From contig CAMXCT020000826.1 of NCBI GenBank assembly GCA_947184155.2, positions 1-64,000 on the forward strand: 64,000 nt of DNA. Reading direction: 5' to 3'. The position numbers were made by a program, and so were the translations under genes. This document shows, piece after piece, positions 1 to 64,000 of the stretch. The notes under the pieces were generated by a model that saw only the letters and a program-made list of their open reading frames with translations, was not told the origin of the DNA and did no database searches. This stretch comes from Cladocopium goreaui. Lineage: Eukaryota; Sar; Dinophyceae; Suessiales; Symbiodiniaceae. Within the stretch, counting starts at the first letter, position 1. Each line of letters opens with the position of its first letter.

Positions 1-2
1 GT

Positions 3-1703
3 GCTTCAGGATCTGTTGGATACATCCAATTGTTTCTCACGAAGAAGGAAGTCATGGAATACTTTGTGACCAACGTCCTGTGCAAGTTTCCAAGAGAATC
101 ATTCAAAGACATGGTGAAGTTGAACTTGACCAACCACAACATCTTCAGATCCTTCTGCGGAAGTGAAGGCAAGGAAGTTGACTTGTCATGGCAGGGCGAG
201 TACACAGATGCAGAAATCTTAGTGGTGCAGTTCCTGAAGGTTGCAGTGTTTGGCAAGACGCCGGACCCGCATTTCAAAACAATTTTGAAAGGAGGCACCA
301 ACATTGAGGACGTCATGCTGTCCCAAAAAGTTGCTGACCTTGTTTCCGAAATCTTGCTCAAGCTAGAGGCAGAGATCAGCCCAGGCAAAGTGAAGGAATC
401 TGTGTTGGCTGCTGATGATGACGAGGATCCAGAGACGAAGGTTTCTTTGGAAAGCTTGGTGGACAGTGAGCTCCTAGAGGATGAGGAGAACGCCAAAGAA
501 CTTCAAGAACACCTGCGAGCAGTGAAAGAGTATGCTGGGCGCTTCATCACGTTCAGGCCATTTGAGCAGTCGGTTCTGAAGACACAACAGTTGCTGGAAG
601 GCACTGTGCTGCAGAAGTTTCCCGTGCGTGGGAAATATTGGTGCGTGTGGTATGACACCAAAACTCAAGGTGAATCATCTGCACAGCCACACTGCCGCTG
701 TCCTCCATACCAGAAGGCAACGTTCAAGAAGCATGTTCATGCAGCTTTCCAGGCCCGTGGTGAGACAGAGATCACTGAGGAGACATTGGTGATGTGCATG
801 GATGGGTTTCGTTCTTTGGAAGCCCAATTCTCCAAGGATTTGGTGCTGCCCAGTGGTGACGTGATGATGAAATCCCTCAATACCTTTCAGGTGGCATATG
901 ACGAAAAGGCTCTCAGAACCAGAAAATGCCTTACCCGTGGCATGGTGTCCCAGGTGGAAGGGCTGCATGTCTACAGCAAAGAGGGCTTGGCTTTGACAGA
1001 CCGGGAGAGAAAGACCTATGTAGGCTCCACACATGGTTCCTTGATTGGACCGGTGGTTGTGTCTCCCTTCCGTGGCGGATTCCTGGTGAGCAAGGAATGC
1101 AAGGAGAAGATGCTGGGGGAAAACGGGAAGGTGCTGGCAGGAGGTCCTTGTCAAGGTCAAGGTTCTCTTCCTGGAGACATCGAGGACATGTTGCCTGCCA
1201 GCTTCTACTCCCTTCCGACCGCATTCTACATTGAAATGATCCACTCCTTCGAGCTGGGTGGTGTCTATGATAGCACCTGCATGGATGTGAACTTCGCTTT
1301 GGCATGCTTGAAATCGAAAGTTCCATATATAGGCTCATGCCTCTCTGAGTATGCTTGCGAGGTGCTGGAAGCTGAAGTGGTCCGTGCTTGCTGGAAGGAG
1401 TTCCTTACTCCTGAGTCTGAGCTGTATGATGTCAATCTGCACAAGCTGGTGGATGCCCAGGGCACTCAAGGAGTCAAAGGAGCCAAAGGAGGCAAAGGCA
1501 AAAAGGGAGGCAAAAAGGGAGGCAAAAAGGGAACCAAAAAGGGAGACGGCAAAGGAGACGGCGAGGACCCAGAACCAGAAGAGCCTGGCCAAGGAACCAA
1601 AGGAGGAGGAAAGCCTGGCAAGGGCAGCAAGGGCGGCAAGGGCGGCAAGGGCAATACGGAGGCTTCGATCATGCAGGCATTGGCTTCCCTTGGCAATCAG
1701 TGA
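3..1703 (+). CDS. Hypothetical protein with Lys/Gly-rich C-terminal tail (5' end outside window)
   Basis: The frame is open from the left edge to a TGA at 1701-1703, so the gene probably begins outside the window; the first in-frame ATG is at 54. About 480 residues of mixed composition are followed by about 75 residues dominated by KGGKG/KKGGKKG runs, a nucleic-acid-binding style tail also seen in the Gag-like and accessory proteins of the retroelements here. Around nucleotides 1255-1330 the pattern VYDSTCMDVNFALACL then VPYIG loosely resembles the glycine-loop strand of SAM-dependent methyltransferases, but the glycines are missing, so I do not assign a function. No intron is needed across 1.7 kb. 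The gene is probably real; whether it is a host gene or part of a mobile element cannot be decided here. Confidence 0.55.
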   Translation, partial: ASGSVGYIQLFLTKKEVMEYFVTNVLCKFPRESFKDMVKLNLTNHNIFRSFCGSEGKEVDLSWQGEYTDAEILVVQFLKVAVFGKTPDPHFKTILKGGTNIEDVMLSQKVADLVSEILLKLEAEISPGKVKESVLAADDDEDPETKVSLESLVDSELLEDEENAKELQEHLRAVKEYAGRFITFRPFEQSVLKTQQLLEGTVLQKFPVRGKYWCVWYDTKTQGESSAQPHCRCPPYQKATFKKHVHAAFQARGETEITEETLVMCMDGFRSLEAQFSKDLVLPSGDVMMKSLNTFQVAYDEKALRTRKCLTRGMVSQVEGLHVYSKEGLALTDRERKTYVGSTHGSLIGPVVVSPFRGGFLVSKECKEKMLGENGKVLAGGPCQGQGSLPGDIEDMLPASFYSLPTAFYIEMIHSFELGGVYDSTCMDVNFALACLKSKVPYIGSCLSEYACEVLEAEVVRACWKEFLTPESELYDVNLHKLVDAQGTQGVKGAKGGKGKKGGKKGGKKGTKKGDGKGDGEDPEPEEPGQGTKGGGKPGKGSKGGKGGKGNTEASIMQALASLGNQ

Positions 1704-2032
1704 AGATGATCTGATACCCTGAGCGCGCTTGAACCATTTTGAGGGAAAGCTCTGCTGGAAATCCAGCGAGAGCCGATTGGGCTACAAACTGCAGACATGA
1801 CATGTCCCTACCAATAGCAAAATCCCAAATCAGTTGTTGCCAACTTGTTGCATTGATATTGGAATCGGGCAGCCCACGCTCAAAATTTGAACCTTTATGA
1901 AATGAGTGACGACCCAGCTGCAGCCATGTCCCTGGAGGAAAGTTCATTTCAATTTCATTTCATTGATGTGCATATTGAAAAATGAAAAACAAAATGACCT
2001 ATTAATGTATAGTGTTTGTTCTGTTTCGGAAT
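1704..2032. other. Intergenic, no feature recognised
   Basis: No convincing reading frame, repeat or RNA gene is visible between the first ORF and the first copy of the dispersed repeat family. Confidence 0.5.
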
Positions 2033-2610
2033 CGGGCAGCAAGGCCAGCGCTCAGGCACTGTCAGCTATCCCTAATAGAGGGATTCCGATTAAGAGACTT
2101 AGAGCTTCGAAAGAGCAAAGACACTGCCCAGCACAGACGGGCACGGGAGGAAGAAAAAGGTGAAGCAGAATTGGCACTGCGGAAAATGCCAGATGTTTCT
2201 CTAGTGACTAGTGCCGTATCAGAGAGTAGCAGCTTCGAAGCTTCTTTGGGTGCTGCACAAGTACCTTTTTTTTGTTCCTGCCGGGTGCTGCACAAGCACC
2301 GGCCTTGTTTCTTGAATAAAAGATGTGGATTCCGGGTCACTGAGCCGTGTTTCAGCTGCTGTGCCATTTGGTCTTTGCTGTTGTGATGCCAGGCGATCGA
2401 TGTGATGCGCAGGGGCCGCAGGGGCCTCAATTTAAGAAGCTGTCTCAGTGATTCAGTACTCAGCAAAGTGTGATTGACATGGTGCTGTGCAAGTACCTTT
2501 GATGACATATATCAGAAATGCCACGCTCAGTGTGTTGTCTCAAGCAAGCTGGTGAGATAGGCCATGCAAAACTCAACATTCGAAAAACCAAGGTCCAATT
2601 CACACCGGAT
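2033..2610 (+). repeat. Dispersed repeat family, copy 1
   Basis: This segment recurs in whole or part at 4016-4436, 5901-6474 and 6993-7180. Shared landmarks in order are a block with CCCTAATAGAGGG, the stretch AGACTTAGAGCTTCGAAAG, two copies of the 17-bp GGTGCTG/AAGTACC palindrome, then TTAAGAAGCTGTCTCAGTGA, another palindrome copy, and GCAAGCTGGTGAGATAGGCC. Copies differ by substitutions and indels, so the family is not very recent. No coding capacity was recognised; it may be a short non-autonomous element. Confidence 0.7.
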
Positions 2611-2793
2611 AAGCCCTCCTGAGATTGCTAAGGATACAAACAAGAAAATACATGTTAGCGCAATAGATTTGGCTTCTCATATCAGAAGTTGCAGTGCCTG
2701 AATCACCATATCACATCACACGCATCACATATCACACTGCAGATAGCTGCAAGTTTATGGTGTGTGTTTAGAATCGGCCACCGCTGTGACTTG

Positions 2794-3927
2794 ATGCCGG
2801 GCGTTCAAAAAACAATCCGGAAAGAGTCCGGAAAGAGCCAAGAAAGAGTCAGAAAAGATGTGATGGTGATGTTGCTTCAGTGGATCATGGCGCCTGCCTC
2901 GTCAAGATCTTCATGGTGCTCCAGCTGCTCCAGGCACACTGACAGTAGTGGACTCCGTGTTGGCAGCTGCTGCAGTGGCTTGAGCGCAGAACTTCTGGCC
3001 TTGGAGATGTTAAGGGTATCGTTTGTGAGTTGCGTGGCGTGTGAAATCGATCACAAGTTGCTGAATTTGAACCATGCAATGCATGGCCATTGCAATGTCT
3101 TTTCAGATTGCTGCACAGAGGAATTCTTAGCTTCTCCAAGCTGTGACTTATTTGTAGCAGGTTTTCCGTGCCAGCCTTTCAGCAAAGCAGGAAACAACCA
3201 TGGCATCCTGGACCCACGCGGTCATGTGATTTTCTGGATCCTGCGGTGGCTGTGGCTTCACAAGCCCTTGTGCTTCATTTTGGAGAATGTGGGCAATTTT
3301 GCTCAACAACACAAAGAGACTTTGGACATGATTATTAGCATCCTGACCGTCATGAATATATACCACGTGGAATGGAAAGTGCTGGAGAATTCTGCGGTTG
3401 GTTGGCTGCCGCAACATCGGGAGCGCATTTTCATCTGCGGGGTTCGCAAAGCTTCATTGCTTAGGCCGTTTGTCTGGCCAGGGGATGTGGCCATGCTTCC
3501 TTTACGAAACTACTTTAAGGAAAACATCCAGCATCAAGAAGAGCTGGGCATGGATTCCCTGAACAACACGGAGAAGAATAATGTGCAGAAGCTTGCTGCC
3601 AATGTCGCAAAACAGGGCTGGATTCTCGGACACGAGGAGTATGTTTGTGACATTTCGGGCAGCGTGCCTCACGCTATGTGGGGTGTAAGTCCATGCTTGA
3701 CAGTGACCCGAGCTGGCTCTTCAGGCCATTGGCTCTCCTGGCTTGAGCGTAAGATGACAACCCGCGAGATTCTCAGCCTTCAAGGCATCAGTCTCGAAAG
3801 GGTTGGTGATTACTGGCACCATATGTCAGAACGCCAGCTACGCCGAGCAGCTGGAAATGCTGTGCCGGTACCACTGCTGGCGCGAGTGATCAAGATGGTT
3901 CTGATTGCTTGTGGGAAGGTGCATTAA
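2794..3927 (+). CDS. C5 cytosine-specific DNA methyltransferase
   Basis: Transfers a methyl group from S-adenosylmethionine to carbon 5 of cytosine in DNA. The conserved motifs appear in order. Counting from the frame opening at 2689: motif I around 90-107 (VGSCCSGLSAELLALEML), motif II as CEID near 118-121, motif IV with the catalytic cysteine at 161 (GFPCQPFSKAG), motif VI ENV at 199-201, motif VIII QHRERIF at 242-248, and motif X GNAVPVPLLARV near the C terminus. The variable target-recognition region lies between VIII and X. In-frame ATGs at 2794, 2863, 2869 and 2887 all precede motif I; 2794 is the longest ATG start. No chromatin-reader domain is visible, so the length resembles bacterial or compact eukaryotic enzymes. 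The gene is intact and intron-free, and is flanked by copies of the dispersed repeat family. Methyltransferase genes carried by retrotransposons are known from Symbiodinium, but no RT frame adjoins this one. Confidence 0.92.
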   Translation: MPGVQKTIRKESGKSQERVRKDVMVMLLQWIMAPASSRSSWCSSCSRHTDSSGLRVGSCCSGLSAELLALEMLRVSFVSCVACEIDHKLLNLNHAMHGHCNVFSDCCTEEFLASPSCDLFVAGFPCQPFSKAGNNHGILDPRGHVIFWILRWLWLHKPLCFILENVGNFAQQHKETLDMIISILTVMNIYHVEWKVLENSAVGWLPQHRERIFICGVRKASLLRPFVWPGDVAMLPLRNYFKENIQHQEELGMDSLNNTEKNNVQKLAANVAKQGWILGHEEYVCDISGSVPHAMWGVSPCLTVTRAGSSGHWLSWLERKMTTREILSLQGISLERVGDYWHHMSERQLRRAAGNAVPVPLLARVIKMVLIACGKVH

Positions 3928-4015
3928 AGAATTGCAAATGTGACAGCACAGCTGCAGCCATGGCCTACCTGGTGAAAAAGATGGCAGCCTTGTGCTGGTT
4001 GCGATCCTGTCTTGG

Positions 4016-4436
4016 CGCTGCTGAAATGCCAGATGTTTCTCTAGTGCCATATCAGAGAGTAGCAGCTTCGAAGCTTCTTTGGGTGCTGCACAAGTACCTT
4101 ATTTTTTCCTGCCGGGTGCTGCACAAGTACCGGCTTTGTTGCTTATATATATATATACTAATGTGATTTCATGGAGACCGACCTATATTTTTCAATTTTT
4201 TTACATGTTTCTGTTGTGATGCCTCATGAGGCCATCATTGAATGTGATGCGCAGGGGCCTCAAGTTAAGAAGCTGTCTCAGTGATTCAGTACTCAGCAAA
4301 GTGTGATTGCCATGGTGCTGTACAAGTACCTTTGATAACATAAATCAGAGATGCCATGCTCAGTGTATCTCAGTGTATTGTCTCAAGCAAGCTGGTGAGA
4401 TAGGCCATGCAAAACTCAACATTCGAAAACCCACCC
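4016..4436 (+). repeat. Dispersed repeat family, copy 2
   Basis: Corresponds to the 3' three quarters of copy 1 (2033-2610) and is closest to copy 3, sharing the TATATATATATAC run and the CATGAGGCCATCATTGAATG block. It contains palindrome copies at 4082, 4115 and 4314 and starts about 90 bp after the methyltransferase stop codon. Confidence 0.7.
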
Positions 4437-4890
4437 CTAGTGACAGTGTCATCTGTTCCAAGGTTGATCACGGTGATGATCCGGTCGATTCCTGAACTCA
4501 ATCCGGTCGATTCCTGAGCTATTTTGGGTGCTATGTTGGGTGCTATTACAGGTAGATGTGCTTGAGCCTTCATGGACTGTGCCTTACATGAAATCAAGGT
4601 GCTGTGCAAGTACCTTTCGGTCTGTTTTGGTGCTGAATGAAATTCCCTGACTGAAATTGTGTGACTCTAGTTGGAAGTGTGCCATTTCACAGGCTCTGTG
4701 ATTACTGTACACACTCTGCGATTTTTTGGCCCAATGTTTCGAAGACCATGGCTTTGCACCTCGCCCTTGTGTTTCATTAGCATCACCAGACCAACCGGCG
4801 AGAAGAATACTTGTGGGTGGACATCAGCACCGGCTGACGTTCAGGAGACGCACAAAGGGTGGGCGCTTGCTTGGGTGGACGCACAAAGGG

Positions 4891-5424
4891 ATGCCGGACA
4901 AGCGCGGGCATCGGCGCACCCCGGCTCAAGTTCAGCGAGAAGGTGCTAAGAGGATCGAGAGGAAGAACCAGGAGTTGATGGCTCTCCGTGAGGAGACACT
5001 GGTGAAGAAGGAGGAGGTGGAGGCACTGCGAGACAGGGTCGAGCAGCTCGAACTGAAGAAGGCCACACTCATGCAAAAGCTGCAGCACCTCGAAAGTAGC
5101 CGCAGTGACTCCAGTGGTTCCTCGAGCTCTTCTGAAAGTTCCTCTGAAGGCTGGGCAGAATGCCAAGTGAACAATGCTTTTTTGGAGGGTGCTGAACAAG
5201 TACCGACTTTATTTCAGATGACGTGTTTGCTTGTGCCGGGGACCATGATAGGACCTGGTGTGGCCGAGAGCAAGCAGATGTCAGGGCCCTCTGCCCATGC
5301 AGCTGGTGTGAAAAGAGAAGGCTGGGTCTGACAAATATGAATTCAATCTTTCATCTGTGTGTGCTGCAGGCTCCAGCGAGGGCGTGGCGCCCAAAAAGGC
5401 ACCGAAGGTGGCCAAGAAGTAGTC
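4891..5424 (+). CDS. Small coiled-coil protein, likely two exons
   Basis: Exon 1 begins at ATG 4891 and encodes a basic start (MPDKRGHRR), then about 60 residues rich in Glu, Lys, Leu and Arg with heptad spacing (a coiled coil), then a Ser/Glu-rich segment. An exon 2 at 5370-5424 after CTGCAG would continue in phase as SSEGVAPKKAPKVAKK and a TAG stop. The donor would be at 5149/5150 (GAAG|GCTGGG), a GC-AG intron; dinoflagellates commonly use GC and GA donors. The intron would contain one copy of the 17-bp palindrome (5188). A 5' extension from 4726 is open but is not needed. Function unknown. The splice model is inferred from phase, the repeated SSEG pattern and the lysine-rich ending. Confidence 0.45.
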
Positions 5425-5520
5425 AGCCAGGCCTGTGTAATGTGTGACACACTTTGACACGCATATGCACATCAACACCTTTAAACAGATCATATATGTA
5501 TGACCTGTTATGAATATCAT

Positions 5521-5623
5521 GTCTATTGTAAATATGTTTTTTTTGAAAATATAATAAAGTATATATAAATATAATCAACTATACATATGATATATGTATG
5601 TATGTATATATATATATATCCCA
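5521..5623. repeat. AT-rich stretch with TATG/TA microsatellite
   Basis: Low-complexity AT-rich DNA including AATAAAGTATATATAAATATAATC and a TATGTATGTATATATATATAT run. No gene is seen from 5425 to 5900. Confidence 0.7.
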
Positions 5624-5900
5624 TCATGTGGCAAGATGTGGGCGTGGCATCATTAAGCATCTATAAAATCAACATAAATCAATCATGAAACCTTTATACA
5701 ATCATTTTTTGTGATATCAAATAACCATGTGTAATATCTACCATTTGCTTGGGAAACTCCGATCATAGCTCCAAATCGCTCCCCATTTCGTAGGGGATTT
5801 GGATACAGATACTGTGGGTCTGGAAAGCAGCAGGCAAGAGCTGATGCAGCGACTGAGTGGCATGGCAATCTTCGGTCCCTAATAGAGGGATTTAGAGCCC

Positions 5901-6474
5901 AGCACAGCCAGACAGGCGCTCAGGCACTGTCAGCTATCCCTAATAGAGGGATTTCGATAAGGAGACTTAGAGTCTTAGAGCTTCGAAAGAGCAAAGACAC
6001 TGACTGCCCAGCACAGACGGGCACGGGAGGAAGAAAAAGGTGAAGCAGAATTGGCACTGCGGAAATGCCAGATGTTCTAGTGCCATATCAGAGAGTAGCA
6101 GCTTCAAAACTTCTCTGGGTGCTGCACAAGTACCTTATTTTTTCCTGCCGGGTGCTGCACAAGTACCGGCTTTGTTGCTTATATATATATATACTAATGT
6201 GATTTCATGGAGACCGACCTATATTTTTCATTTTTTTTACATGTTTCTGTTGTGATGCCTCATGAGGCCATCATTGAATGTGATGCGCAGGGGCCTCAAG
6301 TTAAGAAGCTGTCTCAGTGATTCAGTACTCAGCAAAGTGTGATTGCCATGGTGCTGTACAAGTACCTTTGATAACATAAATCAGAGATGCCATGCTCAGT
6401 GTTTTGTCTCAAGCAAGCTGGTGAGATAGGCCATGCAAAACTCAACATTCGAAAAGCCACGCTCCAATTCACAC
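5901..6474 (+). repeat. Dispersed repeat family, copy 3
   Basis: The most complete relative of copy 1, with all landmark blocks and palindrome copies at 6118, 6151 and 6350. It carries a small duplication of the TTAGAG segment near 5960-5975. Confidence 0.7.
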
Positions 6475-6582
6475 TGAAGATTGCTAAGGATACAAACAAG
6501 AAAGCGCATGTTAATGCAATACATGTGGCTGGTTACAGGTGGAAATGTCGCAGGGAAAACATGCTGATTTTGTACTTTTGGA

Positions 6583-6662
6583 ATCATTTCATATCATTTC
6601 ATATCATTTCATATCATTTCATATCATTTCATATCATTTCATATCATTTCATATCATTTCAT
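6583..6662 (+). repeat. Decamer minisatellite, about 8 units of ATATCATTTC
   Basis: Perfect head-to-tail 10-bp units, ending about 30 bp before the start codon of the next small gene. The perfection of the array implies recent expansion. Confidence 0.9.
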
Positions 6663-6693
6663 AACACATTACATATCCAACAGCCGTGCAGCC

Positions 6694-6924
6694 ATGGAGG
6701 ACAAACGCTATGCCTGGCGAGACCGCCGAACCGAGGGTCAGCTGAAGGCTGAAGCTGAGGTGACAGAGAACCTGGAAAAGGTGGAGCAGGACATCCTGTC
6801 AGAACGTGAAGTGCAGGCAGAGCTCGAAAATGAGAAACAGGAGCTAAAGGAGAAGGAGGCTGCCCTGACCAAAGAGATTGAGGATCTCAAGCAGAAAGTC
6901 GCATCGGCTGAGAATCATCAGTGA
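6694..6924 (+). CDS. Small coiled-coil protein (76 aa)
   Basis: The ATG frame encodes 76 residues that are almost all helix-forming and charged, for example LEKVEQDILSEREVQAELEN and KEKEAALTKEIEDLKQKV, with leucine and valine at heptad positions, and ends in a TGA at 6922-6924. It resembles in style, but does not copy, the coiled coil at 4891-5154. No catalytic motif is present. It could be one exon of a longer gene. A copy of the dispersed repeat starts about 70 bp downstream. Confidence 0.45.
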   Translation: MEDKRYAWRDRRTEGQLKAEAEVTENLEKVEQDILSEREVQAELENEKQELKEKEAALTKEIEDLKQKVASAENHQ

Positions 6925-6992
6925 GGGTGTGGTGCTCCAAATCGCTCCCCATTTAGTAGGGGATGGGATAGCAGCAGGCAACAGCTGTCCCT

Positions 6993-7180
6993 TAGATGGA
7001 TTCCGATTAGGAGACTTAGAGCTTCGAAAGAGCAAAGAAAAAGGTGAAGTCTTGGCACTGCGGAAATGCCAGATGTTTCTCTAGTGCCATATCAGAGAGT
7101 AGCAGCTTCGAAGCTTCTTTGGGTGCTGCACAAGTACCTTATTTTTTCCTGCCGGGTGCTGCACAAGTACTGGCCCTGTT
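6993..7180 (+). repeat. Dispersed repeat family, copy 4 (partial)
   Basis: Contains the GATTAGGAGACTTAGAGCTTCG block and the pair of palindromes at 7122 and 7155, then diverges. Confidence 0.65.
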
Positions 7181-7636
7181 TCTTGAATATAATGATGTGG
7201 ATGCCAGTTTTTTTGGTTTCTCATTCTGTGCAAGGATGTCCAATGGTACTTCTCCAGCACCAAAACCACAAAGTGAGGTTATGCCTGGTACTTGCGCAGC
7301 ACCATGTACCTTCTGATGAGGCAAAGCGTTTTTTATTCCTGAAAACCAACTTCACATGAACTTTGCCGACATGCAACTTCACATGGGGACATCCTGTGGA
7401 ACACTGCTGACAAACAGTGTGGAACATCCTGTGCAAATAGTTGCATAGCTGCGTGTTTGGCTTTCTTGCCCAAGCCCATGGTGCTGCACAAGTACCTATC
7501 CCAGGTGTGTCCACAATGGAACAGAAGTCATAAGCACCATAAATATCATTACACATCATAAATATAGTAAATTGCACTGAAATTGCACTGTAAATTTCTG
7601 AAAAGTGGAATGCATCCAACAAACAGCAGTGCTGCA

Positions 7637-8248
7637 ATGGAGGGCAGCCGCAACAAAGTTCGGCGAGTTGAGGAGAGGACCATTTGGTACATGTCGGACT
7701 TTTCAGGGCTGGATCTTCCTGCCTCTGCCATGCGTCGTGTGAAGCCTGACATGGTCCACTTGTTCTCCTCTGAAGTGGACTCGCCTGGATTTCAAATGCT
7801 GCATCCGAATTGCAGGAATTCCACATGCGGCAGGGTGGTTCACTGGAAACTCCGATGTGAGTTGCCTCCTCCCAGGTTTGGCTTCAAGTGCTATGTTGCT
7901 GACCTAACAGGCTGTGTGGTCACAGCAGTACCCCGAGATGTTTTGTTTGAGGCACTCTCGCAACTGGAGCCAGACATCTTCGTTCTGCGGATGAGTGTTG
8001 ACCGCCAAGATGAGGTCTACGCGATGATCCTCACCCATGGCTTTGATGAAGGCTATGACCTCGAAACATGGGCCCATGGGCAGGACCGAACTATGGCATT
8101 TGTGGCTGGCATCCAAAAGACCGAGCGCCTGACCAATGTACAGTGGCCATCAGATAGGAGCTCTTCGGGAAGACTGCCCACCTCAGATGAAGATGTTTGG
8201 GAAGAAGTTTTTCGTGTTCTATTAAGAGCATGCGGGTTCAGAGCATGA
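7637..8248 (+). CDS. Methyltransferase-like protein lacking catalytic motifs
   Basis: The ATG frame (an alternative ATG lies at 7610) runs to TGA 8246-8248. The N-terminal part reads YMSDFSGLDLPASAM then HLFSSEVDSPG, matching the spacing and character of motifs I and II of C5 methyltransferases (compare the SGLSAELLALEML and CEID pattern of the enzyme at 2794-3927). Later PDIFVLRMS sits where a motif VI strand (FVLENV) could be, followed by GYDLETW, which resembles the strand before motif VIII. There is no PCQ loop, no ENV triad and no QxRxR, so cytosine methylation is not expected. It may be a decayed copy, a binding-only paralogue, or an unrelated protein with chance similarity. Confidence 0.35.
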   Translation: MEGSRNKVRRVEERTIWYMSDFSGLDLPASAMRRVKPDMVHLFSSEVDSPGFQMLHPNCRNSTCGRVVHWKLRCELPPPRFGFKCYVADLTGCVVTAVPRDVLFEALSQLEPDIFVLRMSVDRQDEVYAMILTHGFDEGYDLETWAHGQDRTMAFVAGIQKTERLTNVQWPSDRSSSGRLPTSDEDVWEEVFRVLLRACGFRA

Positions 8249-8708
8249 GTGACTTCCAACTCTTGGTTCCCTTACCCTTCTTGAGCTTTTGTTTATACAG
8301 GCCATTGGAGCCATTGAATGCGTGAAAAAATCTTGTTGTCCGTGTGCTGTTCTAACGTCATGGTGCTGCAAAAGTACCATGGAGCTGTTTGTGATATTTT
8401 GTGATAAAGCCATTGTGCTGCAAAGGACTAATGATGATGCATTGATAAGACGATGCAATAAAGGACAAATTGTGCAAAGGACTCATGATGCATTGGACTA
8501 CTATGCTGGAGGCCTAAAGCTACAAGAAAGGTGTTGTTCTCAGCAAGATAAGCCTGTCGTGCCAGAATAGTGCTTCAGTACAGTGCCATTTTCAAGACTG
8601 ATAGTACATCACACACAACTTTTCTTTCATACTGGTGCCAGGTCTGGGTCTGATCTTTCCCAAGATCCTTTTCACAGGCTGTTCCATGTCACACATCACC
8701 TGAGCTAT
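8249..8708. other. Intergenic; one palindrome copy, otherwise nothing recognised
   Basis: Contains the 17-bp palindrome at 8362 and two imperfect repeats of the phrase GTGCTGCAAAGGACTAATGATG / GTGCAAAGGACTCATGATG. No supported gene. Confidence 0.5.
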
Positions 8709-9743
8709 TTACAGCCGTGCCCCGCACTGTGTGCAGAACTGTTGCTTCAAATCGCCACGGGCCATCCCACACATTCCACAAAATTTCCTTGTTGCTCGGC
8801 TGGCAGGAGTGCTATCTTGGCTGCTGCCAAGGCCTTCCGGAAGAACACCTTGGTATGCTGATGCCATGGCACGGCTTTGCCTGGATACTGTTGGCACGTC
8901 ATAAGATTTCTGCAACATCTCGGTTGAGGTGCCAGTGATTTTGGAAATGATCGAAAATGAGACTTGGGCTTCAGCCATCAGTGTGACCGCTGTTTTCTTC
9001 ATACTGTGGGTGCCAAGCTTAGTGAGGTCAAAGCCTGTGAATACATGGCCTTTGCCTTCTAGGGTAGCTTGAGCAACTTCACGACCAAGGATGTCACTGG
9101 CAGCAGCCAAGTTTTGCAAGTAAGCCCTTTCTGAGATTGGTTTGGACCAAACCCTCTTCTGGCCCGTACAATCAAAGCCTGGAAACAAAGGTTTGTTGGG
9201 GCCGATTTGCTGTCCATGATGAGGCCACTGTCCGCCATTGGAAGCTTCCAGGCATTTGATTTGACTTATTTGCCACAGAAATTTTGCAAATGGTTCATGC
9301 AAAGGAATCTCTCTGGGAACTGTTTTCCCATTCACTTTTGGAATTTTGATGGTGGCTGGTTCCTTAGATTCAGGGTCCAATGATTTGAACCAACACCAGC
9401 GGCATTGCCTGCTGCAGTCCGCTCTGTCGCCAATGCACAATTGAAGCAAACTCAGCACAGCCGCCCACGGTGCAAAGCTTTGAAGGGTTAGGAATAGCTT
9501 GGCGAATTGGTCAGCGGTCAAAGGCTCTCGGCCGCCTCGTTTCCCTTTGGGGCGCTTGGTGATGCACAAATCTCTGTGGGCTTCAGAACAAAATTTTACA
9601 GACTTACAATGTGATCGCAAGGTACGACACAATGACAAGTCCACCTTTGCTTTGGAAGCTGTAAGAGAGCCGCGAACGTTCTTAACGTCCACTGCTTTTC
9701 TGCACTTTTTGTACCCACACTTTACTTGGATTCCTTTAACCAT
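8709..9743 (-). CDS. Tyrosine recombinase with Cys-rich ends
   Basis: Site-specific DNA strand exchange through a covalent phosphotyrosine. From ATG (complement of 9741-9743): an N-terminal Cys/His-rich segment (CGYKKC, FCSEAH), a helical region with the likely catalytic arginine in IGDRADCSR, a basic strand around KIPKVNGKTVPREIPLHE that may hold the conserved lysine, the HxxK box GTHSMKKTAVTLM, then ITGTSTEMLQKSYDVPT with the likely nucleophilic tyrosine. The usual second His/Trp before the tyrosine appears as Thr. The C terminus has two CxxC pairs (CGMCG, CTQCG) forming a zinc-ribbon-like tail. No reverse transcriptase is adjacent, so a Crypton-like DNA transposon or domesticated recombinase is possible. 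It sits in the middle of the palindrome-rich region. Confidence 0.72.
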   Translation of the reverse strand: MVKGIQVKCGYKKCRKAVDVKNVRGSLTASKAKVDLSLCRTLRSHCKSVKFCSEAHRDLCITKRPKGKRGGREPLTADQFAKLFLTLQSFAPWAAVLSLLQLCIGDRADCSRQCRWCWFKSLDPESKEPATIKIPKVNGKTVPREIPLHEPFAKFLWQISQIKCLEASNGGQWPHHGQQIGPNKPLFPGFDCTGQKRVWSKPISERAYLQNLAAASDILGREVAQATLEGKGHVFTGFDLTKLGTHSMKKTAVTLMAEAQVSFSIISKITGTSTEMLQKSYDVPTVSRQSRAMASAYQGVLPEGLGSSQDSTPASRATRKFCGMCGMARGDLKQQFCTQCGARL

Positions 9744-10029
9744 GGCTGGGCACTCCAATTGCAAGACCAGAAGAAATTGTGGCCAAAGATCACTTGTTGT
9801 TGCAAACTAACTCATGTATGCAGTGAGCCTTTCTTTGCTATGTATGCAATGAGCCTTTCTTGGCTATGATCCAGAAATCTGACAATAAAAAAACTCTTTC
9901 CTCCAAGGCAAAATTCAACTGCAACCAAAAGGATGGTGCTAGCATGAGAAAAGTGCCGGAAAGCTGTTTTTCCACCATCTTTTTCCATGGTTTGTCGCTT
10001 CCGTTTTGGCTTCCGTTTCGCCGGTGGAA

Positions 10030-10310
10030 ACAGAAGCGTGAAACACTGCAAAAAATGAGGCCCCTGTAGGTACTTGCGCAGCACCGGGAGCAACAAAAGC
10101 AGGGTACTTGTGCTGCACCCTGCAAGACAAACACTGCAAAAAATGAGGCCCCTGTAGGTACTTGCGCAGCACCGGGAGCAACAAAAGCAGGGTACTTGTG
10201 CAGCACCCTGCAAGACAAACACTGCAAAAGATGAGGCCCCTTTAGGTACTTGCGCAGCACCGGGAGCAACAAAACCAGGGTACTTGTGCAGCACCCTGCA
10301 AGACAAGAAC
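10030..10310. repeat. 88-bp tandem repeat, about 3 units, each with two palindromes
   Basis: The units start near 10069, 10157 and 10245. Each holds GGTACTTGCGCAGCACC, a GGGAGCAACAAAA spacer, a second minus-oriented palindrome, and ACACTGCAAAAAATGAGGCC. The array is 0.3 kb upstream of the recombinase start. Confidence 0.9.
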
Positions 10311-10940
10311 AATGCACCCAGCAAGTAATGTGTAGGTGTGTATGGATGGATCCAGGTACTTACTCAGCACCGGTTTGGCCCCCTGCCTTTGCAGGACTCT
10401 GATCCTGAAGAAGAACAATGCACTTGACCCACACTCATTGGAGCCAATAATCCATAATCCATGCGAGTTTATAGAAATTATTGGAATGGTGCTGCGCAAG
10501 TACCGGAACGGGAAGAGGTTTGTCTCGCTTAGGGGGGCATCATGAATTTGGCTCGCTTAGGCTTGGGTCTGCGGCTACTACGCCGAGCGTGTCTGATTCT
10601 GAGTCCCTGTCTCTTGTGGCGCACGACACTTCAAAGTCAAACTGAGCTATTTCTCCAAAAACTGCAAAAAACAGAACATATTGCATAATAGATACGGATA
10701 ATTTGCGTGCGTATATCATTCTCATGTATATGGCTGATAATCGTGAACTTTTTTCAGCAGGATGTTGTGGTGCTGAACAAGTACCAGGATGTTGTGGTGC
10801 TGAACAAGTACCAGTAACGAGTCTCCGAAATAAGCACATCCACAAGCTCACGTGCGTGCATGCTGACATGCGCGCATGCCCAAACATAACATTTGTGCTC
10901 AAGCTGGTATGCCTCCACTCGACTGACCCACAGCTGCGTC

Positions 10941-11513
10941 ATGTCGGAGGAACCCCAGCACTACTCACTTCTCACCAAAAGATGCTATGCTGAGGCAATC
11001 CTACGTGGAGACAAGGTGATCGAAGCGAGAAGAGCATCACAAATAAAGAGCTTGAAAGTCGGAATGACCCTGGCAATGCATTGGCGCACAAGTACTCGCA
11101 TCTATTGCGAAGTGGTGTCACTGACCCAGTATGACAATGCGAAGATCATGGTTGACGATGTGGGCCATGCTGCCTTGGGGTTTGCCAATCTCACTGACTG
11201 CTGTGTGCCTCGCCAGCTACACTAAGTTTTATGCGCTTTCTTTCCTATTCTTTTGGCTAGCTACTTGAGGAGAATTGTCATTAGCCATCAGTTGCAGCAG
11301 TTTCTTCACATGCGTCATTTCTGAATGAATTTATACATCAATGATCAACATCTTGATTCTACATCCGTCCAGGATGTCTACCACAAGTTTTACGGAGACA
11401 ACCAGAAGATGATCGCAATCGGAGTGAGCAACCCTCGTCGAGTGGAAGATGTCCAGCCCCATACAAGAAAAAGTGTTCCAAGTGGCAAGCGCAAGCGCAG
11501 TGTCACCAAGTAA
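10941..11513 (+). CDS. ASCH/PUA-like small protein, likely two exons
   Basis: From ATG 10941 the frame reads HYSLLTKRCYAEAILRGDKV then IEARR, LKVGMTLAM and YCEVVSLTQYDN, the pattern of an ASCH domain (a PUA-like fold thought to bind RNA): an early K-x-Y-x-x-I-x-x-G segment with an E-x-R turn, then a hydrophobic beta barrel. The frame stops at 11225, but a second open frame continues as DVYHKFYGDNQK...GV, fitting the end of such domains. A CCAG acceptor precedes 11373 and a GT donor at 11205 keeps phase. The C terminus is basic (GKRKRS), possibly a nuclear localisation signal. The domain call and splice model are inferences. Confidence 0.45.
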
Positions 11514-11938
11514 AGTGCGGCGCCGCACATCATGTGTGAGAAGCTGCTGCACGCTTGCTGCGCAACGCTGGGAAAATGTTGGGAGGGACGGAATCACACA
11601 ACGCGCAGGCACAGTCAAGTTAAGTTTGATGTATATACTCGAATTTGAGATGGCGGTCGGCAAATAATGATCATACATGACATGCAAAAACTTCTGGTGC
11701 GGATGTTCTTGTGTTCCAACGTTCGGTTGAAGCCCATCATCTATGCGTAAACTGAGCCCCGAGCATGATGGGTCAAGAAACTTGGAGTTGTTTCCATAGC
11801 AGGTGCTGGGGAAGTACCTCTGAAACAGAAAGAAGGTGCTGAATAAGTACCAGTGCTGAAGAAGAATGAGCAAAACAAGTGGTACTTGTGCAGCACCACA
11901 TTTCCTATGCATGTGGTACTTGTGCAGCACCACATTTC
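11514..11938. other. Intergenic; four palindrome copies
   Basis: No gene seen. Palindrome copies at 11802 and 11835 (plus) face 11881 and 11915 (minus); the last two lie in a 34-bp tandem pair containing CACATTTCCTATGCATG. Confidence 0.6.
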
Positions 11939-12051
11939 CTATGCATGTATGTATGTATGCACGTATGATCATGTATGTAATGTATGTATGATCATGTATT
12001 CATGTATGTATGTATGTATGTATGCATGCATGTATGTATGTATGTATGTAT
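11939..12051. repeat. ATGT tetranucleotide microsatellite
   Basis: Repeated ATGT units with a few GATC and GCATGC interruptions. Confidence 0.9.
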
Positions 12052-12920
12052 AAAGAAAAAAATCATGGAGATCGTACTGATGCAGCACCACCATGGTATG
12101 TTTTCAGCACCCAATGGTCCTGAAAGAAACCGCTCATGCTCCCCAACCCAATTGGTCCTGCCTCCATGACGAGTAAGGCCACGACCTCCTGAACAGCGAT
12201 GCTGATCGTTGATGGCAGGCCAGGGTGACATGAGAAACCCTTGAAAACATGTAGTTTTGAAGTGCAGCTGAACTTGATTTGAAGCAATCATCTTTGAAGC
12301 ACCCTTGTATTGCTAGTGCCACTTTCTCAGCACCACGGTGGTACTTGTTCAAACGAAACGGTATTGTTTCACATTATGTGCAACATGGCACATTAAAATT
12401 AAGCACGAATCTGGTTCAGTAATGTTGTGGCGCTGAAGAAGTGCCACATTGTGAAGAACACTGCAAAAAATGAGGTCCCTGTACGTACTTGCGCAGCACC
12501 GTATAAGGTATATCTTATTATTTTAGGTCATCTGTAGGTGTATGGATGGATCCAGGTACTTACTCAGCACTGGAGGTAAAAGCTGGTACTTACACAGCAC
12601 CAACACTCACACTTGGACACTCAGCGCGCCACCTCTTCAACAGTGATTGGCCCCATCAATGCCTGGGCTGGCGCTGGAGAAGCACCACCATGCCAGATTG
12701 TTGCATCAAGGTGCTGCAAAAGTACCATTGACTCAACATAGCTGTGCCCGTTTGGCCCCCTGCCTTTGGAGGACTCTGATCCTGAAGAAGAACAATCAGC
12801 TTGGCCTAGGGCGAGATGGACTTTTTTGCAACGCCCTGCCCCCCCCCTCCTTTTTGAGACTCTGACACGTCTTCAAAATGAACTTCTCTCAGCTATCTCT
12901 GACTAGATCCAAAATGCTAC
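12052..12920. other. Intergenic; palindromes, no gene
   Basis: Several 17-bp palindrome copies (12073 to 12726). A segment around 12531-12571 repeats one at 10331-10371 (TGTAGGTGTGTATGGATGGATCC and a palindrome), and GGCCCCCTGCCTTTG...GGACTCTGATCCTGAAGAAGAACAATC is shared between 10378-10420 and 12753-12797. Confidence 0.6.
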
Positions 12921-13275
12921 ATGGATCCTGATAAAACTCTTTGAGTGGTGGGGTCCCTATTATATCAAGTAACTTTCGCAGCGCCATCTATGTTCCTATA
13001 TCTCAAGTAACTCTTGCAGGGCCATCTCAAGATATGGATCCTGACATAATTTTTCAGAACTTGTGCTGGGCCATTCTCAAGATAAGGATCCTGGTACAAC
13101 TCTCTCAGTGAAGAGGTATCCCATTTTTTTGCAGGGCCATCTGAAGATATGGATCCTCGCATAACTCTCTCAGTGAAGAGCTATCTCAATTTTTGCTGGG
13201 CCATTCTCAAGTTAAGGATCCTGGTACAACTCTCTGAGTGAAGAGATGTCCCATTTTTTTTGCAGGGCAGGGCCA
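12921..13275. repeat. Imperfect tandem repeat of about 62-66 bp
   Basis: Around five units, each with GGATCCTG, then ACAACTCTCTCAGTGAAGAG, a T-run, and GCAGGGCCATC. Units differ at many sites, so the array is old. Confidence 0.75.
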
Positions 13276-14026
13276 TCTTGTGGTGTCCATGGATGATGGT
13301 ACTGATACTTTTTCAGTGTGAAAAAATTAACAAAACATATCAACCCCCCCCCTGTCCCCCCCCAAAAAAAAACAACAACGTGCTTTTCGTAAACAAATCA
13401 CCCAGAGGGCCTATGCAAAGCTAACATTTCAAAAATGAGGGCCTGCATGGATGCTGGTACTTCTTCAGCACCAACAGGGTTCATGGTACTTGTGCAGCAC
13501 CAACAGCTACCTAAAACTCAGGGACTACATGGATGAGAAAGGGGCTACATGGATGCTGGTACTTTTTCAGCACCAGCAATGTTCATGGTACTTGTCAGCA
13601 CCAACAAACACAATGTTCACATGTTCAGCAATGTTTTTTTTGCGGGTGTTGAACATATATAGATAGAACAATACCCATACATATCCATGTTCAGCAACAA
13701 CAATGTTCAACTTCCGGGCTACCTGGATGGTGGTACATGTTCACAGCCCTGCTTAAAATTTTAAACCGGGAAAATTGATTTAGGATATATTTTTTCTTTG
13801 CATTTTTCAAAATGAAGATCAATACAAATGCCTTTTGACAGTTTAGGTGGAGATAAAAGATAAAAGTATCAAGACATCTTTTTTTTACGGCAAAAAAATC
13901 TGCTGCACTGGCCAAGACCCCTAAGCCAAAATATCAATATTAATAAGAAATGATCAATGCAAACCTGATGCATTAGTAGCAAAGCACTGCTCGAAAGTCT
14001 CTCTGGATCACTTGTGGAGATAAAGC
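13276..14026. other. Intergenic; last palindromes, AT-rich
   Basis: C-run and A-run near 13345-13370, palindromes at 13456, 13485, 13558 and 13587, then AT-rich DNA with no supported gene. Confidence 0.5.
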
Positions 14027-14932
14027 ATGAAAGCTGAGCACCAGCAAGTTAACACTTTACTCTTTTGCTCCCAGCTGAGCACCAGCAAGAGATGTATCAC
14101 GCCTGAGGTTAAACCGCAGAATTTGCAGATCATTTGGAATGTGCAGTTTATCACAGTTTTTGTGCCGGCATGGATGATCCCGCCCGTTTACCATAGCCTG
14201 CGCAGAGAAAGCATCAAAACCGCTAGCTCTGCAAGTCCCATTGGTGTCCAGTCGGTCCGCCCTACCTGGTTTGAAGACACAACACCCAAGGATGCCGCAT
14301 CCCAACCACCTCAACACCCTCCAAAAGAACAGCCTCAGCCATTACACGGGCTAAAATTAGTTATCAAAGAAGAGGTGCTACCGGCGAATGACCAACCAGA
14401 GTTCCCATCACTCGCACTGTTGGCTGCCAGAGGCCTCCTAGCACCCGACACGTGGAAGTGCAAACGTGCGCAAGTTAGCCTCAAAGCCACCATTGATGTC
14501 CCTATGCTGGGCACAATCATAGAGGAAAATGGCAATGGACTCCTTGAAGACTCCCACATGCCGGTGAGATGGCCATTGCACATTGATGGTGCTGTCAGAC
14601 AATGTTGTATTCACCGAGCCGCTAGCCTGCAAGAATTAGACGATATGCTCAAAGAATATGACATGAAAAGAGATTCGGTTGAAATCAACCATGATGCGCC
14701 TCAATGGTCCCATCATGCAGTATGGAACCGCAAGTATATGGATCCTAAACCAGGATATACACTGGCACAACTATGGGCTGACTCCGAACCTGCCATAAGC
14801 AAGAAAACGACCACGTCATATGAAGTTCACACAAATGACGTCTTGCGTGCAGTAGCGGCCATTCAGTATCTCCCATCCCCCTGCCACCTGATGGCCCCTT
14901 GCAAGAGCGTTAGGGACAACAGCTGCTCTTAA
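14027..14932 (+). CDS. Hypothetical protein, 5' part of a frame-broken ORF
   Basis: A 301-residue frame from an ATG, of protein-like composition (PTWFEDTTPKDA, WPLHIDGAVRQCCIHRAASL, AQLWADSEPA). It stops at 14930-14932, but another frame overlaps its end and reads WPLARALGTTAALKAPP into the ORF at 14970, preceded there by an in-frame TGA near 14890. The simplest view is one gene of about 430 residues broken by a frameshift near 14870-14900, or an unrecognised intron. No family recognised. Confidence 0.4.
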   Translation: MKAEHQQVNTLLFCSQLSTSKRCITPEVKPQNLQIIWNVQFITVFVPAWMIPPVYHSLRRESIKTASSASPIGVQSVRPTWFEDTTPKDAASQPPQHPPKEQPQPLHGLKLVIKEEVLPANDQPEFPSLALLAARGLLAPDTWKCKRAQVSLKATIDVPMLGTIIEENGNGLLEDSHMPVRWPLHIDGAVRQCCIHRAASLQELDDMLKEYDMKRDSVEINHDAPQWSHHAVWNRKYMDPKPGYTLAQLWADSEPAISKKTTTSYEVHTNDVLRAVAAIQYLPSPCHLMAPCKSVRDNSCS

Positions 14933-14969
14933 AGCCCCGCCGCAAACTGACACCCTAGCGCAAAGAGTC

Positions 14970-15308
14970 TTGGAGGAATGGGAACGCACCTTGTGTGAAA
15001 ACAAGGCAGTGGCAATCCTCGCAGAGGTACAAGCCGGCCGACCAACTGTAATCCACAAGGATGGTGGCGAAATGCTCATTGCCATTGTCCTTGACAGGCC
15101 ACTAGCGGAAGCGAAGGAACTAGTTTGTAATCCTGCAGCATTCACGCGCGAAATGACGCGGATCCTGCGCGACAAACAAACCCACCCACTCATCGCCCAA
15201 ATGATGAGGCCCGTGGAGAGCAGTGATCCACCTCCCGCCACTGCGACAGCCAGTAGCGCCAGTAGCAGTGGAGAACCACGCACTACCGCACACGTGCAGT
15301 TCCAGTAA
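14970..15308 (+). CDS. Hypothetical protein, probable continuation of 14027-14932
   Basis: Open from about 14892 and ending at TAA 15306-15308; contains EEWERTLCENKAVAILAEV and a Ser/Ala/Thr-rich tail. Probably the C-terminal part of the preceding frame-broken gene. No family recognised. Confidence 0.4.
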   Translation: MEEWERTLCENKAVAILAEVQAGRPTVIHKDGGEMLIAIVLDRPLAEAKELVCNPAAFTREMTRILRDKQTHPLIAQMMRPVESSDPPPATATASSASSSGEPRTTAHVQFQ

Positions 15309-15759
15309 GCCAGTTGAGGTAACGTAGAGTACCCAAACTTCCCATCCATGCATTCAGCCTGTAACTCGACTTGGATTGAGCGGCGTTGTCACCATGGGGT
15401 ACTCATGGTTGATTACTGCCCGCTCCGATTACCTTTGTATGCAACATGCCGGAGCCAATATGGGACGGAAGGTGATGAAGAGCGGGTATAATAATTCTTT
15501 TCAGGGTGTGAAAGTTGTTTTGTTCGTGTTGTTCTACCTTAATTGTTGTATGGTAGTGTAGTGCGATGTCAAAGTACATCTAGCCATGGTGCCCGTCGCT
15601 GTTTGACCTGCGCCCAACCAATCTTTCAACCGGCCCAATGATCTGCACTACACCTCCTCATGCCGCTTCTCGGCCATGGTTGCAGCACGCTTAGTGTCAG
15701 CTGCATGCTCTGAGGATTTAGGTCTACACATCAACCTGTAGACGACTTAGACCTTTGGA
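15309..15759. other. Intergenic, nothing recognised
   Basis: No repeat, RNA gene or convincing reading frame seen. Confidence 0.4.
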
Positions 15760-16182
15760 ATGGAGCGACTAACTCCCACCAAAGACGCCGCTGTCCATCG
15801 ACTTGCAAAGTCCATCACTCAAATGACCCTCTGCCAGGTCACTACCAGTGAAGTCGATGATGCCACCAAACTTCTGGAGAAAGCCCGACAGAAGCTCCAA
15901 GGCATCCAAAACATCCCATCCCAGAGGGTCAGTGACATTGAAGCGACCATACGCCAACTCCGTCAGATTGGCTGTATTCTGGATAGTTGTACTATATCTG
16001 CCAGTTACGAAGTAACCCAGGCACAGCCATACTGCAGCTACACCATACAGCCAAGGGAGCCAGCACCTCGTCCGAAACTCAATGCACAGATATCGCCACG
16101 CACTGATGACGAGTACAATCTCCCATACCATGAAGACGAGTTGCAAGAGCACCAGCATAGTGGTGCTCCTCCCAAATTTTGA
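15760..16182 (+). CDS. Hypothetical protein (140 aa)
   Basis: ATG frame ending at TGA 16180-16182. The N-terminal half is helical (VDDATKLLEKARQKLQGI, VSDIEATIRQLRQIG), the C-terminal half Pro/Gln/His-rich (TIQPREPAPRPKLNAQ). No family recognised. It lies 180 bp left of the copia insertion and may belong to the same locus as the ORFs at 14-15.3 kb. Confidence 0.35.
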   Translation: MERLTPTKDAAVHRLAKSITQMTLCQVTTSEVDDATKLLEKARQKLQGIQNIPSQRVSDIEATIRQLRQIGCILDSCTISASYEVTQAQPYCSYTIQPREPAPRPKLNAQISPRTDDEYNLPYHEDELQEHQHSGAPPKF

Positions 16183-16361
16183 TGCAGCATGATGATTGGA
16201 AAAGCAGTTCTGAGCGGACTCTTGCCCTGAGTGCTGTAGCCGCGCCGTCTTTTTCACCGTAGATCATGTTTCACTCTTCTGTTTCACTGCGTTAGTTTTC
16301 TCACCACTTTGTTGCGACCCGGCGTTGTCGGTGTTTGTTTCAAAGTGTCAGGGTGACTGTT

Positions 16362-16376
16362 ATGCCACGAAGGCTG
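16362..16376 (+). pseudogene. First five codons of an ORF interrupted by the copia element
   Basis: ATG CCA CGA AGG CTG directly precedes the 5' LTR; the last five bases (GGCTG) are the target duplication. Removing the element and one target copy leaves these codons in frame with the hydrophobic frame that continues at 28606. Whether that ORF was a real gene is uncertain, since its sequence is T/G-rich and low in complexity. Confidence 0.35.
16372..16376. repeat. Target site duplication, left (GGCTG)
   Basis: Five bases identical to 28601-28605 on the other side of the element; 5-bp duplications are typical of Ty1/copia integrases. Confidence 0.9.
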
Positions 16377-17213
16377 TATGGAAATATACACTCCCGTGCA
16401 TATTAGTTGCATGTGCTACGTTTCTTGCCTGAAGGTGACAGGGTGGCTACAACATGATGTTCGTGATGGTTTATTTGTGCACAGCGTTGGAAATGATGCA
16501 GAATGGTTTGAGAACTTCTGGAATTGGTTGAGAAAGCATGAGAATGCGTTTTTGGTGCATGATGTTTTATTTCATCAACTTTGTGGATGAGAATGATGTT
16601 TTGGAAAAGAATTCATTTGCCTCAGATGTTATCTGGATAGCAAATGAATTCGGGAGTGTTTTTGATGTGGACGAGTTTGAGGTCAACTTTGTCGTCGTTT
16701 TTCAAACACATGTGCATGCGTTTTTCAACAACAACTCCAACTGAAACTTCGTTTTCCGAGCTGCATTTTATTTCTGGAAGCTGTGAGAATGTTTGAAGAT
16801 GTTTTTTGGACGTTTTTGGAATTTGTCAACAAGATGCGGATGGACAACGTTTATTTTTGGAATGTGATGGTGAATTCAAACAAGTTGAATTCACCCAACA
16901 TTGTGGTGAGAAGTTTGAGGAGAACGTTTACTTTTTATGCATGCCGCCGCTGCCACTTCAACAGCACGGAACAGCTGAAACAGGAGAAGACCAAACTATG
17001 CATGTTGCACGTGCAAGACAACTTAGCTGGACAGACAGCTTGCTTGTTTCCTTTGTGTTTCCTGTGTGGAAAAGGAACCGAGGGTATTGCAGTGAAGCCG
17101 TCGTGAATTTGGGTTGTTTTTTGTTCATACGCTCGACGCGGAGTTAAGCCGACCCAATTCGACGCAAGCGCACGATACTAGTGGTTGTAATTAGGTCCTG
17201 TTGGATTTTCGCA
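16377..17213 (+). repeat. 5' LTR (837 bp)
   Basis: Begins TATGGAAATA and ends TTTTCGCA. Matches 27767-28600 throughout except for one T fewer in the run near 16753 and four extra bases (CTTG) near 17040. Short open frames inside it are duplicated in the 3' LTR and are not taken as genes. The promoter and transcript start should lie here, but I cannot place them. Confidence 0.95.
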
Positions 17214-17225
17214 TGGTAGCGGAGC
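17214..17225 (+). other. Primer binding site
   Basis: TGGTAGCGGAGC follows the LTR end without a gap. It begins with TGG, complementary to the tRNA CCA tail, and resembles the initiator-methionine tRNA sites used by many copia elements. The actual tRNA cannot be confirmed from this window. Confidence 0.75.
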
Positions 17226-17258
17226 GGTTGTGCTCCACGCGTAGTGTAAGTAGACGCG

Positions 17259-20200
17259 ATGATGCCAGGAAGTAACCAGGGACAAGGACCTAATGGCCAA
17301 GGTAGTGCGCTAGGAATGAACTCACTGCATGTAGGACCAGTAGGGTCGCCAACGATGAACAGAATGGAAGGAGGAGGTGAGCAAGGCGTAGAAAGAAACA
17401 CAGGTGCTGCAGGTAATTCGCCCACAGGTACTGCGATGCAAGGCAACACGCAAGCAGCAGTAGGAACTGGGACAGCAGCGACACAAGCGGCTCCGGGCTT
17501 AGTTGGTCAAGCTGGAAGCTTAGTTGGAACTGGACAGATGCTACCTCCTGCATGGAATACGTTTGGGTCATATGGACCGATGCGTGGTGGTTTGATGGAC
17601 CCACGAAACTATAGTCAAAACCAGGGTTTTCTGGGATGTCAAGGTCATGGATGTAGTGGTTGTACTGCATGTCAAGGGTATCCAGGTCAGGGTGTGCATG
17701 GACAAGGTCTGTTAGGACAAGGTCAGTTCGGACAAGGTCAAGGAGGACAAGGTCTGACAGGACAAGGTCAGGTAGGACAAGGTCTGCACGGACAAGGGAT
17801 GCCAGGACAAGGTTGCATGGGAACTGCAGGTCAAAGTGCCCAAGCTAGCACAGGTAGAAGTCAAGAACCAGGACAGGGGAGTGCATGTTATGGAATGCCA
17901 TGGATGTCAGGTCATTGCGGTGGTGCCCCAGGTCAAGGAGGACAAGGTCAGGTAGGACAAGGTCAAACTGGAGGCATGTGCATGGGACCGGACATTGGCG
18001 GAGTAACACCCCAAAATCAAAGGTTGCAAGATGTGCTGAGGCTGATGGGAGGTTTGGAACCGATGCAGTTAATGCAAGTCAGGCAGGTGATAGGTGAACA
18101 GGTTGGCCAGGCTAGAGGTGTACCTGAGATGTTTGGACAAAGAGCCACAGGGAGTTTCCCCCAAAGCATGGACCCATTGCATGTTCCAGGTTCTTCTGGT
18201 GAGTATGTAGGCGATGTGTTCGCAAAAAGTGAGAAATGGTTAGGAACCCCTCCAACACCAGATTGTTCGAAGTGGAACAGTAGGGAAGCAGAAATCCTAG
18301 GGTGGCAAGCTTACATCTATGATTTAACAGCCTGGGCGATGCAAGCCAGCCTTGAGTTCGGAAGTGAAATCGAGCATGCCTGTAGATGGCCAGATCCGTT
18401 GCACTGGAATCAATTAGCTGTGCCGCAACGTGCAAGAAGCAGAAGGTTGCTTGCTATTTTGAGAAGTGCGTTTGGAAATCACCCGAGAACTTTGACGTTG
18501 ATCAATGCATTCAGTGAAGGGATCAACTTGTGCAATGCGGATGTGGGTGTGAATGCAGAGTTGCAAGCTTCGAATGGCTTTGAGCTGGTGAGACAGCTGA
18601 CCCTTGAGTACAGCATCAGGACGAGGAGTGAGGCACTTAGTTTTAGAACGGCATTGGCAGGAAAGTCTTTTGCACTGCATGGAAACGAAACGAGTGCAAG
18701 TACGATTGTGACAGATACAATCAGAAAGATAGACTTTGAAATGGCCAGGTATTCTAAGTTGCTGGGAACACTGTCAAGTAGAATTGATGCCACAGGGTTG
18801 CATGTAGCCGAAGCTGACTTGGTAGCTGTTTTGCTACGTAGTTTGCCTGAAGCAGTCAGGACGTTTTGTTTGCATCACACTGGAGGTGAATCGTACCAAG
18901 CTTTTAGGGCCACAGCACTGAGATGGGAACAACAGCAGCGTGCTTTCGCTGAGTTCCACCCCAAAAAGAATCTATACCAGGTCACCCAGGTGGAAGGTTC
19001 AGATGAATCCACTGTGCAATATGACATGTCTGCAAGTGATGGTGATGGAAACTGGAATTTAGATGCAGTAGGGGGTGTGCGATGTGGTACCTGTGGAAGT
19101 AGGAGACACAGTTCAAATGCATGTGATGTTGATTTGTCAAAACTGAAGTGTTTCAAATGCCAGAAATTTGGCCACATTTCTGCAAATTGCCCAGAGAGAA
19201 AGAAAGGAAAAGGAGTAATTAAGGGCAAAGGAAAGCAGAAAGGGAAGAAAGGCAAAGGCAAAGGTAAAGGTTTTGGCAAGAAAGGAAAAATGAACGAAGT
19301 AGGATACGATGAAGAATGGGACAGTGCGGACATGTGGTGGCATGACGATGGCTCTTGGTGGGAAGACCAGTCATGGTATGAAACTGCACAGGTCTGGAAT
19401 GACAGTTGGAATGAATCTTGGGATAGCACGTGGCATGAAGGACAAGAAACTTGGGACGAGTCTTGGAGTTGGCCTGCAGTCGAGGACCAATCGCAGAATT
19501 CCACTGCAGGTGGACAGACCCAAGGTGTGCAGTCACTGGTGCTTAGCCCCTTGATTTCCGAGATGTTTTCAGGTTTTTCGACAAGTTTGACACTTGAAAC
19601 TGAAATTTCAGATGCTTTTGATGATGTTTGCAGTCATTTTTCAACCGATGAAACTGTTTTTCATGTCTCAATTGCAGGTTTGCAGTGTTTAGAGTCGAAT
19701 CGACTTTTCTGCACGTGTCAAAACTGCATGACTATTAGTGATGATTTTGCAGCGAACATGGAGTGCTGCCAGCTTCGAAACGTGAGACTGAAACTCTTTT
19801 TCAACAGGTTGCCACCAGCATGTTTTATTTCTGAACCTGAGTTTTTCATCAGTGGAGAATTCGTTCCATTTTCTGACAGTGAATCTGCATGTTCAGTTGT
19901 CATGGACACCATGTTTGGAGACGAGTTTGATGACAGTGACAGTGAAACTGAAACGGAAACAGAAACGTGTCAACTTTGGAATTTAAACTTTGGATGGTTG
20001 CATGAATCAACACCACAGGTAGATTCCAATTTGCTGTGTGGCATGTTTTCAGCAGGAAACACCGACCTTTCAGGGACCACTGACAGTTCAGGGACGTTGC
20101 ATGGAGCCCTACATCGTCCGGTGGCCTTTGATTATGGTTTGCAAGGTGTAGAGGTAGAAGGTGATGCTGAGGTTTCCCAAGATTTGATTTCTTCAAACTG

Positions 20201-23200
20201 TCATCGAATTCAGTTGCAAACAGTTGGAACTTCGACTTTTCTGAACGTGCATGATACTGTTTCTCATGAGTTTGAACTGCATAGATACTCACCTGTTTTG
20301 CATCCATTGCTTTCAGAAATCATGATGGGTGATGAGAGCCAGCACTGGTGGTTACTGGACTCCGGTGCGGCCGCAACTGTTATGGCCACTTCGTCAAGAG
20401 TGACGTATGGTGCATGGGTTGTTAATTCACAAAGTGACCGCTTCCGAGCGGCAAATGGCAGTAAGGTGAATATAGATGGATCAACTACTGTTTCTGTTTG
20501 GGTTGGATTCAAGAAGAAAGCAGATAATTTGGGAAGATTCCCAGTGTACCGACAGGCAAAGTTGAAGTGCTTAGTTGGTGGCATCAGCCACAACATCATT
20601 TCAACCAACACTCTCTGTGAGTGCGGATGGGAATTCAATCAGAATCCAGAAGGTGCCGAAGTTACTCATCTTGCGTCAGGTCTGAGACTTGACAACATTT
20701 GCAACTTTGGTGGATGTCCATGGGTTAAACTTGACCCTGCATGGATGTACCGTGATTCTGATGGATCTGCACGGCATGATGATGAATTCATCATGTCAGA
20801 GGGTTTGCATGCGGTGCATGGGAATTTGAATCCATTGAGCAGAGCGGCTGAAGCTGCGCTTGAAGCCCATAGGTTGCAGGGACATGTGCCTTATGATCCA
20901 AGGTGCACTATATGTGCACGAGGAAAATCAACCTTTCAGCATCGACGCCGACGCGAGGGCGCGCTTGAGACTGAGGTACAGGCCGACTTTGGCTTTCTAA
21001 CCACTCGTGGAGAATTGGTTGAGGACGAAGCAGACGGAACTATCAAGATTTTGGCTTTAACGGAATTGTCTACGAACTGTGTAGGTTATGTGGTTGTGGG
21101 ACCAGAAGCAAGATCGGTAAAAGGTTTAATTCAAAAATGGTTAGACCACTTTGGTCTTGCATCATCGACTTCGTCGGTAGTCCTGCATACAGATGCCGAG
21201 CGTGCAGTTTCGGAATTAGTTGGAACCAGTTCTGACAAATATACCTTCTTGGTTCGCTGTGCACGACCTCAACAACACCAAAGCAATGGAGGAGCTGAAC
21301 GAGCTGTGAGAAGATTGAAGGAATCCCTTGCTGTGTTGCGTGCTGAGATGAACCAGGGTGGTGCTGATGTCTGGTTTACTGCACGTGGACTGCAAGATGT
21401 TGCAACCTACATTGCATTGAGCCACAACCATTTTTCCAAAGCTCATGGAACTGACTTTTCTCCATTGGAATACTCTACACAACGAAAGTTGTCTCGACCT
21501 TCCTTTGCAATGTTTGGTCAAACTGTCCTTGCCGAATTGCCCAGCAGCATGCGAGCCCAATCACCGAATGAGACGAGAAGTATTGAAGCTGCATTTGTGC
21601 ATTCAGGTTTGGATACTGGACCAGTTGTGCAAGGTGCTGTCAGAATTGATGGTGAATTAGTTCTGAAGCGCTTTGTTGCAAGGAATGTCAAGCCAATCAC
21701 ACCAATAGTGTGGAACCAAGTCATTGGGGATCAGTTGTTTTCTGAGATTGAAGGTGGACAAGTTCAAGGAGAACCATTGCCAGCACGCGAAGGAATTCGC
21801 ATTGAGCCGGCTGCCCCGAATGTTGAAAGACCAAGATTGCCTGATGCCAATGTTGAGCAACCTATGCATGATGATGTTGTTGAGTACCCAGATGGTGCTC
21901 CAGGTGACTTAGTGCGAGAAATGAAAGAACCTGATCCAGGCTTCCGAGCCCCTATGCCAAAGAAGAGACCGGTGGAGTCAGCTCCATCTCAACCGAGAAA
22001 GCCAGGTGAATTGAAGATTGCCAGACAAGACCCAATTCGTGCATCTACTTCTGATGGACCTGCATTGCCTAAAGCGTCTCCGAAAGTGTCACCAAAGTCT
22101 CCGTCTCCGTCTCCAGATGTTGCTAGGTCAGATGTGCGTGTTTTTCCAAAGACACCCCGGTGTCCTGCATGTGATTCTGGAATGGATGTACCTGGAATTA
22201 GGCATAATGCTGAATGTAAGAGAAAACGTGCTGCATTTGAGGCGAGTGAAACTCCCGTTGTAATGCCAGATGGTGTGCCTAATGTTGCAAGACCGAGACT
22301 TGAGGTGAGACATGAAGATATGGAGGTTGAAACTGAGAGTGGCCCAACTCCGGTTGGCGCAGGTTCTGAGGAGGTTGGTCTAAGTATGGACACTGAAGGT
22401 TCAGGTGTGAAGAGAGAAGCTGAACAGTCTGTGCAAGATCTAGAGGATGAAATGGCTGCTGAACGTGCGGCTGGAACTCAAAAACCCATGACTCTTGATC
22501 TTTTTCACATGGACAATGCATGTCATGCCTTAGGACCTGTTGCATGGTGTTTGGAACAAGGACCAGAGAATGCACGAGCCACGAGTCCTGAGTTGTTTGA
22601 CGCTGAGCTTAATTCAATTAAGTTTGCACAAGGGAAGGATCATCAGTGTGTGAAGGTGAAACTTGGTGGTTCAGAAGTGCTGTTATGGAAACCAGATGAA
22701 GTGATTGATGACAGCTCACTCATGCAACTTGACGTGGACCTAGGTTTTGAGGGTATGAAAGAGGAAATTGGTAATTTAGAGAAATGTGGTGCTGGTAGGG
22801 TCATAGGACAGGCAGAGGTTGATGCATTGAAAAAGAAACACCCGCTCATGCGTGTGATTCCAAGTAGATGGGTTTCAGCATACAAAAGTGAATCACGAGT
22901 CAGAGTCCGAATAGTTGCAAAGGACTTGAACAAAGGAATTAGTGCACGAAAGCTGGGAATTTCGAGCCCAACACCAAGCATTGAGGGCCTGCATTTCGTT
23001 CTCACTCTTGCTGCCCAACGTGCTCTTCGACTGAAAGGACTTGATGTTTCCCACGCCTTCATGCATTCACCTCTTCCTCATGGACTTGTGATTGTGCTGA
23101 AACTGCCCCTCTCCGTCTCTATGCCTGATGGCTCACAAGCCTACTTGTTGCTCTACAAAGCCTTAAATGGTCTTCGAGATGCATCGCTGCACTGGCTGAA

Positions 23201-23435
23201 TTTGCTGAGTGACAGCATCCGTGGTGTTGGATTGACTTCTGACGAGGTCGAACCATGCATTTATCAAGGTGTTGTGAATGGAGAACTTGCACTGCTTGTC
23301 GCATATGTGGACGACCTACTCCTTTGTTGCCAATCAGAGAAAGCTGAGAAGATCGTGGAGAAAGCAATTGGCAAAGCCGTGCCCTTGAAGGAGACGGAAT
23401 CATCCTTCCTGCACGACATGGAGGTGGACGTTTAA
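17259..23435 (+). CDS. Copia-type Gag-Pol polyprotein (Gag, protease, integrase, reverse transcriptase)
   Basis: ATG 17259 lies 45 bp past the LTR. Residues about 130-235 are Gly/Gln-rich repeats (GQGQFGQGQGGQG). A CCHC zinc knuckle, CFKCQKFGHISANC, is at 631-644, followed by a Lys/Gly stretch and a Trp/Asp/Glu/Ser-rich segment. The aspartic protease motif is LLDSGAA with Asp 1034. The integrase has an HHCC-like zinc region (HRLQGHVPYDPRCTIC) and acidic residues Asp 1243, Asp 1312 and Glu 1347 (35-residue D-E spacing). RT motifs include KGLDVSHAFMHSPL, ALNGLRDASLHW and YVDD at 2016-2019. The frame ends early at TAA 23433-23435: after KET (about 23394) the homology moves to another frame, consistent with loss of one base. 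The frame is otherwise intact for 2058 residues. Confidence 0.93.
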   Translation: MMPGSNQGQGPNGQGSALGMNSLHVGPVGSPTMNRMEGGGEQGVERNTGAAGNSPTGTAMQGNTQAAVGTGTAATQAAPGLVGQAGSLVGTGQMLPPAWNTFGSYGPMRGGLMDPRNYSQNQGFLGCQGHGCSGCTACQGYPGQGVHGQGLLGQGQFGQGQGGQGLTGQGQVGQGLHGQGMPGQGCMGTAGQSAQASTGRSQEPGQGSACYGMPWMSGHCGGAPGQGGQGQVGQGQTGGMCMGPDIGGVTPQNQRLQDVLRLMGGLEPMQLMQVRQVIGEQVGQARGVPEMFGQRATGSFPQSMDPLHVPGSSGEYVGDVFAKSEKWLGTPPTPDCSKWNSREAEILGWQAYIYDLTAWAMQASLEFGSEIEHACRWPDPLHWNQLAVPQRARSRRLLAILRSAFGNHPRTLTLINAFSEGINLCNADVGVNAELQASNGFELVRQLTLEYSIRTRSEALSFRTALAGKSFALHGNETSASTIVTDTIRKIDFEMARYSKLLGTLSSRIDATGLHVAEADLVAVLLRSLPEAVRTFCLHHTGGESYQAFRATALRWEQQQRAFAEFHPKKNLYQVTQVEGSDESTVQYDMSASDGDGNWNLDAVGGVRCGTCGSRRHSSNACDVDLSKLKCFKCQKFGHISANCPERKKGKGVIKGKGKQKGKKGKGKGKGFGKKGKMNEVGYDEEWDSADMWWHDDGSWWEDQSWYETAQVWNDSWNESWDSTWHEGQETWDESWSWPAVEDQSQNSTAGGQTQGVQSLVLSPLISEMFSGFSTSLTLETEISDAFDDVCSHFSTDETVFHVSIAGLQCLESNRLFCTCQNCMTISDDFAANMECCQLRNVRLKLFFNRLPPACFISEPEFFISGEFVPFSDSESACSVVMDTMFGDEFDDSDSETETETETCQLWNLNFGWLHESTPQVDSNLLCGMFSAGNTDLSGTTDSSGTLHGALHRPVAFDYGLQGVEVEGDAEVSQDLISSNCHRIQLQTVGTSTFLNVHDTVSHEFELHRYSPVLHPLLSEIMMGDESQHWWLLDSGAAATVMATSSRVTYGAWVVNSQSDRFRAANGSKVNIDGSTTVSVWVGFKKKADNLGRFPVYRQAKLKCLVGGISHNIISTNTLCECGWEFNQNPEGAEVTHLASGLRLDNICNFGGCPWVKLDPAWMYRDSDGSARHDDEFIMSEGLHAVHGNLNPLSRAAEAALEAHRLQGHVPYDPRCTICARGKSTFQHRRRREGALETEVQADFGFLTTRGELVEDEADGTIKILALTELSTNCVGYVVVGPEARSVKGLIQKWLDHFGLASSTSSVVLHTDAERAVSELVGTSSDKYTFLVRCARPQQHQSNGGAERAVRRLKESLAVLRAEMNQGGADVWFTARGLQDVATYIALSHNHFSKAHGTDFSPLEYSTQRKLSRPSFAMFGQTVLAELPSSMRAQSPNETRSIEAAFVHSGLDTGPVVQGAVRIDGELVLKRFVARNVKPITPIVWNQVIGDQLFSEIEGGQVQGEPLPAREGIRIEPAAPNVERPRLPDANVEQPMHDDVVEYPDGAPGDLVREMKEPDPGFRAPMPKKRPVESAPSQPRKPGELKIARQDPIRASTSDGPALPKASPKVSPKSPSPSPDVARSDVRVFPKTPRCPACDSGMDVPGIRHNAECKRKRAAFEASETPVVMPDGVPNVARPRLEVRHEDMEVETESGPTPVGAGSEEVGLSMDTEGSGVKREAEQSVQDLEDEMAAERAAGTQKPMTLDLFHMDNACHALGPVAWCLEQGPENARATSPELFDAELNSIKFAQGKDHQCVKVKLGGSEVLLWKPDEVIDDSSLMQLDVDLGFEGMKEEIGNLEKCGAGRVIGQAEVDALKKKHPLMRVIPSRWVSAYKSESRVRVRIVAKDLNKGISARKLGISSPTPSIEGLHFVLTLAAQRALRLKGLDVSHAFMHSPLPHGLVIVLKLPLSVSMPDGSQAYLLLYKALNGLRDASLHWLNLLSDSIRGVGLTSDEVEPCIYQGVVNGELALLVAYVDDLLLCCQSEKAEKIVEKAIGKAVPLKETESSFLHDMEVDV

Positions 23436-25057
23436 TTTTCATTGGCAGGCATGTGCATCGTGGAATTGATGACGACTCCTTGACGATTGGGGTGGATCCA
23501 AAGTTTTTGGACACGACCTTTACTGAATTCAACATCACGAAAGGATCTGCATCTGTGCCGGATGTAGCCGGCATTTTGGACAAGGCCATGGGTGACAAGA
23601 ACCAATTGCAAGAGCTCTCTCCCTCTGCATATTCACGATTTCGCCGAGCACTTGGCAAGCTTCTGTGGATGGCTCAGTCTAGGCACGACCTGAAACTGTA
23701 TCTCAGTCTAATTGGAAGTCAGCAAGCAAAGCCAAACCAAGGCACTGAAGCTGCCATTCGTTCTTTGCTGCGATTTCTGTTTGAAGATGTGGGAACATGT
23801 TTGAGGTTACCATCCCCAGAATACGAGAATTTGATGATTGGGCCTGCAAGACATTCAATTTTGCATTCATTCTCTGATGCATCGTTTGCTCCATACAGAT
23901 TCAATGGTAGAAAAGGGATTTCCGGTGGAGTTGTGTTCTGTGAAGGTGCATTGGTTAGGTCATTGGCTAGACAACAGCAGTCTGTGTCACTGTCCTCTTG
24001 TGAAGCAGAGTTGTATGCATTGCAAATGGTTGCCCAAGAATATGTTGCGTTTAGCAATTTTTGCCATCGTGTTTACACAGGGATTGGTGAAATGAGAGAG
24101 AGAGATGTGCCACAAATCTTGCTGGAGTCAGATAGCTCTTCAGCCTTGCAATTGTTGGTCGGACAGGATATACCCAAACGAAGTAGACATGTTGAAATTC
24201 GTATGGCCTGGATGAAAGCTAAGATTAGCTCAAATGAACTTTTGGTTGAACACAGGGCCGGAACGGACAATGTGGCAGATTTGTTTACCAAATGTTTGGG
24301 GACCAAAGATTTCCTGAGACACCGCACAAGCTTAGGGTTTGAGACTCCCGAAGTGCCTATGCAAGACCTGCACAGAGTTCGTGATGTCATGCTCATCAAC
24401 AGTAGGGTTGATCACAAGCAAGATGTTGCGTTTGTGGAAGTTTGTTGTGGGACTAATTCAGCTCTGAGAGAAGCATGCAAAGTTGCACGCATGCCCTATA
24501 TCGGTATAGTCAAACGAATGGAAACTCCGGACATGTTTCAAAAGGTGAAAGAGTTTGTTGAGGTTCACCAACAGTTAGGCTACCGTTGGGTGCATGTGCA
24601 CGCTTCTACTCCTTGTAGCTCAGGGTCGCCACTCAAGAATTTTTCTGCAACGATCGAATCAGAGGCAGACAGGTCATGGAAAGGTATCATGGAGAACGTC
24701 TCTAAGTATTTGTTGCTTGGGAATTCGAGGTCTTTCGAACTGCCCCGAAACAACAACATATGGAAACGCGAAGAGACCAAACGAGTTTTGAAACAATGTG
24801 GTTTGCAATTTGATGCTGAGGTGTTTTTATGTCAAACCGGTATGCAAGCACCGAATGGATTGCCTATCGGTAAAGTGCTTATCTTTTGTAGTGCGTCAGC
24901 TGGTTTTTGCAATTTGCTCACAAGGCGTTTTGGTTGGTGCGAGTGTGAGAAACATGCAGGGATGTACGATGTCAACTGGACAGCAACCGGTGTGTATAAC
25001 AAAGAACTGGCAAAGGCCATTTTGGCCGCAGTTCGTGCTGGAAGGAAGGACCCCTGA
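23394..25057 (+). CDS. Copia Pol 3' part: RT end, RNase H and methyltransferase-like domain
   Basis: Continues pol in another frame. Around 23420-23450 it reads GGGRLIFIGRHVHRG, the usual RT end of copia elements. RNase H follows with FSDASFAP (first Asp), SLSSCEAELYAL (Glu), ESDSSSALQLL (Asp) and TDNVADLFTKCLG. In a count from 23453, residues 326-534 are not a normal copia feature. AFVEVCCGTNSALREAC at 326-342 looks like methyltransferase motif I, HASTPCSSG with Pro-Cys at 387-388 like the catalytic PC loop, and RSFELPRNN near 426-434 lies where an EN(V/P) motif would be. Weak support for an active enzyme: the motif I region has one glycine and ELP replaces ENV. TGA 25055-25057. It is one ancestral polyprotein with the preceding feature. 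Confidence 0.85.
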
Positions 25058-25824
25058 GCATGTTTATTTTGTTTTTGCATGTCGCATGGAAACTACCGAA
25101 ACCCAAACAAACGTTTTTTGTTTTGTTTTTTGACCTGCATGTTGCATGCTTTTCTTGAAGAAAGGTGCGTGGCAGGTGGAACTGTTTTTGTTTTAGTTTT
25201 GCACGTCTCCGGACGTCGCCAGTTTAAAAGGGGGACGTGTGATGTGTGAAGGAAAGTTTTTTTTTGGGCATGTGAGAACCAAAGATGTTTTGCATGTCTT
25301 ATTTCAAACAAATTTGAAACCAAACGACAGTGATGTGAAGCACTGCAGTCTGGTGAAGCACAGTTGTTTTTTTTGCGAAGCACTGGCGTACGCGAAACAC
25401 AGTTTTTGATGTGAGAGACAGTTGTTGTCAAAGAACTGCATTGATGTAGAAACACAGTGATTTTTGCATGTTCAGTCATGTCTGCATGTTCAGTTGATTT
25501 TTCATTGGACTGATGTGGACAGGGTTGGACAGAAGTTTGTTTTCGTATGCAACGTTTTGGATACAGAATGCAAGTCAGAACACTGCCTGGAGAACTAAGG
25601 ATGTCAGGTTTCAGAATTCACTCACACGCCCAACTCAGCAGTTGCGGACACTTAGGAACCCCTGAAACGGCTAAACTGCTGCACTCGACTCCTGCGTGTG
25701 TGTGTGAGGGTTGAAACAGTTCACAATTAGGAATTACTGTAGGTTCTGACGTGACGCCATGGCTTCAAAACCACAGCAATGGCATAGTGATGCTTCTGGA
25801 TAGTACCGACAGACAGAGAATTCG
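25058..25824 (+). other. Non-coding spacer inside the copia element
   Basis: 768 bp between pol and the extra ORF, T/G-rich with repeated AACACAGT and GCATGTT phrases (for example near 25390-25490). It could hold a splice acceptor for a subgenomic transcript (TTTTCGTATGCAACG and pyrimidine-rich tracts near 25260), but no site can be fixed. Confidence 0.6.
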
Positions 25825-27342
25825 ATGCCTTACAACCCAAGTGACCCAGTCTTGGGTACGGACATGACACAGGGAGAATGGGACCAGTTGCGCGAGTTGA
25901 TGCGCAAAGCAGAAGCTGGTGGAAAAATGAATGAGTTATTGACCGTCCACAAGAAAGAGGTCAAGAACGCACCTATGAACAGACCATATCCACCAGATGA
26001 TGATGATTGGAAGGACTGCATGGAATCGCATGTGCCTCCAAGTCCCTCTAAGGTGCATGGTCCGACAGGCTCGAATTCATCTGCTGCATCGGCTGCACCA
26101 CCTGGTGCCCTATGGCCGGATGCCTACAGCCAGAATGCATACAAGGTGCCTCCGACAACACCGCCGCCTACTTTGCAAGCTGGAGGGAATTCAGGGATCG
26201 TCGATGCACGTGAATACCACAAGAAATGGCAAGACAGGCCATATGATCCCAATGACGACCCTTGGATTGAGGATGATGCCAAAGACCCGAAGAATGACAA
26301 GCCTGTGATACAACTTTTTGGAAATGTTGTGCAGAAGAATGCGGAGATTGCAGAGGCTAAAGCTGCGGCTGCAGCTATTGCTGAGATTGCCAACCGCTAC
26401 TGTGCCGATGCTGATGGACAGTCTGCAGGATTTCCAAAATTCAATGCACAGGTTCCTCTACCTCCTGCAGCGAAGGCAGACCCACCGATTTTGCCTGCAT
26501 CTGCAATTGGAAGTGAGAAAGCGTTCCAGGAGCAGAAGGGAAAAGGAAAGAACTATGACAAAGGTGGTAAGCCTGACAATGTCAAAGGTGGCAAAGAATT
26601 TGCGAAAGGTGGCAAAGAGTTTGAGAAGGGTGGCAAAGATGATAAAGGTGGCAAGAATGTGGCAAAGGGAGAATTCAAAGGTGAATTCAAAGGAAAAGAA
26701 GGAGAGAAGGGGAAGCAGGGTCCTAAAGGACCAACTCTGCCTCCTCCCAAAGCTTCTGGTTCGAAGTGTGCACGCATCTCCGAAGAGCCTCCGGAGATTG
26801 TGGAAGGCAATTCGAACAAAATGCATGACAATGGCGCTATGACCGATGGCTCCAAGAGACGGCATGAAGCTGTCGAGTCAAATTCGGATGCAGAGAGTGC
26901 CAGCAGCGTTTTGGGGAGCTTTTCATTCATCTCCGACACCGGCGACTCCCCGCCACTATTTCCAAAGGTGCAGTCAGGGCTGCCAGCAACCCACAAGTGG
27001 GATGCAAACTGGAAGGATGCCACCATCGACTATGAAGAGGTCGATTTCAATGTGCCACAGCCTGCATGGATCAAGGATACTTATCACTGGTCATGCACGC
27101 TTCTCAAGATGGGCCGTTTTGCCGAAAAGCCCATCACCTACCATGACTTTGTTGTGAGGGTCTTCAATCAAAGCATGGAGGAGTGCCGCTACGCAAAGAA
27201 GATGATTGGCCAGTTCCGCAAGAAACTGACCCCAACGCCAAGGACACAGGGTCCTGATTTCTGTGCCTTCTTAATTCACTGCAGGGTGGACGCATTTCTC
27301 AATGCAGGCTATGTCTACCAGCGTGAATTTTCCTGGCGCTGA
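25825..27342 (+). CDS. Additional copia ORF (aORF), 505 aa, unknown function
   Basis: An intact ATG-to-TGA frame between pol and the 3' LTR, the position of env or other accessory ORFs in LTR elements. No signal peptide or transmembrane segment is visible, so it is not envelope-like. The N-terminal 170 residues are polar with PYPPDDDDW and PYDPNDDPW repeats; the middle has an alanine-rich helix (AEAKAAAAAIAEIANRY) and a Lys/Gly stretch (KGGKEFAKGGKEFEKGGK). A folded-looking C-terminal part contains WIKDTYHWSCTLLKMGRF, CRYAKKMIGQFRKKL and FCAFLIHCRVDAFLNAGY. The basic middle suggests nucleic-acid binding, perhaps a second Gag-like protein. Preservation in a young element suggests it is functional. 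Confidence 0.85.
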   Translation: MPYNPSDPVLGTDMTQGEWDQLRELMRKAEAGGKMNELLTVHKKEVKNAPMNRPYPPDDDDWKDCMESHVPPSPSKVHGPTGSNSSAASAAPPGALWPDAYSQNAYKVPPTTPPPTLQAGGNSGIVDAREYHKKWQDRPYDPNDDPWIEDDAKDPKNDKPVIQLFGNVVQKNAEIAEAKAAAAAIAEIANRYCADADGQSAGFPKFNAQVPLPPAAKADPPILPASAIGSEKAFQEQKGKGKNYDKGGKPDNVKGGKEFAKGGKEFEKGGKDDKGGKNVAKGEFKGEFKGKEGEKGKQGPKGPTLPPPKASGSKCARISEEPPEIVEGNSNKMHDNGAMTDGSKRRHEAVESNSDAESASSVLGSFSFISDTGDSPPLFPKVQSGLPATHKWDANWKDATIDYEEVDFNVPQPAWIKDTYHWSCTLLKMGRFAEKPITYHDFVVRVFNQSMEECRYAKKMIGQFRKKLTPTPRTQGPDFCAFLIHCRVDAFLNAGYVYQREFSWR

Positions 27343-27757
27343 TGGGGTGATTGCGGACAATATGAAGCTGAAGGTGGCTATTTTTTTGCATGTGCAATGT
27401 GCCTGGAATTTGTTGCGATGAATGCTCTCTGCAGAATCTTTGGGCTTCCTTGATGATGAGCTGGACTGCAGGGAATTCGTTGTGAAGCAATTTCAATGTG
27501 GCATTCTTGCACAATCTTTTCGTTTTCTTTCTACATCAATGAGAATGTGGACACGGTCAATGGATATAAACACAGGATTAATTCGAGTACACAGGTATTT
27601 TTGCAATACATCTGCAACTGGTGTGAAGATGCGACTTCGTGTGCAAGTCCTCACTGGAAGTTGAACAGATGACAGCAAATTTATACATATGTGCAACGTG
27701 CAGCTTTTTGAGACTTCACTGGAATTCAGCTGGATTTGGATGGATGGGAAACGCAGC
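27343..27757 (+). other. Untranslated 3' part of the copia element
   Basis: No supported ORF between the extra ORF and the polypurine tract. Confidence 0.6.
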
Positions 27758-27766
27758 AAAAGGGGG
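27758..27766 (+). other. Polypurine tract
   Basis: AAAAGGGGG lies directly before the 3' LTR, the expected primer for plus-strand synthesis. Confidence 0.85.
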
Positions 27767-28600
27767 TATGGAAATATACACTCCCGTGCATATTAGTTGC
27801 ATGTGCTACGTTTCTTGCCTGAAGGTGACAGGGTGGCTACAACATGATGTTCGTGATGGTTTATTTGTGCACAGCGTTGGAAATGATGCAGAATGGTTTG
27901 AGAACTTCTGGAATTGGTTGAGAAAGCATGAGAATGCGTTTTTGGTGCATGATGTTTTATTTCATCAACTTTGTGGATGAGAATGATGTTTTGGAAAAGA
28001 ATTCATTTGCCTCAGATGTTATCTGGATAGCAAATGAATTCGGGAGTGTTTTTGATGTGGACGAGTTTGAGGTCAACTTTGTCGTCGTTTTTCAAACACA
28101 TGTGCATGCGTTTTTCAACAACAACTCCAACTGAAACTTCGTTTTTCCGAGCTGCATTTTATTTCTGGAAGCTGTGAGAATGTTTGAAGATGTTTTTTGG
28201 ACGTTTTTGGAATTTGTCAACAAGATGCGGATGGACAACGTTTATTTTTGGAATGTGATGGTGAATTCAAACAAGTTGAATTCACCCAACATTGTGGTGA
28301 GAAGTTTGAGGAGAACGTTTACTTTTTATGCATGCCGCCGCTGCCACTTCAACAGCACGGAACAGCTGAAACAGGAGAAGACCAAACTATGCATGTTGCA
28401 CGTGCAAGACAACTTAGCTGGACAGACAGCTTGTTTCCTTTGTGTTTCCTGTGTGGAAAAGGAACCGAGGGTATTGCAGTGAAGCCGTCGTGAATTTGGG
28501 TTGTTTTTTGTTCATACGCTCGACGCGGAGTTAAGCCGACCCAATTCGACGCAAGCGCACGATACTAGTGGTTGTAATTAGGTCCTGTTGGATTTTCGCA
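27767..28600 (+). repeat. 3' LTR (834 bp)
   Basis: Same ends as the 5' LTR (TATGGAAATA ... TTTTCGCA), with only the two indels noted there. Confidence 0.95.
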
Positions 28601-28605
28601 GGCTG
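28601..28605. repeat. Target site duplication, right (GGCTG)
   Basis: Identical to 16372-16376. Confidence 0.9.
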
Positions 28606-28977
28606 CTCTCTGTGATCTCGGGGATCCTGGCTGGGGGGATCCCTGGTTTCCGCATTGGGCTTTGTTGCTTCTGCACCCTTGAATGGCCCATGGTGATTTT
28701 GTGGTTTTTGCGGTTGCTTTTGTTAATGGGCCTGCTCAGTATGACACATAAGTTGTCATCTGCATGCGCCGAGTTGATACTAAGCTATCACCTCCTTTCA
28801 CAACTGATCTTTTTCACCCAACTGGTACCTGTCATGTCACTGCTTTGGTGTTTTGTGTTTTTCTTTGTTTTGTGTGGGTTGTTTTTGTTTTGTGTTTGTG
28901 TTTTTGGGTTGTGTTGTTTTTGCTCCTGGTTCTTTGTTTTTCGGTTCTTGTTCTCTGATGACATGACAAGTGAATAG
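28606..28977 (+). pseudogene. Continuation of ORF interrupted by the copia insertion
   Basis: In frame with the ATG at 16362 once the element is removed. It encodes a strongly hydrophobic chain (VILWFLRLLLLMGLL, FVFFFVLCGLFLF) ending at TAG 28975-28977. It might be a small membrane protein, but T/G-rich DNA gives hydrophobic translations by chance, so support is weak. Confidence 0.3.
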
Positions 28978-29012
28978 GACTATGTATCGGTCCTCTACCA
29001 GCTTTGCGGCCA

Positions 29013-31160
29013 CTACAGCTTCGGCCCCTGCGTGAATTGATTAATTAATCTAATATGCAACATGCTTGGAAACATGTTGACCTGGCGGAAGCCACACGGC
29101 GTTCGACGGAAAAAAGGGGATTGGCAACCTAGGGTGTAACCGCCATCCATCAAAAAAGTAGATACCTGGCAGAGACCGGATTCCTGCTCTGGGCCGGTCT
29201 GTGCTACCACTTGTCCGGTGCGTGCTTTGTATAGTCCTGAAGGCAGGCACACGTATGTGGGAAATGGTGTGCGATCAGCTGCGTAGGCATACAAGACAAC
29301 TTCAGGGAAGGGAAGATCCTGAACGGGGATCCATTTGTGTTGAGCTGCTAGGCCTGCTTTGACTTCTTGGTGGCGATCTCTGTTCATCCAGCGGAGGTCT
29401 GACCCTCGAACCAATATGAGACGGTATCTCGCCCGCCTCACTTCGTTCGCTTGCTGATCGTGGTATTGGTTAGCGATTGCAAGGGGAGGGAAGTCCCATG
29501 CTGGCGCGGAATTCAGTGGCCATCGACTTAGCTGTGCAAGATTCTCTTGTTCTGGGTCGTCATCAAACTCCGGCCAATCCCATGTCGTCTCCCCTCTCCG
29601 AAGGCCCCGGATGCCATATGCGATGGTCGCGACTACTTGCGCCATGCCCATGAGCCCCATCATGTCTAACGGGGAAACAAGCAGGGTCAACGATTTGGAC
29701 CGGGTGAGTCCGACAGTGATTCGGCCGAGGCAGTCTTCCGTATCTTCCGTAGGCGAGCCATTGGAGTAGTATTTAGTGTTCAGGAATCCGATACTTGGCT
29801 GAGCTACGATTGATACCTGTGCTGTTCCTCCTGCTGAGTTGGCTATTGTTTCTACGCGCAGAGTGCGGGCATAATCCTTCTTAAGCACAGAACGGTTCAA
29901 GTTGTTTTTATGGTCTGTGGCCGTGGTCATTACAAAGAGCCCATCTGCAAAACCAGCATTTTTGGGGAAGGGGTAGAGTACCGCTGAGACGAGCGTTTCT
30001 AAATCTGTCGCTACCAGGCCGTTAATTCTCGCATTGGTATCCCAGAGGACGAATTGAAACCCCGGGGGTCGGTCTGGAAGGCCTCCGGAGGCGAAACTTC
30101 CCAGCTCCCACATTTCATTGATGAATCTGCAGAGGTCGGGGTACCGAACTGCCACTACTGAGTGGTATGTCACAGGGCTGACTCTTGAGCTGGAGGGAAG
30201 CATCAACCCCCATGCATGGATGTCGCTTACTCCGGCGGTCTGAGAGTTTAAGACTGCTTGAATGTCGCCAGCCATAGGTAGGAGGGTAGCTGCATGCTGC
30301 AAGGTCCAGGCAAGGCGTACCAGTGATCGTGGGAAGTTGACCGTTGTGCCTTCCAGAAGTTCTGCATCCACAAAAGTGGAGGAGTGCCTTGGCCTCTGTG
30401 GCTGGGCGGCGTCAAATTGGGTTCGCAAGCCTGGGAGCACGGTGTTGGCTACTCTGAGGTCTTCCGTATCTTGTGGCGAAAGTTGGCTTGTCCATAGCTG
30501 ACCTAATGTGTGCTGGCCTCGACGGAGTATTTGACTAAGAGTAGCCAGACCTTCATTGGACGAACCGTCCAACAGCCGGATCATTGCATCTGCGAGGTTA
30601 GCTGGCATATAATAGTGCCGGTCACTTCGCAGCCCATGTTTTTTGGATAACAGGAGTTGTCGCGATCGTTTCGCATTGCGGGCTGCACGATCAATGCCGC
30701 CAGGTGTTTGCTCCGAGTCTCCTGTCCACAGGATTAGGGGTTGCTGTTTTAGCAAGCTGATGACTGCAATTTCCCGGTCAGTACCATATTGCTGGCCTTC
30801 GTCAATGACCATGAGGGAAAGCTCTTGCATAAAGCCACTCATTGTGGACCATTGCGCGGTGAGGTCCTGGGCAACAGTGCCTCCTGTGGCTAAAATTAAC
30901 TGGCACTTGCTTAGCATTTGCCTTCGTTCTCTTGGATGGATGTCGAATTTGGTGTGGGAGTAACTGCTCTTGTTACGTTCTTGGTCCCCCACCAACCTCC
31001 CTATGCGCCCAAACACCCCCGACGGGGGGTCGAGCCACAGGAGAAGGTCAGCAAAGGATCTAGTACCCGAGTTTTCTTTGCATACGAACAATATTTTGAG
31101 ACTGTTAGTGGCATCCAGTCTTGGAGGGGTACAAGCTGTTCTTGTGCAAAAAAGTCAATG
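29013..31160 (-). pseudogene. SF1 (Upf1/DNA2-like) helicase core, 3' part of a frame-broken gene
   Basis: The frame opens near 31160 and has no ATG start; it continues the gene at 31001-33373 by a one-base frame change. Helicase motifs in order: a motif Ia-like strand ILFVCKENSGTRSFADLL (about 31040-31100), LILATGGTVAQDL (Ic-like), Walker B VIDEGQQYGTD (30783-30810), motif III LWTGDSEQTPGG (30698-30730), and motif VI LGRITVGLTRSKSLTLL (about 29680-29730). These fit ATP-dependent 5'-to-3' SF1 helicases. No Walker A (GxxGxGKT) is seen in any frame at the junction where it belongs, so the copy is probably inactive, or the exon carrying it has been lost or is hidden. Confidence 0.65.
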
Positions 31161-33373
31161 GCTGGCCCCGAGAGAAAAGCTACTTCGATGCATCTGGGGT
31201 TGCACTGTCTGTATATGCGGGAGGCAGGTAGCTCATCCTTGCTTTTGGATGTGCGTGGTGTGATGGCAAGGACTAATCCGAACAGGATTTGGAGGTCTCT
31301 TCCGTCGTCAGCGGGGGCATCTGGGGTGCCTACCATTGCGACAAGTCTTCCTGTGCCTATAGGGCTAACTTTATGGTGGTGAGCATCGCTCTCTAGGAGG
31401 CTGAAGACTTCAGTTTTGCCCAGGCTTGGATGTCGAAACGCAAAGGCATCTTGCCCACCTTTGACTTTCCAGTGACCAAATTCGCTGCCCTTGAAAAGGA
31501 ATTCGAATGTAATTGGTTGCCATGTTTGACGGATAGGCCCAGCACTTTGCAGCGTGAGTCCTGTCTCATTGTAGCCTTCGTTGGGGCTGAGCATGGGCAG
31601 ATAGTAGTCTAGCATGTAGACAGCCATGGGCAGTTGCAGGGTGCCGAGGAAATGTTGAACCATGGTGGTATAGGTGAGCAATTTAGCCCTTGACGCAATG
31701 GTAACAGTTGACAACGAGGCCAAATACTGGGTTGCTTCTTGCTCCGTTTGTACCGCTGAGTTGTGCACAGCAATGTGGGTGACTAGTTCCTGTGTTGTGG
31801 TCTCAGGCAGCTCGCACATAATGGCTAATTCGCGCAGGAGTCGTTTAGCTGTTTTTGGGAGCTCGAAGCTGCACCATGATATCAGGCGGAGGGGAGCGTG
31901 TGAGTAGACCTCAAAGGGAAGCACTCCTGGGGTACCCTCTAATTGGGCCATGTCCGGTCGTCCCTCTGGAAGGGCAACTCGTGTCCAGTGCGAGTAGCTG
32001 TGTTGTGCAGTGCCTAGGTATGCTCTCCATCCTGTGATGTGTGTGATTGCAAAGCCACGTTGCCTTAGCAGTTTCATGTCTTGGTTAGACGGGTTCCATA
32101 CGCAAAGCCGGTCATCTGCATGGTGAATGAGGTGTACCTGTCGAAGCTGGGACAGGTTGTGTGCCGTCAGCAGCGATGGTGGCAGAGCAATTGCTGCTAG
32201 CACGGTTTTGCCTTCAATGTCTGGGAATTCCGAAAGGATGGTTTCCCATACCATTCCTGCATACGAGCCAGCGCTGTGGCCTCGAATGAAAAGAGAGCCT
32301 ACCATGTACCCTGTTAATCTGAGATAGTCAACTGCACGGATTTCAGGGGGCAGGCATACCCCCACCAGCGGATGCGCAACTAGTAGTTTAGTAAAGAGTC
32401 GCAGGCCATGCTTATACCCTGGCCATGGCGGTTTCCTATGCGCTGGGGTAATGGGACAGAAACGCAGCAATTTCATGGCTCGACTGATGATCTGGGCTTG
32501 CAATTGGTCAACACCGGGCACTCCTAGGACGCGGCACCAGGTGTGCACACCAATGGGAAACATGGCTATGTGCAGCAGCAAATATTCTTGTGTATGGGCA
32601 GTTCCGGCAATTGTGCCAGCCCTTGCATTCCAATCGTCCTGTTTGCTGAGGGATGGCCCATACACATGCGCTTCCTTTCTGCAAGCTAGCAGTACATCCC
32701 ACTCCTCATCGAGTTCTCCTCCACCCAACCCAGTGCACTGAACGTCCAGGGACCCTGGGTCAGCGTCATTGAGTTGCCAGGTGGTGTTGTCCATGACAAT
32801 GATCTTCCAGTCAGTGTATTGAGGGTCTGCATGGCTAGCGAGAACTTCGTTGATGGCCAATTCTGCGTTGCTAGGGTCAATTCCCAGTCGCTGTTGCAGT
32901 GCTTCGAGGAGAGGGCGAATTTGGGCAGTAGGTAGTTGGAGGCTAGCTTGCTGTCCGCAAAGGACACAGGCAGACTGGCAGGTCTTGGGCCAGGGTGTGT
33001 GGTCGTTGTTGCAGTTAGGGGCTTCCACTGGCGTCCAAAGGCTCTGAAGCGTCCAAAGGCTCGGAAGCAGCAACACTTGCGTCTTGGTGAGGCTGCGCTT
33101 TTGTGAGACGTGTGGTCTGGCTACTATTCTACTGCCTCTGACGAAATCGCAGCCTGTGGGGTGTGTCCATAGCGGGGGTGCGTCATCAACTCCTATGAGT
33201 GACACAGCAAGCGGTTGCAGCCCTTTGCCTTGCCACTGTTGGAGTTTGTGCCCTGGACCTACTTTGCTCCCATGGAAGGCATGCACTATTGGTGGCAGGC
33301 TATACCCATTGTCTACCTCCTTGCTTTGATTGCACGGCACAACAGACCAGTTATGGGTCTCCCATGTTGGCAT
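31001..33373 (-). pseudogene. Alpha/beta-hydrolase-like domain plus helicase 1B-like domain, 5' part of the same gene
   Basis: ATG is the complement of 33371-33373. Residues about 350-470 look like an alpha/beta hydrolase: SLFIRGHSAGSYAGMVW has the nucleophile elbow G-H-S-A-G (Ser 367, codon at 32273-32275). It is followed by strand KTVLAAIALPP, an Asp on VHLIHHADDRLCVW, and a His in GTAQHSYSHW; a Ser-Asp-His triad is plausible. Near the C terminus VSPIGTGRLVAMVG, DLQILFGLVLAI and CIEVAFLSG resemble the beta-barrel 1B domain that precedes Upf1-type helicase cores. The last 30 residues (CGSTPRRGC) are out-of-frame translation past the break at about 31085-31160. The N-terminal 120 residues have a CVLCGQQ pair. 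The hydrolase-helicase fusion is unfamiliar to me. Confidence 0.5.
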
Positions 33374-33913
33374 TTTTTTTTTTGGGGGGAGGGGGGGAGG
33401 TAACTAGCAATGGGTCTCCTATATTGGTTGATTGTTACACTTCAGAACCTAACCAGTAAGGGAGCATGGGCTTTATGTACGGGATCCATCCACGATGGTG
33501 GCCTTCAAAAGTGAACTGAGGCAGGAAAGAACTTGTTACACTTCGATTTGTGCGTGTCATTCTTGTGCCAGCAACAGCGAACGGACTGATCAAAAGAGAT
33601 TGTGCTGTCATGTAGCCACACAGAAACAATAGCAAAGGAAAACAACTGAGAAGATGAAAACACGCAATTCTCCCTTCCAGACCCTTCGAGACAGATCTCA
33701 AGACCTCCACGGCATAGAAATTGGAGGCAAAAACAATTCACAAAGAAGGGGGTCTTTTCAGTCCTCAAAACGTAACAAAAAGCAGGCGCGCAAAAACTTC
33801 CAGCGGATCCCTAGACGGTTTGCAAAGACTGAACCGCAAGAAGACGCGCTGGGGCTTGAGCTGACAGTGGCTCCAAAGGGGTATGACTGTGACACCAAGC
33901 GGCATAAAGAGGC
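33374..33913. other. Intergenic, nothing firm recognised
   Basis: A T-run and G-run at 33375-33400 lie just upstream of the helicase gene start. A 100-residue plus-strand frame (33654-33956) overlaps the spliced-leader relic and is not trusted. Confidence 0.4.
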
Positions 33914-33950
33914 CCGTACCCTTTTGGCTCAAGCCTATTTTGGCTCGAAC
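33914..33950 (+). other. Tandem dinoflagellate spliced-leader relic
   Basis: CCGTACCCTTTTGGCTCAAG matches the 3' part of the dinoflagellate spliced leader (CCGTAGCCATTTTGGCTCAAG) apart from one substitution and one missing base. It is directly followed by GCCTATTTTGGCTCGAAC, a second, more diverged copy. Such stacked copies arise when a trans-spliced mRNA is reverse-transcribed, inserted and trans-spliced again, so the DNA to the right is probably a retroposed cDNA. Confidence 0.7.
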
Positions 33951-34512
33951 CACTGACCAAGGCTTGTTTACCAGCCCTTAGTTTCTTGAAGGTGCCATTC
34001 TCAGGTCATTGTGTTAACTTTCTCTTGGTTCCTTTCCTCTTCTCTTGGTGTGGTTTTAGTTTCTTCCTTCTTCACGCATCTGGCTTTTCTGGCCGCAGAC
34101 TGGTCCGGACTGTCAGTACCTCCCCGCTTTTCGTCTCCCCTTATTGCTTCCTAGTCCCTGAGATCGACTTCGTTGTCATTCCCTTCTCTTGTATCGTCTG
34201 CACTCCACTCTCCTTGCTTTCTCTTGTGTTGGCGACTCGTGTCCCTTTGCTATTTCCCGCCTCACTGTCGCTCCTTTTCTTTCCTTGCTTGCCTCTCCTC
34301 TCTTCCTTGCTGTCAGATAGGCTTGAGTGGCAAGGGTAACTTTTTTCCGTCCAACGCCTTCATGGCTTCCGCCAGGTCGTTCAATATGTTTGAGAGCATG
34401 TTGCAATTGGGATTAATTATTCACCCCGCTTCGCGTGGGGTGGCCGCCCACACCGCAGGTTTATTTCGGTCCGTGAGAGGGGCTAAGGGTGGTTTTCCCC
34501 CGTGGGGGAGTT
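33951..34512. other. Gene-free; long pyrimidine-rich tract on plus strand
   Basis: From about 34020 to 34320 the plus strand is strongly C/T-rich, and the hydrophobic frame across it is likely chance. It ends at TTGAGTGGCAAGGGTAAC (34323-34340), repeated at 35853-35870. Confidence 0.5.
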
Positions 34513-34766
34513 AGGGAATTTTCACTTTTCCCCCCCGTGGGGGCTCCCCAAGCTAGGGAATTTTCACTTTTCCCCCCCGTGGGGGCTCCCCAAGCTAGGG
34601 AATTTTCACTTTTCCCCCCCGTGGGGGCTCCCCAAGCTAGGGAATTTTCACTTTTCCCCCCCGTGGGGGCTTCCCAAGCTAGGGAATTTTCACTTTTCCC
34701 CGCCGTGACAGCTTCCCAAGCTATGGAATTTTCACTTTTCCCTCCCTTGGAGGCTCTCCAAGCTGC
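34513..34766 (+). repeat. 42-bp tandem repeat, six units
   Basis: Unit GGGAATTTTCACTTTTCCCC followed by CCCGTGGGGGCTCCCCAAGCTA. The first four units are almost identical; the last two have drifted. The unit length is divisible by three, so a frame reading EFSLFPPVGAPQAR stays open, but the coding sense is doubtful. Confidence 0.95.
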
Positions 34767-35039
34767 GGAATTTCAAATAGCTAGACAACGACGCCTAGAT
34801 AGTCCCCCAAATCCCGTGTTCTTTGAATGTGTTTCCATGTTTTTGCAATGGTTTCCTTCAAAGCACGGTACTTTACACTTTTGTCGCCATAAAACCGGTC
34901 GAAAACATCATGTTCGACAATGCTTCCAATTCCCTTATCTCCCCAACCGTTGAAAATACCGCTATTTACAGTGTTTTCTTCAATTTTTCCATGTTCCAAT
35001 GCCGGTAGCCAACTCCAACATATATATAAGAAATCCTTC

Positions 35040-35350
35040 CAAAACATTGTTTTTGACAGTGTTTTTCCAATGTTTCCAGTCAAACAGACGGTAATTTACA
35101 CGTTTTTTGCCATAAAGGCAGTAAATCCTTCCAAAACATTGCTTTTGACAGTGTTTTTGTAATGTTTCCAGTCAAGCATACGGCATACGGTAATTTACAG
35201 TGTTTTTCCAATGTTTCCAGTCAAACAGACGGTAATTTACACGTTTTTTGCCATAAAGGCAGTAAATCCTTCCAAAACATTGCTTTTGACAGTGTTTTTG
35301 TAATGTTTCCAGTCAAGCATACGGCATACGGTAATTTACACGTTTTTTGC
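35040..35350 (+). repeat. Tandem repeat of about 140 bp with shorter internal repeats
   Basis: GTAATTTACACGTTTTTTGC, AAATCCTTCCAAAACATTG and AATGTTTCCAGTCAA recur two to four times between 35040 and 35350, with diverged relatives back to 34860. No gene is seen from 34770 to 35640. Confidence 0.8.
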
Positions 35351-36269
35351 TATAACGTCAGTCCAAAACACTTGTTTTTGCAGTGTTTTCAATGCTCTGG
35401 CATCCAAAAACCCTGCAAAATCTTGCTATGTACAATGCTTTTTTCATTTTTGGCCGTTTTTCCATTGCCGGAAAGCTACCAAAATGACCCAAAATTCCAT
35501 TTCAATACCCTCTTGCGCTCAGACACCCAAAAATCCTCGAAAAATGTCGAAAACACCACCGTATTCTGGTCTCGGTGCGAAACCGTTTTTGGGGTCTGGT
35601 CTCGGTGCGAAACCGTTTTTGGCCCCCCCCCCCAGCTAAAGCTGATATAGCGACTGCTATATTAACAAATGTCATTGAGCATTTAGTGTTGCTGTTGCCC
35701 CCCAATAAGCACGCCTTCACCGCCAAAGCGGTGTGGGCGGATTTAACAAAGGCATGCGTAGGCCGTTCCTATAGGGTGGCCGCAAAAGTAACTGGTGGAG
35801 GACCGGTACAAAGTCCTATATGCTGTCACGATCATCCAGAACACAAACCAAATTGAGTGGCAAGGGTAACGAGCTCGTCCGGATCCCGTTCAGGACCAGC
35901 AAGCTCGGTGAAGTGGACCCTGGTGACCAGACGCTAATACGATGACTAAGCCCGCATTGATCTCCGTGAAAGCTTCACTGACTAAGATGACACCCTTACT
36001 GGCTACAAGTGGTATTTCCTCGGGCACCCACTTATCTGCTGAAACAGCGCGATTGGGCAGTGGGAGAGGAGTGTCCACTTTCCAGTTCTTCGCGTTCACT
36101 TGGCTGGGGACTCGGCGGTTCCGACCCACCAAAATCAACCTTGTCCTATGTGATGGCAGCAAGGTTCTCAACACTTCGCGATTTGGGCAACTTGACTGGA
36201 GGGCCCGGCTGTTGCGTGGCTCGTCCCGTATCAACAGATCGTGTCCTTTTGTGCGCTGGCGCGATTGGG
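35351..36269. other. No supported gene
   Basis: Contains a 23-bp tandem pair TCTCGGTGCGAAACCGTTTTTGG (35572-35622) next to a C-run, and the second copy of an 18-bp direct repeat at 35853-35870. A frame around 35637-35856 (HLVLLLPPNKHAFTAKAVW) and a minus frame at 35890-36234 look protein-like but match nothing I know. Confidence 0.4.
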
Positions 36270-36420
36270 GAAATGAGGGTCGATCGGCAAAAACTGAGAT
36301 AAAATTGCGGGTTTATTTGTGCCGGAGCAACCCTTTCGCACGAAATGAGGGTCGATCGGCAAAAACTGAGGTGAAATTGCGATTTTTCGTGTGCTGGAGT
36401 AACCCTTTCGCACGAAAAGG
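36270..36420 (+). repeat. Tandem duplication, about 72 bp x 2
   Basis: AAATGAGGGTCGATCGGCAA through AACCCTTTCGCACGAA occurs twice in succession with a few changes. Confidence 0.85.
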
Positions 36421-36925
36421 GATTTGTGTGTACGAGCGTTTCTGTGTAAAGATGTTTGTGTGTAAAAGTGTTTGTGTGTACAAGTGCATCTGTATAAAAG
36501 TGGTGTGTGTAAAACCTTCCGTATGTTCAAGTCTTTGTGTGTAAACGGGTTTGTGTGTACGAGTGTTTCTGTGTAAAGAAGTTTGTGTGTAAAAGTGATT
36601 GTATGTAAAATTGCATCTGTTTAAACGTGATTGTGTGTAAAAGCTTCTGTGTGTACAAGCGGTTGTGTGTAAAAGCAGCTCCTGTGTGTAAAAGGGTCTG
36701 TGTGTAAAAGTGTCTGTGTGTAAAGGCTTCTGTGTGTAAAAGTGTCTGTGTAGAAGCGTCTGTGTGTAAAAGCTTCTGTATGTAAAAGCTTCTGTGTGTA
36801 AAAGCTTCTGTGGGTAAAAGCTTCTGTGTGTAAAAGCTTCTGTGGGTAAAAGCTTCTGTGGGTAAAAGCTTTGTGTGTAAAAGCTTTGTGTGTAAAAGCG
36901 TCTGTGTGTAAAAGTGTTTGCGATG
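36421..36925 (+). repeat. TGTGTGTAAAAG minisatellite
   Basis: About 30 degenerate units of 14-16 bp with core TGTGTGTAAAAG and tails such as CTTC, TGTC or TTTG. The most regular part is 36740-36900. Frames through it give repetitive FYTQKLLHT-type peptides and are not genes. Confidence 0.9.
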
Positions 36926-37022
36926 CAAACTATTGTCTTGCACTTCTCACTATTTTGTCTTGATACTCCTCTTCTCGACTGCCTATAACACAGCTTTCAA
37001 ATATCGTTTCTAATATTGCGTC

Positions 37023-37580
37023 TCCACACTAACAAGAGAAGACCCTGCTCCTCTACGCTCTCGGGCCATCCGTCGTCTAGTGGCCGATTTTCTTGCTGAA
37101 CATGCTCATGGCCCATTAGGAGTGGCTACAGCGTATCACAAAGGCTTGTCATGGGTTGCACGTCATGCCCAGCTTCCAGATTTGTTCCAGGCCCTGCAGT
37201 CTTCAGTTTGTAAGGCGTACTTGCAGAGCTCAGTGATTTCCGAGAAGCGCGAGTCAGCTCCTCTGCCATTGTCCTTTGTGGTTTATCTTGAAAAGATGAT
37301 TTTGGCCAAAGATGCATCAACTAGTGACATCTTGCAACTGGGTGCACTGCTTTTCTTGATTTGGAGTAGCTTGCGGTGGTCTGATGCACTTTGGGTGGAC
37401 CCCAAATCTATCTCGATTCAACAGCATGCTCTTTTTGCGATTTCGTCGCATACCAAGACGACAAACAGAGGCATGCCGATCGCATGCTATGCATTTGGAC
37501 TGCTGGGTCAACATGGGAATGCCTCGTGGGCCCAAACTTGGTTGAATGTGATCCAGCAGGCGATCCATGATACACAACAT
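37023..37580 (+). pseudogene. Tyrosine recombinase gene, 5' part, interrupted by an insertion
   Basis: The N-terminal and early catalytic part of a YR-retroelement recombinase. The frame is open from about 37023 (LTREDPAPLRSRAIRR...) with no clear ATG at the start. A helical DNA-binding-like region (VATAYHKGLSWVARHAQL) is followed by FLIWSSLRWSDALWVDP, whose arginine in LRWSDA is the probable first catalytic residue, and SSHTKTTNRGMPI, which may give the beta-hairpin lysine. After codon CAT (37578-37580) the coding sequence is cut by the insertion and resumes at 44570 in the same codon phase. The few residues and the stop at 37590-37592 come from the inserted element. Confidence 0.75.
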
Positions 37581-38353
37581 GAATGCGTTTAGCTTGCTAA
37601 TAGCTGTTTATAGCTTAGGGTGAAAGCGAACCATGTGAGCGCCCTCCAAACCAAAAAAAAGTTTCTGAGAAACTTTACAGTGCGCGTTGCCTAACAATGT
37701 TTAATTCGAACTGTTTTTTTAAAAAAAACTGAAACAAACAAACGTGAAACCTCACAGGTGTGCAGGTACATGTGGTACATGTCTCACATGTTGTTTCAGT
37801 TTATTTTGTCGTGTGAAATCATCTTTCATTATCTGGTAGGTGATCACTTATGAATTTTATATATGACCGCGTCGCCTCAAGTGAGGAGGGTGGGCGGGTG
37901 TGCCCTTTTGATTTCATTGTGTTTGCCCCTCCCAATCGTGGCGTGCACGCTTTTCCCAACCCTTTGCAAACAATGTACAACACAACGTAGGGGGGAAATG
38001 TGAAAGAATCCAAATGTTGGAGCTATGCAACATGTCACAAAGTGACTGTGGAACACATTCACATGTGGTGGTGTGTATGCGATGTATGTTGCGTTTGATA
38101 TCCCCCTTGACTGCCAAGCGGAAAAAGAACAGCTGAGAACTCATGACGGCATGTGCAATTTTATTTTTGAGATTTGTGAACCGTGAGGGAGAGAGGAGTG
38201 TCGTGTCGGTCGTCGTGTTTATGTTTTGGTTTACATAGGTTTTATTATGTGGATGTGTACTCCCATATACCATGTTTATGTTTGGCGTATATGTTTATGA
38301 TACATATGCGTAGGCCGCGCACGTTGTGTAGGAGGGTCACCCTGTAGCTATAA
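37581..38353 (+). repeat. Short terminal unit, left (773 bp)
   Basis: GAATGCG...GCTATAA; nearly identical to 43792-44569. Its first part recurs at 38354-38700 and its last part at 43429-43791. It contains a TTTCTGAGAAACTTT palindrome and AGGTACATGTGGTACATGTC near 37765. Non-coding. Confidence 0.95.
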
Positions 38354-38700
38354 GAATGCGTTTAGCTTGCTAATAGCTGTTTATAGCTTAGGGTGAAAGC
38401 GAACCATGTGAGCGCCCTCCAAACCAAAAAAAAAAGTTTCTGAGAAACTTTACAGTGCGCGTTGCCTAACAATGTTTAATTCGAACTGTTTTTAAAAAAA
38501 AAACTGAAACAAACAAACGTGAAACCTCACAGGTGTGCAGGTACATGTGGTACATGTCTCACATGTTGTTTCAGTTTATTTTGTCGTGTGAAATCATCTT
38601 TCATTATCTGGTAGGTGATCACTTATGAATTTTATATATGACCGCGTCGCCTCAAGTGAGGAGGGTGGGCGGGTGTGCCCTTTTGATTTCATTGTGTTTG
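38354..38700 (+). repeat. Left internal repeat of the coding unit
   Basis: Matches 37581-37925 with a few indels in homopolymer runs, then diverges at CATTGTGTTTG|TCACATG. A leader of 305 bp without a gene follows to 39005. Confidence 0.95.
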
Positions 38701-39005
38701 TCACATGAGTGATGCGTGAACATCTCTGAGAGATGATGTAGTCACATGGGATTGTCATCGGAATGAACCCAATGCAGGGTGTTGTGAATCCGATTTCAAT
38801 TTGTGCACCCAGTGACATGTACTCATTCAGTGTATCTTGCATGCGTGGTTCAAGTCGATGCCTCAGGACATGTCATGACTGTTGATTTGTGCATTTTTCA
38901 ATCAGTGTGACAACAGTTTCTTTTCAAAATGCTGTCAAGTGTCAGGATGCTTTCATGGGATTTCATGATATTCATTTCTGTTCTTTCGCACGGTAGGGCC
39001 TGGCA

Positions 39006-40208
39006 ATGAGTTTCGGCGATAGTGAAGCCGTCTTCGCACAGAGGGCTAGGGAGATAGGTCTTGATGATGGAGCCGTGAAAGCTCTTACAGATGAAGGTAT
39101 CAGGACGATGGCACTTTTTGCCTTCAGTTGCAACTTTGCGCCGGGAGCTGCAGATGAGCGTCCTTTCACTGATTTGATCAAGAAACTTTTGCATAGAGAC
39201 CCTAGCACTTTGGAGTTGTCATGCATGAGGCGATTGTTCAATGAGAGTTACGCCAACATAGCTTCAGACATCAAGGTGAGGTCAGAGGCTACAGACGATA
39301 CGCCGGTGAGGCGCCTAGCCCCTGCGGAACGTGCCAGCAGGTTGAAAGACCAACAGCAGAGACTTGGAGGTCTGAGCATCACTGGACAGTACGAGCCTGG
39401 AGACACCTTAGTGGACAAATGCATCAGCATTTATGACAGTGACAGGTTACAGTATGTGGAATGGTCTGCATCGGTGTCACGTGAACATGAGCTTTTGTCA
39501 GGGACGAAGAAGGATGCCTCACTTACTTTTGACTCATCGGGTTCACTCAAGTTGTCAAAGCTTCAAAAGACAGAACCTTGTTCGACAGGAACCGAGATAC
39601 AGGTGCGCTATTGCTTGGTTAGGCGCGCTTTGGCCTTCGACCAGGCGAACCTGATTGAGTTCAAGTTGTTGGAGGCTTGGAGTGAAAAATTGATGCAGAG
39701 CAGATTAGAAGACCCGGCACCAGGCTATGCCAGGACAACCATGAAACAACTTGAGCTTGCTGACAGGAAATTGTTTTGCGTGCTTGCTGAGAAAACCAGG
39801 GAAGGTATCAAAACCACCATCAAAGGCAGACCTCTTGACCTGGTGTTCAAGGAATGTTCAGAAAGCTCAGAAGTCCTTGCGTTGTTGCAGCCCAGACAGG
39901 GTACAGTCTCGGCGGAAAAGGTGAAGGAGGTGCGTGGCAACTCAGCAGAACCACCCACCAAACGAATCAAACGAGAGACTGGAAAGAAGGGCAAGGGCAA
40001 AGGTAACAGCAGTGCTTTTGTGCGTATTCCACACGATCTACTGAAGCTGAACTGTGTTGCAGCTACACCCAAAAACAACAGGATTTGTTTTTCTTACAAC
40101 TTGAAGAAGTGCGATGCAACTGGACAGAAGTGTTCAAAGGGGTTGCATGTGTGTGCAGTACAGGGATGCTTCAGAGGACACCCAGCTGTGGAATGCCAGA
40201 AGTCGTGA
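39006..40208 (+). CDS. Gag-like protein of the inserted YR element (400 aa)
   Basis: ATG 39006 to TGA 40206-40208. A mostly helical N-terminal part (DDGAVKALTDEGIRTMALF) is followed by a basic linker (PPTKRIKRETGKKGKGKG) and a C-terminal Cys/His cluster, CFSYNLKKC then GQKCSKGLHVC and CFRGHPAVEC, which could bind zinc and RNA like a Gag nucleocapsid. DIRS-group elements place gag first, as here. The stop codon is followed by CTA and the next frame is open without another stop, so readthrough into the polymerase is possible. Confidence 0.75.
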   Translation: MSFGDSEAVFAQRAREIGLDDGAVKALTDEGIRTMALFAFSCNFAPGAADERPFTDLIKKLLHRDPSTLELSCMRRLFNESYANIASDIKVRSEATDDTPVRRLAPAERASRLKDQQQRLGGLSITGQYEPGDTLVDKCISIYDSDRLQYVEWSASVSREHELLSGTKKDASLTFDSSGSLKLSKLQKTEPCSTGTEIQVRYCLVRRALAFDQANLIEFKLLEAWSEKLMQSRLEDPAPGYARTTMKQLELADRKLFCVLAEKTREGIKTTIKGRPLDLVFKECSESSEVLALLQPRQGTVSAEKVKEVRGNSAEPPTKRIKRETGKKGKGKGNSSAFVRIPHDLLKLNCVAATPKNNRICFSYNLKKCDATGQKCSKGLHVCAVQGCFRGHPAVECQKS

Positions 40209-43200
40209 CTAATACCTTCTGGCTGTCAGTCCCTTGGTAGAGCGTTGGAATCCGACGCAATGGAGACAGCATCCGAGGGCGAGCCAGCAGAGGTCATGCA
40301 TGATGACACAACGAATTCTTTTTCAGATACACCTGCACAGGAGAATTTTTCAGATGTTGAGAAAATTTGCCACACGGGTACAGAGGCTGACAGACCATAT
40401 GTCTTCTTGGAATTATGCGCTGGAAGTGCAACCTTGTCTGCAGAGGTTAAGCGTTTGGGAGTCGAGGTGCTGGCCTTTGACCACGAGTCCAACCGACATC
40501 AATCAAAGTGCAAGGTCCTTTGTTTGGATCTTAGTTTGCCGCATGCTTTCGAACGCATTGTTGAGCTGGTGACTAAATGCAATGTGTTGGGCGTTCACAT
40601 GGGGCCGCCCTGCGGCACGTGCAGCAAAGCCAGAGGGATACCTATGCCGGATGGATCGGCGGGACCCCAACCGCTTAGAGATGACAATTATTTGCTGGGT
40701 CTTCCAAATCTGGGATTTCGAGACAAACAAAGGGTAACTGCTGCAAATAATTTATATGAGAAGCTTGGTTTGCTGGTGGAGACGCTGGAGCGCCTTCAAA
40801 TCCCATGGACAATCGAGAACCCCACCAACAGTTTTTTATGGGACCTTCCGTATTTTGCTTTTGCAATGGCCCATGGTACCAAGCATGACTGTCACGCTTG
40901 CGCTTTTGGGAGCTCGAGGAAGAAGCTGACTTCCTTCCTTTCGAATCGAGATGAATTTGGAGCATTGTCGAGGTTCTGCCAAGACGTGGCGCCACATGAA
41001 CATGAAAGCTGGGGCTATGACCATGTCAACAAATGTTTCAACACTGCAAAAGAGGCTGAATATCCAACGATGATGTGCCAACAATATGTAAGGGTGTTGC
41101 AGAAATTCCTGGACACAGACCTCCTTCCAGGACAGTCAGTCCGCAGGTTGCCACAATCACAGCCAAAGGGTCGGAAAACGCCCCAGCTGATCCCTGAGTT
41201 TTTGGACGTCACAACTTGCATGCTAGAGTCTGTGCCGGCCTTGGACCACAAACGAAATCTGCTGAAAGCCCATGGCCCCATACCTGCAGGCAGTCGGCTG
41301 TTGAGAACTGAAGCGGACAAGGGGAGATCAGAGAAAGTTTTGTGCGTTTTTGGGATTTACCGCAGCATGTCGCAATTTGTTGAATGTGCAAGGTCGTTGT
41401 GGCACCCCTTTGATGAGTTACGAAACTTGCCTGACAGAATGATCAAAGCACTTTTTAGCAACCTCACTGAGTCCCCTCACCAGTTGACAAAGTTGCGTTG
41501 CCAGTTCTTGCGGAAGTGGGCGAGCAGGGCCTCCATCTTACAGAAGGCCGAACTGGAAGTACATGAGCGCATGCCTCAACATGTGCGAAGAGTCATGGAA
41601 GGGAAAAGAATCCTTGTCATGGAAGAGTTGGCCAAAGAGATGGGTTGGCCAGACATGCAATTGTTCTCAGAGTTGCGAGAGGGCTTCAAGCTCGTTGGTA
41701 CCTTCGAAACTACAGGCATTTTCAAGGCTGGTGTGACACTTGCGAACATCAGTGAAGAAGAGCTTGAGAAGAATACAAAATTTTTGCGTCCTGCCATTTT
41801 GGGAAGACTGAAGAACTTCGAAGATGCTGAGCTGCAGAAGGAATTGTTTGAAACAACCATGAAAGAAGCAATGGAGAAACACTGGCTGGAAGGACCTTAT
41901 GAGGTTGAAGAGATACATCGCCAACTAGGTGACAAGTGGCTTCCGGTGAGGAGGTTCGGAATCATGCAGCGTGACAAGCTGCGACCAATCGACAACTTCA
42001 AGGAATCGATGCTGAACCTGACCTTCGGATGTTACGAGAAGGTTGAATTGAAAGCGATGGAACACGTGCTGTGGATGTTGGTTACCTTGGCCAGATACAT
42101 GAGACACTTTGGTGAGATCAAGTTTGTGCTTTGCGATGGGACCCTTTTGGAAGGGCACGTGCATCCTGCGTGGAACAAGGTTGCTTTTGGAATGGAGGCC
42201 ACGTGTGTGGACATGAAATCTGCCTACAAGCAGTTACCACTGAATCCATGCGAATATCACCGCACCGTGGTCAGCCTGTGGGATGTCAATAACAGAAAGG
42301 CAGCTTGCTTTCTAATGCGCACCCTTCCATTCGGTGCCACGGCAAGTGTGCATCACTTTTTACGAGTCAGCAGTTTCATACATGCTGTAGGACTTCATGC
42401 TGGTTTGTGCTGGGGAGCGTATTTTGACGACTTCCCAACCCTGTGCAACGTAGCCAACAGGCGCAGCACCCAGTCCACCGCATTGGGTATTTTCGAGTTG
42501 CTGGGCTTCAAGTACAATGACGAAAAACTGGACCCCTTTGACAAAGTGGCATCAATGTTGGGGGTGGAGCTTGACCTTCGAGAGATAGACAATGGCTTGA
42601 TCAAGGTTCAGAACAAACCTGCGAGAGTCACAGAAGTGTCGGAGTGCTTGAATAGGATTTTAGACAGTGGGGTTATTGAAGCTGACTCACTGCCTTCCTA
42701 TCTGGGGAAGCTACAATTTGCAGAAGCTCAGCTGTGGGGTCGTGCGGGTAGAATCGCTCTTGCAGACCTGAGAGAAGCTACGCTACATAAAACCGGAGCC
42801 TTCGCAGTCACAGAAGAAGCAAAGGAAGCCATTGAAGTTTTGTTGGAAAGATTCACAACTGGACGACCGAGAGAATTGAAAGCCTCGGTGCCTTGCAGAC
42901 CACATTTGCTGTTCACTGATGGAGCACTGGAATACGACGAATTGGGAAACCCTAGTGCCAGCATAGGTGGTGTTTTGATTTGCCGAGACGGAAGAGTTTT
43001 GTGTTTTGGATGTGACGTGCCGCAACAGTTGATGGACTTGTGGCAGGTCAGTGGCAGGACCCATGTTATAGGCTTGGTGGAGCTGTACGCTGCTGTGACT
43101 GGCTTACATACTTGGAGAGAGATTTTCAAAGATGATAGAGTCATTTTGTTTACAGACTCCTGGCCTGCTTACGATGCTGTGGTCAAGGGCACGGCTGGAG

Positions 43201-43415
43201 TTAAAGAATGGCGGCAGCTATTGCTTGTTTTGGAAAAGACGGACGAGAGCCACCCCATGCACTTGTGGACCGCCAGAGTCCCATCGACCTCCAATCCAGC
43301 TGATCCTCCCAGCAGAAGGAACATTTCCGATTTAGCTTTCCTTGGAGACATAACCATAATAGATGCAGAATGCCCTGTGGTGAATACTTTCTTGAGATCT
43401 TACGAAATGGTGTAG
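40209..43415 (+). CDS. Methyltransferase-like / reverse transcriptase / RNase H polyprotein
   Basis: The same frame as gag is open from 40209; the first ATG is 40260. In a count from 40245, residues 50-290 form a methyltransferase-like domain: VFLELCAGSATLSAEV (motif I, 53-68), LAFDHE (motif II), GVHMGPPCGTCSKARG with Pro-Cys at 122-123 (catalytic-loop position), and TIENPTNSFLW with Glu-Asn-Pro at 191-193 (motif VI). RT follows with VDMKSAYKQL (Asp 656), TLPFGATASVHHFL and YFDDF (726-730). RNase H shows FTDGALEYDE (Asp 892), LVELYAAV, LFTDSWPAYD and NPADPPSRR. No integrase, protease or recombinase is present. DIRS-group elements often carry an adenine-methylase domain after RNase H; here the domain is N-terminal and has a cytosine-type PC loop. 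Intact and therefore probably recently active. Confidence 0.88.
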   Translation, partial: LIPSGCQSLGRALESDAMETASEGEPAEVMHDDTTNSFSDTPAQENFSDVEKICHTGTEADRPYVFLELCAGSATLSAEVKRLGVEVLAFDHESNRHQSKCKVLCLDLSLPHAFERIVELVTKCNVLGVHMGPPCGTCSKARGIPMPDGSAGPQPLRDDNYLLGLPNLGFRDKQRVTAANNLYEKLGLLVETLERLQIPWTIENPTNSFLWDLPYFAFAMAHGTKHDCHACAFGSSRKKLTSFLSNRDEFGALSRFCQDVAPHEHESWGYDHVNKCFNTAKEAEYPTMMCQQYVRVLQKFLDTDLLPGQSVRRLPQSQPKGRKTPQLIPEFLDVTTCMLESVPALDHKRNLLKAHGPIPAGSRLLRTEADKGRSEKVLCVFGIYRSMSQFVECARSLWHPFDELRNLPDRMIKALFSNLTESPHQLTKLRCQFLRKWASRASILQKAELEVHERMPQHVRRVMEGKRILVMEELAKEMGWPDMQLFSELREGFKLVGTFETTGIFKAGVTLANISEEELEKNTKFLRPAILGRLKNFEDAELQKELFETTMKEAMEKHWLEGPYEVEEIHRQLGDKWLPVRRFGIMQRDKLRPIDNFKESMLNLTFGCYEKVELKAMEHVLWMLVTLARYMRHFGEIKFVLCDGTLLEGHVHPAWNKVAFGMEATCVDMKSAYKQLPLNPCEYHRTVVSLWDVNNRKAACFLMRTLPFGATASVHHFLRVSSFIHAVGLHAGLCWGAYFDDFPTLCNVANRRSTQSTALGIFELLGFKYNDEKLDPFDKVASMLGVELDLREIDNGLIKVQNKPARVTEVSECLNRILDSGVIEADSLPSYLGKLQFAEAQLWGRAGRIALADLREATLHKTGAFAVTEEAKEAIEVLLERFTTGRPRELKASVPCRPHLLFTDGALEYDELGNPSASIGGVLICRDGRVLCFGCDVPQQLMDLWQVSGRTHVIGLVELYAAVTGLHTWREIFKDDRVILFTDSWPAYDAVVKGTAGVKEWRQLLLVLEKTDESHPMHLWTARVPSTSNPADPPSRRNISDLAFLGDITIIDAECPVVNTFLRSYEMV

Positions 43416-43428
43416 CTGAAGCAGACGA

Positions 43429-43791
43429 GGGGAAATGTGAAAGAATCCAAATGTTGGAGCTATGCAACATGTCACAAAGTGACTGTGGAACACATTCACA
43501 TGTGGTGGTGTGTATGCGATGTATGTTGCGTTTGATATCCCCCTTGACTGCCAAGCGGAAAAAGAACAGCTGAGAACTCATGACGGCATGTGCAATTTTA
43601 TTTTTTGAGATTTGTGAACCGTGAGGGAGAGAGGAGTGTCGTGTCGGTCGTCGTGTTTATGTTTTGGTTTACATAGGTTTTATTATGTGGACGTGTACTC
43701 CCATATACCATGTTTATGTTTGGCGTATATGTTTATGATACATATGCGTAGGCCGCGCACGTTGTGTAGGAGGGTCACCCTGTAGCTATAA
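43429..43791 (+). repeat. Right internal repeat of the coding unit
   Basis: Matches the 3' part of the short units from GGGGAAATGTGAAAGAATCC to GCTATAA and starts 13 bp after the polyprotein stop, so no room remains for a recombinase gene. Confidence 0.95.
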
Positions 43792-44569
43792 GAATGCGTT
43801 TAGCTTGCTAATAGCTTTTTATAGCTTAGGGTGAAAGCGAACCATGTGAGCGCCCTCCAAACCCCCCCCCAAAAAAAAAGTTTCTGAGAAACTTTACAGT
43901 GCGCGTTGCCTAACAATGTTTAATTCGAACTGTTAAAAAAAAAACTGAAACAAACAAACGTGAAACCTCACAGGTGTGCAGGTACATGTGGTACATGTCT
44001 CACATGTTGTTTCAGTTTATTTTGTCGTGTGAAATCATCTTTCATTATCTGGTAGGTGATCACTTATGAATTTTATATATGACCGCGTCGCCTCAAGTGA
44101 GGAGGGTGGGCGGGTGTGCCCTTTTGATTTCATTGTGTTTGCCCCTCCCAATCGTGGCGTGCACGCTTTTCCCAACCCTTTGCAAACAATGTACAACACA
44201 ACGTAGGGGGGAAATGTGAAAGAATCCAAATGTTGGAGCTATGCAACATGTCACAAAGTGACTGTGGAACACATTCACATGTGGTGGTGTGTATGCGATG
44301 TATGTTGCGTTTGATATCCCCCTTGACTGCCAAGCGGAAAAAGAACAGCTGAGAACTCATGACGGCATGTGCAATTTTATTTTTGAGATTTGTGAACCGT
44401 GAGGGAGAGAGGAGTGTCGTGTCGGTCGTCGTGTTTATGTTTTGGTTTACATAGGTTTTATTATGTGGACGTGTACTCCCATATACCATGTTTATGTTTG
44501 GCGTATATGTTTATGATACATATGCTTAGGCCGCGCACGTTGTGTAGGAGGGTCACCCTGTAGCTATAA
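43792..44569 (+). repeat. Short terminal unit, right (778 bp)
   Basis: Nearly identical to 37581-38353; differences are mainly C/A homopolymer lengths and isolated substitutions. The host recombinase sequence resumes at 44570. Confidence 0.95.
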
Positions 44570-45412
44570 TTATACCCGGCTTTTGCTGTTGACTTCTTGC
44601 TGACTGAGGTGGGCACGGATTTGAATCGGCCCCTTTTTCTCAGGCCTATGCCACGGGATCGAGGCTTGCAGCTCTTGCGCTACTGGTTGTGCAAGTGTCA
44701 CGAAGCTCACGGTGTGGTGGCTAAGCCTGAGGATTTTCATCTTTTGGGGACTCATTCATGCAAGACAACATTGCTATGCTGGTCACAACAACTGCAACTG
44801 TCTTTGGAACAGCGTCAATTGCAAGGTCATCATAGATCTGCTGTGAATGGTTCGGTCGCCTTGTACAGCAGGAATGATACATTGCCAGCACTCATGCTAC
44901 AATGCACAGTTGCACAACGAATTGCAGAGGGGTTCAGACCTCTTCGACCCATGTTGAGGAGTGGCTCGCCGTCACTGCCGGATTTTTCAATACAGCTCCC
45001 ATCTTGGAAGCCACTTGCATTCCAGGTTGAACCCAAGTCAGATGTGCAGGATTCAGTGCCAGCACCACCTCCCGAGTCAGTGGAGCCAGATGCCCCTCAG
45101 GATGATGATGGGTCAGAGGCATCGGAAGCTTCAGCGGTGAGTGAAGTCATGGATGAGCCATCCGCACTTGCTCCTGAGGAGTTGATTTTTCTGGTGAACC
45201 CAGTCACGAAGGTTGCCCATTTGGCTATACAATGCTCCAGTTCGGATCGAGCCATGTGTTATGAGGATTCCAATTTACAGCCATATCGTACTGGCTGTGG
45301 TGCCCGTCCCAATGCGATATCCGGTGATTTGCAATTCACCCATTGCTTGCCTGAAGGTGCCAGATTTTGTTTGCGTCGAGCCTGTGCCAGGATCATGTCA
45401 CAGGTGATTTGA
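44570..45412 (+). pseudogene. Tyrosine recombinase gene, 3' part
   Basis: Resumes the recombinase interrupted at 37580 (LYPAFAVDFLLTEVGTDLN). It shows the HxxK box GTHSCKTTLLCWS, then LQGHHRSA with the second histidine, and ALYSRND carrying the likely nucleophilic tyrosine. Beyond the catalytic domain lie an acidic linker (PDAPQDDDGSEASEAS) and a Cys/His-containing tail (HLAIQCSSSDRAMC, RTGCGARP, FCLRRAC) to TGA 45410-45412. Together the parts would encode a full R-K-H-H-Y recombinase, probably that of the YR element whose RT-RNase H lies at 45836-46984. It is disrupted in this copy. Confidence 0.78.
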
Positions 45413-45835
45413 GCGATCCAAAAACTGTTGCTGCTTTCTTGAGTTGCGCTGACAAAACTTGTGGATTGTGCATGTTTCTGACAATCACACCAATTTTGTT
45501 TTGCAGCGACATGTCGTATGGTGTTGTGATGTCACCGCTGTGACGTGGTTTCCATTGATCACTGCACGCGTTTAGGTTCAACTTTTGACTACTGGAACCT
45601 ATCGTTTGTTTGTTCAGTTTTGCATTTTCACTGCTCACATGTAGGATGTACATGTGTTCATCTTTTGGCCCTAGGTCCTGTTTCGGGGGTATGTGACTGC
45701 TGTCAATCCATGTTTCATGGTCCTCATGTCAAATTCCCCTTTTATTTGTCTCACTTTCGACATTTTAACTGGGAGCCCGCATTGCGATGCCCGCTGGATC
45801 AGCTATGGCGGCGAATTCCCATACTGTGGGTATGA
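45413..45835. other. Spacer between recombinase and RT remnants
   Basis: Short unsupported frames only. The 5' part of the RT (fingers and palm with the catalytic aspartates) is not found here, so the downstream RT is truncated or scrambled. Confidence 0.5.
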
Positions 45836-46984
45836 TCACCCAGACGGTGGCCCTTCTCCTGGCATGGATTGCTCCCAAGGGTGAAGCTGCCATGGATTGG
45901 ATGGAGTATCAATGTCAAGCGTTGGGTGGTATCTATCACCCCGGACAAGCGTGCCAAGATCCTGGACCAGATTGATTCCTTACTGAGATCATCTCGCTGT
46001 GATCTGAAGACTTTGGAGTCCCTCACCGGGCGATTGCTTTGGGTCTCATCCCTCTGGGAAACCTTGCGACCGTTATTGGGCCCATTGTACCAGGCCATGA
46101 TGACTGTGCCTTTAACTTTGGTTTCAATTTCACCTGAGCAGTGGCCTCTTCTTCTTGATGCCTTGCAGGATGACCTCACACTCTCCAAAAGTTTGCATCA
46201 CCCGTCCTTGCGTAAGAATGTGAAGGTGGTGCGTGCAGCGAGTTTCACACTCCGTGACCTTGGCCATGCCAGATCGTTGCACTTCAAATCGAGACGTATT
46301 TGGTTAGGTATCAATATACCGGGTTCCAGCAAGCGAAAACTTTTGCAAGAAACCCATGAATCCCTTCAAGCCTGGAAGGATGTTCTTGTTGGCACACTTT
46401 TTTTGCACAACATGATCCCACCGACATACCTTCCTCTCCAAGCATCTGCAGATGCATGCGCTACTCAAGGAGAGGCTGGCTTAGGTGGCATCCTTAGACT
46501 GAATGGGGAAGTTGCTGCTTGGTTTGCCTTCACGATTTCACATGCTGAAGCGAAAGACGTTTTTCCTTGGATCTCTGACTCCATGCAGAAGCACATAAAT
46601 GTTTGGGAATTACTGGGCCAATTTGCTTTGGCGTTTTGTTTGGATCGTGCGTTGAAGGGTCGTTGTACCCCCATATCTGTCACGTTTGCCTGTGACAACA
46701 CATCGGCAGAAGCTGCTCACCTGAAAGCCTTATCTACGGCTTCGGGCATGTGCCATGTTTTAGCAGCTTTCTTCAGATTTCAACGCATTCACAACCTGGA
46801 CGTTTCGATCCAACATATTCCTGGCATGTGGAACGATGAAGCAGATGCCCTGAGTCGTGGTAAGCACCTACCACATTGCACTCCAGAACTCCAGGTTGAT
46901 GTCCCATGGACCTGGCTGTGCTCATCTCTTCCAGAACATTCACCATCAAACGCCAAATTTCCGCACACTTTGTTGACCCGCTGA
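45836..46984 (+). pseudogene. YR-retroelement RT 3' part and RNase H
   Basis: The frame opens after a stop at 45833-45835 with PFSWHGLLPRVKLPWIGWSI, the RT connection typical of DIRS-group elements (W-x-G-W). LESLTGRLLWVSSLWETLRP and LGPLYQAM follow. RNase H is present: ASADACATQGEAGLGGI (Asp), INVWELLGQFALAF (Glu), FACDNTSAEAAHL (Asp) and WNDEADALSRG (Asp), then TGA 46982-46984. All four acidic residues remain, but the RT palm is missing, so it is not functional as it stands. It lies in the same orientation as the split recombinase and probably belongs to the same element. Confidence 0.8.
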
Positions 46985-47104
46985 GTCCAAAAAAGTGGCG
47001 AATCATGTCTTTTGCACATCGATGTTCACTTTGGGGGTTTTGATCCTTTCGGTCGATGTTCTCGATTTTATTTGGGCTCCCAAAACCCCCTAAGTTTACG
47101 GTTT

Positions 47105-47350
47105 GTGAATTCCCGTCTGGTGTTCACGAACTGTTCGATTTAATTTTGTACTGCTGTGCATTTGACATTCATTTAGTCCGACGACTAATCTTCGCCACGC
47201 GTAAAAAGAATTTGGCTGTTTTTGCGAATGCGCCTTTTGAATCCCTGCTGGAATATTTTCTGTTTTATGGCGTTTTATTTTCTCGGGTTTCTAGATTTTA
47301 TCTCTCTACGTCACCCACAACTTGAGCAACGGAAGGCTAACTAGTGAACT
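47105..47350 (+). repeat. Direct repeat pair, first copy (246 bp)
   Basis: GTGAATTCCC to TAGTGAACT, repeated at 47551-47796 with two substitutions found by eye (CCCTG/CCTTG and GGAATA/GGGATA). The 200 bp between the copies would be the middle part of a B1-A2-B2 terminus of a PAT/Ngaro-type element. Confidence 0.92.
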
Positions 47351-47550
47351 GTACTCGAGATTGATCGGTGTTGTTCACTTGTTTGAAACCGGCCTCTGTT
47401 TTGCAAAACCCCTGTTTCAGACCTTCTGGTTTTGAATGGTTTCTCCTGTTGGGTTTTGCTTGGGTGATCCGGTTTTATGGATGCCATTTTGGGTCAAGTT
47501 GTGGTGTGTGGTAGACCGCGTTTCTACGTTAGTTTTCCTTTCCCACCACC

Positions 47551-47796
47551 GTGAATTCCCGTCTGGTGTTCACGAACTGTTCGATTTAATTTTGTACTGC
47601 TGTGCATTTGACATTCATTTAGTCCGACGACTAATCTTCGCCACGCGTAAAAAGAATTTGGCTGTTTTTGCGAATGCGCCTTTTGAATCCTTGCTGGGAT
47701 ATTTTCTGTTTTATGGCGTTTTATTTTCTCGGGTTTCTAGATTTTATCTCTCTACGTCACCCACAACTTGAGCAACGGAAGGCTAACTAGTGAACT
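47551..47796 (+). repeat. Direct repeat pair, second copy (246 bp)
   Basis: Ends exactly where RNase H-like coding sequence of another element resumes, so this is the likely right boundary of the YR element carrying 44570-46984. Confidence 0.92.
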
Positions 47797-47798
47797 TG

Positions 47799-48480
47799 GA
47801 TGAAACTCAATCTATTTGGAATTGGATTGGGGATGATATGCACAAGCACATTGCTGCGTGGGAACTGCTTGCCCAACTTGCATTGAACATTCAGCATCCA
47901 GTCGTCATTGCCCAAAACCAAGGGGCCAGTGGCCTGTCATCAGGCAACTGACAACAGCACAGCTGATGCAGCCTCCGCCAAGGGACTGACTATGACCAAA
48001 GCACTTGCAGTCATGTTTCCACCATACTTCACACTCATGAGGAGATTTCAATTCTTTCCACACATTTCGCATATCCCTGGGCGCCTCAACGTGCTGGCAG
48101 ATGAGGTGAGCCGCTTCAAGCAGCACCTGTCGACACCTCTGGATCCTGATGGAAGAATTACCATTCCTTGGAAAGAATTGCTTTGCTCTTCTGGCATTCA
48201 AGTGACCCAGAACGGTCGAAAGTGGCCGTCACATTTTAACATTCAACCGCGTGACAAAAAAGTTGCTGCAGTCAGCAGACTGGGTGCCTCCATCGATTGT
48301 TTTTTGGGGAATTCATACTCCGGCTGGTCGATTGTCGATAAAGTTTGGTGCCTTGGGAATTCCCCACCTAAATGTGTCGATCTTAACATACCCCGTCTTC
48401 TGGGTTGTTTGATCGGGTTTGCGTTGGGGTGCATCCATCTAGGTCAGTCTGTACAAACTGGACCCGCTGGTTCTTTCTAG
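47799..48480 (+). pseudogene. RNase H fragment of a second YR retroelement, frameshifted
   Basis: Reads DETQSIWNWIGDDMHKHIAA and WELLAQLALN in one frame, then after a shift near 47890-47910 CHQATDNSTADAASAKGL and GRLNVLADEVSRF (last acidic motif). It ends at TAG 48478-48480. It is homologous in plan to RNase H at 46430-46860 but clearly a different family. The left boundary coincides with the end of the 246-bp repeat, so its upstream part was separated by the insertion. Confidence 0.7.
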
Positions 48481-48626
48481 CATGTACAGAGTTTGACCTG
48501 ATTGTTGCACCACGCCTTAACACGAAATATGCACTCTTGCGGCAGCCTGTTGTGTTGAATGTGCAGTTGTAACTTAATTGGATATTGGGAAACGGAAACT
48601 GAAGCAACGGAAACCATTGCGTGAAC
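48347..48626 (+). repeat. Second direct repeat pair, first copy (280 bp)
   Basis: GGTGCCTTGGGA to CATTGCGTGAAC, repeated at 48773-49046 (about 274 bp) with scattered substitutions and a 6-bp indel (GGAAAC). It overlaps the end of the RNase H frame. Probable B1 part of the second element's terminus. Confidence 0.9.
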
Positions 48627-48772
48627 GTGTCATGTACGTGTACATAGGTGTTCATGCATAGGACCCGGAAGTTCATGCCTGGTCCGTTGCCGTTTTTGCT
48701 TCAAGTTTCCCACGCTCTTTTCGTTTTCCCACCACCATCCGATATGCTCAACCATTATGTGGCATTTGAGGT

Positions 48773-49046
48773 GGTGCCTTGGGAGCTCCCCACCTAAATG
48801 TGTCGATCTTAACATACCCCGTTTTCTGGGTTGTTTGATCGGGTTTGCGTTGGGGTGCATCCACCTAGGTCACATTGTACAAACTGGACCCGCTGGTTCT
48901 TTCTAGAATGTACAGGGTTTGACCTGATTGTTGCACCACGCCTTAAAACGAAATATGCACTCTTGCGGCAGCCTGTTGTGTTGAATGTGCAGTTGCAACT
49001 TAATTGGATATTGGGAAACTGAAGCAACGGAAACCATTGCGTGAAC
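48773..49046 (+). repeat. Second direct repeat pair, second copy
   Basis: See 48347-48626; 146 bp separates the copies. Probable right end of the second YR element. Confidence 0.9.
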
Positions 49047-51300
49047 TGGCAAAAACATTTGCCCTAGAACAGTTGTTTCATTTTCCGATGTGTTGACAAA
49101 AAAAACATCAGCGAAACATACGCCGAGCAAAGGCTGCAAACCATCCATACATCACAACCAACAATAAAAAGTGAACTCGCCAATGGTCCGTGCCCCATGG
49201 AAGCACTGTGCGGAAAGTTTCGGATTTAGACGCGCCTTTGGGCATGCCCGGAAAGATATTGAAACACGGGTTTCGAGCCACCAAAATTTTCACCTGCATG
49301 ATCTTTCTGCAACAATCGGAACCCAACCAAATGTGTCGATACACTTTTCTTTCTTTCAGCGGTCCGAGTCGCCTCGGTCCTATAACGGCAAGGGGGGTAC
49401 AGGGGTCACAGGCGGCTGCAAAACTGTACATTGTGCATGTGTATTTTCCAGGAACGACAATTCAGGCCGGTCTTGTGCAGCATTGGCCCATGACATTTGG
49501 AAATAATGGTTTGCAATGTTCCTTATCATCCCATCGTTTTTCAGTTTGAAAGGCAACTTTGCTTACGTTTGGGTTCATTGGAAAAAACTATGCCACCCAC
49601 TGGTTGGATTGCATTGGGTTGTTGCTGCAGACCACGAGTTGCGCAGGTGGAATATTTTTGTTGCAACACGAACCTGTTTTTTGAATACCTGACATGACCG
49701 TGGTTTGCACTCATGGGTTTCACTTGCAAAAAATATTTTTCCGTTTATTCGGGACATTGTTTCCGACCAATCTTCATCCTGTTGCTGTAACCCTACCCAG
49801 CTGACACACTATGTTACATTCAATTTTGTCAAAGGTTCAAAGGCATGGCCATGACATTTCGTCAAAGCAAACGAACGATCAAGGCTCACATTCGTTTGAG
49901 TGCATGTCCGAAAACAACATATTTATTTTTGGGATAGGCAATGTTTAAAAAAACGAACCAAACCTGAGAGGAATATAACTGTGATAAAATCATTTCTAAA
50001 ATGCAACCCTGAAAATGCATGAGCAGCGAACGTTTCCCAATTTCCAACTTGACGATACATACCGTGTGTATGCGACGATTTTTTTTGTCCATTCATGACC
50101 TGGATACCTAGAAATTTTCCAAATTCGTTTTTTCCAAGCAAGGAACTGCTTCATACATGTGTTAGCAGGGAGGGTGGCAACACTGGATGTTTTTTGACAG
50201 GTCGTTTCACCCAAACCTTCACATTGTGGTGCTGTAATATCGCAGATGTTTTTCAATTCTAATGTTTTAAATTTGGTTTGCACGCTGGTTGCCGGGCCTT
50301 TTTAGGCACAGGTGCTGCCGGTGAAAACAACACCTCAAAATATCAAACCAACATAACAATGGGTCTTAACCTTTACGATAAGCAAGTGTTTGCACAACTG
50401 GCCTTGGAAACATCCCAATAGCTGACATGATGATTTCTAAGCGCCTAATTGTAGCGGCCAAATGTTTCCAATTTGTTTGTCCAGGTTTCTTTCGGTTTCC
50501 GGGTCCACGTGCCTCTGCGAGGTTCCAATCCAGCATTTGTCGCACCCATCTATTCGGAGATCATGAAACGAATTGAGATGCAAGGCACCATGCCACAAAC
50601 ATCTGAACTCTATCATGCCAAGCGGGCAAAATATTGAAATATTATTCCATTCCAAAAAATGGTCTGCCCCCCCGGAGGTGGGAACAGAATGTTGCGGCAA
50701 TATTTTGAAAATGTAATACCGATTGCTTGCAACTGTTTTTGTGAATTGCGCAGCGCCCTGCAGCAACAGGACGCGACGGAGGAGACACATCGGTCAAAGT
50801 ATTTCAATCGACTAGAAATCCCAGCGTCAGGGTCACGGTCAAGTAAAACAGTTTTTTTTTTCGAAAACTTTTGTCACGAATTGTAACGATACATCACATC
50901 CATTTCTTGGCGGAGGAACCTTTAGCAGTCAGCATGCACCCAGACCACTCTTGACAAATCATCAGAAGACCTTGTGTTACTAGTTCGGAAGGGTCTGCGC
51001 ATCGTTTGCCAACACCATGGTATTCTTCACAGACAAACACTACGCCGATTGTTGCTACAGCTTCCCACCGATGAAAAAAACGTTGTTTTTAAAACTCGTT
51101 CCATAAAGAAGGCGAGCGCACATGATCAAAGAGATTGAACAAATCATGCGACGGGCTTGGCTTGGGAGTGGCTTTATCGTCATACGAAGAAATGCGGAAA
51201 ACAAAAACATGTTCACATATGCAAAACCGGTGTGTAATGACCAATGCCAAAGAGAGCAAGTGGAACCATCACTTGGTCCAATTATGGGAATAAAGTCCGA
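49047..51300. other. About 2.2 kb without recognised genes
   Basis: Many CAAA/TTTG-rich phrases; no frame on either strand has family resemblance, and no repeat structure is evident. Confidence 0.5.
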
Positions 51301-51309
51301 TTCCGAAAC

Positions 51310-51515
51310 TTCTCCGGATTGCGCAACTAGGATTGCGCAACTCTTTGGTCGGATTGCGCAACTAGGATTGCGCCACTTGGCTTGCGCAACTCCCAGGATT
51401 GCGCAACTCTGATTGCGCAACTCCTAGGATTGTGCAACTCTGATTGCGCAACTCCCAGGATTGAGCAACTCTTTGGTCGGATTGCGGAACTAGGATTGCG
51501 CAACTTGACCTGCTC
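51310..51515. repeat. Satellite of GATTGCGCAACT units
   Basis: About twelve degenerate copies of ATTGCGCAACT separated by short variable phrases (AGG, TTTGGTCG, CCCAG). TTGCGCAA is itself a palindrome. Confidence 0.9.
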
Positions 51516-52515
51516 AAGTTTAAGATGATATCAACATTCCCACGCCTATGGAACTTCAACCTGACTTGGAGTCTCCAAAAGTTAAGATGATATCAAATTC
51601 CCATCCCCATGGAACTTCAAACTGATTTGGAGTTTCCACAAAGCTAAGATGATATCAAAATTCCCACCCCCATGGAACTTCAAACTGACTTGGAGTCTCC
51701 ACAAGGTTAAGGTGATATAAAAATTGCCACCCCCATGGAAGTTCAGTCTGACTTGGAGTCTCCACAAGGTTAAGATGATATCAAAATTCCCACCCCCATG
51801 GAACTTCAAACTGACTTGGAGTCTCCACAAGGTTAAGAAGGTATCAAAATTCCCACCCCCATGGACTTAAAACTGAAAATTCCCACCCCCATGGAACTTC
51901 AAACTGACCCTGAGTCCCCAAAATGTTAAGATGATATGAAATTCCCACCCTCATGGAACTTCAAGCTGACTTGGAGTCTCCACAAGTTAAAGATGATATC
52001 AAAATTCCCACCCCCATGGAACTTCAAATTGACTCTGAGTCCCCAAAATGTTAAGATGATATCAAAATTCCCACCCCCATGGAACTTCAAACTGACTTGG
52101 AGTCTCCACAAGGTTAAAACGGTATGAACATTCCCACCCCCATGGAACTTCAAACTGACCCTGGTCCCCAAAATGTGATTACATTAAAATTCCAACCCCA
52201 TGGAACTTCAAACTGACTTGGAGTCTCCACAAGGTTAAGATGATATGAACATTTCCACCCCTATGTAACTTCAAACTGACTTGGAGTCTCCGCAAAGTTA
52301 AGATTGTATCAAAATTCCCACCCCCATGGAACCTCAAACTGACTTGGAGTCTCCAGAAAGCTAAGATGATATCAAACTTCCCACCCCCATAGAACTTCAA
52401 ACTGACTTGGAGTCTCCACAAGGTTAAGGTGATATGAAAATTCCCACCCCCATGGAACTTCAAACTGACTTGGAGTCTCCACGAGGTTAAGATGGCATCA
52501 ACATCCCCAGCCCCA
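51516..52515. repeat. Satellite of about 63-bp units, some 15 copies
   Basis: Core CCCACCCCCATGGAACTTCA, then AACTGACTTGGAGTCTCCAC and AAGGTTAAGATGATATCAAAATT. Periods of 61-64 bp run through the whole kilobase, with one partial unit near 51860-51890. The reverse strand frame gives repeating SLKFHGGGNFDIILTLWRLQ peptides; taken as non-coding. Confidence 0.95.
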
Positions 52516-52876
52516 TGTTTCACAATCCGCCTTCAGAGTTGCACAATCCTAGTTTCACAATCCGTCCCCAGAGTTTCACAATCCGCCTGCAGAGTTGCAC
52601 AATCTCAGTTTCACAATCCGTCCCCAGAGTTTCACAATCCGTCTGCAGAGTTTCACAATCCGCCTTTAGAGTTGCACAATCCCAGTTTCACAATCCGTCT
52701 TCAGAGTTTGACAATCGAACTTTAGAGTTTCACAATCCTAGTTTCAAGTTTCGGAATCCGATTTCAAGTTTCACAATACCAGTTTCACAATCCGCGCGGC
52801 AAGTTTCACAATCCAAGTTTCACAATCCGACCGGGAAGTTTCACAATCCGACCGGGAAGTTTCACAATCCAACGTT
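52516..52876. repeat. Satellite of GTTTCACAATCC units
   Basis: About 20 copies of (A)GTTTCACAATCC or AGTTGCACAATCC with variable 3-14 bp linkers such as GCCTGCAGA and GACCGGGA. Confidence 0.95.
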
Positions 52877-53945
52877 GACCTGTGGCAATTATTGATCCTT
52901 TCAGGACACGGGAAATGCAAACAAATTCAAAAACAACCAAGTGCAAACGATAATGAATACAACAATTGACAAAGTCAACATACCGCTCTTCAAATGTGAT
53001 CCAACATGCGCGAGCTCGAGCAAACTCAAACCATGATGAGTGTTTAAATTCGGATTGAACAAATTGGTGCAAATTCTCGTCCCATCTTTGGTGTGGGCGT
53101 CCACGTCTTCGAAACGGCGCCAAAGAAAAATTGTTGGACCAGTTGTTGCAGGGATTCTATATTGCTGAATAAACAACCCATCCTTCTGGGTTGTGTACCA
53201 GCTGCCACGAATACCGGAACAATCGTCTGAAAAGCGAAACGCTCCAACGACTTATTTCGTGTAATGACATAGCCGACTGTAATCTGTCATTCATGCGTTT
53301 CATTGTGTCTCTCCAGTCATCCTCCTTCACAACAACCCACCCCACACTTGACCGAAGCATCCTGCGCTGACAACGTTCAGTTTCTGGAAGTGAAGTTTCG
53401 TCAAAGGCAACGACGACAATCCGAAAAGGATAGTGGGAGAAATCATCGCATTAAAATATTTCAGCCGCAACTTCCAAAAAACATGTTTGTTGATCAAGGT
53501 TTCCCTGTGTTTATGTAATTTTGCCCTAACCACCCGTAAACGATGGGCAAATTCAGCTTCAACTCTCGTAGGCTCAGTAAATATGTAAACATGTGAAACA
53601 AATAGTGGATATCCAGAACCGGCGTCACTTCGCCAAAATATGTTGTAAATTTGTTTGTGACAACAGCGGCAGTAAGGACTCGTTAACGACTCCTCCCTCT
53701 GGGGATTGTCACGCATTTACTGGCTTTGTGTGCGGTTGTGGTTGGTGCCTTGTTGCGCATCGGATGGGGGCAGGGTGCGGGGTGGGCGACTGGGTGCTAA
53801 TCTCGAAGGGTAGCCGTGAGTTACCTAAGCTTCGCCGTGCATAGCAAGTGGGGTGGGATCGGTGCAAGTGCACAAATTTGCCTCCCCGATTCGATTCCCC
53901 CCAGGTCCACCAGAGCAGCATGCTCAACGACGACGACAACAAGGG
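52877..53945. other. No supported gene
   Basis: Only scattered short frames. GTGGGATCGGTGCAAGTGCACAAATTT near 53851 recurs in similar form near 55629. Confidence 0.5.
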
Positions 53946-54490
53946 CAACAAAAACTAAACTCCACAACGTGGGACGTTTCTTCAGCAACGGTGATATGGA
54001 TCCCCATCCAACCCTAGCGAAAATGTTCAACGTAATGTCCACGATGTAAGACATCTTATCAAGACGGTTAATAGTAATACACACCCTAACCCAAGCAAAG
54101 GCTTTCAACGTAACATCCACGACGTACTCTCAAGACGCCCTATCAACAACGTATATACTGACCACGGTGTTCGACGTCCCTTCAAGAACGGTACTACTGA
54201 GCCGCGCCCCAAGCCAAGATCTCAACGTAAACCTCACGATGCAAGATGTGCTATCAAGAACGTTAATACTGATCCCCACCCGAACCCAAACCAAAACTTT
54301 CACAACCTAAACCCGTGTATCAAGATTGTTACTATGGATCCCTGCCCCAAGCCAAACCAAGACCTTCAACGTACACTCCACAACGCAGGACGTCCAGTCA
54401 CGAAGGTTATTTCCGAGCCCCGCCCCAACCCCCAAACCAAGAACTTCAATGTAAACTTTACGACGTGAGATCACGAAAGGTAGCCTCCTA
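53946..54490 (+). repeat. Degenerate tandem repeat of about 90-110 bp
   Basis: Recurring CAACGTAA-(6)-CCACGA-GTAAGA-, ATCAAGA-CGGTTAATA and CCAACCCAAGC blocks, five to six diverged units. A single related unit appears at 55545-55615. Confidence 0.7.
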
Positions 54491-54524
54491 GCGGGCTACC
54501 TTGAGTTTTACTTTGCGAAACAAA

Positions 54525-55435
54525 GGGGCGGGCTGGACCCCTTATCCCTCAACGACCAGGAGGAAGGGACCCCCCCCCCTTCCCCCTCCCCTCAAAGGGA
54601 ACTTTCGCCATATGCCTGGCGAGCCTCTTCACGCAGCAGCCCCTTCGCAGTGTCTCGTCATCATCAACATTCAACATCATCATCAACATTCAACATCATC
54701 ATCAGCATCATCATCATCATCATTTTCCTCATCACCATCATCATTCGACTTGACATTCGGACTTTTCGACATCCATTTTCCAAGTACCCAACGGTGTAAT
54801 GAAAGTGACAGGTTCGAGCATCCATAGGTACCGCAACAAGAGACATTGGAGTTTGTGCTAACACTGACCGTGTTTTTGTCCCCGCACGATGTGTGTGTCT
54901 GACAATGTATACCTCCAAATGGCTATTTAAATAGACTAAGTGATGAGCAACCATGGACATTGTGGGGTGCTCTCTTTTCGGATACAGATATCTCCGCTTG
55001 GCTCTGAATGTCCAGTTCCATGCCCCCCCCCAGTGAACTCTCGCCATATGCCTGGCGAGCCTCTTCACGCAGCAGCCCCTTCGCAGTGTCTCGTCATCAT
55101 CACCATCATCATCATCAACATCATCATCATCATCCTCATCACCATCATCATTCGACTTGAAATTCGGATTTTTCGACATCCATTTTCCAAGTACCCAACG
55201 GTGCGATGAAAGTGACAGGTTCGAGCATCCATAGGTACCGCAAAAAGAGACATTGGAGTTTGTGCTTACACTGACCGTGTTTTTTTCCCCGCACGATGCG
55301 TGCGTCAGACAATATACCTCCAAATGGCTATTTAAATAGACTAAGTCATGATCAACCATGGCAATCGTGGGGTGCCCTCTTTTCGGATCCAGGTATCTCC
55401 GTTCAGCTATGAATGTCCAGTTTCATGCCCGTCCA
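54525..55435 (+). repeat. Tandem duplication, about 430 bp x 2, with CAT microsatellites
   Basis: CGCCATATGCCTGGCGAGCC, then CTCTTCACGCAGCAGCCCC, a CATCAT microsatellite, TTTTCGACATCCATTTTCC and AAATAGACTAAGT occur at 54608-54990 and again at 55042-55425. Copies differ by point changes and in CAT number. The first phrase contains the palindrome ATATGCCTGGCGAGCC/CGCCATATG only in part. No gene. Confidence 0.85.
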
Positions 55436-55649
55436 TGGTTCATGAACCACCCAAACTGGAGTCACACCACAACGACATTCAGAGTTATAACGTCTGACAC
55501 AACTACCTTTCGTGTCACCCCTTCTCAAGTGTGCTAGATATGGAGCCAAACCCAAGCCAAAACTTTCAACGCAAACTCCACGCCATAAGTATTAACGTTA
55601 ATCTCGAAAGGTAGTGGTAAACTACATGGTGGGAGCGGTGCAAGTGCAC

Positions 55650-56850
55650 GAATTTGGGCCCGTTATGTATTGGTTTCTCCGCTCAAGCCCTCGAGGCCCA
55701 CCTCCAGAGCAACGACAACAATGAGAACAAGGGCAACGAAAGCAATGAAAACAATTTAAAACCCAGAAATCACCACAAGTCAACTTCCTCCAAAAAATCA
55801 GACACAGTGGCCGAAACAGTGCGGAGAAGGCAGGAAAGACAAAGGAGATTGTGGAGGATGGGTTGTATTAAAAAAATGTATGTGACAAAGTTGTGCGTGA
55901 GAATGTCGTATGTCAAAAAGTGCAAGAAAATTGTGTGTGAAAGAGTTGTGCGTGAAAAAGTGGTGCGTGAAACATGACAAAATTGTGTGTGGCACGGGCG
56001 TGGGGCCAAGTTGCGTGTGAGAGACACCCGCGTCCATCTGCAACAATGGGAAAAACCCGGTCATGGCCGGGGCCGCCATTAAGGCCAACCAGCTGGAAAC
56101 CCACGCTGCGACTGCAGCTGTTCGGATCTGTTCGGAAGGGGGCTGGCCGTGGAACATTGTGCTGGGCCAGCAGTTTGACGTATGTGTCCCAGAGCTCTAT
56201 TGACCGTCCGATTCGAGGCCAGGCACAACTAGCCGGCGTCGATGTGTCGTTTGGATTGGTGGTGTCGATGGCCAGTCATGCCCTGTGCCAAAGCGGTAGT
56301 AAGCTGTTGGCGATGACCTCGATTTCTCGGCAGATCTGTGCCTCCGCGTGTTCGAATGCGGCGCAGCGCCCGCCGGTACACGGGGAACTTGTTGGGTTTG
56401 ATGCAATGACAAGGCTGCAGGAGATGAAAGGCAAAAAGATCAGACTTGGACAGTGAGTACAAAGAATTGGCAACAATTGCACTACAGGACTGGGAACATC
56501 GTGACCTTATCTGGGAGAGAAGGCCACGCTTGGTAGCCAGGAATACAAGTGGGACGACCGCACGAGACAGGGTCTGTTTTCAGCATCGTCTGCCTCAGGC
56601 AAAAAAATACGCCTATTGGCAGCACTGTTTTTGGGTGTTCCAGTTGTGGACCATCGATGTGAAGGACGCTCCTTTGCAGGTGCCGCAAAAGAGCATATGG
56701 CATAGGGCACGGCACTTAGTCCACCAAGGCGAACGGTCAGCGGCATGACAGGCACTCAGAGCCGGGCCGACAGCACCGGGGACACTAGCCACATTGATGC
56801 AACTCCAAGACCCGCAGCGGAGACCATAAGAACCTTACAACACCCCAGAA
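55650..56850. other. No firmly supported gene
   Basis: GTGCGTGAAA/GTGTGTGAAA repeats at 55890-55975. Overlapping frames on both strands at 55974-56460 and 56446-56750 show no family resemblance. Confidence 0.45.
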
Positions 56851-56859
56851 CCACAACAG

Positions 56860-57110
56860 GGAGAACAGCAGCCACCAGACCCGCTCCAACTCCCAGCGGC
56901 CCAGCTCTTGACAGCCCTGCGGAAATCCCGGAAAGGGGCAGCACCAGGCCCATGCGGCCTAACAGCAGACACTCTTCGAATCGTCCTAGACGACGAAACA
57001 ACGACAGCCAGATTCGTAGCGGTATGCCAACAATTTGACTCACCAGAATTGGCAGGTGAACAACGGCAACGGTTTGTGACAGCCGTTGGGGTGTTACTTT
57101 ACATAGTGCT
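56860..57110 (+). pseudogene. Non-LTR (LINE-like) reverse transcriptase fragment
   Basis: The frame reads LRKSRKGAAPGPCGLTADTL then RIVLDDETTTARFVAVCQQF, resembling the N-terminal RT segment of LINE polymerases (K-x-x-A-P-G-P-x-G-L followed by an H/L helix). It then loses similarity within about 60 residues. Only a short 5' RT piece remains. Confidence 0.45.
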
Positions 57111-57299
57111 GATCGCCCCGATGGCAGCACTGCATACGTGTACTGGCAAGTCAACTGACATGCCGTACTCGAGCGGATTGCCAGCGACTGGAACACCTAA
57201 TGCTTTACCTGAAGGGGACAAGTGGGTATGCAACCCACATGCCAAGAACAAGACCAGGAAGAAGTGTGCTTGATCCTCGGGACGAGGAAGCCAGAACAC

Positions 57300-57770
57300 C
57301 GGTGAAGATCGGCTGGAGGTCCTTACAGATTCAAATTGGGGAGGAAATCGCCGCACAAGGAAAAGTGTGAGCGTAGCCAATTTTTGCCTGAATGGAGTGT
57401 TGCTACACACACAGACCGGCAGTCGGAGTCAATTGTTCTTTCGTCGTGTGAAGCCGAGTACATGGCCATGACAACAAGTGCATCGGAAGGTTTTTTTTCC
57501 AAGAATTGCACTGGGAGGAAGGGCAGGCTGGAACTCCGATGCGCTTCGTCTAGCGCAAGGGCAATTTGCCACAGGCAAGGTGTTGGCAGAGTACGTCTCA
57601 TCTCATGTGGAATACTGTGGTTGCAAGGGCCTGTTCAGAAGGGTGAAGTCGCGGTCAAACCAGTTGGCACGTGGAGAAGCACCGCAGACCCCAGCACAAA
57701 AATCAAACGAAGGAAAAAAATCAAAGTGTTGTTGAACCTGATGGGTTACGTGGATACTGGATACCCACAA
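57300..57770 (+). pseudogene. Copia RNase H fragment, frame-broken
   Basis: LEVLTDSNWGGNRRTRKSVS (first catalytic Asp and the R-K-S turn) is followed in another frame by SIVLSSCEAEYMAMTTSASE (catalytic Glu) and WRSTADPSTK (the usual ADxxTK end). At least two frame changes. Related to, but not the same family as, the copia element at 16-28 kb. Confidence 0.7.
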
Positions 57771-58957
57771 TGATTCCTATCCAGGTGGAGAACAAAAGAG
57801 ACTGGAGGATGAACAAAAGGAGTTGAAAAAAAAAGAACAGTGAGGAGGATCCATTCAGCAAATGCCAAAGGAACCTACAGGGCATTTCGGATCCTGCTGG
57901 TGCAAGCATTGTTTGAAGCAGGATCAACAATCGCACAATCAGGGCTTGAACCAACGGGTTTGGAAACTCAGTGCGCGGAACCAACCAGCAACATGTATCA
58001 TCATTCTGGCATTACTTGCAAGAGGGGCCTAGCCCAAGGTGAGCTGGACCAAAGATTCGCGAATTTGGATGTACATATCCAAGAGTTGGAAGCAGCACTG
58101 AGAGAAATTTCCACAAGAACCAGAAAAAAACATCAGAGTGCACAACGTGCGAGGAGATGTCCCGGCACTGCTTGAAGCCATTGGAACCTTGAGGAAGAAC
58201 GACTCAAGCAGTGAAAACGAAGGCTCGATAGCGATTACAACTGCTGTGCCAGGACTGCGGGAAGCAATCCTAAGACATGCTGGTGACAGAGAAATCCAGC
58301 AGAGAGAGAACCACCGAAAATGGACGGAGTTGGTGACGGTGGAATTGAGGATGAGGAACATCCACCAGCGCTGCTTTCGAAACTTCCATGTCGATCTTCT
58401 CTAGGATGCAGTGGCTCTGAAACTCGGAATCGCGCTTGACATTGCGCTTACCAGCGGTCCATGCTCTCGTTCATACGCTAGAATATGTCGATATTCGTGA
58501 GCCCATTGAGCATTGTCCCCAAATGTTTCATTTTCATTTTGGCCTGGGTACCATTCGGATGGACTACAACTTGAAAAAAAAACAACGGAAAACCGGACGC
58601 ATTTGAATAGTTTGAAGATCAGCTCGCGCAATCAAACGAATGCGCAGCTGAGGCGGGGCGTCGAGCTTTTGTGTAAGCTGGCATGGCCCCTGCATGTAGC
58701 AAGGGTGACACGCATGAAAAGTGTGCGCTGCTTGAGGGGCGACCAGAAAACCACATCAGAACCGCAGTCTAGGCCAGCATCGCCTGCTGAACTCCCCGTG
58801 TGGGCGCTCTAGAAGGGCTACTTGGTTACTCCCTTAATGTCTAGAAGAACAAGGTTTTGAACGACCTCAACACCTCAACGTGCCGACCCTGCAGAACCTG
58901 GAGCCGGCCACCTATAGATGTTGAAGTAGCTCAAAAAGATCCTGGCGGCCGCCAAGA
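57771..58957. other. No supported gene
   Basis: Several short overlapping frames (57840-58175, 58138-58404, 58513-58812) with no recognisable family. They may be decayed retroelement sequence given both neighbours. Confidence 0.4.
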
Positions 58958-59467
58958 ATGGTATGGCCACGGCTGGCATGTGGAATGGTGAGACCGGCTT
59001 GGGAAAAAGAGGATGAACCTGGTGCAGAGTCGGATGACACCCCTTGGGATGAACTTGAGCCAGAAACTGGGGAGGTGTTACCGGATGAAATTCTAGGATG
59101 GTTCGCGCCTGCGGAAGTGAACCAACGCATTTTGAGGAGCTGGATTCAATACTTTGGCTACCCCAAGTGCTTTAAACTGGGCACGAAGGGTGGTCATCGT
59201 GGTCGTGACCTTAAACAATGGGGCGACACACACACACACACGCACGCTGTGGAGATGGAGTTTGTCCCTACCGAGGCACATGGTCAGATCGGCAAGGTTG
59301 AGTCCTTGGTGGGCAGCTTGAAGCAGAAACTTCAGGCGCATCTTCGTGGTGCTGAAGATGATCCCATTGCTACAACTTGGGCAATGATAGCTGCTCACAA
59401 CTCCATGAGTCGCTGTGGTGGCTACTCACCAATTCAATGGGTGTTTGGCCGGCCGGGACTTCACTGA
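58958..59467 (+). pseudogene. Copia integrase fragment
   Basis: LRSWIQYFGYPKCFKLGTKG, GGHRGRDLKQWGD and VPTEAHGQIGKVESLVGSLK correspond to the second half of a retroviral-type integrase core: the aspartate expected after FKL is replaced (GTKG), while the HGQIGKVE glutamate is kept. NSMSRCGGYSPIQWVFGR is the typical end of the core. A CACACACAC run interrupts the domain near 59228. The frame ends at 59465-59467. Confidence 0.7.
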
Positions 59468-60060
59468 GACCCAACGTCTTCATGATGGCCCTGATCTACC
59501 ACATCTCAGCTCTCTGACCTTGGTTTCAGAGGACTGCTGCTCTCCGTGAGCATGCCAAGAAGGAGCACAAGGAGCTGCAAAACTTTGAGAAGTTGAGCAA
59601 GGCCCACAACATGAAGACCAGTGCGGCTCGTTTTTTTAATCTGGTGATTTGGTGTTCTACAAGCGACATCAAGCTCGTTGGTCTGGACCTGCCTGCATAC
59701 TTTGGCTTGAGACAAAGATAACCTACAATGGGCAAGTACGACGGCCCCACAGATTGTGTTGGCTGGTCAGCCAAGGACGCCTGAAACGTGTCCACATAGA
59801 CCAACTGCGACATGCTTCGATGCTGGAGGAGTTCACCAATGAAAAGTTCCATGGCATCCTTTTTACACCATGGACATTCTCTGATGTGACCAGCATCCTG
59901 GACAAAGGATCATATGATTCGTATGATGATTTGGTAGAGCTCCCAGAACTTCAAAGAGGTCGCACTCACGACGGGAAGACTTCCAGAACTACCCGATCAA
60001 GCAGTCGTGGCTGAGGTGGACAACATAAGAGAGCTCCCTCAGCTGCGAGGCCCAGGAACT
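59468..60060 (+). pseudogene. Copia pol linker region, decayed
   Basis: REHAKKEHKELQNFEKLSKA in one frame, then VFYKRHQARWSGPACILWLE and QGRLKRVHIDQLRHASMLEE in another, matching the basic GKRR-like C-terminal integrase region of copia polyproteins. Frame shifts near 59635 and after 60014. Confidence 0.5.
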
Positions 60061-60149
60061 CACCACCAGCCAGCAAGCCCAAGACCGAAGAGAAGGCTGA
60101 AGTTGAACCACCTGTTGGACTTTTAGCCATTCAGTCCCCTACAATGTCG

Positions 60150-61110
60150 CGTTGAAGCCGACAACTCATGCTCCAGTTCTCCTGCCATTATGGACTTCAA
60201 CTCCTAAAGGCTGACGCCAAAGCGGCATTCCTTCAAGGCCTTTCGGCCCAGGGCCACAGATCCATCTTTGGGAAGCCGGTGGAAGAGCTCAGAACTCCCT
60301 TGGGGTTGGCTGAGAGCCAGAATGTGCACTTCATGAAAGCGGCGTATGGGCTCACTATAGCGCCCAGAGGGTTCTACATGATGGCGGGCTCCACTCTGGA
60401 GACGCTTCGGCCACGACGGCTGATGACAGACCCCTGCGTGTGGATCTATGTGGTTGAGGACGAGCCGGGCCGGATGTGAAGATGACCCACGTTGGGTTGA
60501 GGTCCTGGAGAAGTTCCGCCACATGGCCCTGCGATGGAGTCCTTGGGAGGCACCGCCCTTGGTGCACTGCGGTGTCAATCTGCAGCAATATCCAGACTTC
60601 AGCTGGAGATTGGATCAGGCTGAGTTCTTCGAGGACATCATGCAGATCAAGGCCGGGTCCAACCGCAAGGAATTCGGCACCTGGTGAACTTCATCAAGCT
60701 CGTGCTGTTCTTGGAGCTGTGCAATGGCATGTCTATCAGGCCGCTCCCCAGCATGCTGCCAAGTTGGGCTACTTCCAGTCCATGCTGACCAAGGGCGACC
60801 GGTCCATGCTGGAGGGCATCAACAAGATGATACGGGAAGTGCCTGCTCAGAAAGAGCTTGGCTTGCACGAATGCCGAGAAGAACCCCGCCTTCGTGGCCG
60901 GATGCTGCTTTGGCCAACAGGCTAGACCTTGGCAGCATTGGTGGCTACATCATTGGGTTTGTGCACCGATCTATGGTGGATGGCGCCGTCAGCGGCCAGG
61001 TGAATGTGATGTGATGGGGAAGCCACAAGCTCAAGCGCGTGTGCCGCTCATGGCTGAAGCCCAAGCTCTTGCGGAAGCCGAACAGGAGCTGATGTATCTC
61101 TGATTGTAGT
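60150..61110 (+). pseudogene. Copia reverse transcriptase and RNase H start, decayed
   Basis: YGLQLLKADAKAAFLQGL (RT motif A) and MKAAYGLTIAPRGFY (motif B region) lie at 60186-60385. The YxDD loop is not found. RAVLGAVQWHVYQAAPQHAA at about 60690-60770 is the RT end, and TDAALANRLDLGSIGGYIIG near 60900-60960 is the RNase H start. Several frame changes and stops. Confidence 0.7.
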
Positions 61111-61229
61111 GGTGGGAGATGCTTGGGCACACCGTGGACTTGACTGACCCTGAGGCCGCTGCAAAGCATGTGCTGGGCATCCTGGTGATCGATGCGAAGG
61201 CCTTGTATGATGCAGCTCAGACCGACACC

Positions 61230-61571
61230 TCGGGCTAAAATGTCAAGGAGAAGTACACCACCTTGGAAGTGCTGGCGATGGTGAACCACTTTGAGAAGGA
61301 ACAGACCGTGCTTCGATGGTGCAATTCAGACCAGCAGTTGGCAGATGGACTGACAAAATCCACTGCCCAAGATAAGCTCCGAAAATTTCTGATGATTGGG
61401 CAGAAATGGAACCTCCACTTTGACGAGGAGTTCGTGTCGGCGAAGAAGCGCCGCAAGATCGACCAGGACGATGCTGAGAGAATAGAATTTTCCCATCTGA
61501 GTTGGATTGAATATCTCGAACATCAATCGGTTTCGGCAAAGGATTTTGTGGTGTGCAAGAAACCAAGCTAA
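61230..61571 (+). pseudogene. Copia RNase H C-terminal end
   Basis: YTTLEVLAMVNHFEKEQTVL, then LRWCNSDQQLADGLTKSTAQ, the last acidic motif and conserved ADxLTK signature of copia RNase H, followed by KWNLHFDEEFVSAKKRRK. Stop at 61569-61571. Probably the same decayed element as 58958-61110. Confidence 0.7.
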
Positions 61572-64000
61572 TCCCATTTGTGCCTTCACCGATTTACTTT
61601 GGTATTTATCACCACTGTACTTTTGGGCCGAACCGCCCCATGTTACATCATGTTACGGGATTTCCTTTAGCCTTGCCACTTTGAAGTGGCCGTGCGCTAC
61701 TGCAATAGCTGCTGCTACATGCGGCATCGAGCTATCGAGATTGGCAAGGGTGACACAGCACAAATCGAGAAGTGCTTCCACTTGTTTGGATCGTATGTCT
61801 TCATGCCGGCAGCCGGGCTCACGAAAACAGAGCACGGTTGAAATTGAAACGAAACAACTAGCTGAATCGCCAAAACGGAACCTCCATTAATGATGACAAA
61901 GTGATCGGGAGGACGTACCTGGTAACAGACATGTCAACCAACGCCAAAACATTAGGACCTGAAACAGTTTTGACATGGCACGTCACAATCTTGTCTGGAA
62001 TCTGAAACGCCTGACGGGTCAATGCTCGACAGTCACGCTTTGCGTCAAAACGAGTTGCAAGAAATAGCAGGTCGAATAGCTAGCTGCCAGACAAAGTGCC
62101 GCAGCGCCAGATGCGACCAAGCGCGCCACCAGAGCCATTGCCGTAACTATTGTCACTCCTGCCGCCACACAAAGTGAGCGTCAATATCAGAAAGCGCCCA
62201 GGCAAAGTAAACGTTGATGCCACCGAGTGCCACGCCTGCTTCGCGAAGTGACCGTCGATGTCTGCCACGCAAAGACCCCGGCGCCAGACCCAGCCCAGCG
62301 CCAAAAGATGCCATAAGTGACACGCTTGCCACACAAAATTAAAAGTGACGTCGATGTCAGCAAGTGCCATGCCTGCCACGAAAGTGACATCAATGTCACC
62401 AAGCGTCATGCTTGCCACAGAAAGTGCCGCGGCGCCAGACGTGACCAAACGCGCCACCAGAAACCCAACATCAACGTGTTCGATATCTGGTAATTGGTTC
62501 GATGTGTGCCAGTTTTGTGGACTAAAAAAATTAGCATCACAATTGTTGGTGGCGGTCACATTGACAATAATTTAGAAACATAATCATGCAACCAAACATT
62601 TTTTTTAAACCAGGCCGAAACTTAATGCAACCCTAGCTATGTTGAGGTCCGACGCTTGCCCTAATACCTTTCATTTTATCTCCATTCCACAATTTTGACG
62701 GTGCCGTGTCCCAAATAACACCATGTCATTGTGCAATTTTTAATGCTGCAGAACCATGGAGCATTGAATTCCCTTCTTCTACTCCTGCTGTTGCTCCTGC
62801 TTGCTTTCGTCCATCCGCCATCAAGTATGCGAGGGCACCATTTCCAGGAGCAAATGCCCATGGGAGTCGGTAACTTCCATAGCCAAGTCCAAAACACGGG
62901 CGCATGGTTTTGTATTTTATTTCTGATGTCATATCAAAGAATATCGCCTTGGCTTGAAGATTTGGACGCACAAAAAATAACCCTTTTTGCTATTTGCGTT
63001 TTTTCTAGTTGGACACAAGGCCCGTGTTGACTTGCTTTTGCTGGCACAATCCGTGCAGTCATTTTTCGGGTTCCCAAATTCCAAGCAATGTTGCCTAACC
63101 ACCCCGAAACCGTTCATTTTTCCAAAATGGTTCCCTTTGGCATCATGTGGAACGGACTTCACCACCGAAATGCATCACTATTTTACATGGCAAACCGTGT
63201 TGGCTCAGCGGCACCATGCGTAGACATAAAAAATGACCATGACCCGCATAGCGGGATGATGCTAGAAAGAGGCGCCGGGGAAACCTGACGACTCAATGCA
63301 TCCGGTGCGAACTTTCCAGTTTAGGATAAACCCATCCAAAATTCAACAGTCCCCAAGATTTCGAAGTGGCTTTGCAGCAGGTTCGCCGTTGTGGCTACCA
63401 TGACTCTTGCGACTTTGGGCGTGATGCCACCGGAACGCGTCGCTGCCGGTTTTACGTGCGGATCTATATGCACCAAGGGCAATTGAATACACAGCGTGGC
63501 GATGCATATCCAGTCAACAAACCCCAAACCGCTCAGGCTGCATCGCTCTGAGACGGTGGTTTGGAACTGAGACGATGGTATGATTTATAGGTATATTGTT
63601 ATTTGTACATAGGTGTACGTTTATTTATGCATGCACATGTTTTATTTTGGCAACATTTTTTGCCTTGGGTATGGCTGACGCATGGTTTGTTGTGAGGGCA
63701 CGTCAAACTGTTGCCGGGACAGCGGATTCCATGGGGAAAAAATAAAACATGGGTCGTTGGGATTTGCCATTTCTGATTCGTCGCATCAATTTGGACGGCA
63801 GATGTCCATCATCAAAGGCTCACTCTGCCGGACTGTTGTGCCCTTAGTGCCTTCAGATCCTGAGGAAACGGCTGCCCCTGTTGCGCCTGGTGGCCATGAT
63901 GTTTGTTGATTTTGCAGGTTGGACCGGAAAAATTCAGCAGCATCTTCTAGAGCTATGGGCCCAGATTTCAACACACGGAGCTGTGGTGCAACAGTTACAT
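61572..64000. other. About 2.4 kb without recognised genes
   Basis: A degenerate repeat of AAAGTGAC(A/G)TCGATGTC / GCCACGCCTGCCAC phrases spans about 62160-62460. Otherwise no family resemblance in any frame and no tandem structure. A CTCCTGCTGTTGCTCC hydrophobic frame near 62760 is not trusted. Confidence 0.5.

Follow-up and report, generated by a model that had tools for sequence, protein, structure and literature searches.

The locus raises the question of what is encoded at the N-terminal end of a reverse transcriptase (RT) and RNase H frame in a tyrosine-recombinase (YR) retrotransposon of Cladocopium goreaui, and what such a domain would do for the element. An earlier note, made from the letters of this DNA, had proposed a C5-methyltransferase-like (MT) domain ahead of the RT. 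The window, which is the whole stretch of 64,000 nucleotides that was analysed, was compared with itself, with the genome (1.17 Gb, 6202 contigs), and with sequence, profile and fold collections.

Anatomy of the element

The features of the element, all on the forward strand, are as follows.

37581..38353, +, additional A-x-B terminal repeat on the left side (98.0% match to 43792-44569)
38354..38700, +, repeat A, 5' end of the element (98.8% match to 37581-37925)
39006..40205, +, gag-like ORF, 400 codons, with a C/H-rich motif at the C terminus
40206..40208, +, single in-frame TGA (TGA CTA) dividing the gag-like frame from the MT-RT-RNase H frame
40209..43415, +, MT-RT-RNase H frame including the stop codon (open 40209-43412, 1068 residues)
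40386..41174, +, C5-methyltransferase-like domain (modelled span residues 60-322, core roughly 62-310)
40605..40616, +, motif IV, PPCG at residue 133, with catalytic Cys135
40815..40829, +, motif VI, ENPTN, with Glu203
42420..42434, +, RT motif YFDDF (residues 738-742)
42909..43322, +, RNase H region (LFTDGA, VELYAA, LFTDSW, ADPPSR; motifs from residue 901 on)
43429..43791, +, repeat B, inner (99.4% match to 44208-44569)
43792..44141, +, repeat A, 3' side (self-comparison)
44208..44569, +, repeat B, outer, right end of the element (self-comparison)

Self-comparison of the window gave the layout A-x-B, A, coding region, B, A-x-B, which contains split direct repeats of the tyrosine-recombinase retrotransposon type; the order A-coding-B-A-B was found in the window element and in one further copy, L021. 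The A-x-B unit at 37581-38353 adjoins the element on its left, an arrangement that would fit a tandem of A-x-B units with the element inside it. The ORF at 39006-40205, which had no Pfam match, is taken to be gag-like from its position and its C/H-rich motif. The MT and RT domains are located in one Pol ORF. The RT had a weak match to Pfam RVT_1 only (E 0.0068), with xxDDx kept in 27 of 27 genomic copies; the four motifs LFTDGA, VELYAA, LFTDSW and ADPPSR, presumably those of RNase H, were conserved across the same 27 copies, and their region in the window frame had no Pfam match. The Dam-type adenine methylase of DIRS elements is positioned after RNase H; the frame in the window stops approximately 30 residues past the last RNase H motif, which leaves no room for a methylase there, in agreement with the earlier note. 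The Dam-type enzymes are similar in that a DNA methylase lies within the Pol of a YR retrotransposon (PMC5890265, PMC6338049); they differ, as far as the available text of these papers describes them, in being of the adenine type and unrelated to cytosine enzymes, whereas the domain described here is of the cytosine type and precedes the RT.

In the 10-kb stretches around 20 further copies, a relative of the gag-like ORF was located upstream in all 20, preceded in 19 by a recombinase-like ORF; none was present in L021 or in the window element. The recombinase-like ORF was split into several pieces in L009, L013, L014, L019 and L024. It carries GRLRxSD, THSxK, LGYH and YSRD, which were read by eye and are assumed to be the tyrosine-recombinase boxes R, HxxK, GxH and Y; no integrase match was obtained for it in Pfam or PHROG. 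Repeat B..B followed Pol in 18 of the 20 copies, and the 5' repeat A was seen in two (L009, L021), the other 5' ends lying mostly beyond the 10-kb stretches. The window element is 99.8% identical to L009 across 5.3 kb and, since at the junction 38704/38705 its repeat A is joined directly to the sequence 3' of the recombinase ORF in L009, it is without approximately 2.3 kb that includes this ORF. The recombinase ORF of L009 is itself broken.

Other repetitive sequences were found near the element. To the right, window 44597-45412 holds a recombinase-like fragment, in which 44744-44965 is 36% identical to the recombinase of the family, and 45869-46984 holds an ORF resembling an RT/RNase H remnant; together these are perhaps another YR element, the host of this insertion. 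A minisatellite of 16-base units and two near-identical direct-repeat pairs of 246 and 252 bases lie at 36411-36931, 47105-47796 and 48346-49046. More distant second YR-type elements adjoin three of the copies (query-strand orientation: L010, 7896-10000; L026, 7590-9998; L017, 7854-9872); those in L010 and L026 also have MT motifs, and the second piece in L017 has an RT from a different family (27.6% identical).

Fold and catalytic residues of the methyltransferase domain

The structure predicted for residues 60-322 (pLDDT 93.6) had a methyltransferase fold, and all 50 of the matches listed in fold searches with the model were C5-methyltransferases, results that uphold the proposal of a C5-type domain before the RT. 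The motifs ELCAG, PPCG and ENPTN are located at residues 68, 133 and 203 of the frame. Conservation was assessed in 86 relatives, comprising the window domain, two genomic copies and 83 database proteins. The motif IV Cys was kept in 85 of the 86 and in 27 of 27 genomic copies, and the motif VI Glu in 86 of 86 and 27 of 27; the motif VIII-like Arg and the Lys were each kept in 85 relatives, and the motif II Asp and motif I Gly each in 83. The motif names are to be taken as our reading. PLCG occurs in one and LPCG in four of the 27 genomic copies, a set to which the window copy belongs; many of these copies are close kin, so the counts over the 27 are not independent. The domain is thus well supported as C5-methyltransferase-like with its catalytic residues.

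Some features of the domain count against activity. Motif VI is ENP in place of ENV, the Gln of motif VIII is absent, leaving R-x-K, and the recognition region is very short; the literal motifs ENV and QxRxR, which we assume to be expected of PF00145 enzymes, are therefore absent from it. The CpG observed/expected ratio of the element coding region (0.60) did not differ from that of the whole window (0.64), so that no imprint of self-methylation is seen, a result that also counts against it. These deviations, the minimal recognition region and the missing imprint would all be accounted for by a catalytically dead domain that binds nucleic acid or has a structural task within Pol, a reading considered quite unlikely because the Cys, Glu, Arg and Lys and the residues of motifs I and II are nearly invariant down to approximately 30% identity, more than binding alone would require.

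Family size, co-inheritance and selection

A genome search with the window protein (P0001; 43 of 5554 candidates scored) returned at least 44 matches at 43 places, the window included, 40 of them in frames of at least 1000 residues. With a distant relative (P0071; 104 of 4228 candidates scored) at least 104 were returned, 62 of them in frames of 1000 residues or more, and some were the same places as before. Two elements new in the second search, L048 and L049, have the same MT-RT-RNase H order with MT domains 35 and 33% identical to that of the window.

For 27 elements, the distances between MT domains correlated with those between RT-RNase H regions (r 0.968, reached in none of 2000 permutations). 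Every one of the 23 MT splits recurred in the tree of the RT-RNase H region, and the 15 splits with support of at least 0.9 showed no conflict. Mean identity over 21 elements was 0.51 for the MT and 0.53 for the RT, compared with 0.15 for the stretch before the MT. The dN/dS of the MT was 0.05-0.28 in 10 of 13 close pairs, those with synonymous change, the three values above 0.2 resting on dS of 0.01-0.04; synonymous sites in wider pairs were mostly saturated. These results point to a single acquisition of the MT in the element family, kept since by purifying selection. The suggestion of the earlier note that such domains had been recruited repeatedly is not supported within the YR class, where the trees agree. 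Chance or artefact as the source of the domain was ruled out by the fold, the copy number and the selection.

Class of the methyltransferase

Pfam detected no methyltransferase in the window protein at E≤1. The C5-methyltransferase profile PF00145 matched none of the 86 relatives at E≤0.1, and against 46 relatives gave one match only (E 0.29). In contrast, PHROG 757, annotated as a phage DNA methyltransferase, matched the window domain (E 8.4e-5) and 32 of the 46 relatives at E≤0.01. A tblastn search of 50,697 phage records returned 18 at E≤10, of which 17 were Lactococcus phages (best E 3e-4). Host DNMTs, phage enzymes, the copia domain described below and the MT domains were compared by profiles rather than in one joint tree, because approximately 15% identity would not carry one. 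The MT family matched the profile of three phage enzymes, a small and narrow set, with E 1.1e-7 (probability 94), as opposed to E 0.029 (probability 1.7, 65 columns) for nine PF00145 enzymes of the genome. The latter comprised window 2689-3924 and eight of ten genomic loci, L042 (prokaryote-like) and L043 (broken frame) being left out. The kinship that the earlier note had wished to see examined, with the enzyme at 2689-3927, is thus not borne out, that enzyme being of a different kind. NCBIfam returned nothing, and PDB sequences gave nothing for the whole window protein; a PDB search with the profile of the 46 relatives gave five matches up to E 10, of which two were methyltransferases, aligned over motif I only. 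When the family alignment was used to scan viral contigs and prokaryotic genomes, no relative was confirmed in either; each scan used the single pattern PCGT[CA]S[KRA]AR, so that distant kin such as the phage enzymes would escape both.

The PHROG 757 enzymes of the Lactococcus phages P087, PhiL.6 and ACM616_1 are similar in length (approximately 210-240 residues) and in their PPC, IENPxxSxxW and KKPT-like motifs, and the window domain matched the P087 protein by fold in BFVD (E 1.3e-10). They differ in being stand-alone phage genes without an RT fusion and are 22-26% identical across approximately 70% of the domain. Phages of the 936 type, which may or may not carry such an enzyme, count against the proposed cytosine methylation: in three of them, from Lactococcus, the only methylation reported was that of adenine (PMC4190342). 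An action on RNA, such as the element RNA or its primer, after the manner of DNMT2 on tRNA, would fit a C5 mechanism that also serves RNA, a domain that travels with an RT on genomic RNA, and a short recognition region; with the nearest sequence relatives annotated (by annotation, not assay) as phage DNA methyltransferases and the best fold matches being DNA enzymes, an RNA substrate is regarded as distinctly improbable.

Retrotransposons of Symbiodinium that encode cytosine methyltransferases are known from the 2018 work of de Mendoza et al. (PMC5890265), whose available text describes SymbioLINE-Dnmt, SymbioDIRS-Dnmt3 and DIRS elements without a DNMT, and reports that SymbioDIRS-Dnmt3 methylated CG de novo in yeast. 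The window element could be SymbioDIRS-Dnmt3 itself, a host Dnmt3 captured by a DIRS element and merely too diverged for Pfam. As published, that element is also a dinoflagellate YR retrotransposon with repeats in the order A-coding-B-A-B, MT and RT sharing one ORF and the recombinase in another, old and under selection (PMC5890265). Moreover, DNMT3A heads the Foldseek list for the MT domain, which is the main fact against assignment to a phage-like, non-DNMT class. However, PF00145, which was among the Pfam search models of that study, misses the relatives described here, whereas PF00145 did detect the SymbioDIRS-Dnmt3 domain, whose affinity is with Dnmt3, a distinction drawn from the published description. 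The profile of the 46 relatives found no DNMT3 among PDB sequences up to E 10, the motifs are PPCG and ENP with profile kinship to phage enzymes, and all 125 PF00145 matches scored in the genome (123 of 2685 candidates scored) sit in frames of at most 558 residues. Identity with SymbioDIRS-Dnmt3 is therefore unlikely, and from the sequence comparisons we conclude that the MT domain is best regarded as a C5-type enzyme of a phage-like family and not a divergent descendant of the DNMTs seen in this genome. Among open-licence papers, preprints excluded, no paper on this domain was found, the 2018 study being the one on dinoflagellate retrotransposon cytosine methyltransferases. Element-borne cytosine methyltransferases had thus been described before; as set apart by published description, this class of enzyme seems to be new.

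Two further observations concern PF00145 enzymes of the genome. Window 2689-3927 encodes one (E 4.8e-40), possibly as ORF1 of an element of the SymbioLINE-Dnmt type; three matches of almost equal strength lie elsewhere, on C553, C4048 and C3535. Contig C1 (7,377,000 bases; locus L042) has three PF00145 matches, the best of them bacterial-looking, and may be a bacterial chromosome within the assembly.

The UGA between the gag-like and Pol frames

The gag-like and MT frames form one frame split by a single TGA in the window and in 20 of 20 further copies. The TGA is also present in L048 and in the second elements of L010 and L026. The base that follows is C in 15 of the 20 copies and the next codon CTA in 8, while no single codon closes these frames at their other end (TGA 13, TAA 4, TAG 3). 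The in-frame stretch upstream of the TGA has at least 400 codons in 18 of the 20 copies (219 in L019 and 137 in L024). The first Met after the TGA lies between codons 2 and 139; in L013 and L014 it is inside the MT, past motif IV, so that reinitiation at AUG would cost the catalytic Cys. Readthrough of the UGA is the simplest reading of these frames and is likely programmed. RNA folding downstream of the UGA gave no consistent structure in the 20 copies (z -3.8 to +1.3). The Candida element Tca2 is a known case of the order gag-UGA-pol (PMC2194720), and the available main text on SymbioDIRS-Dnmt3 makes no mention of a UGA between gag-like and Pol frames (PMC5890265).

A related domain in a copia element

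A separate element in the window contains a second domain of interest.

24401..25054, +, C-terminal domain of a copia polyprotein, C5-methyltransferase-like by predicted fold

The C5-methyltransferase-like fold at the C-terminal end of this polyprotein is as the earlier note had claimed, and the Cys and Glu were kept in 32 of 32 sequences. The two copia frames, 17259-23435 and 23453-25057, do not share a reading frame. By profile the copia domain is distantly like the MT family (E 3.1e-5, probability 73; weaker with a wider set, E 2e-4, probability 46), and against the phage set (E 0.4) and the PF00145 set (E 0.33) it had no match. Unlike the YR-element MT, it follows RNase H, has ELP for ENP, lacks the motif II acid and is matched by Foldseek at only E 1.1e-3. 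Judged from these profiles, one superfamily may have supplied both domains in separate recruitments, or a single domain may have moved. Symbiodinium copia elements were described, in the available text of the 2018 study, as without any DNMT domain (PMC5890265).

Proposed role and significance

Most CG sites of Symbiodinium are methylated, and the available text of the 2018 study suggests that retrotransposon-borne DNMTs contributed (PMC5890265). Gag would be made first, and occasional readthrough of the conserved UGA would yield a Gag-MT-RT-RNase H fusion that places the MT in the replication particle beside the RT. There its most likely substrate would be the cDNA of the element itself, methylated at cytosines while reverse transcription proceeds or shortly afterwards, and the new copy would benefit from being already marked on entering a heavily methylated genome. 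That the domain looks cytosine-methylating and phage-like, and lies next to the RT, suggests that such elements may mark their own new DNA copies. The explanation that best joins the observations, and that we think probable, is an old and diverse family of DIRS/Ngaro type with a phage-type C5 MT at the start of Pol, UGA readthrough and cytosine methylation of its own cDNA. A fuller version, for which the chances seem about even, is that the domain represents a third class of retrotransposon cytosine methyltransferase, of phage or algal-virus origin and unrelated to Dnmt3, acquired once by an ancestor of a large dinoflagellate YR clade and kept since, with the readthrough fusion methylating nascent cDNA and a sister domain in copia.

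A search of the PF00145 type misses this domain, so elements like this one would probably have been counted as DNMT-less in the 2018 study. If a class invisible to standard profiles sits in many intact DIRS-like and copia elements, 'DNMT-less' elements cannot serve as a clean control, and methyltransferases carried by elements have so far been undercounted. Whether the element marks its own cDNA can be approached directly through the conserved UGA and the catalytic Cys. If the interpretation is correct, methyltransferases that standard profiles have missed may be carried by much of the retroelement mass in genomes of this kind.
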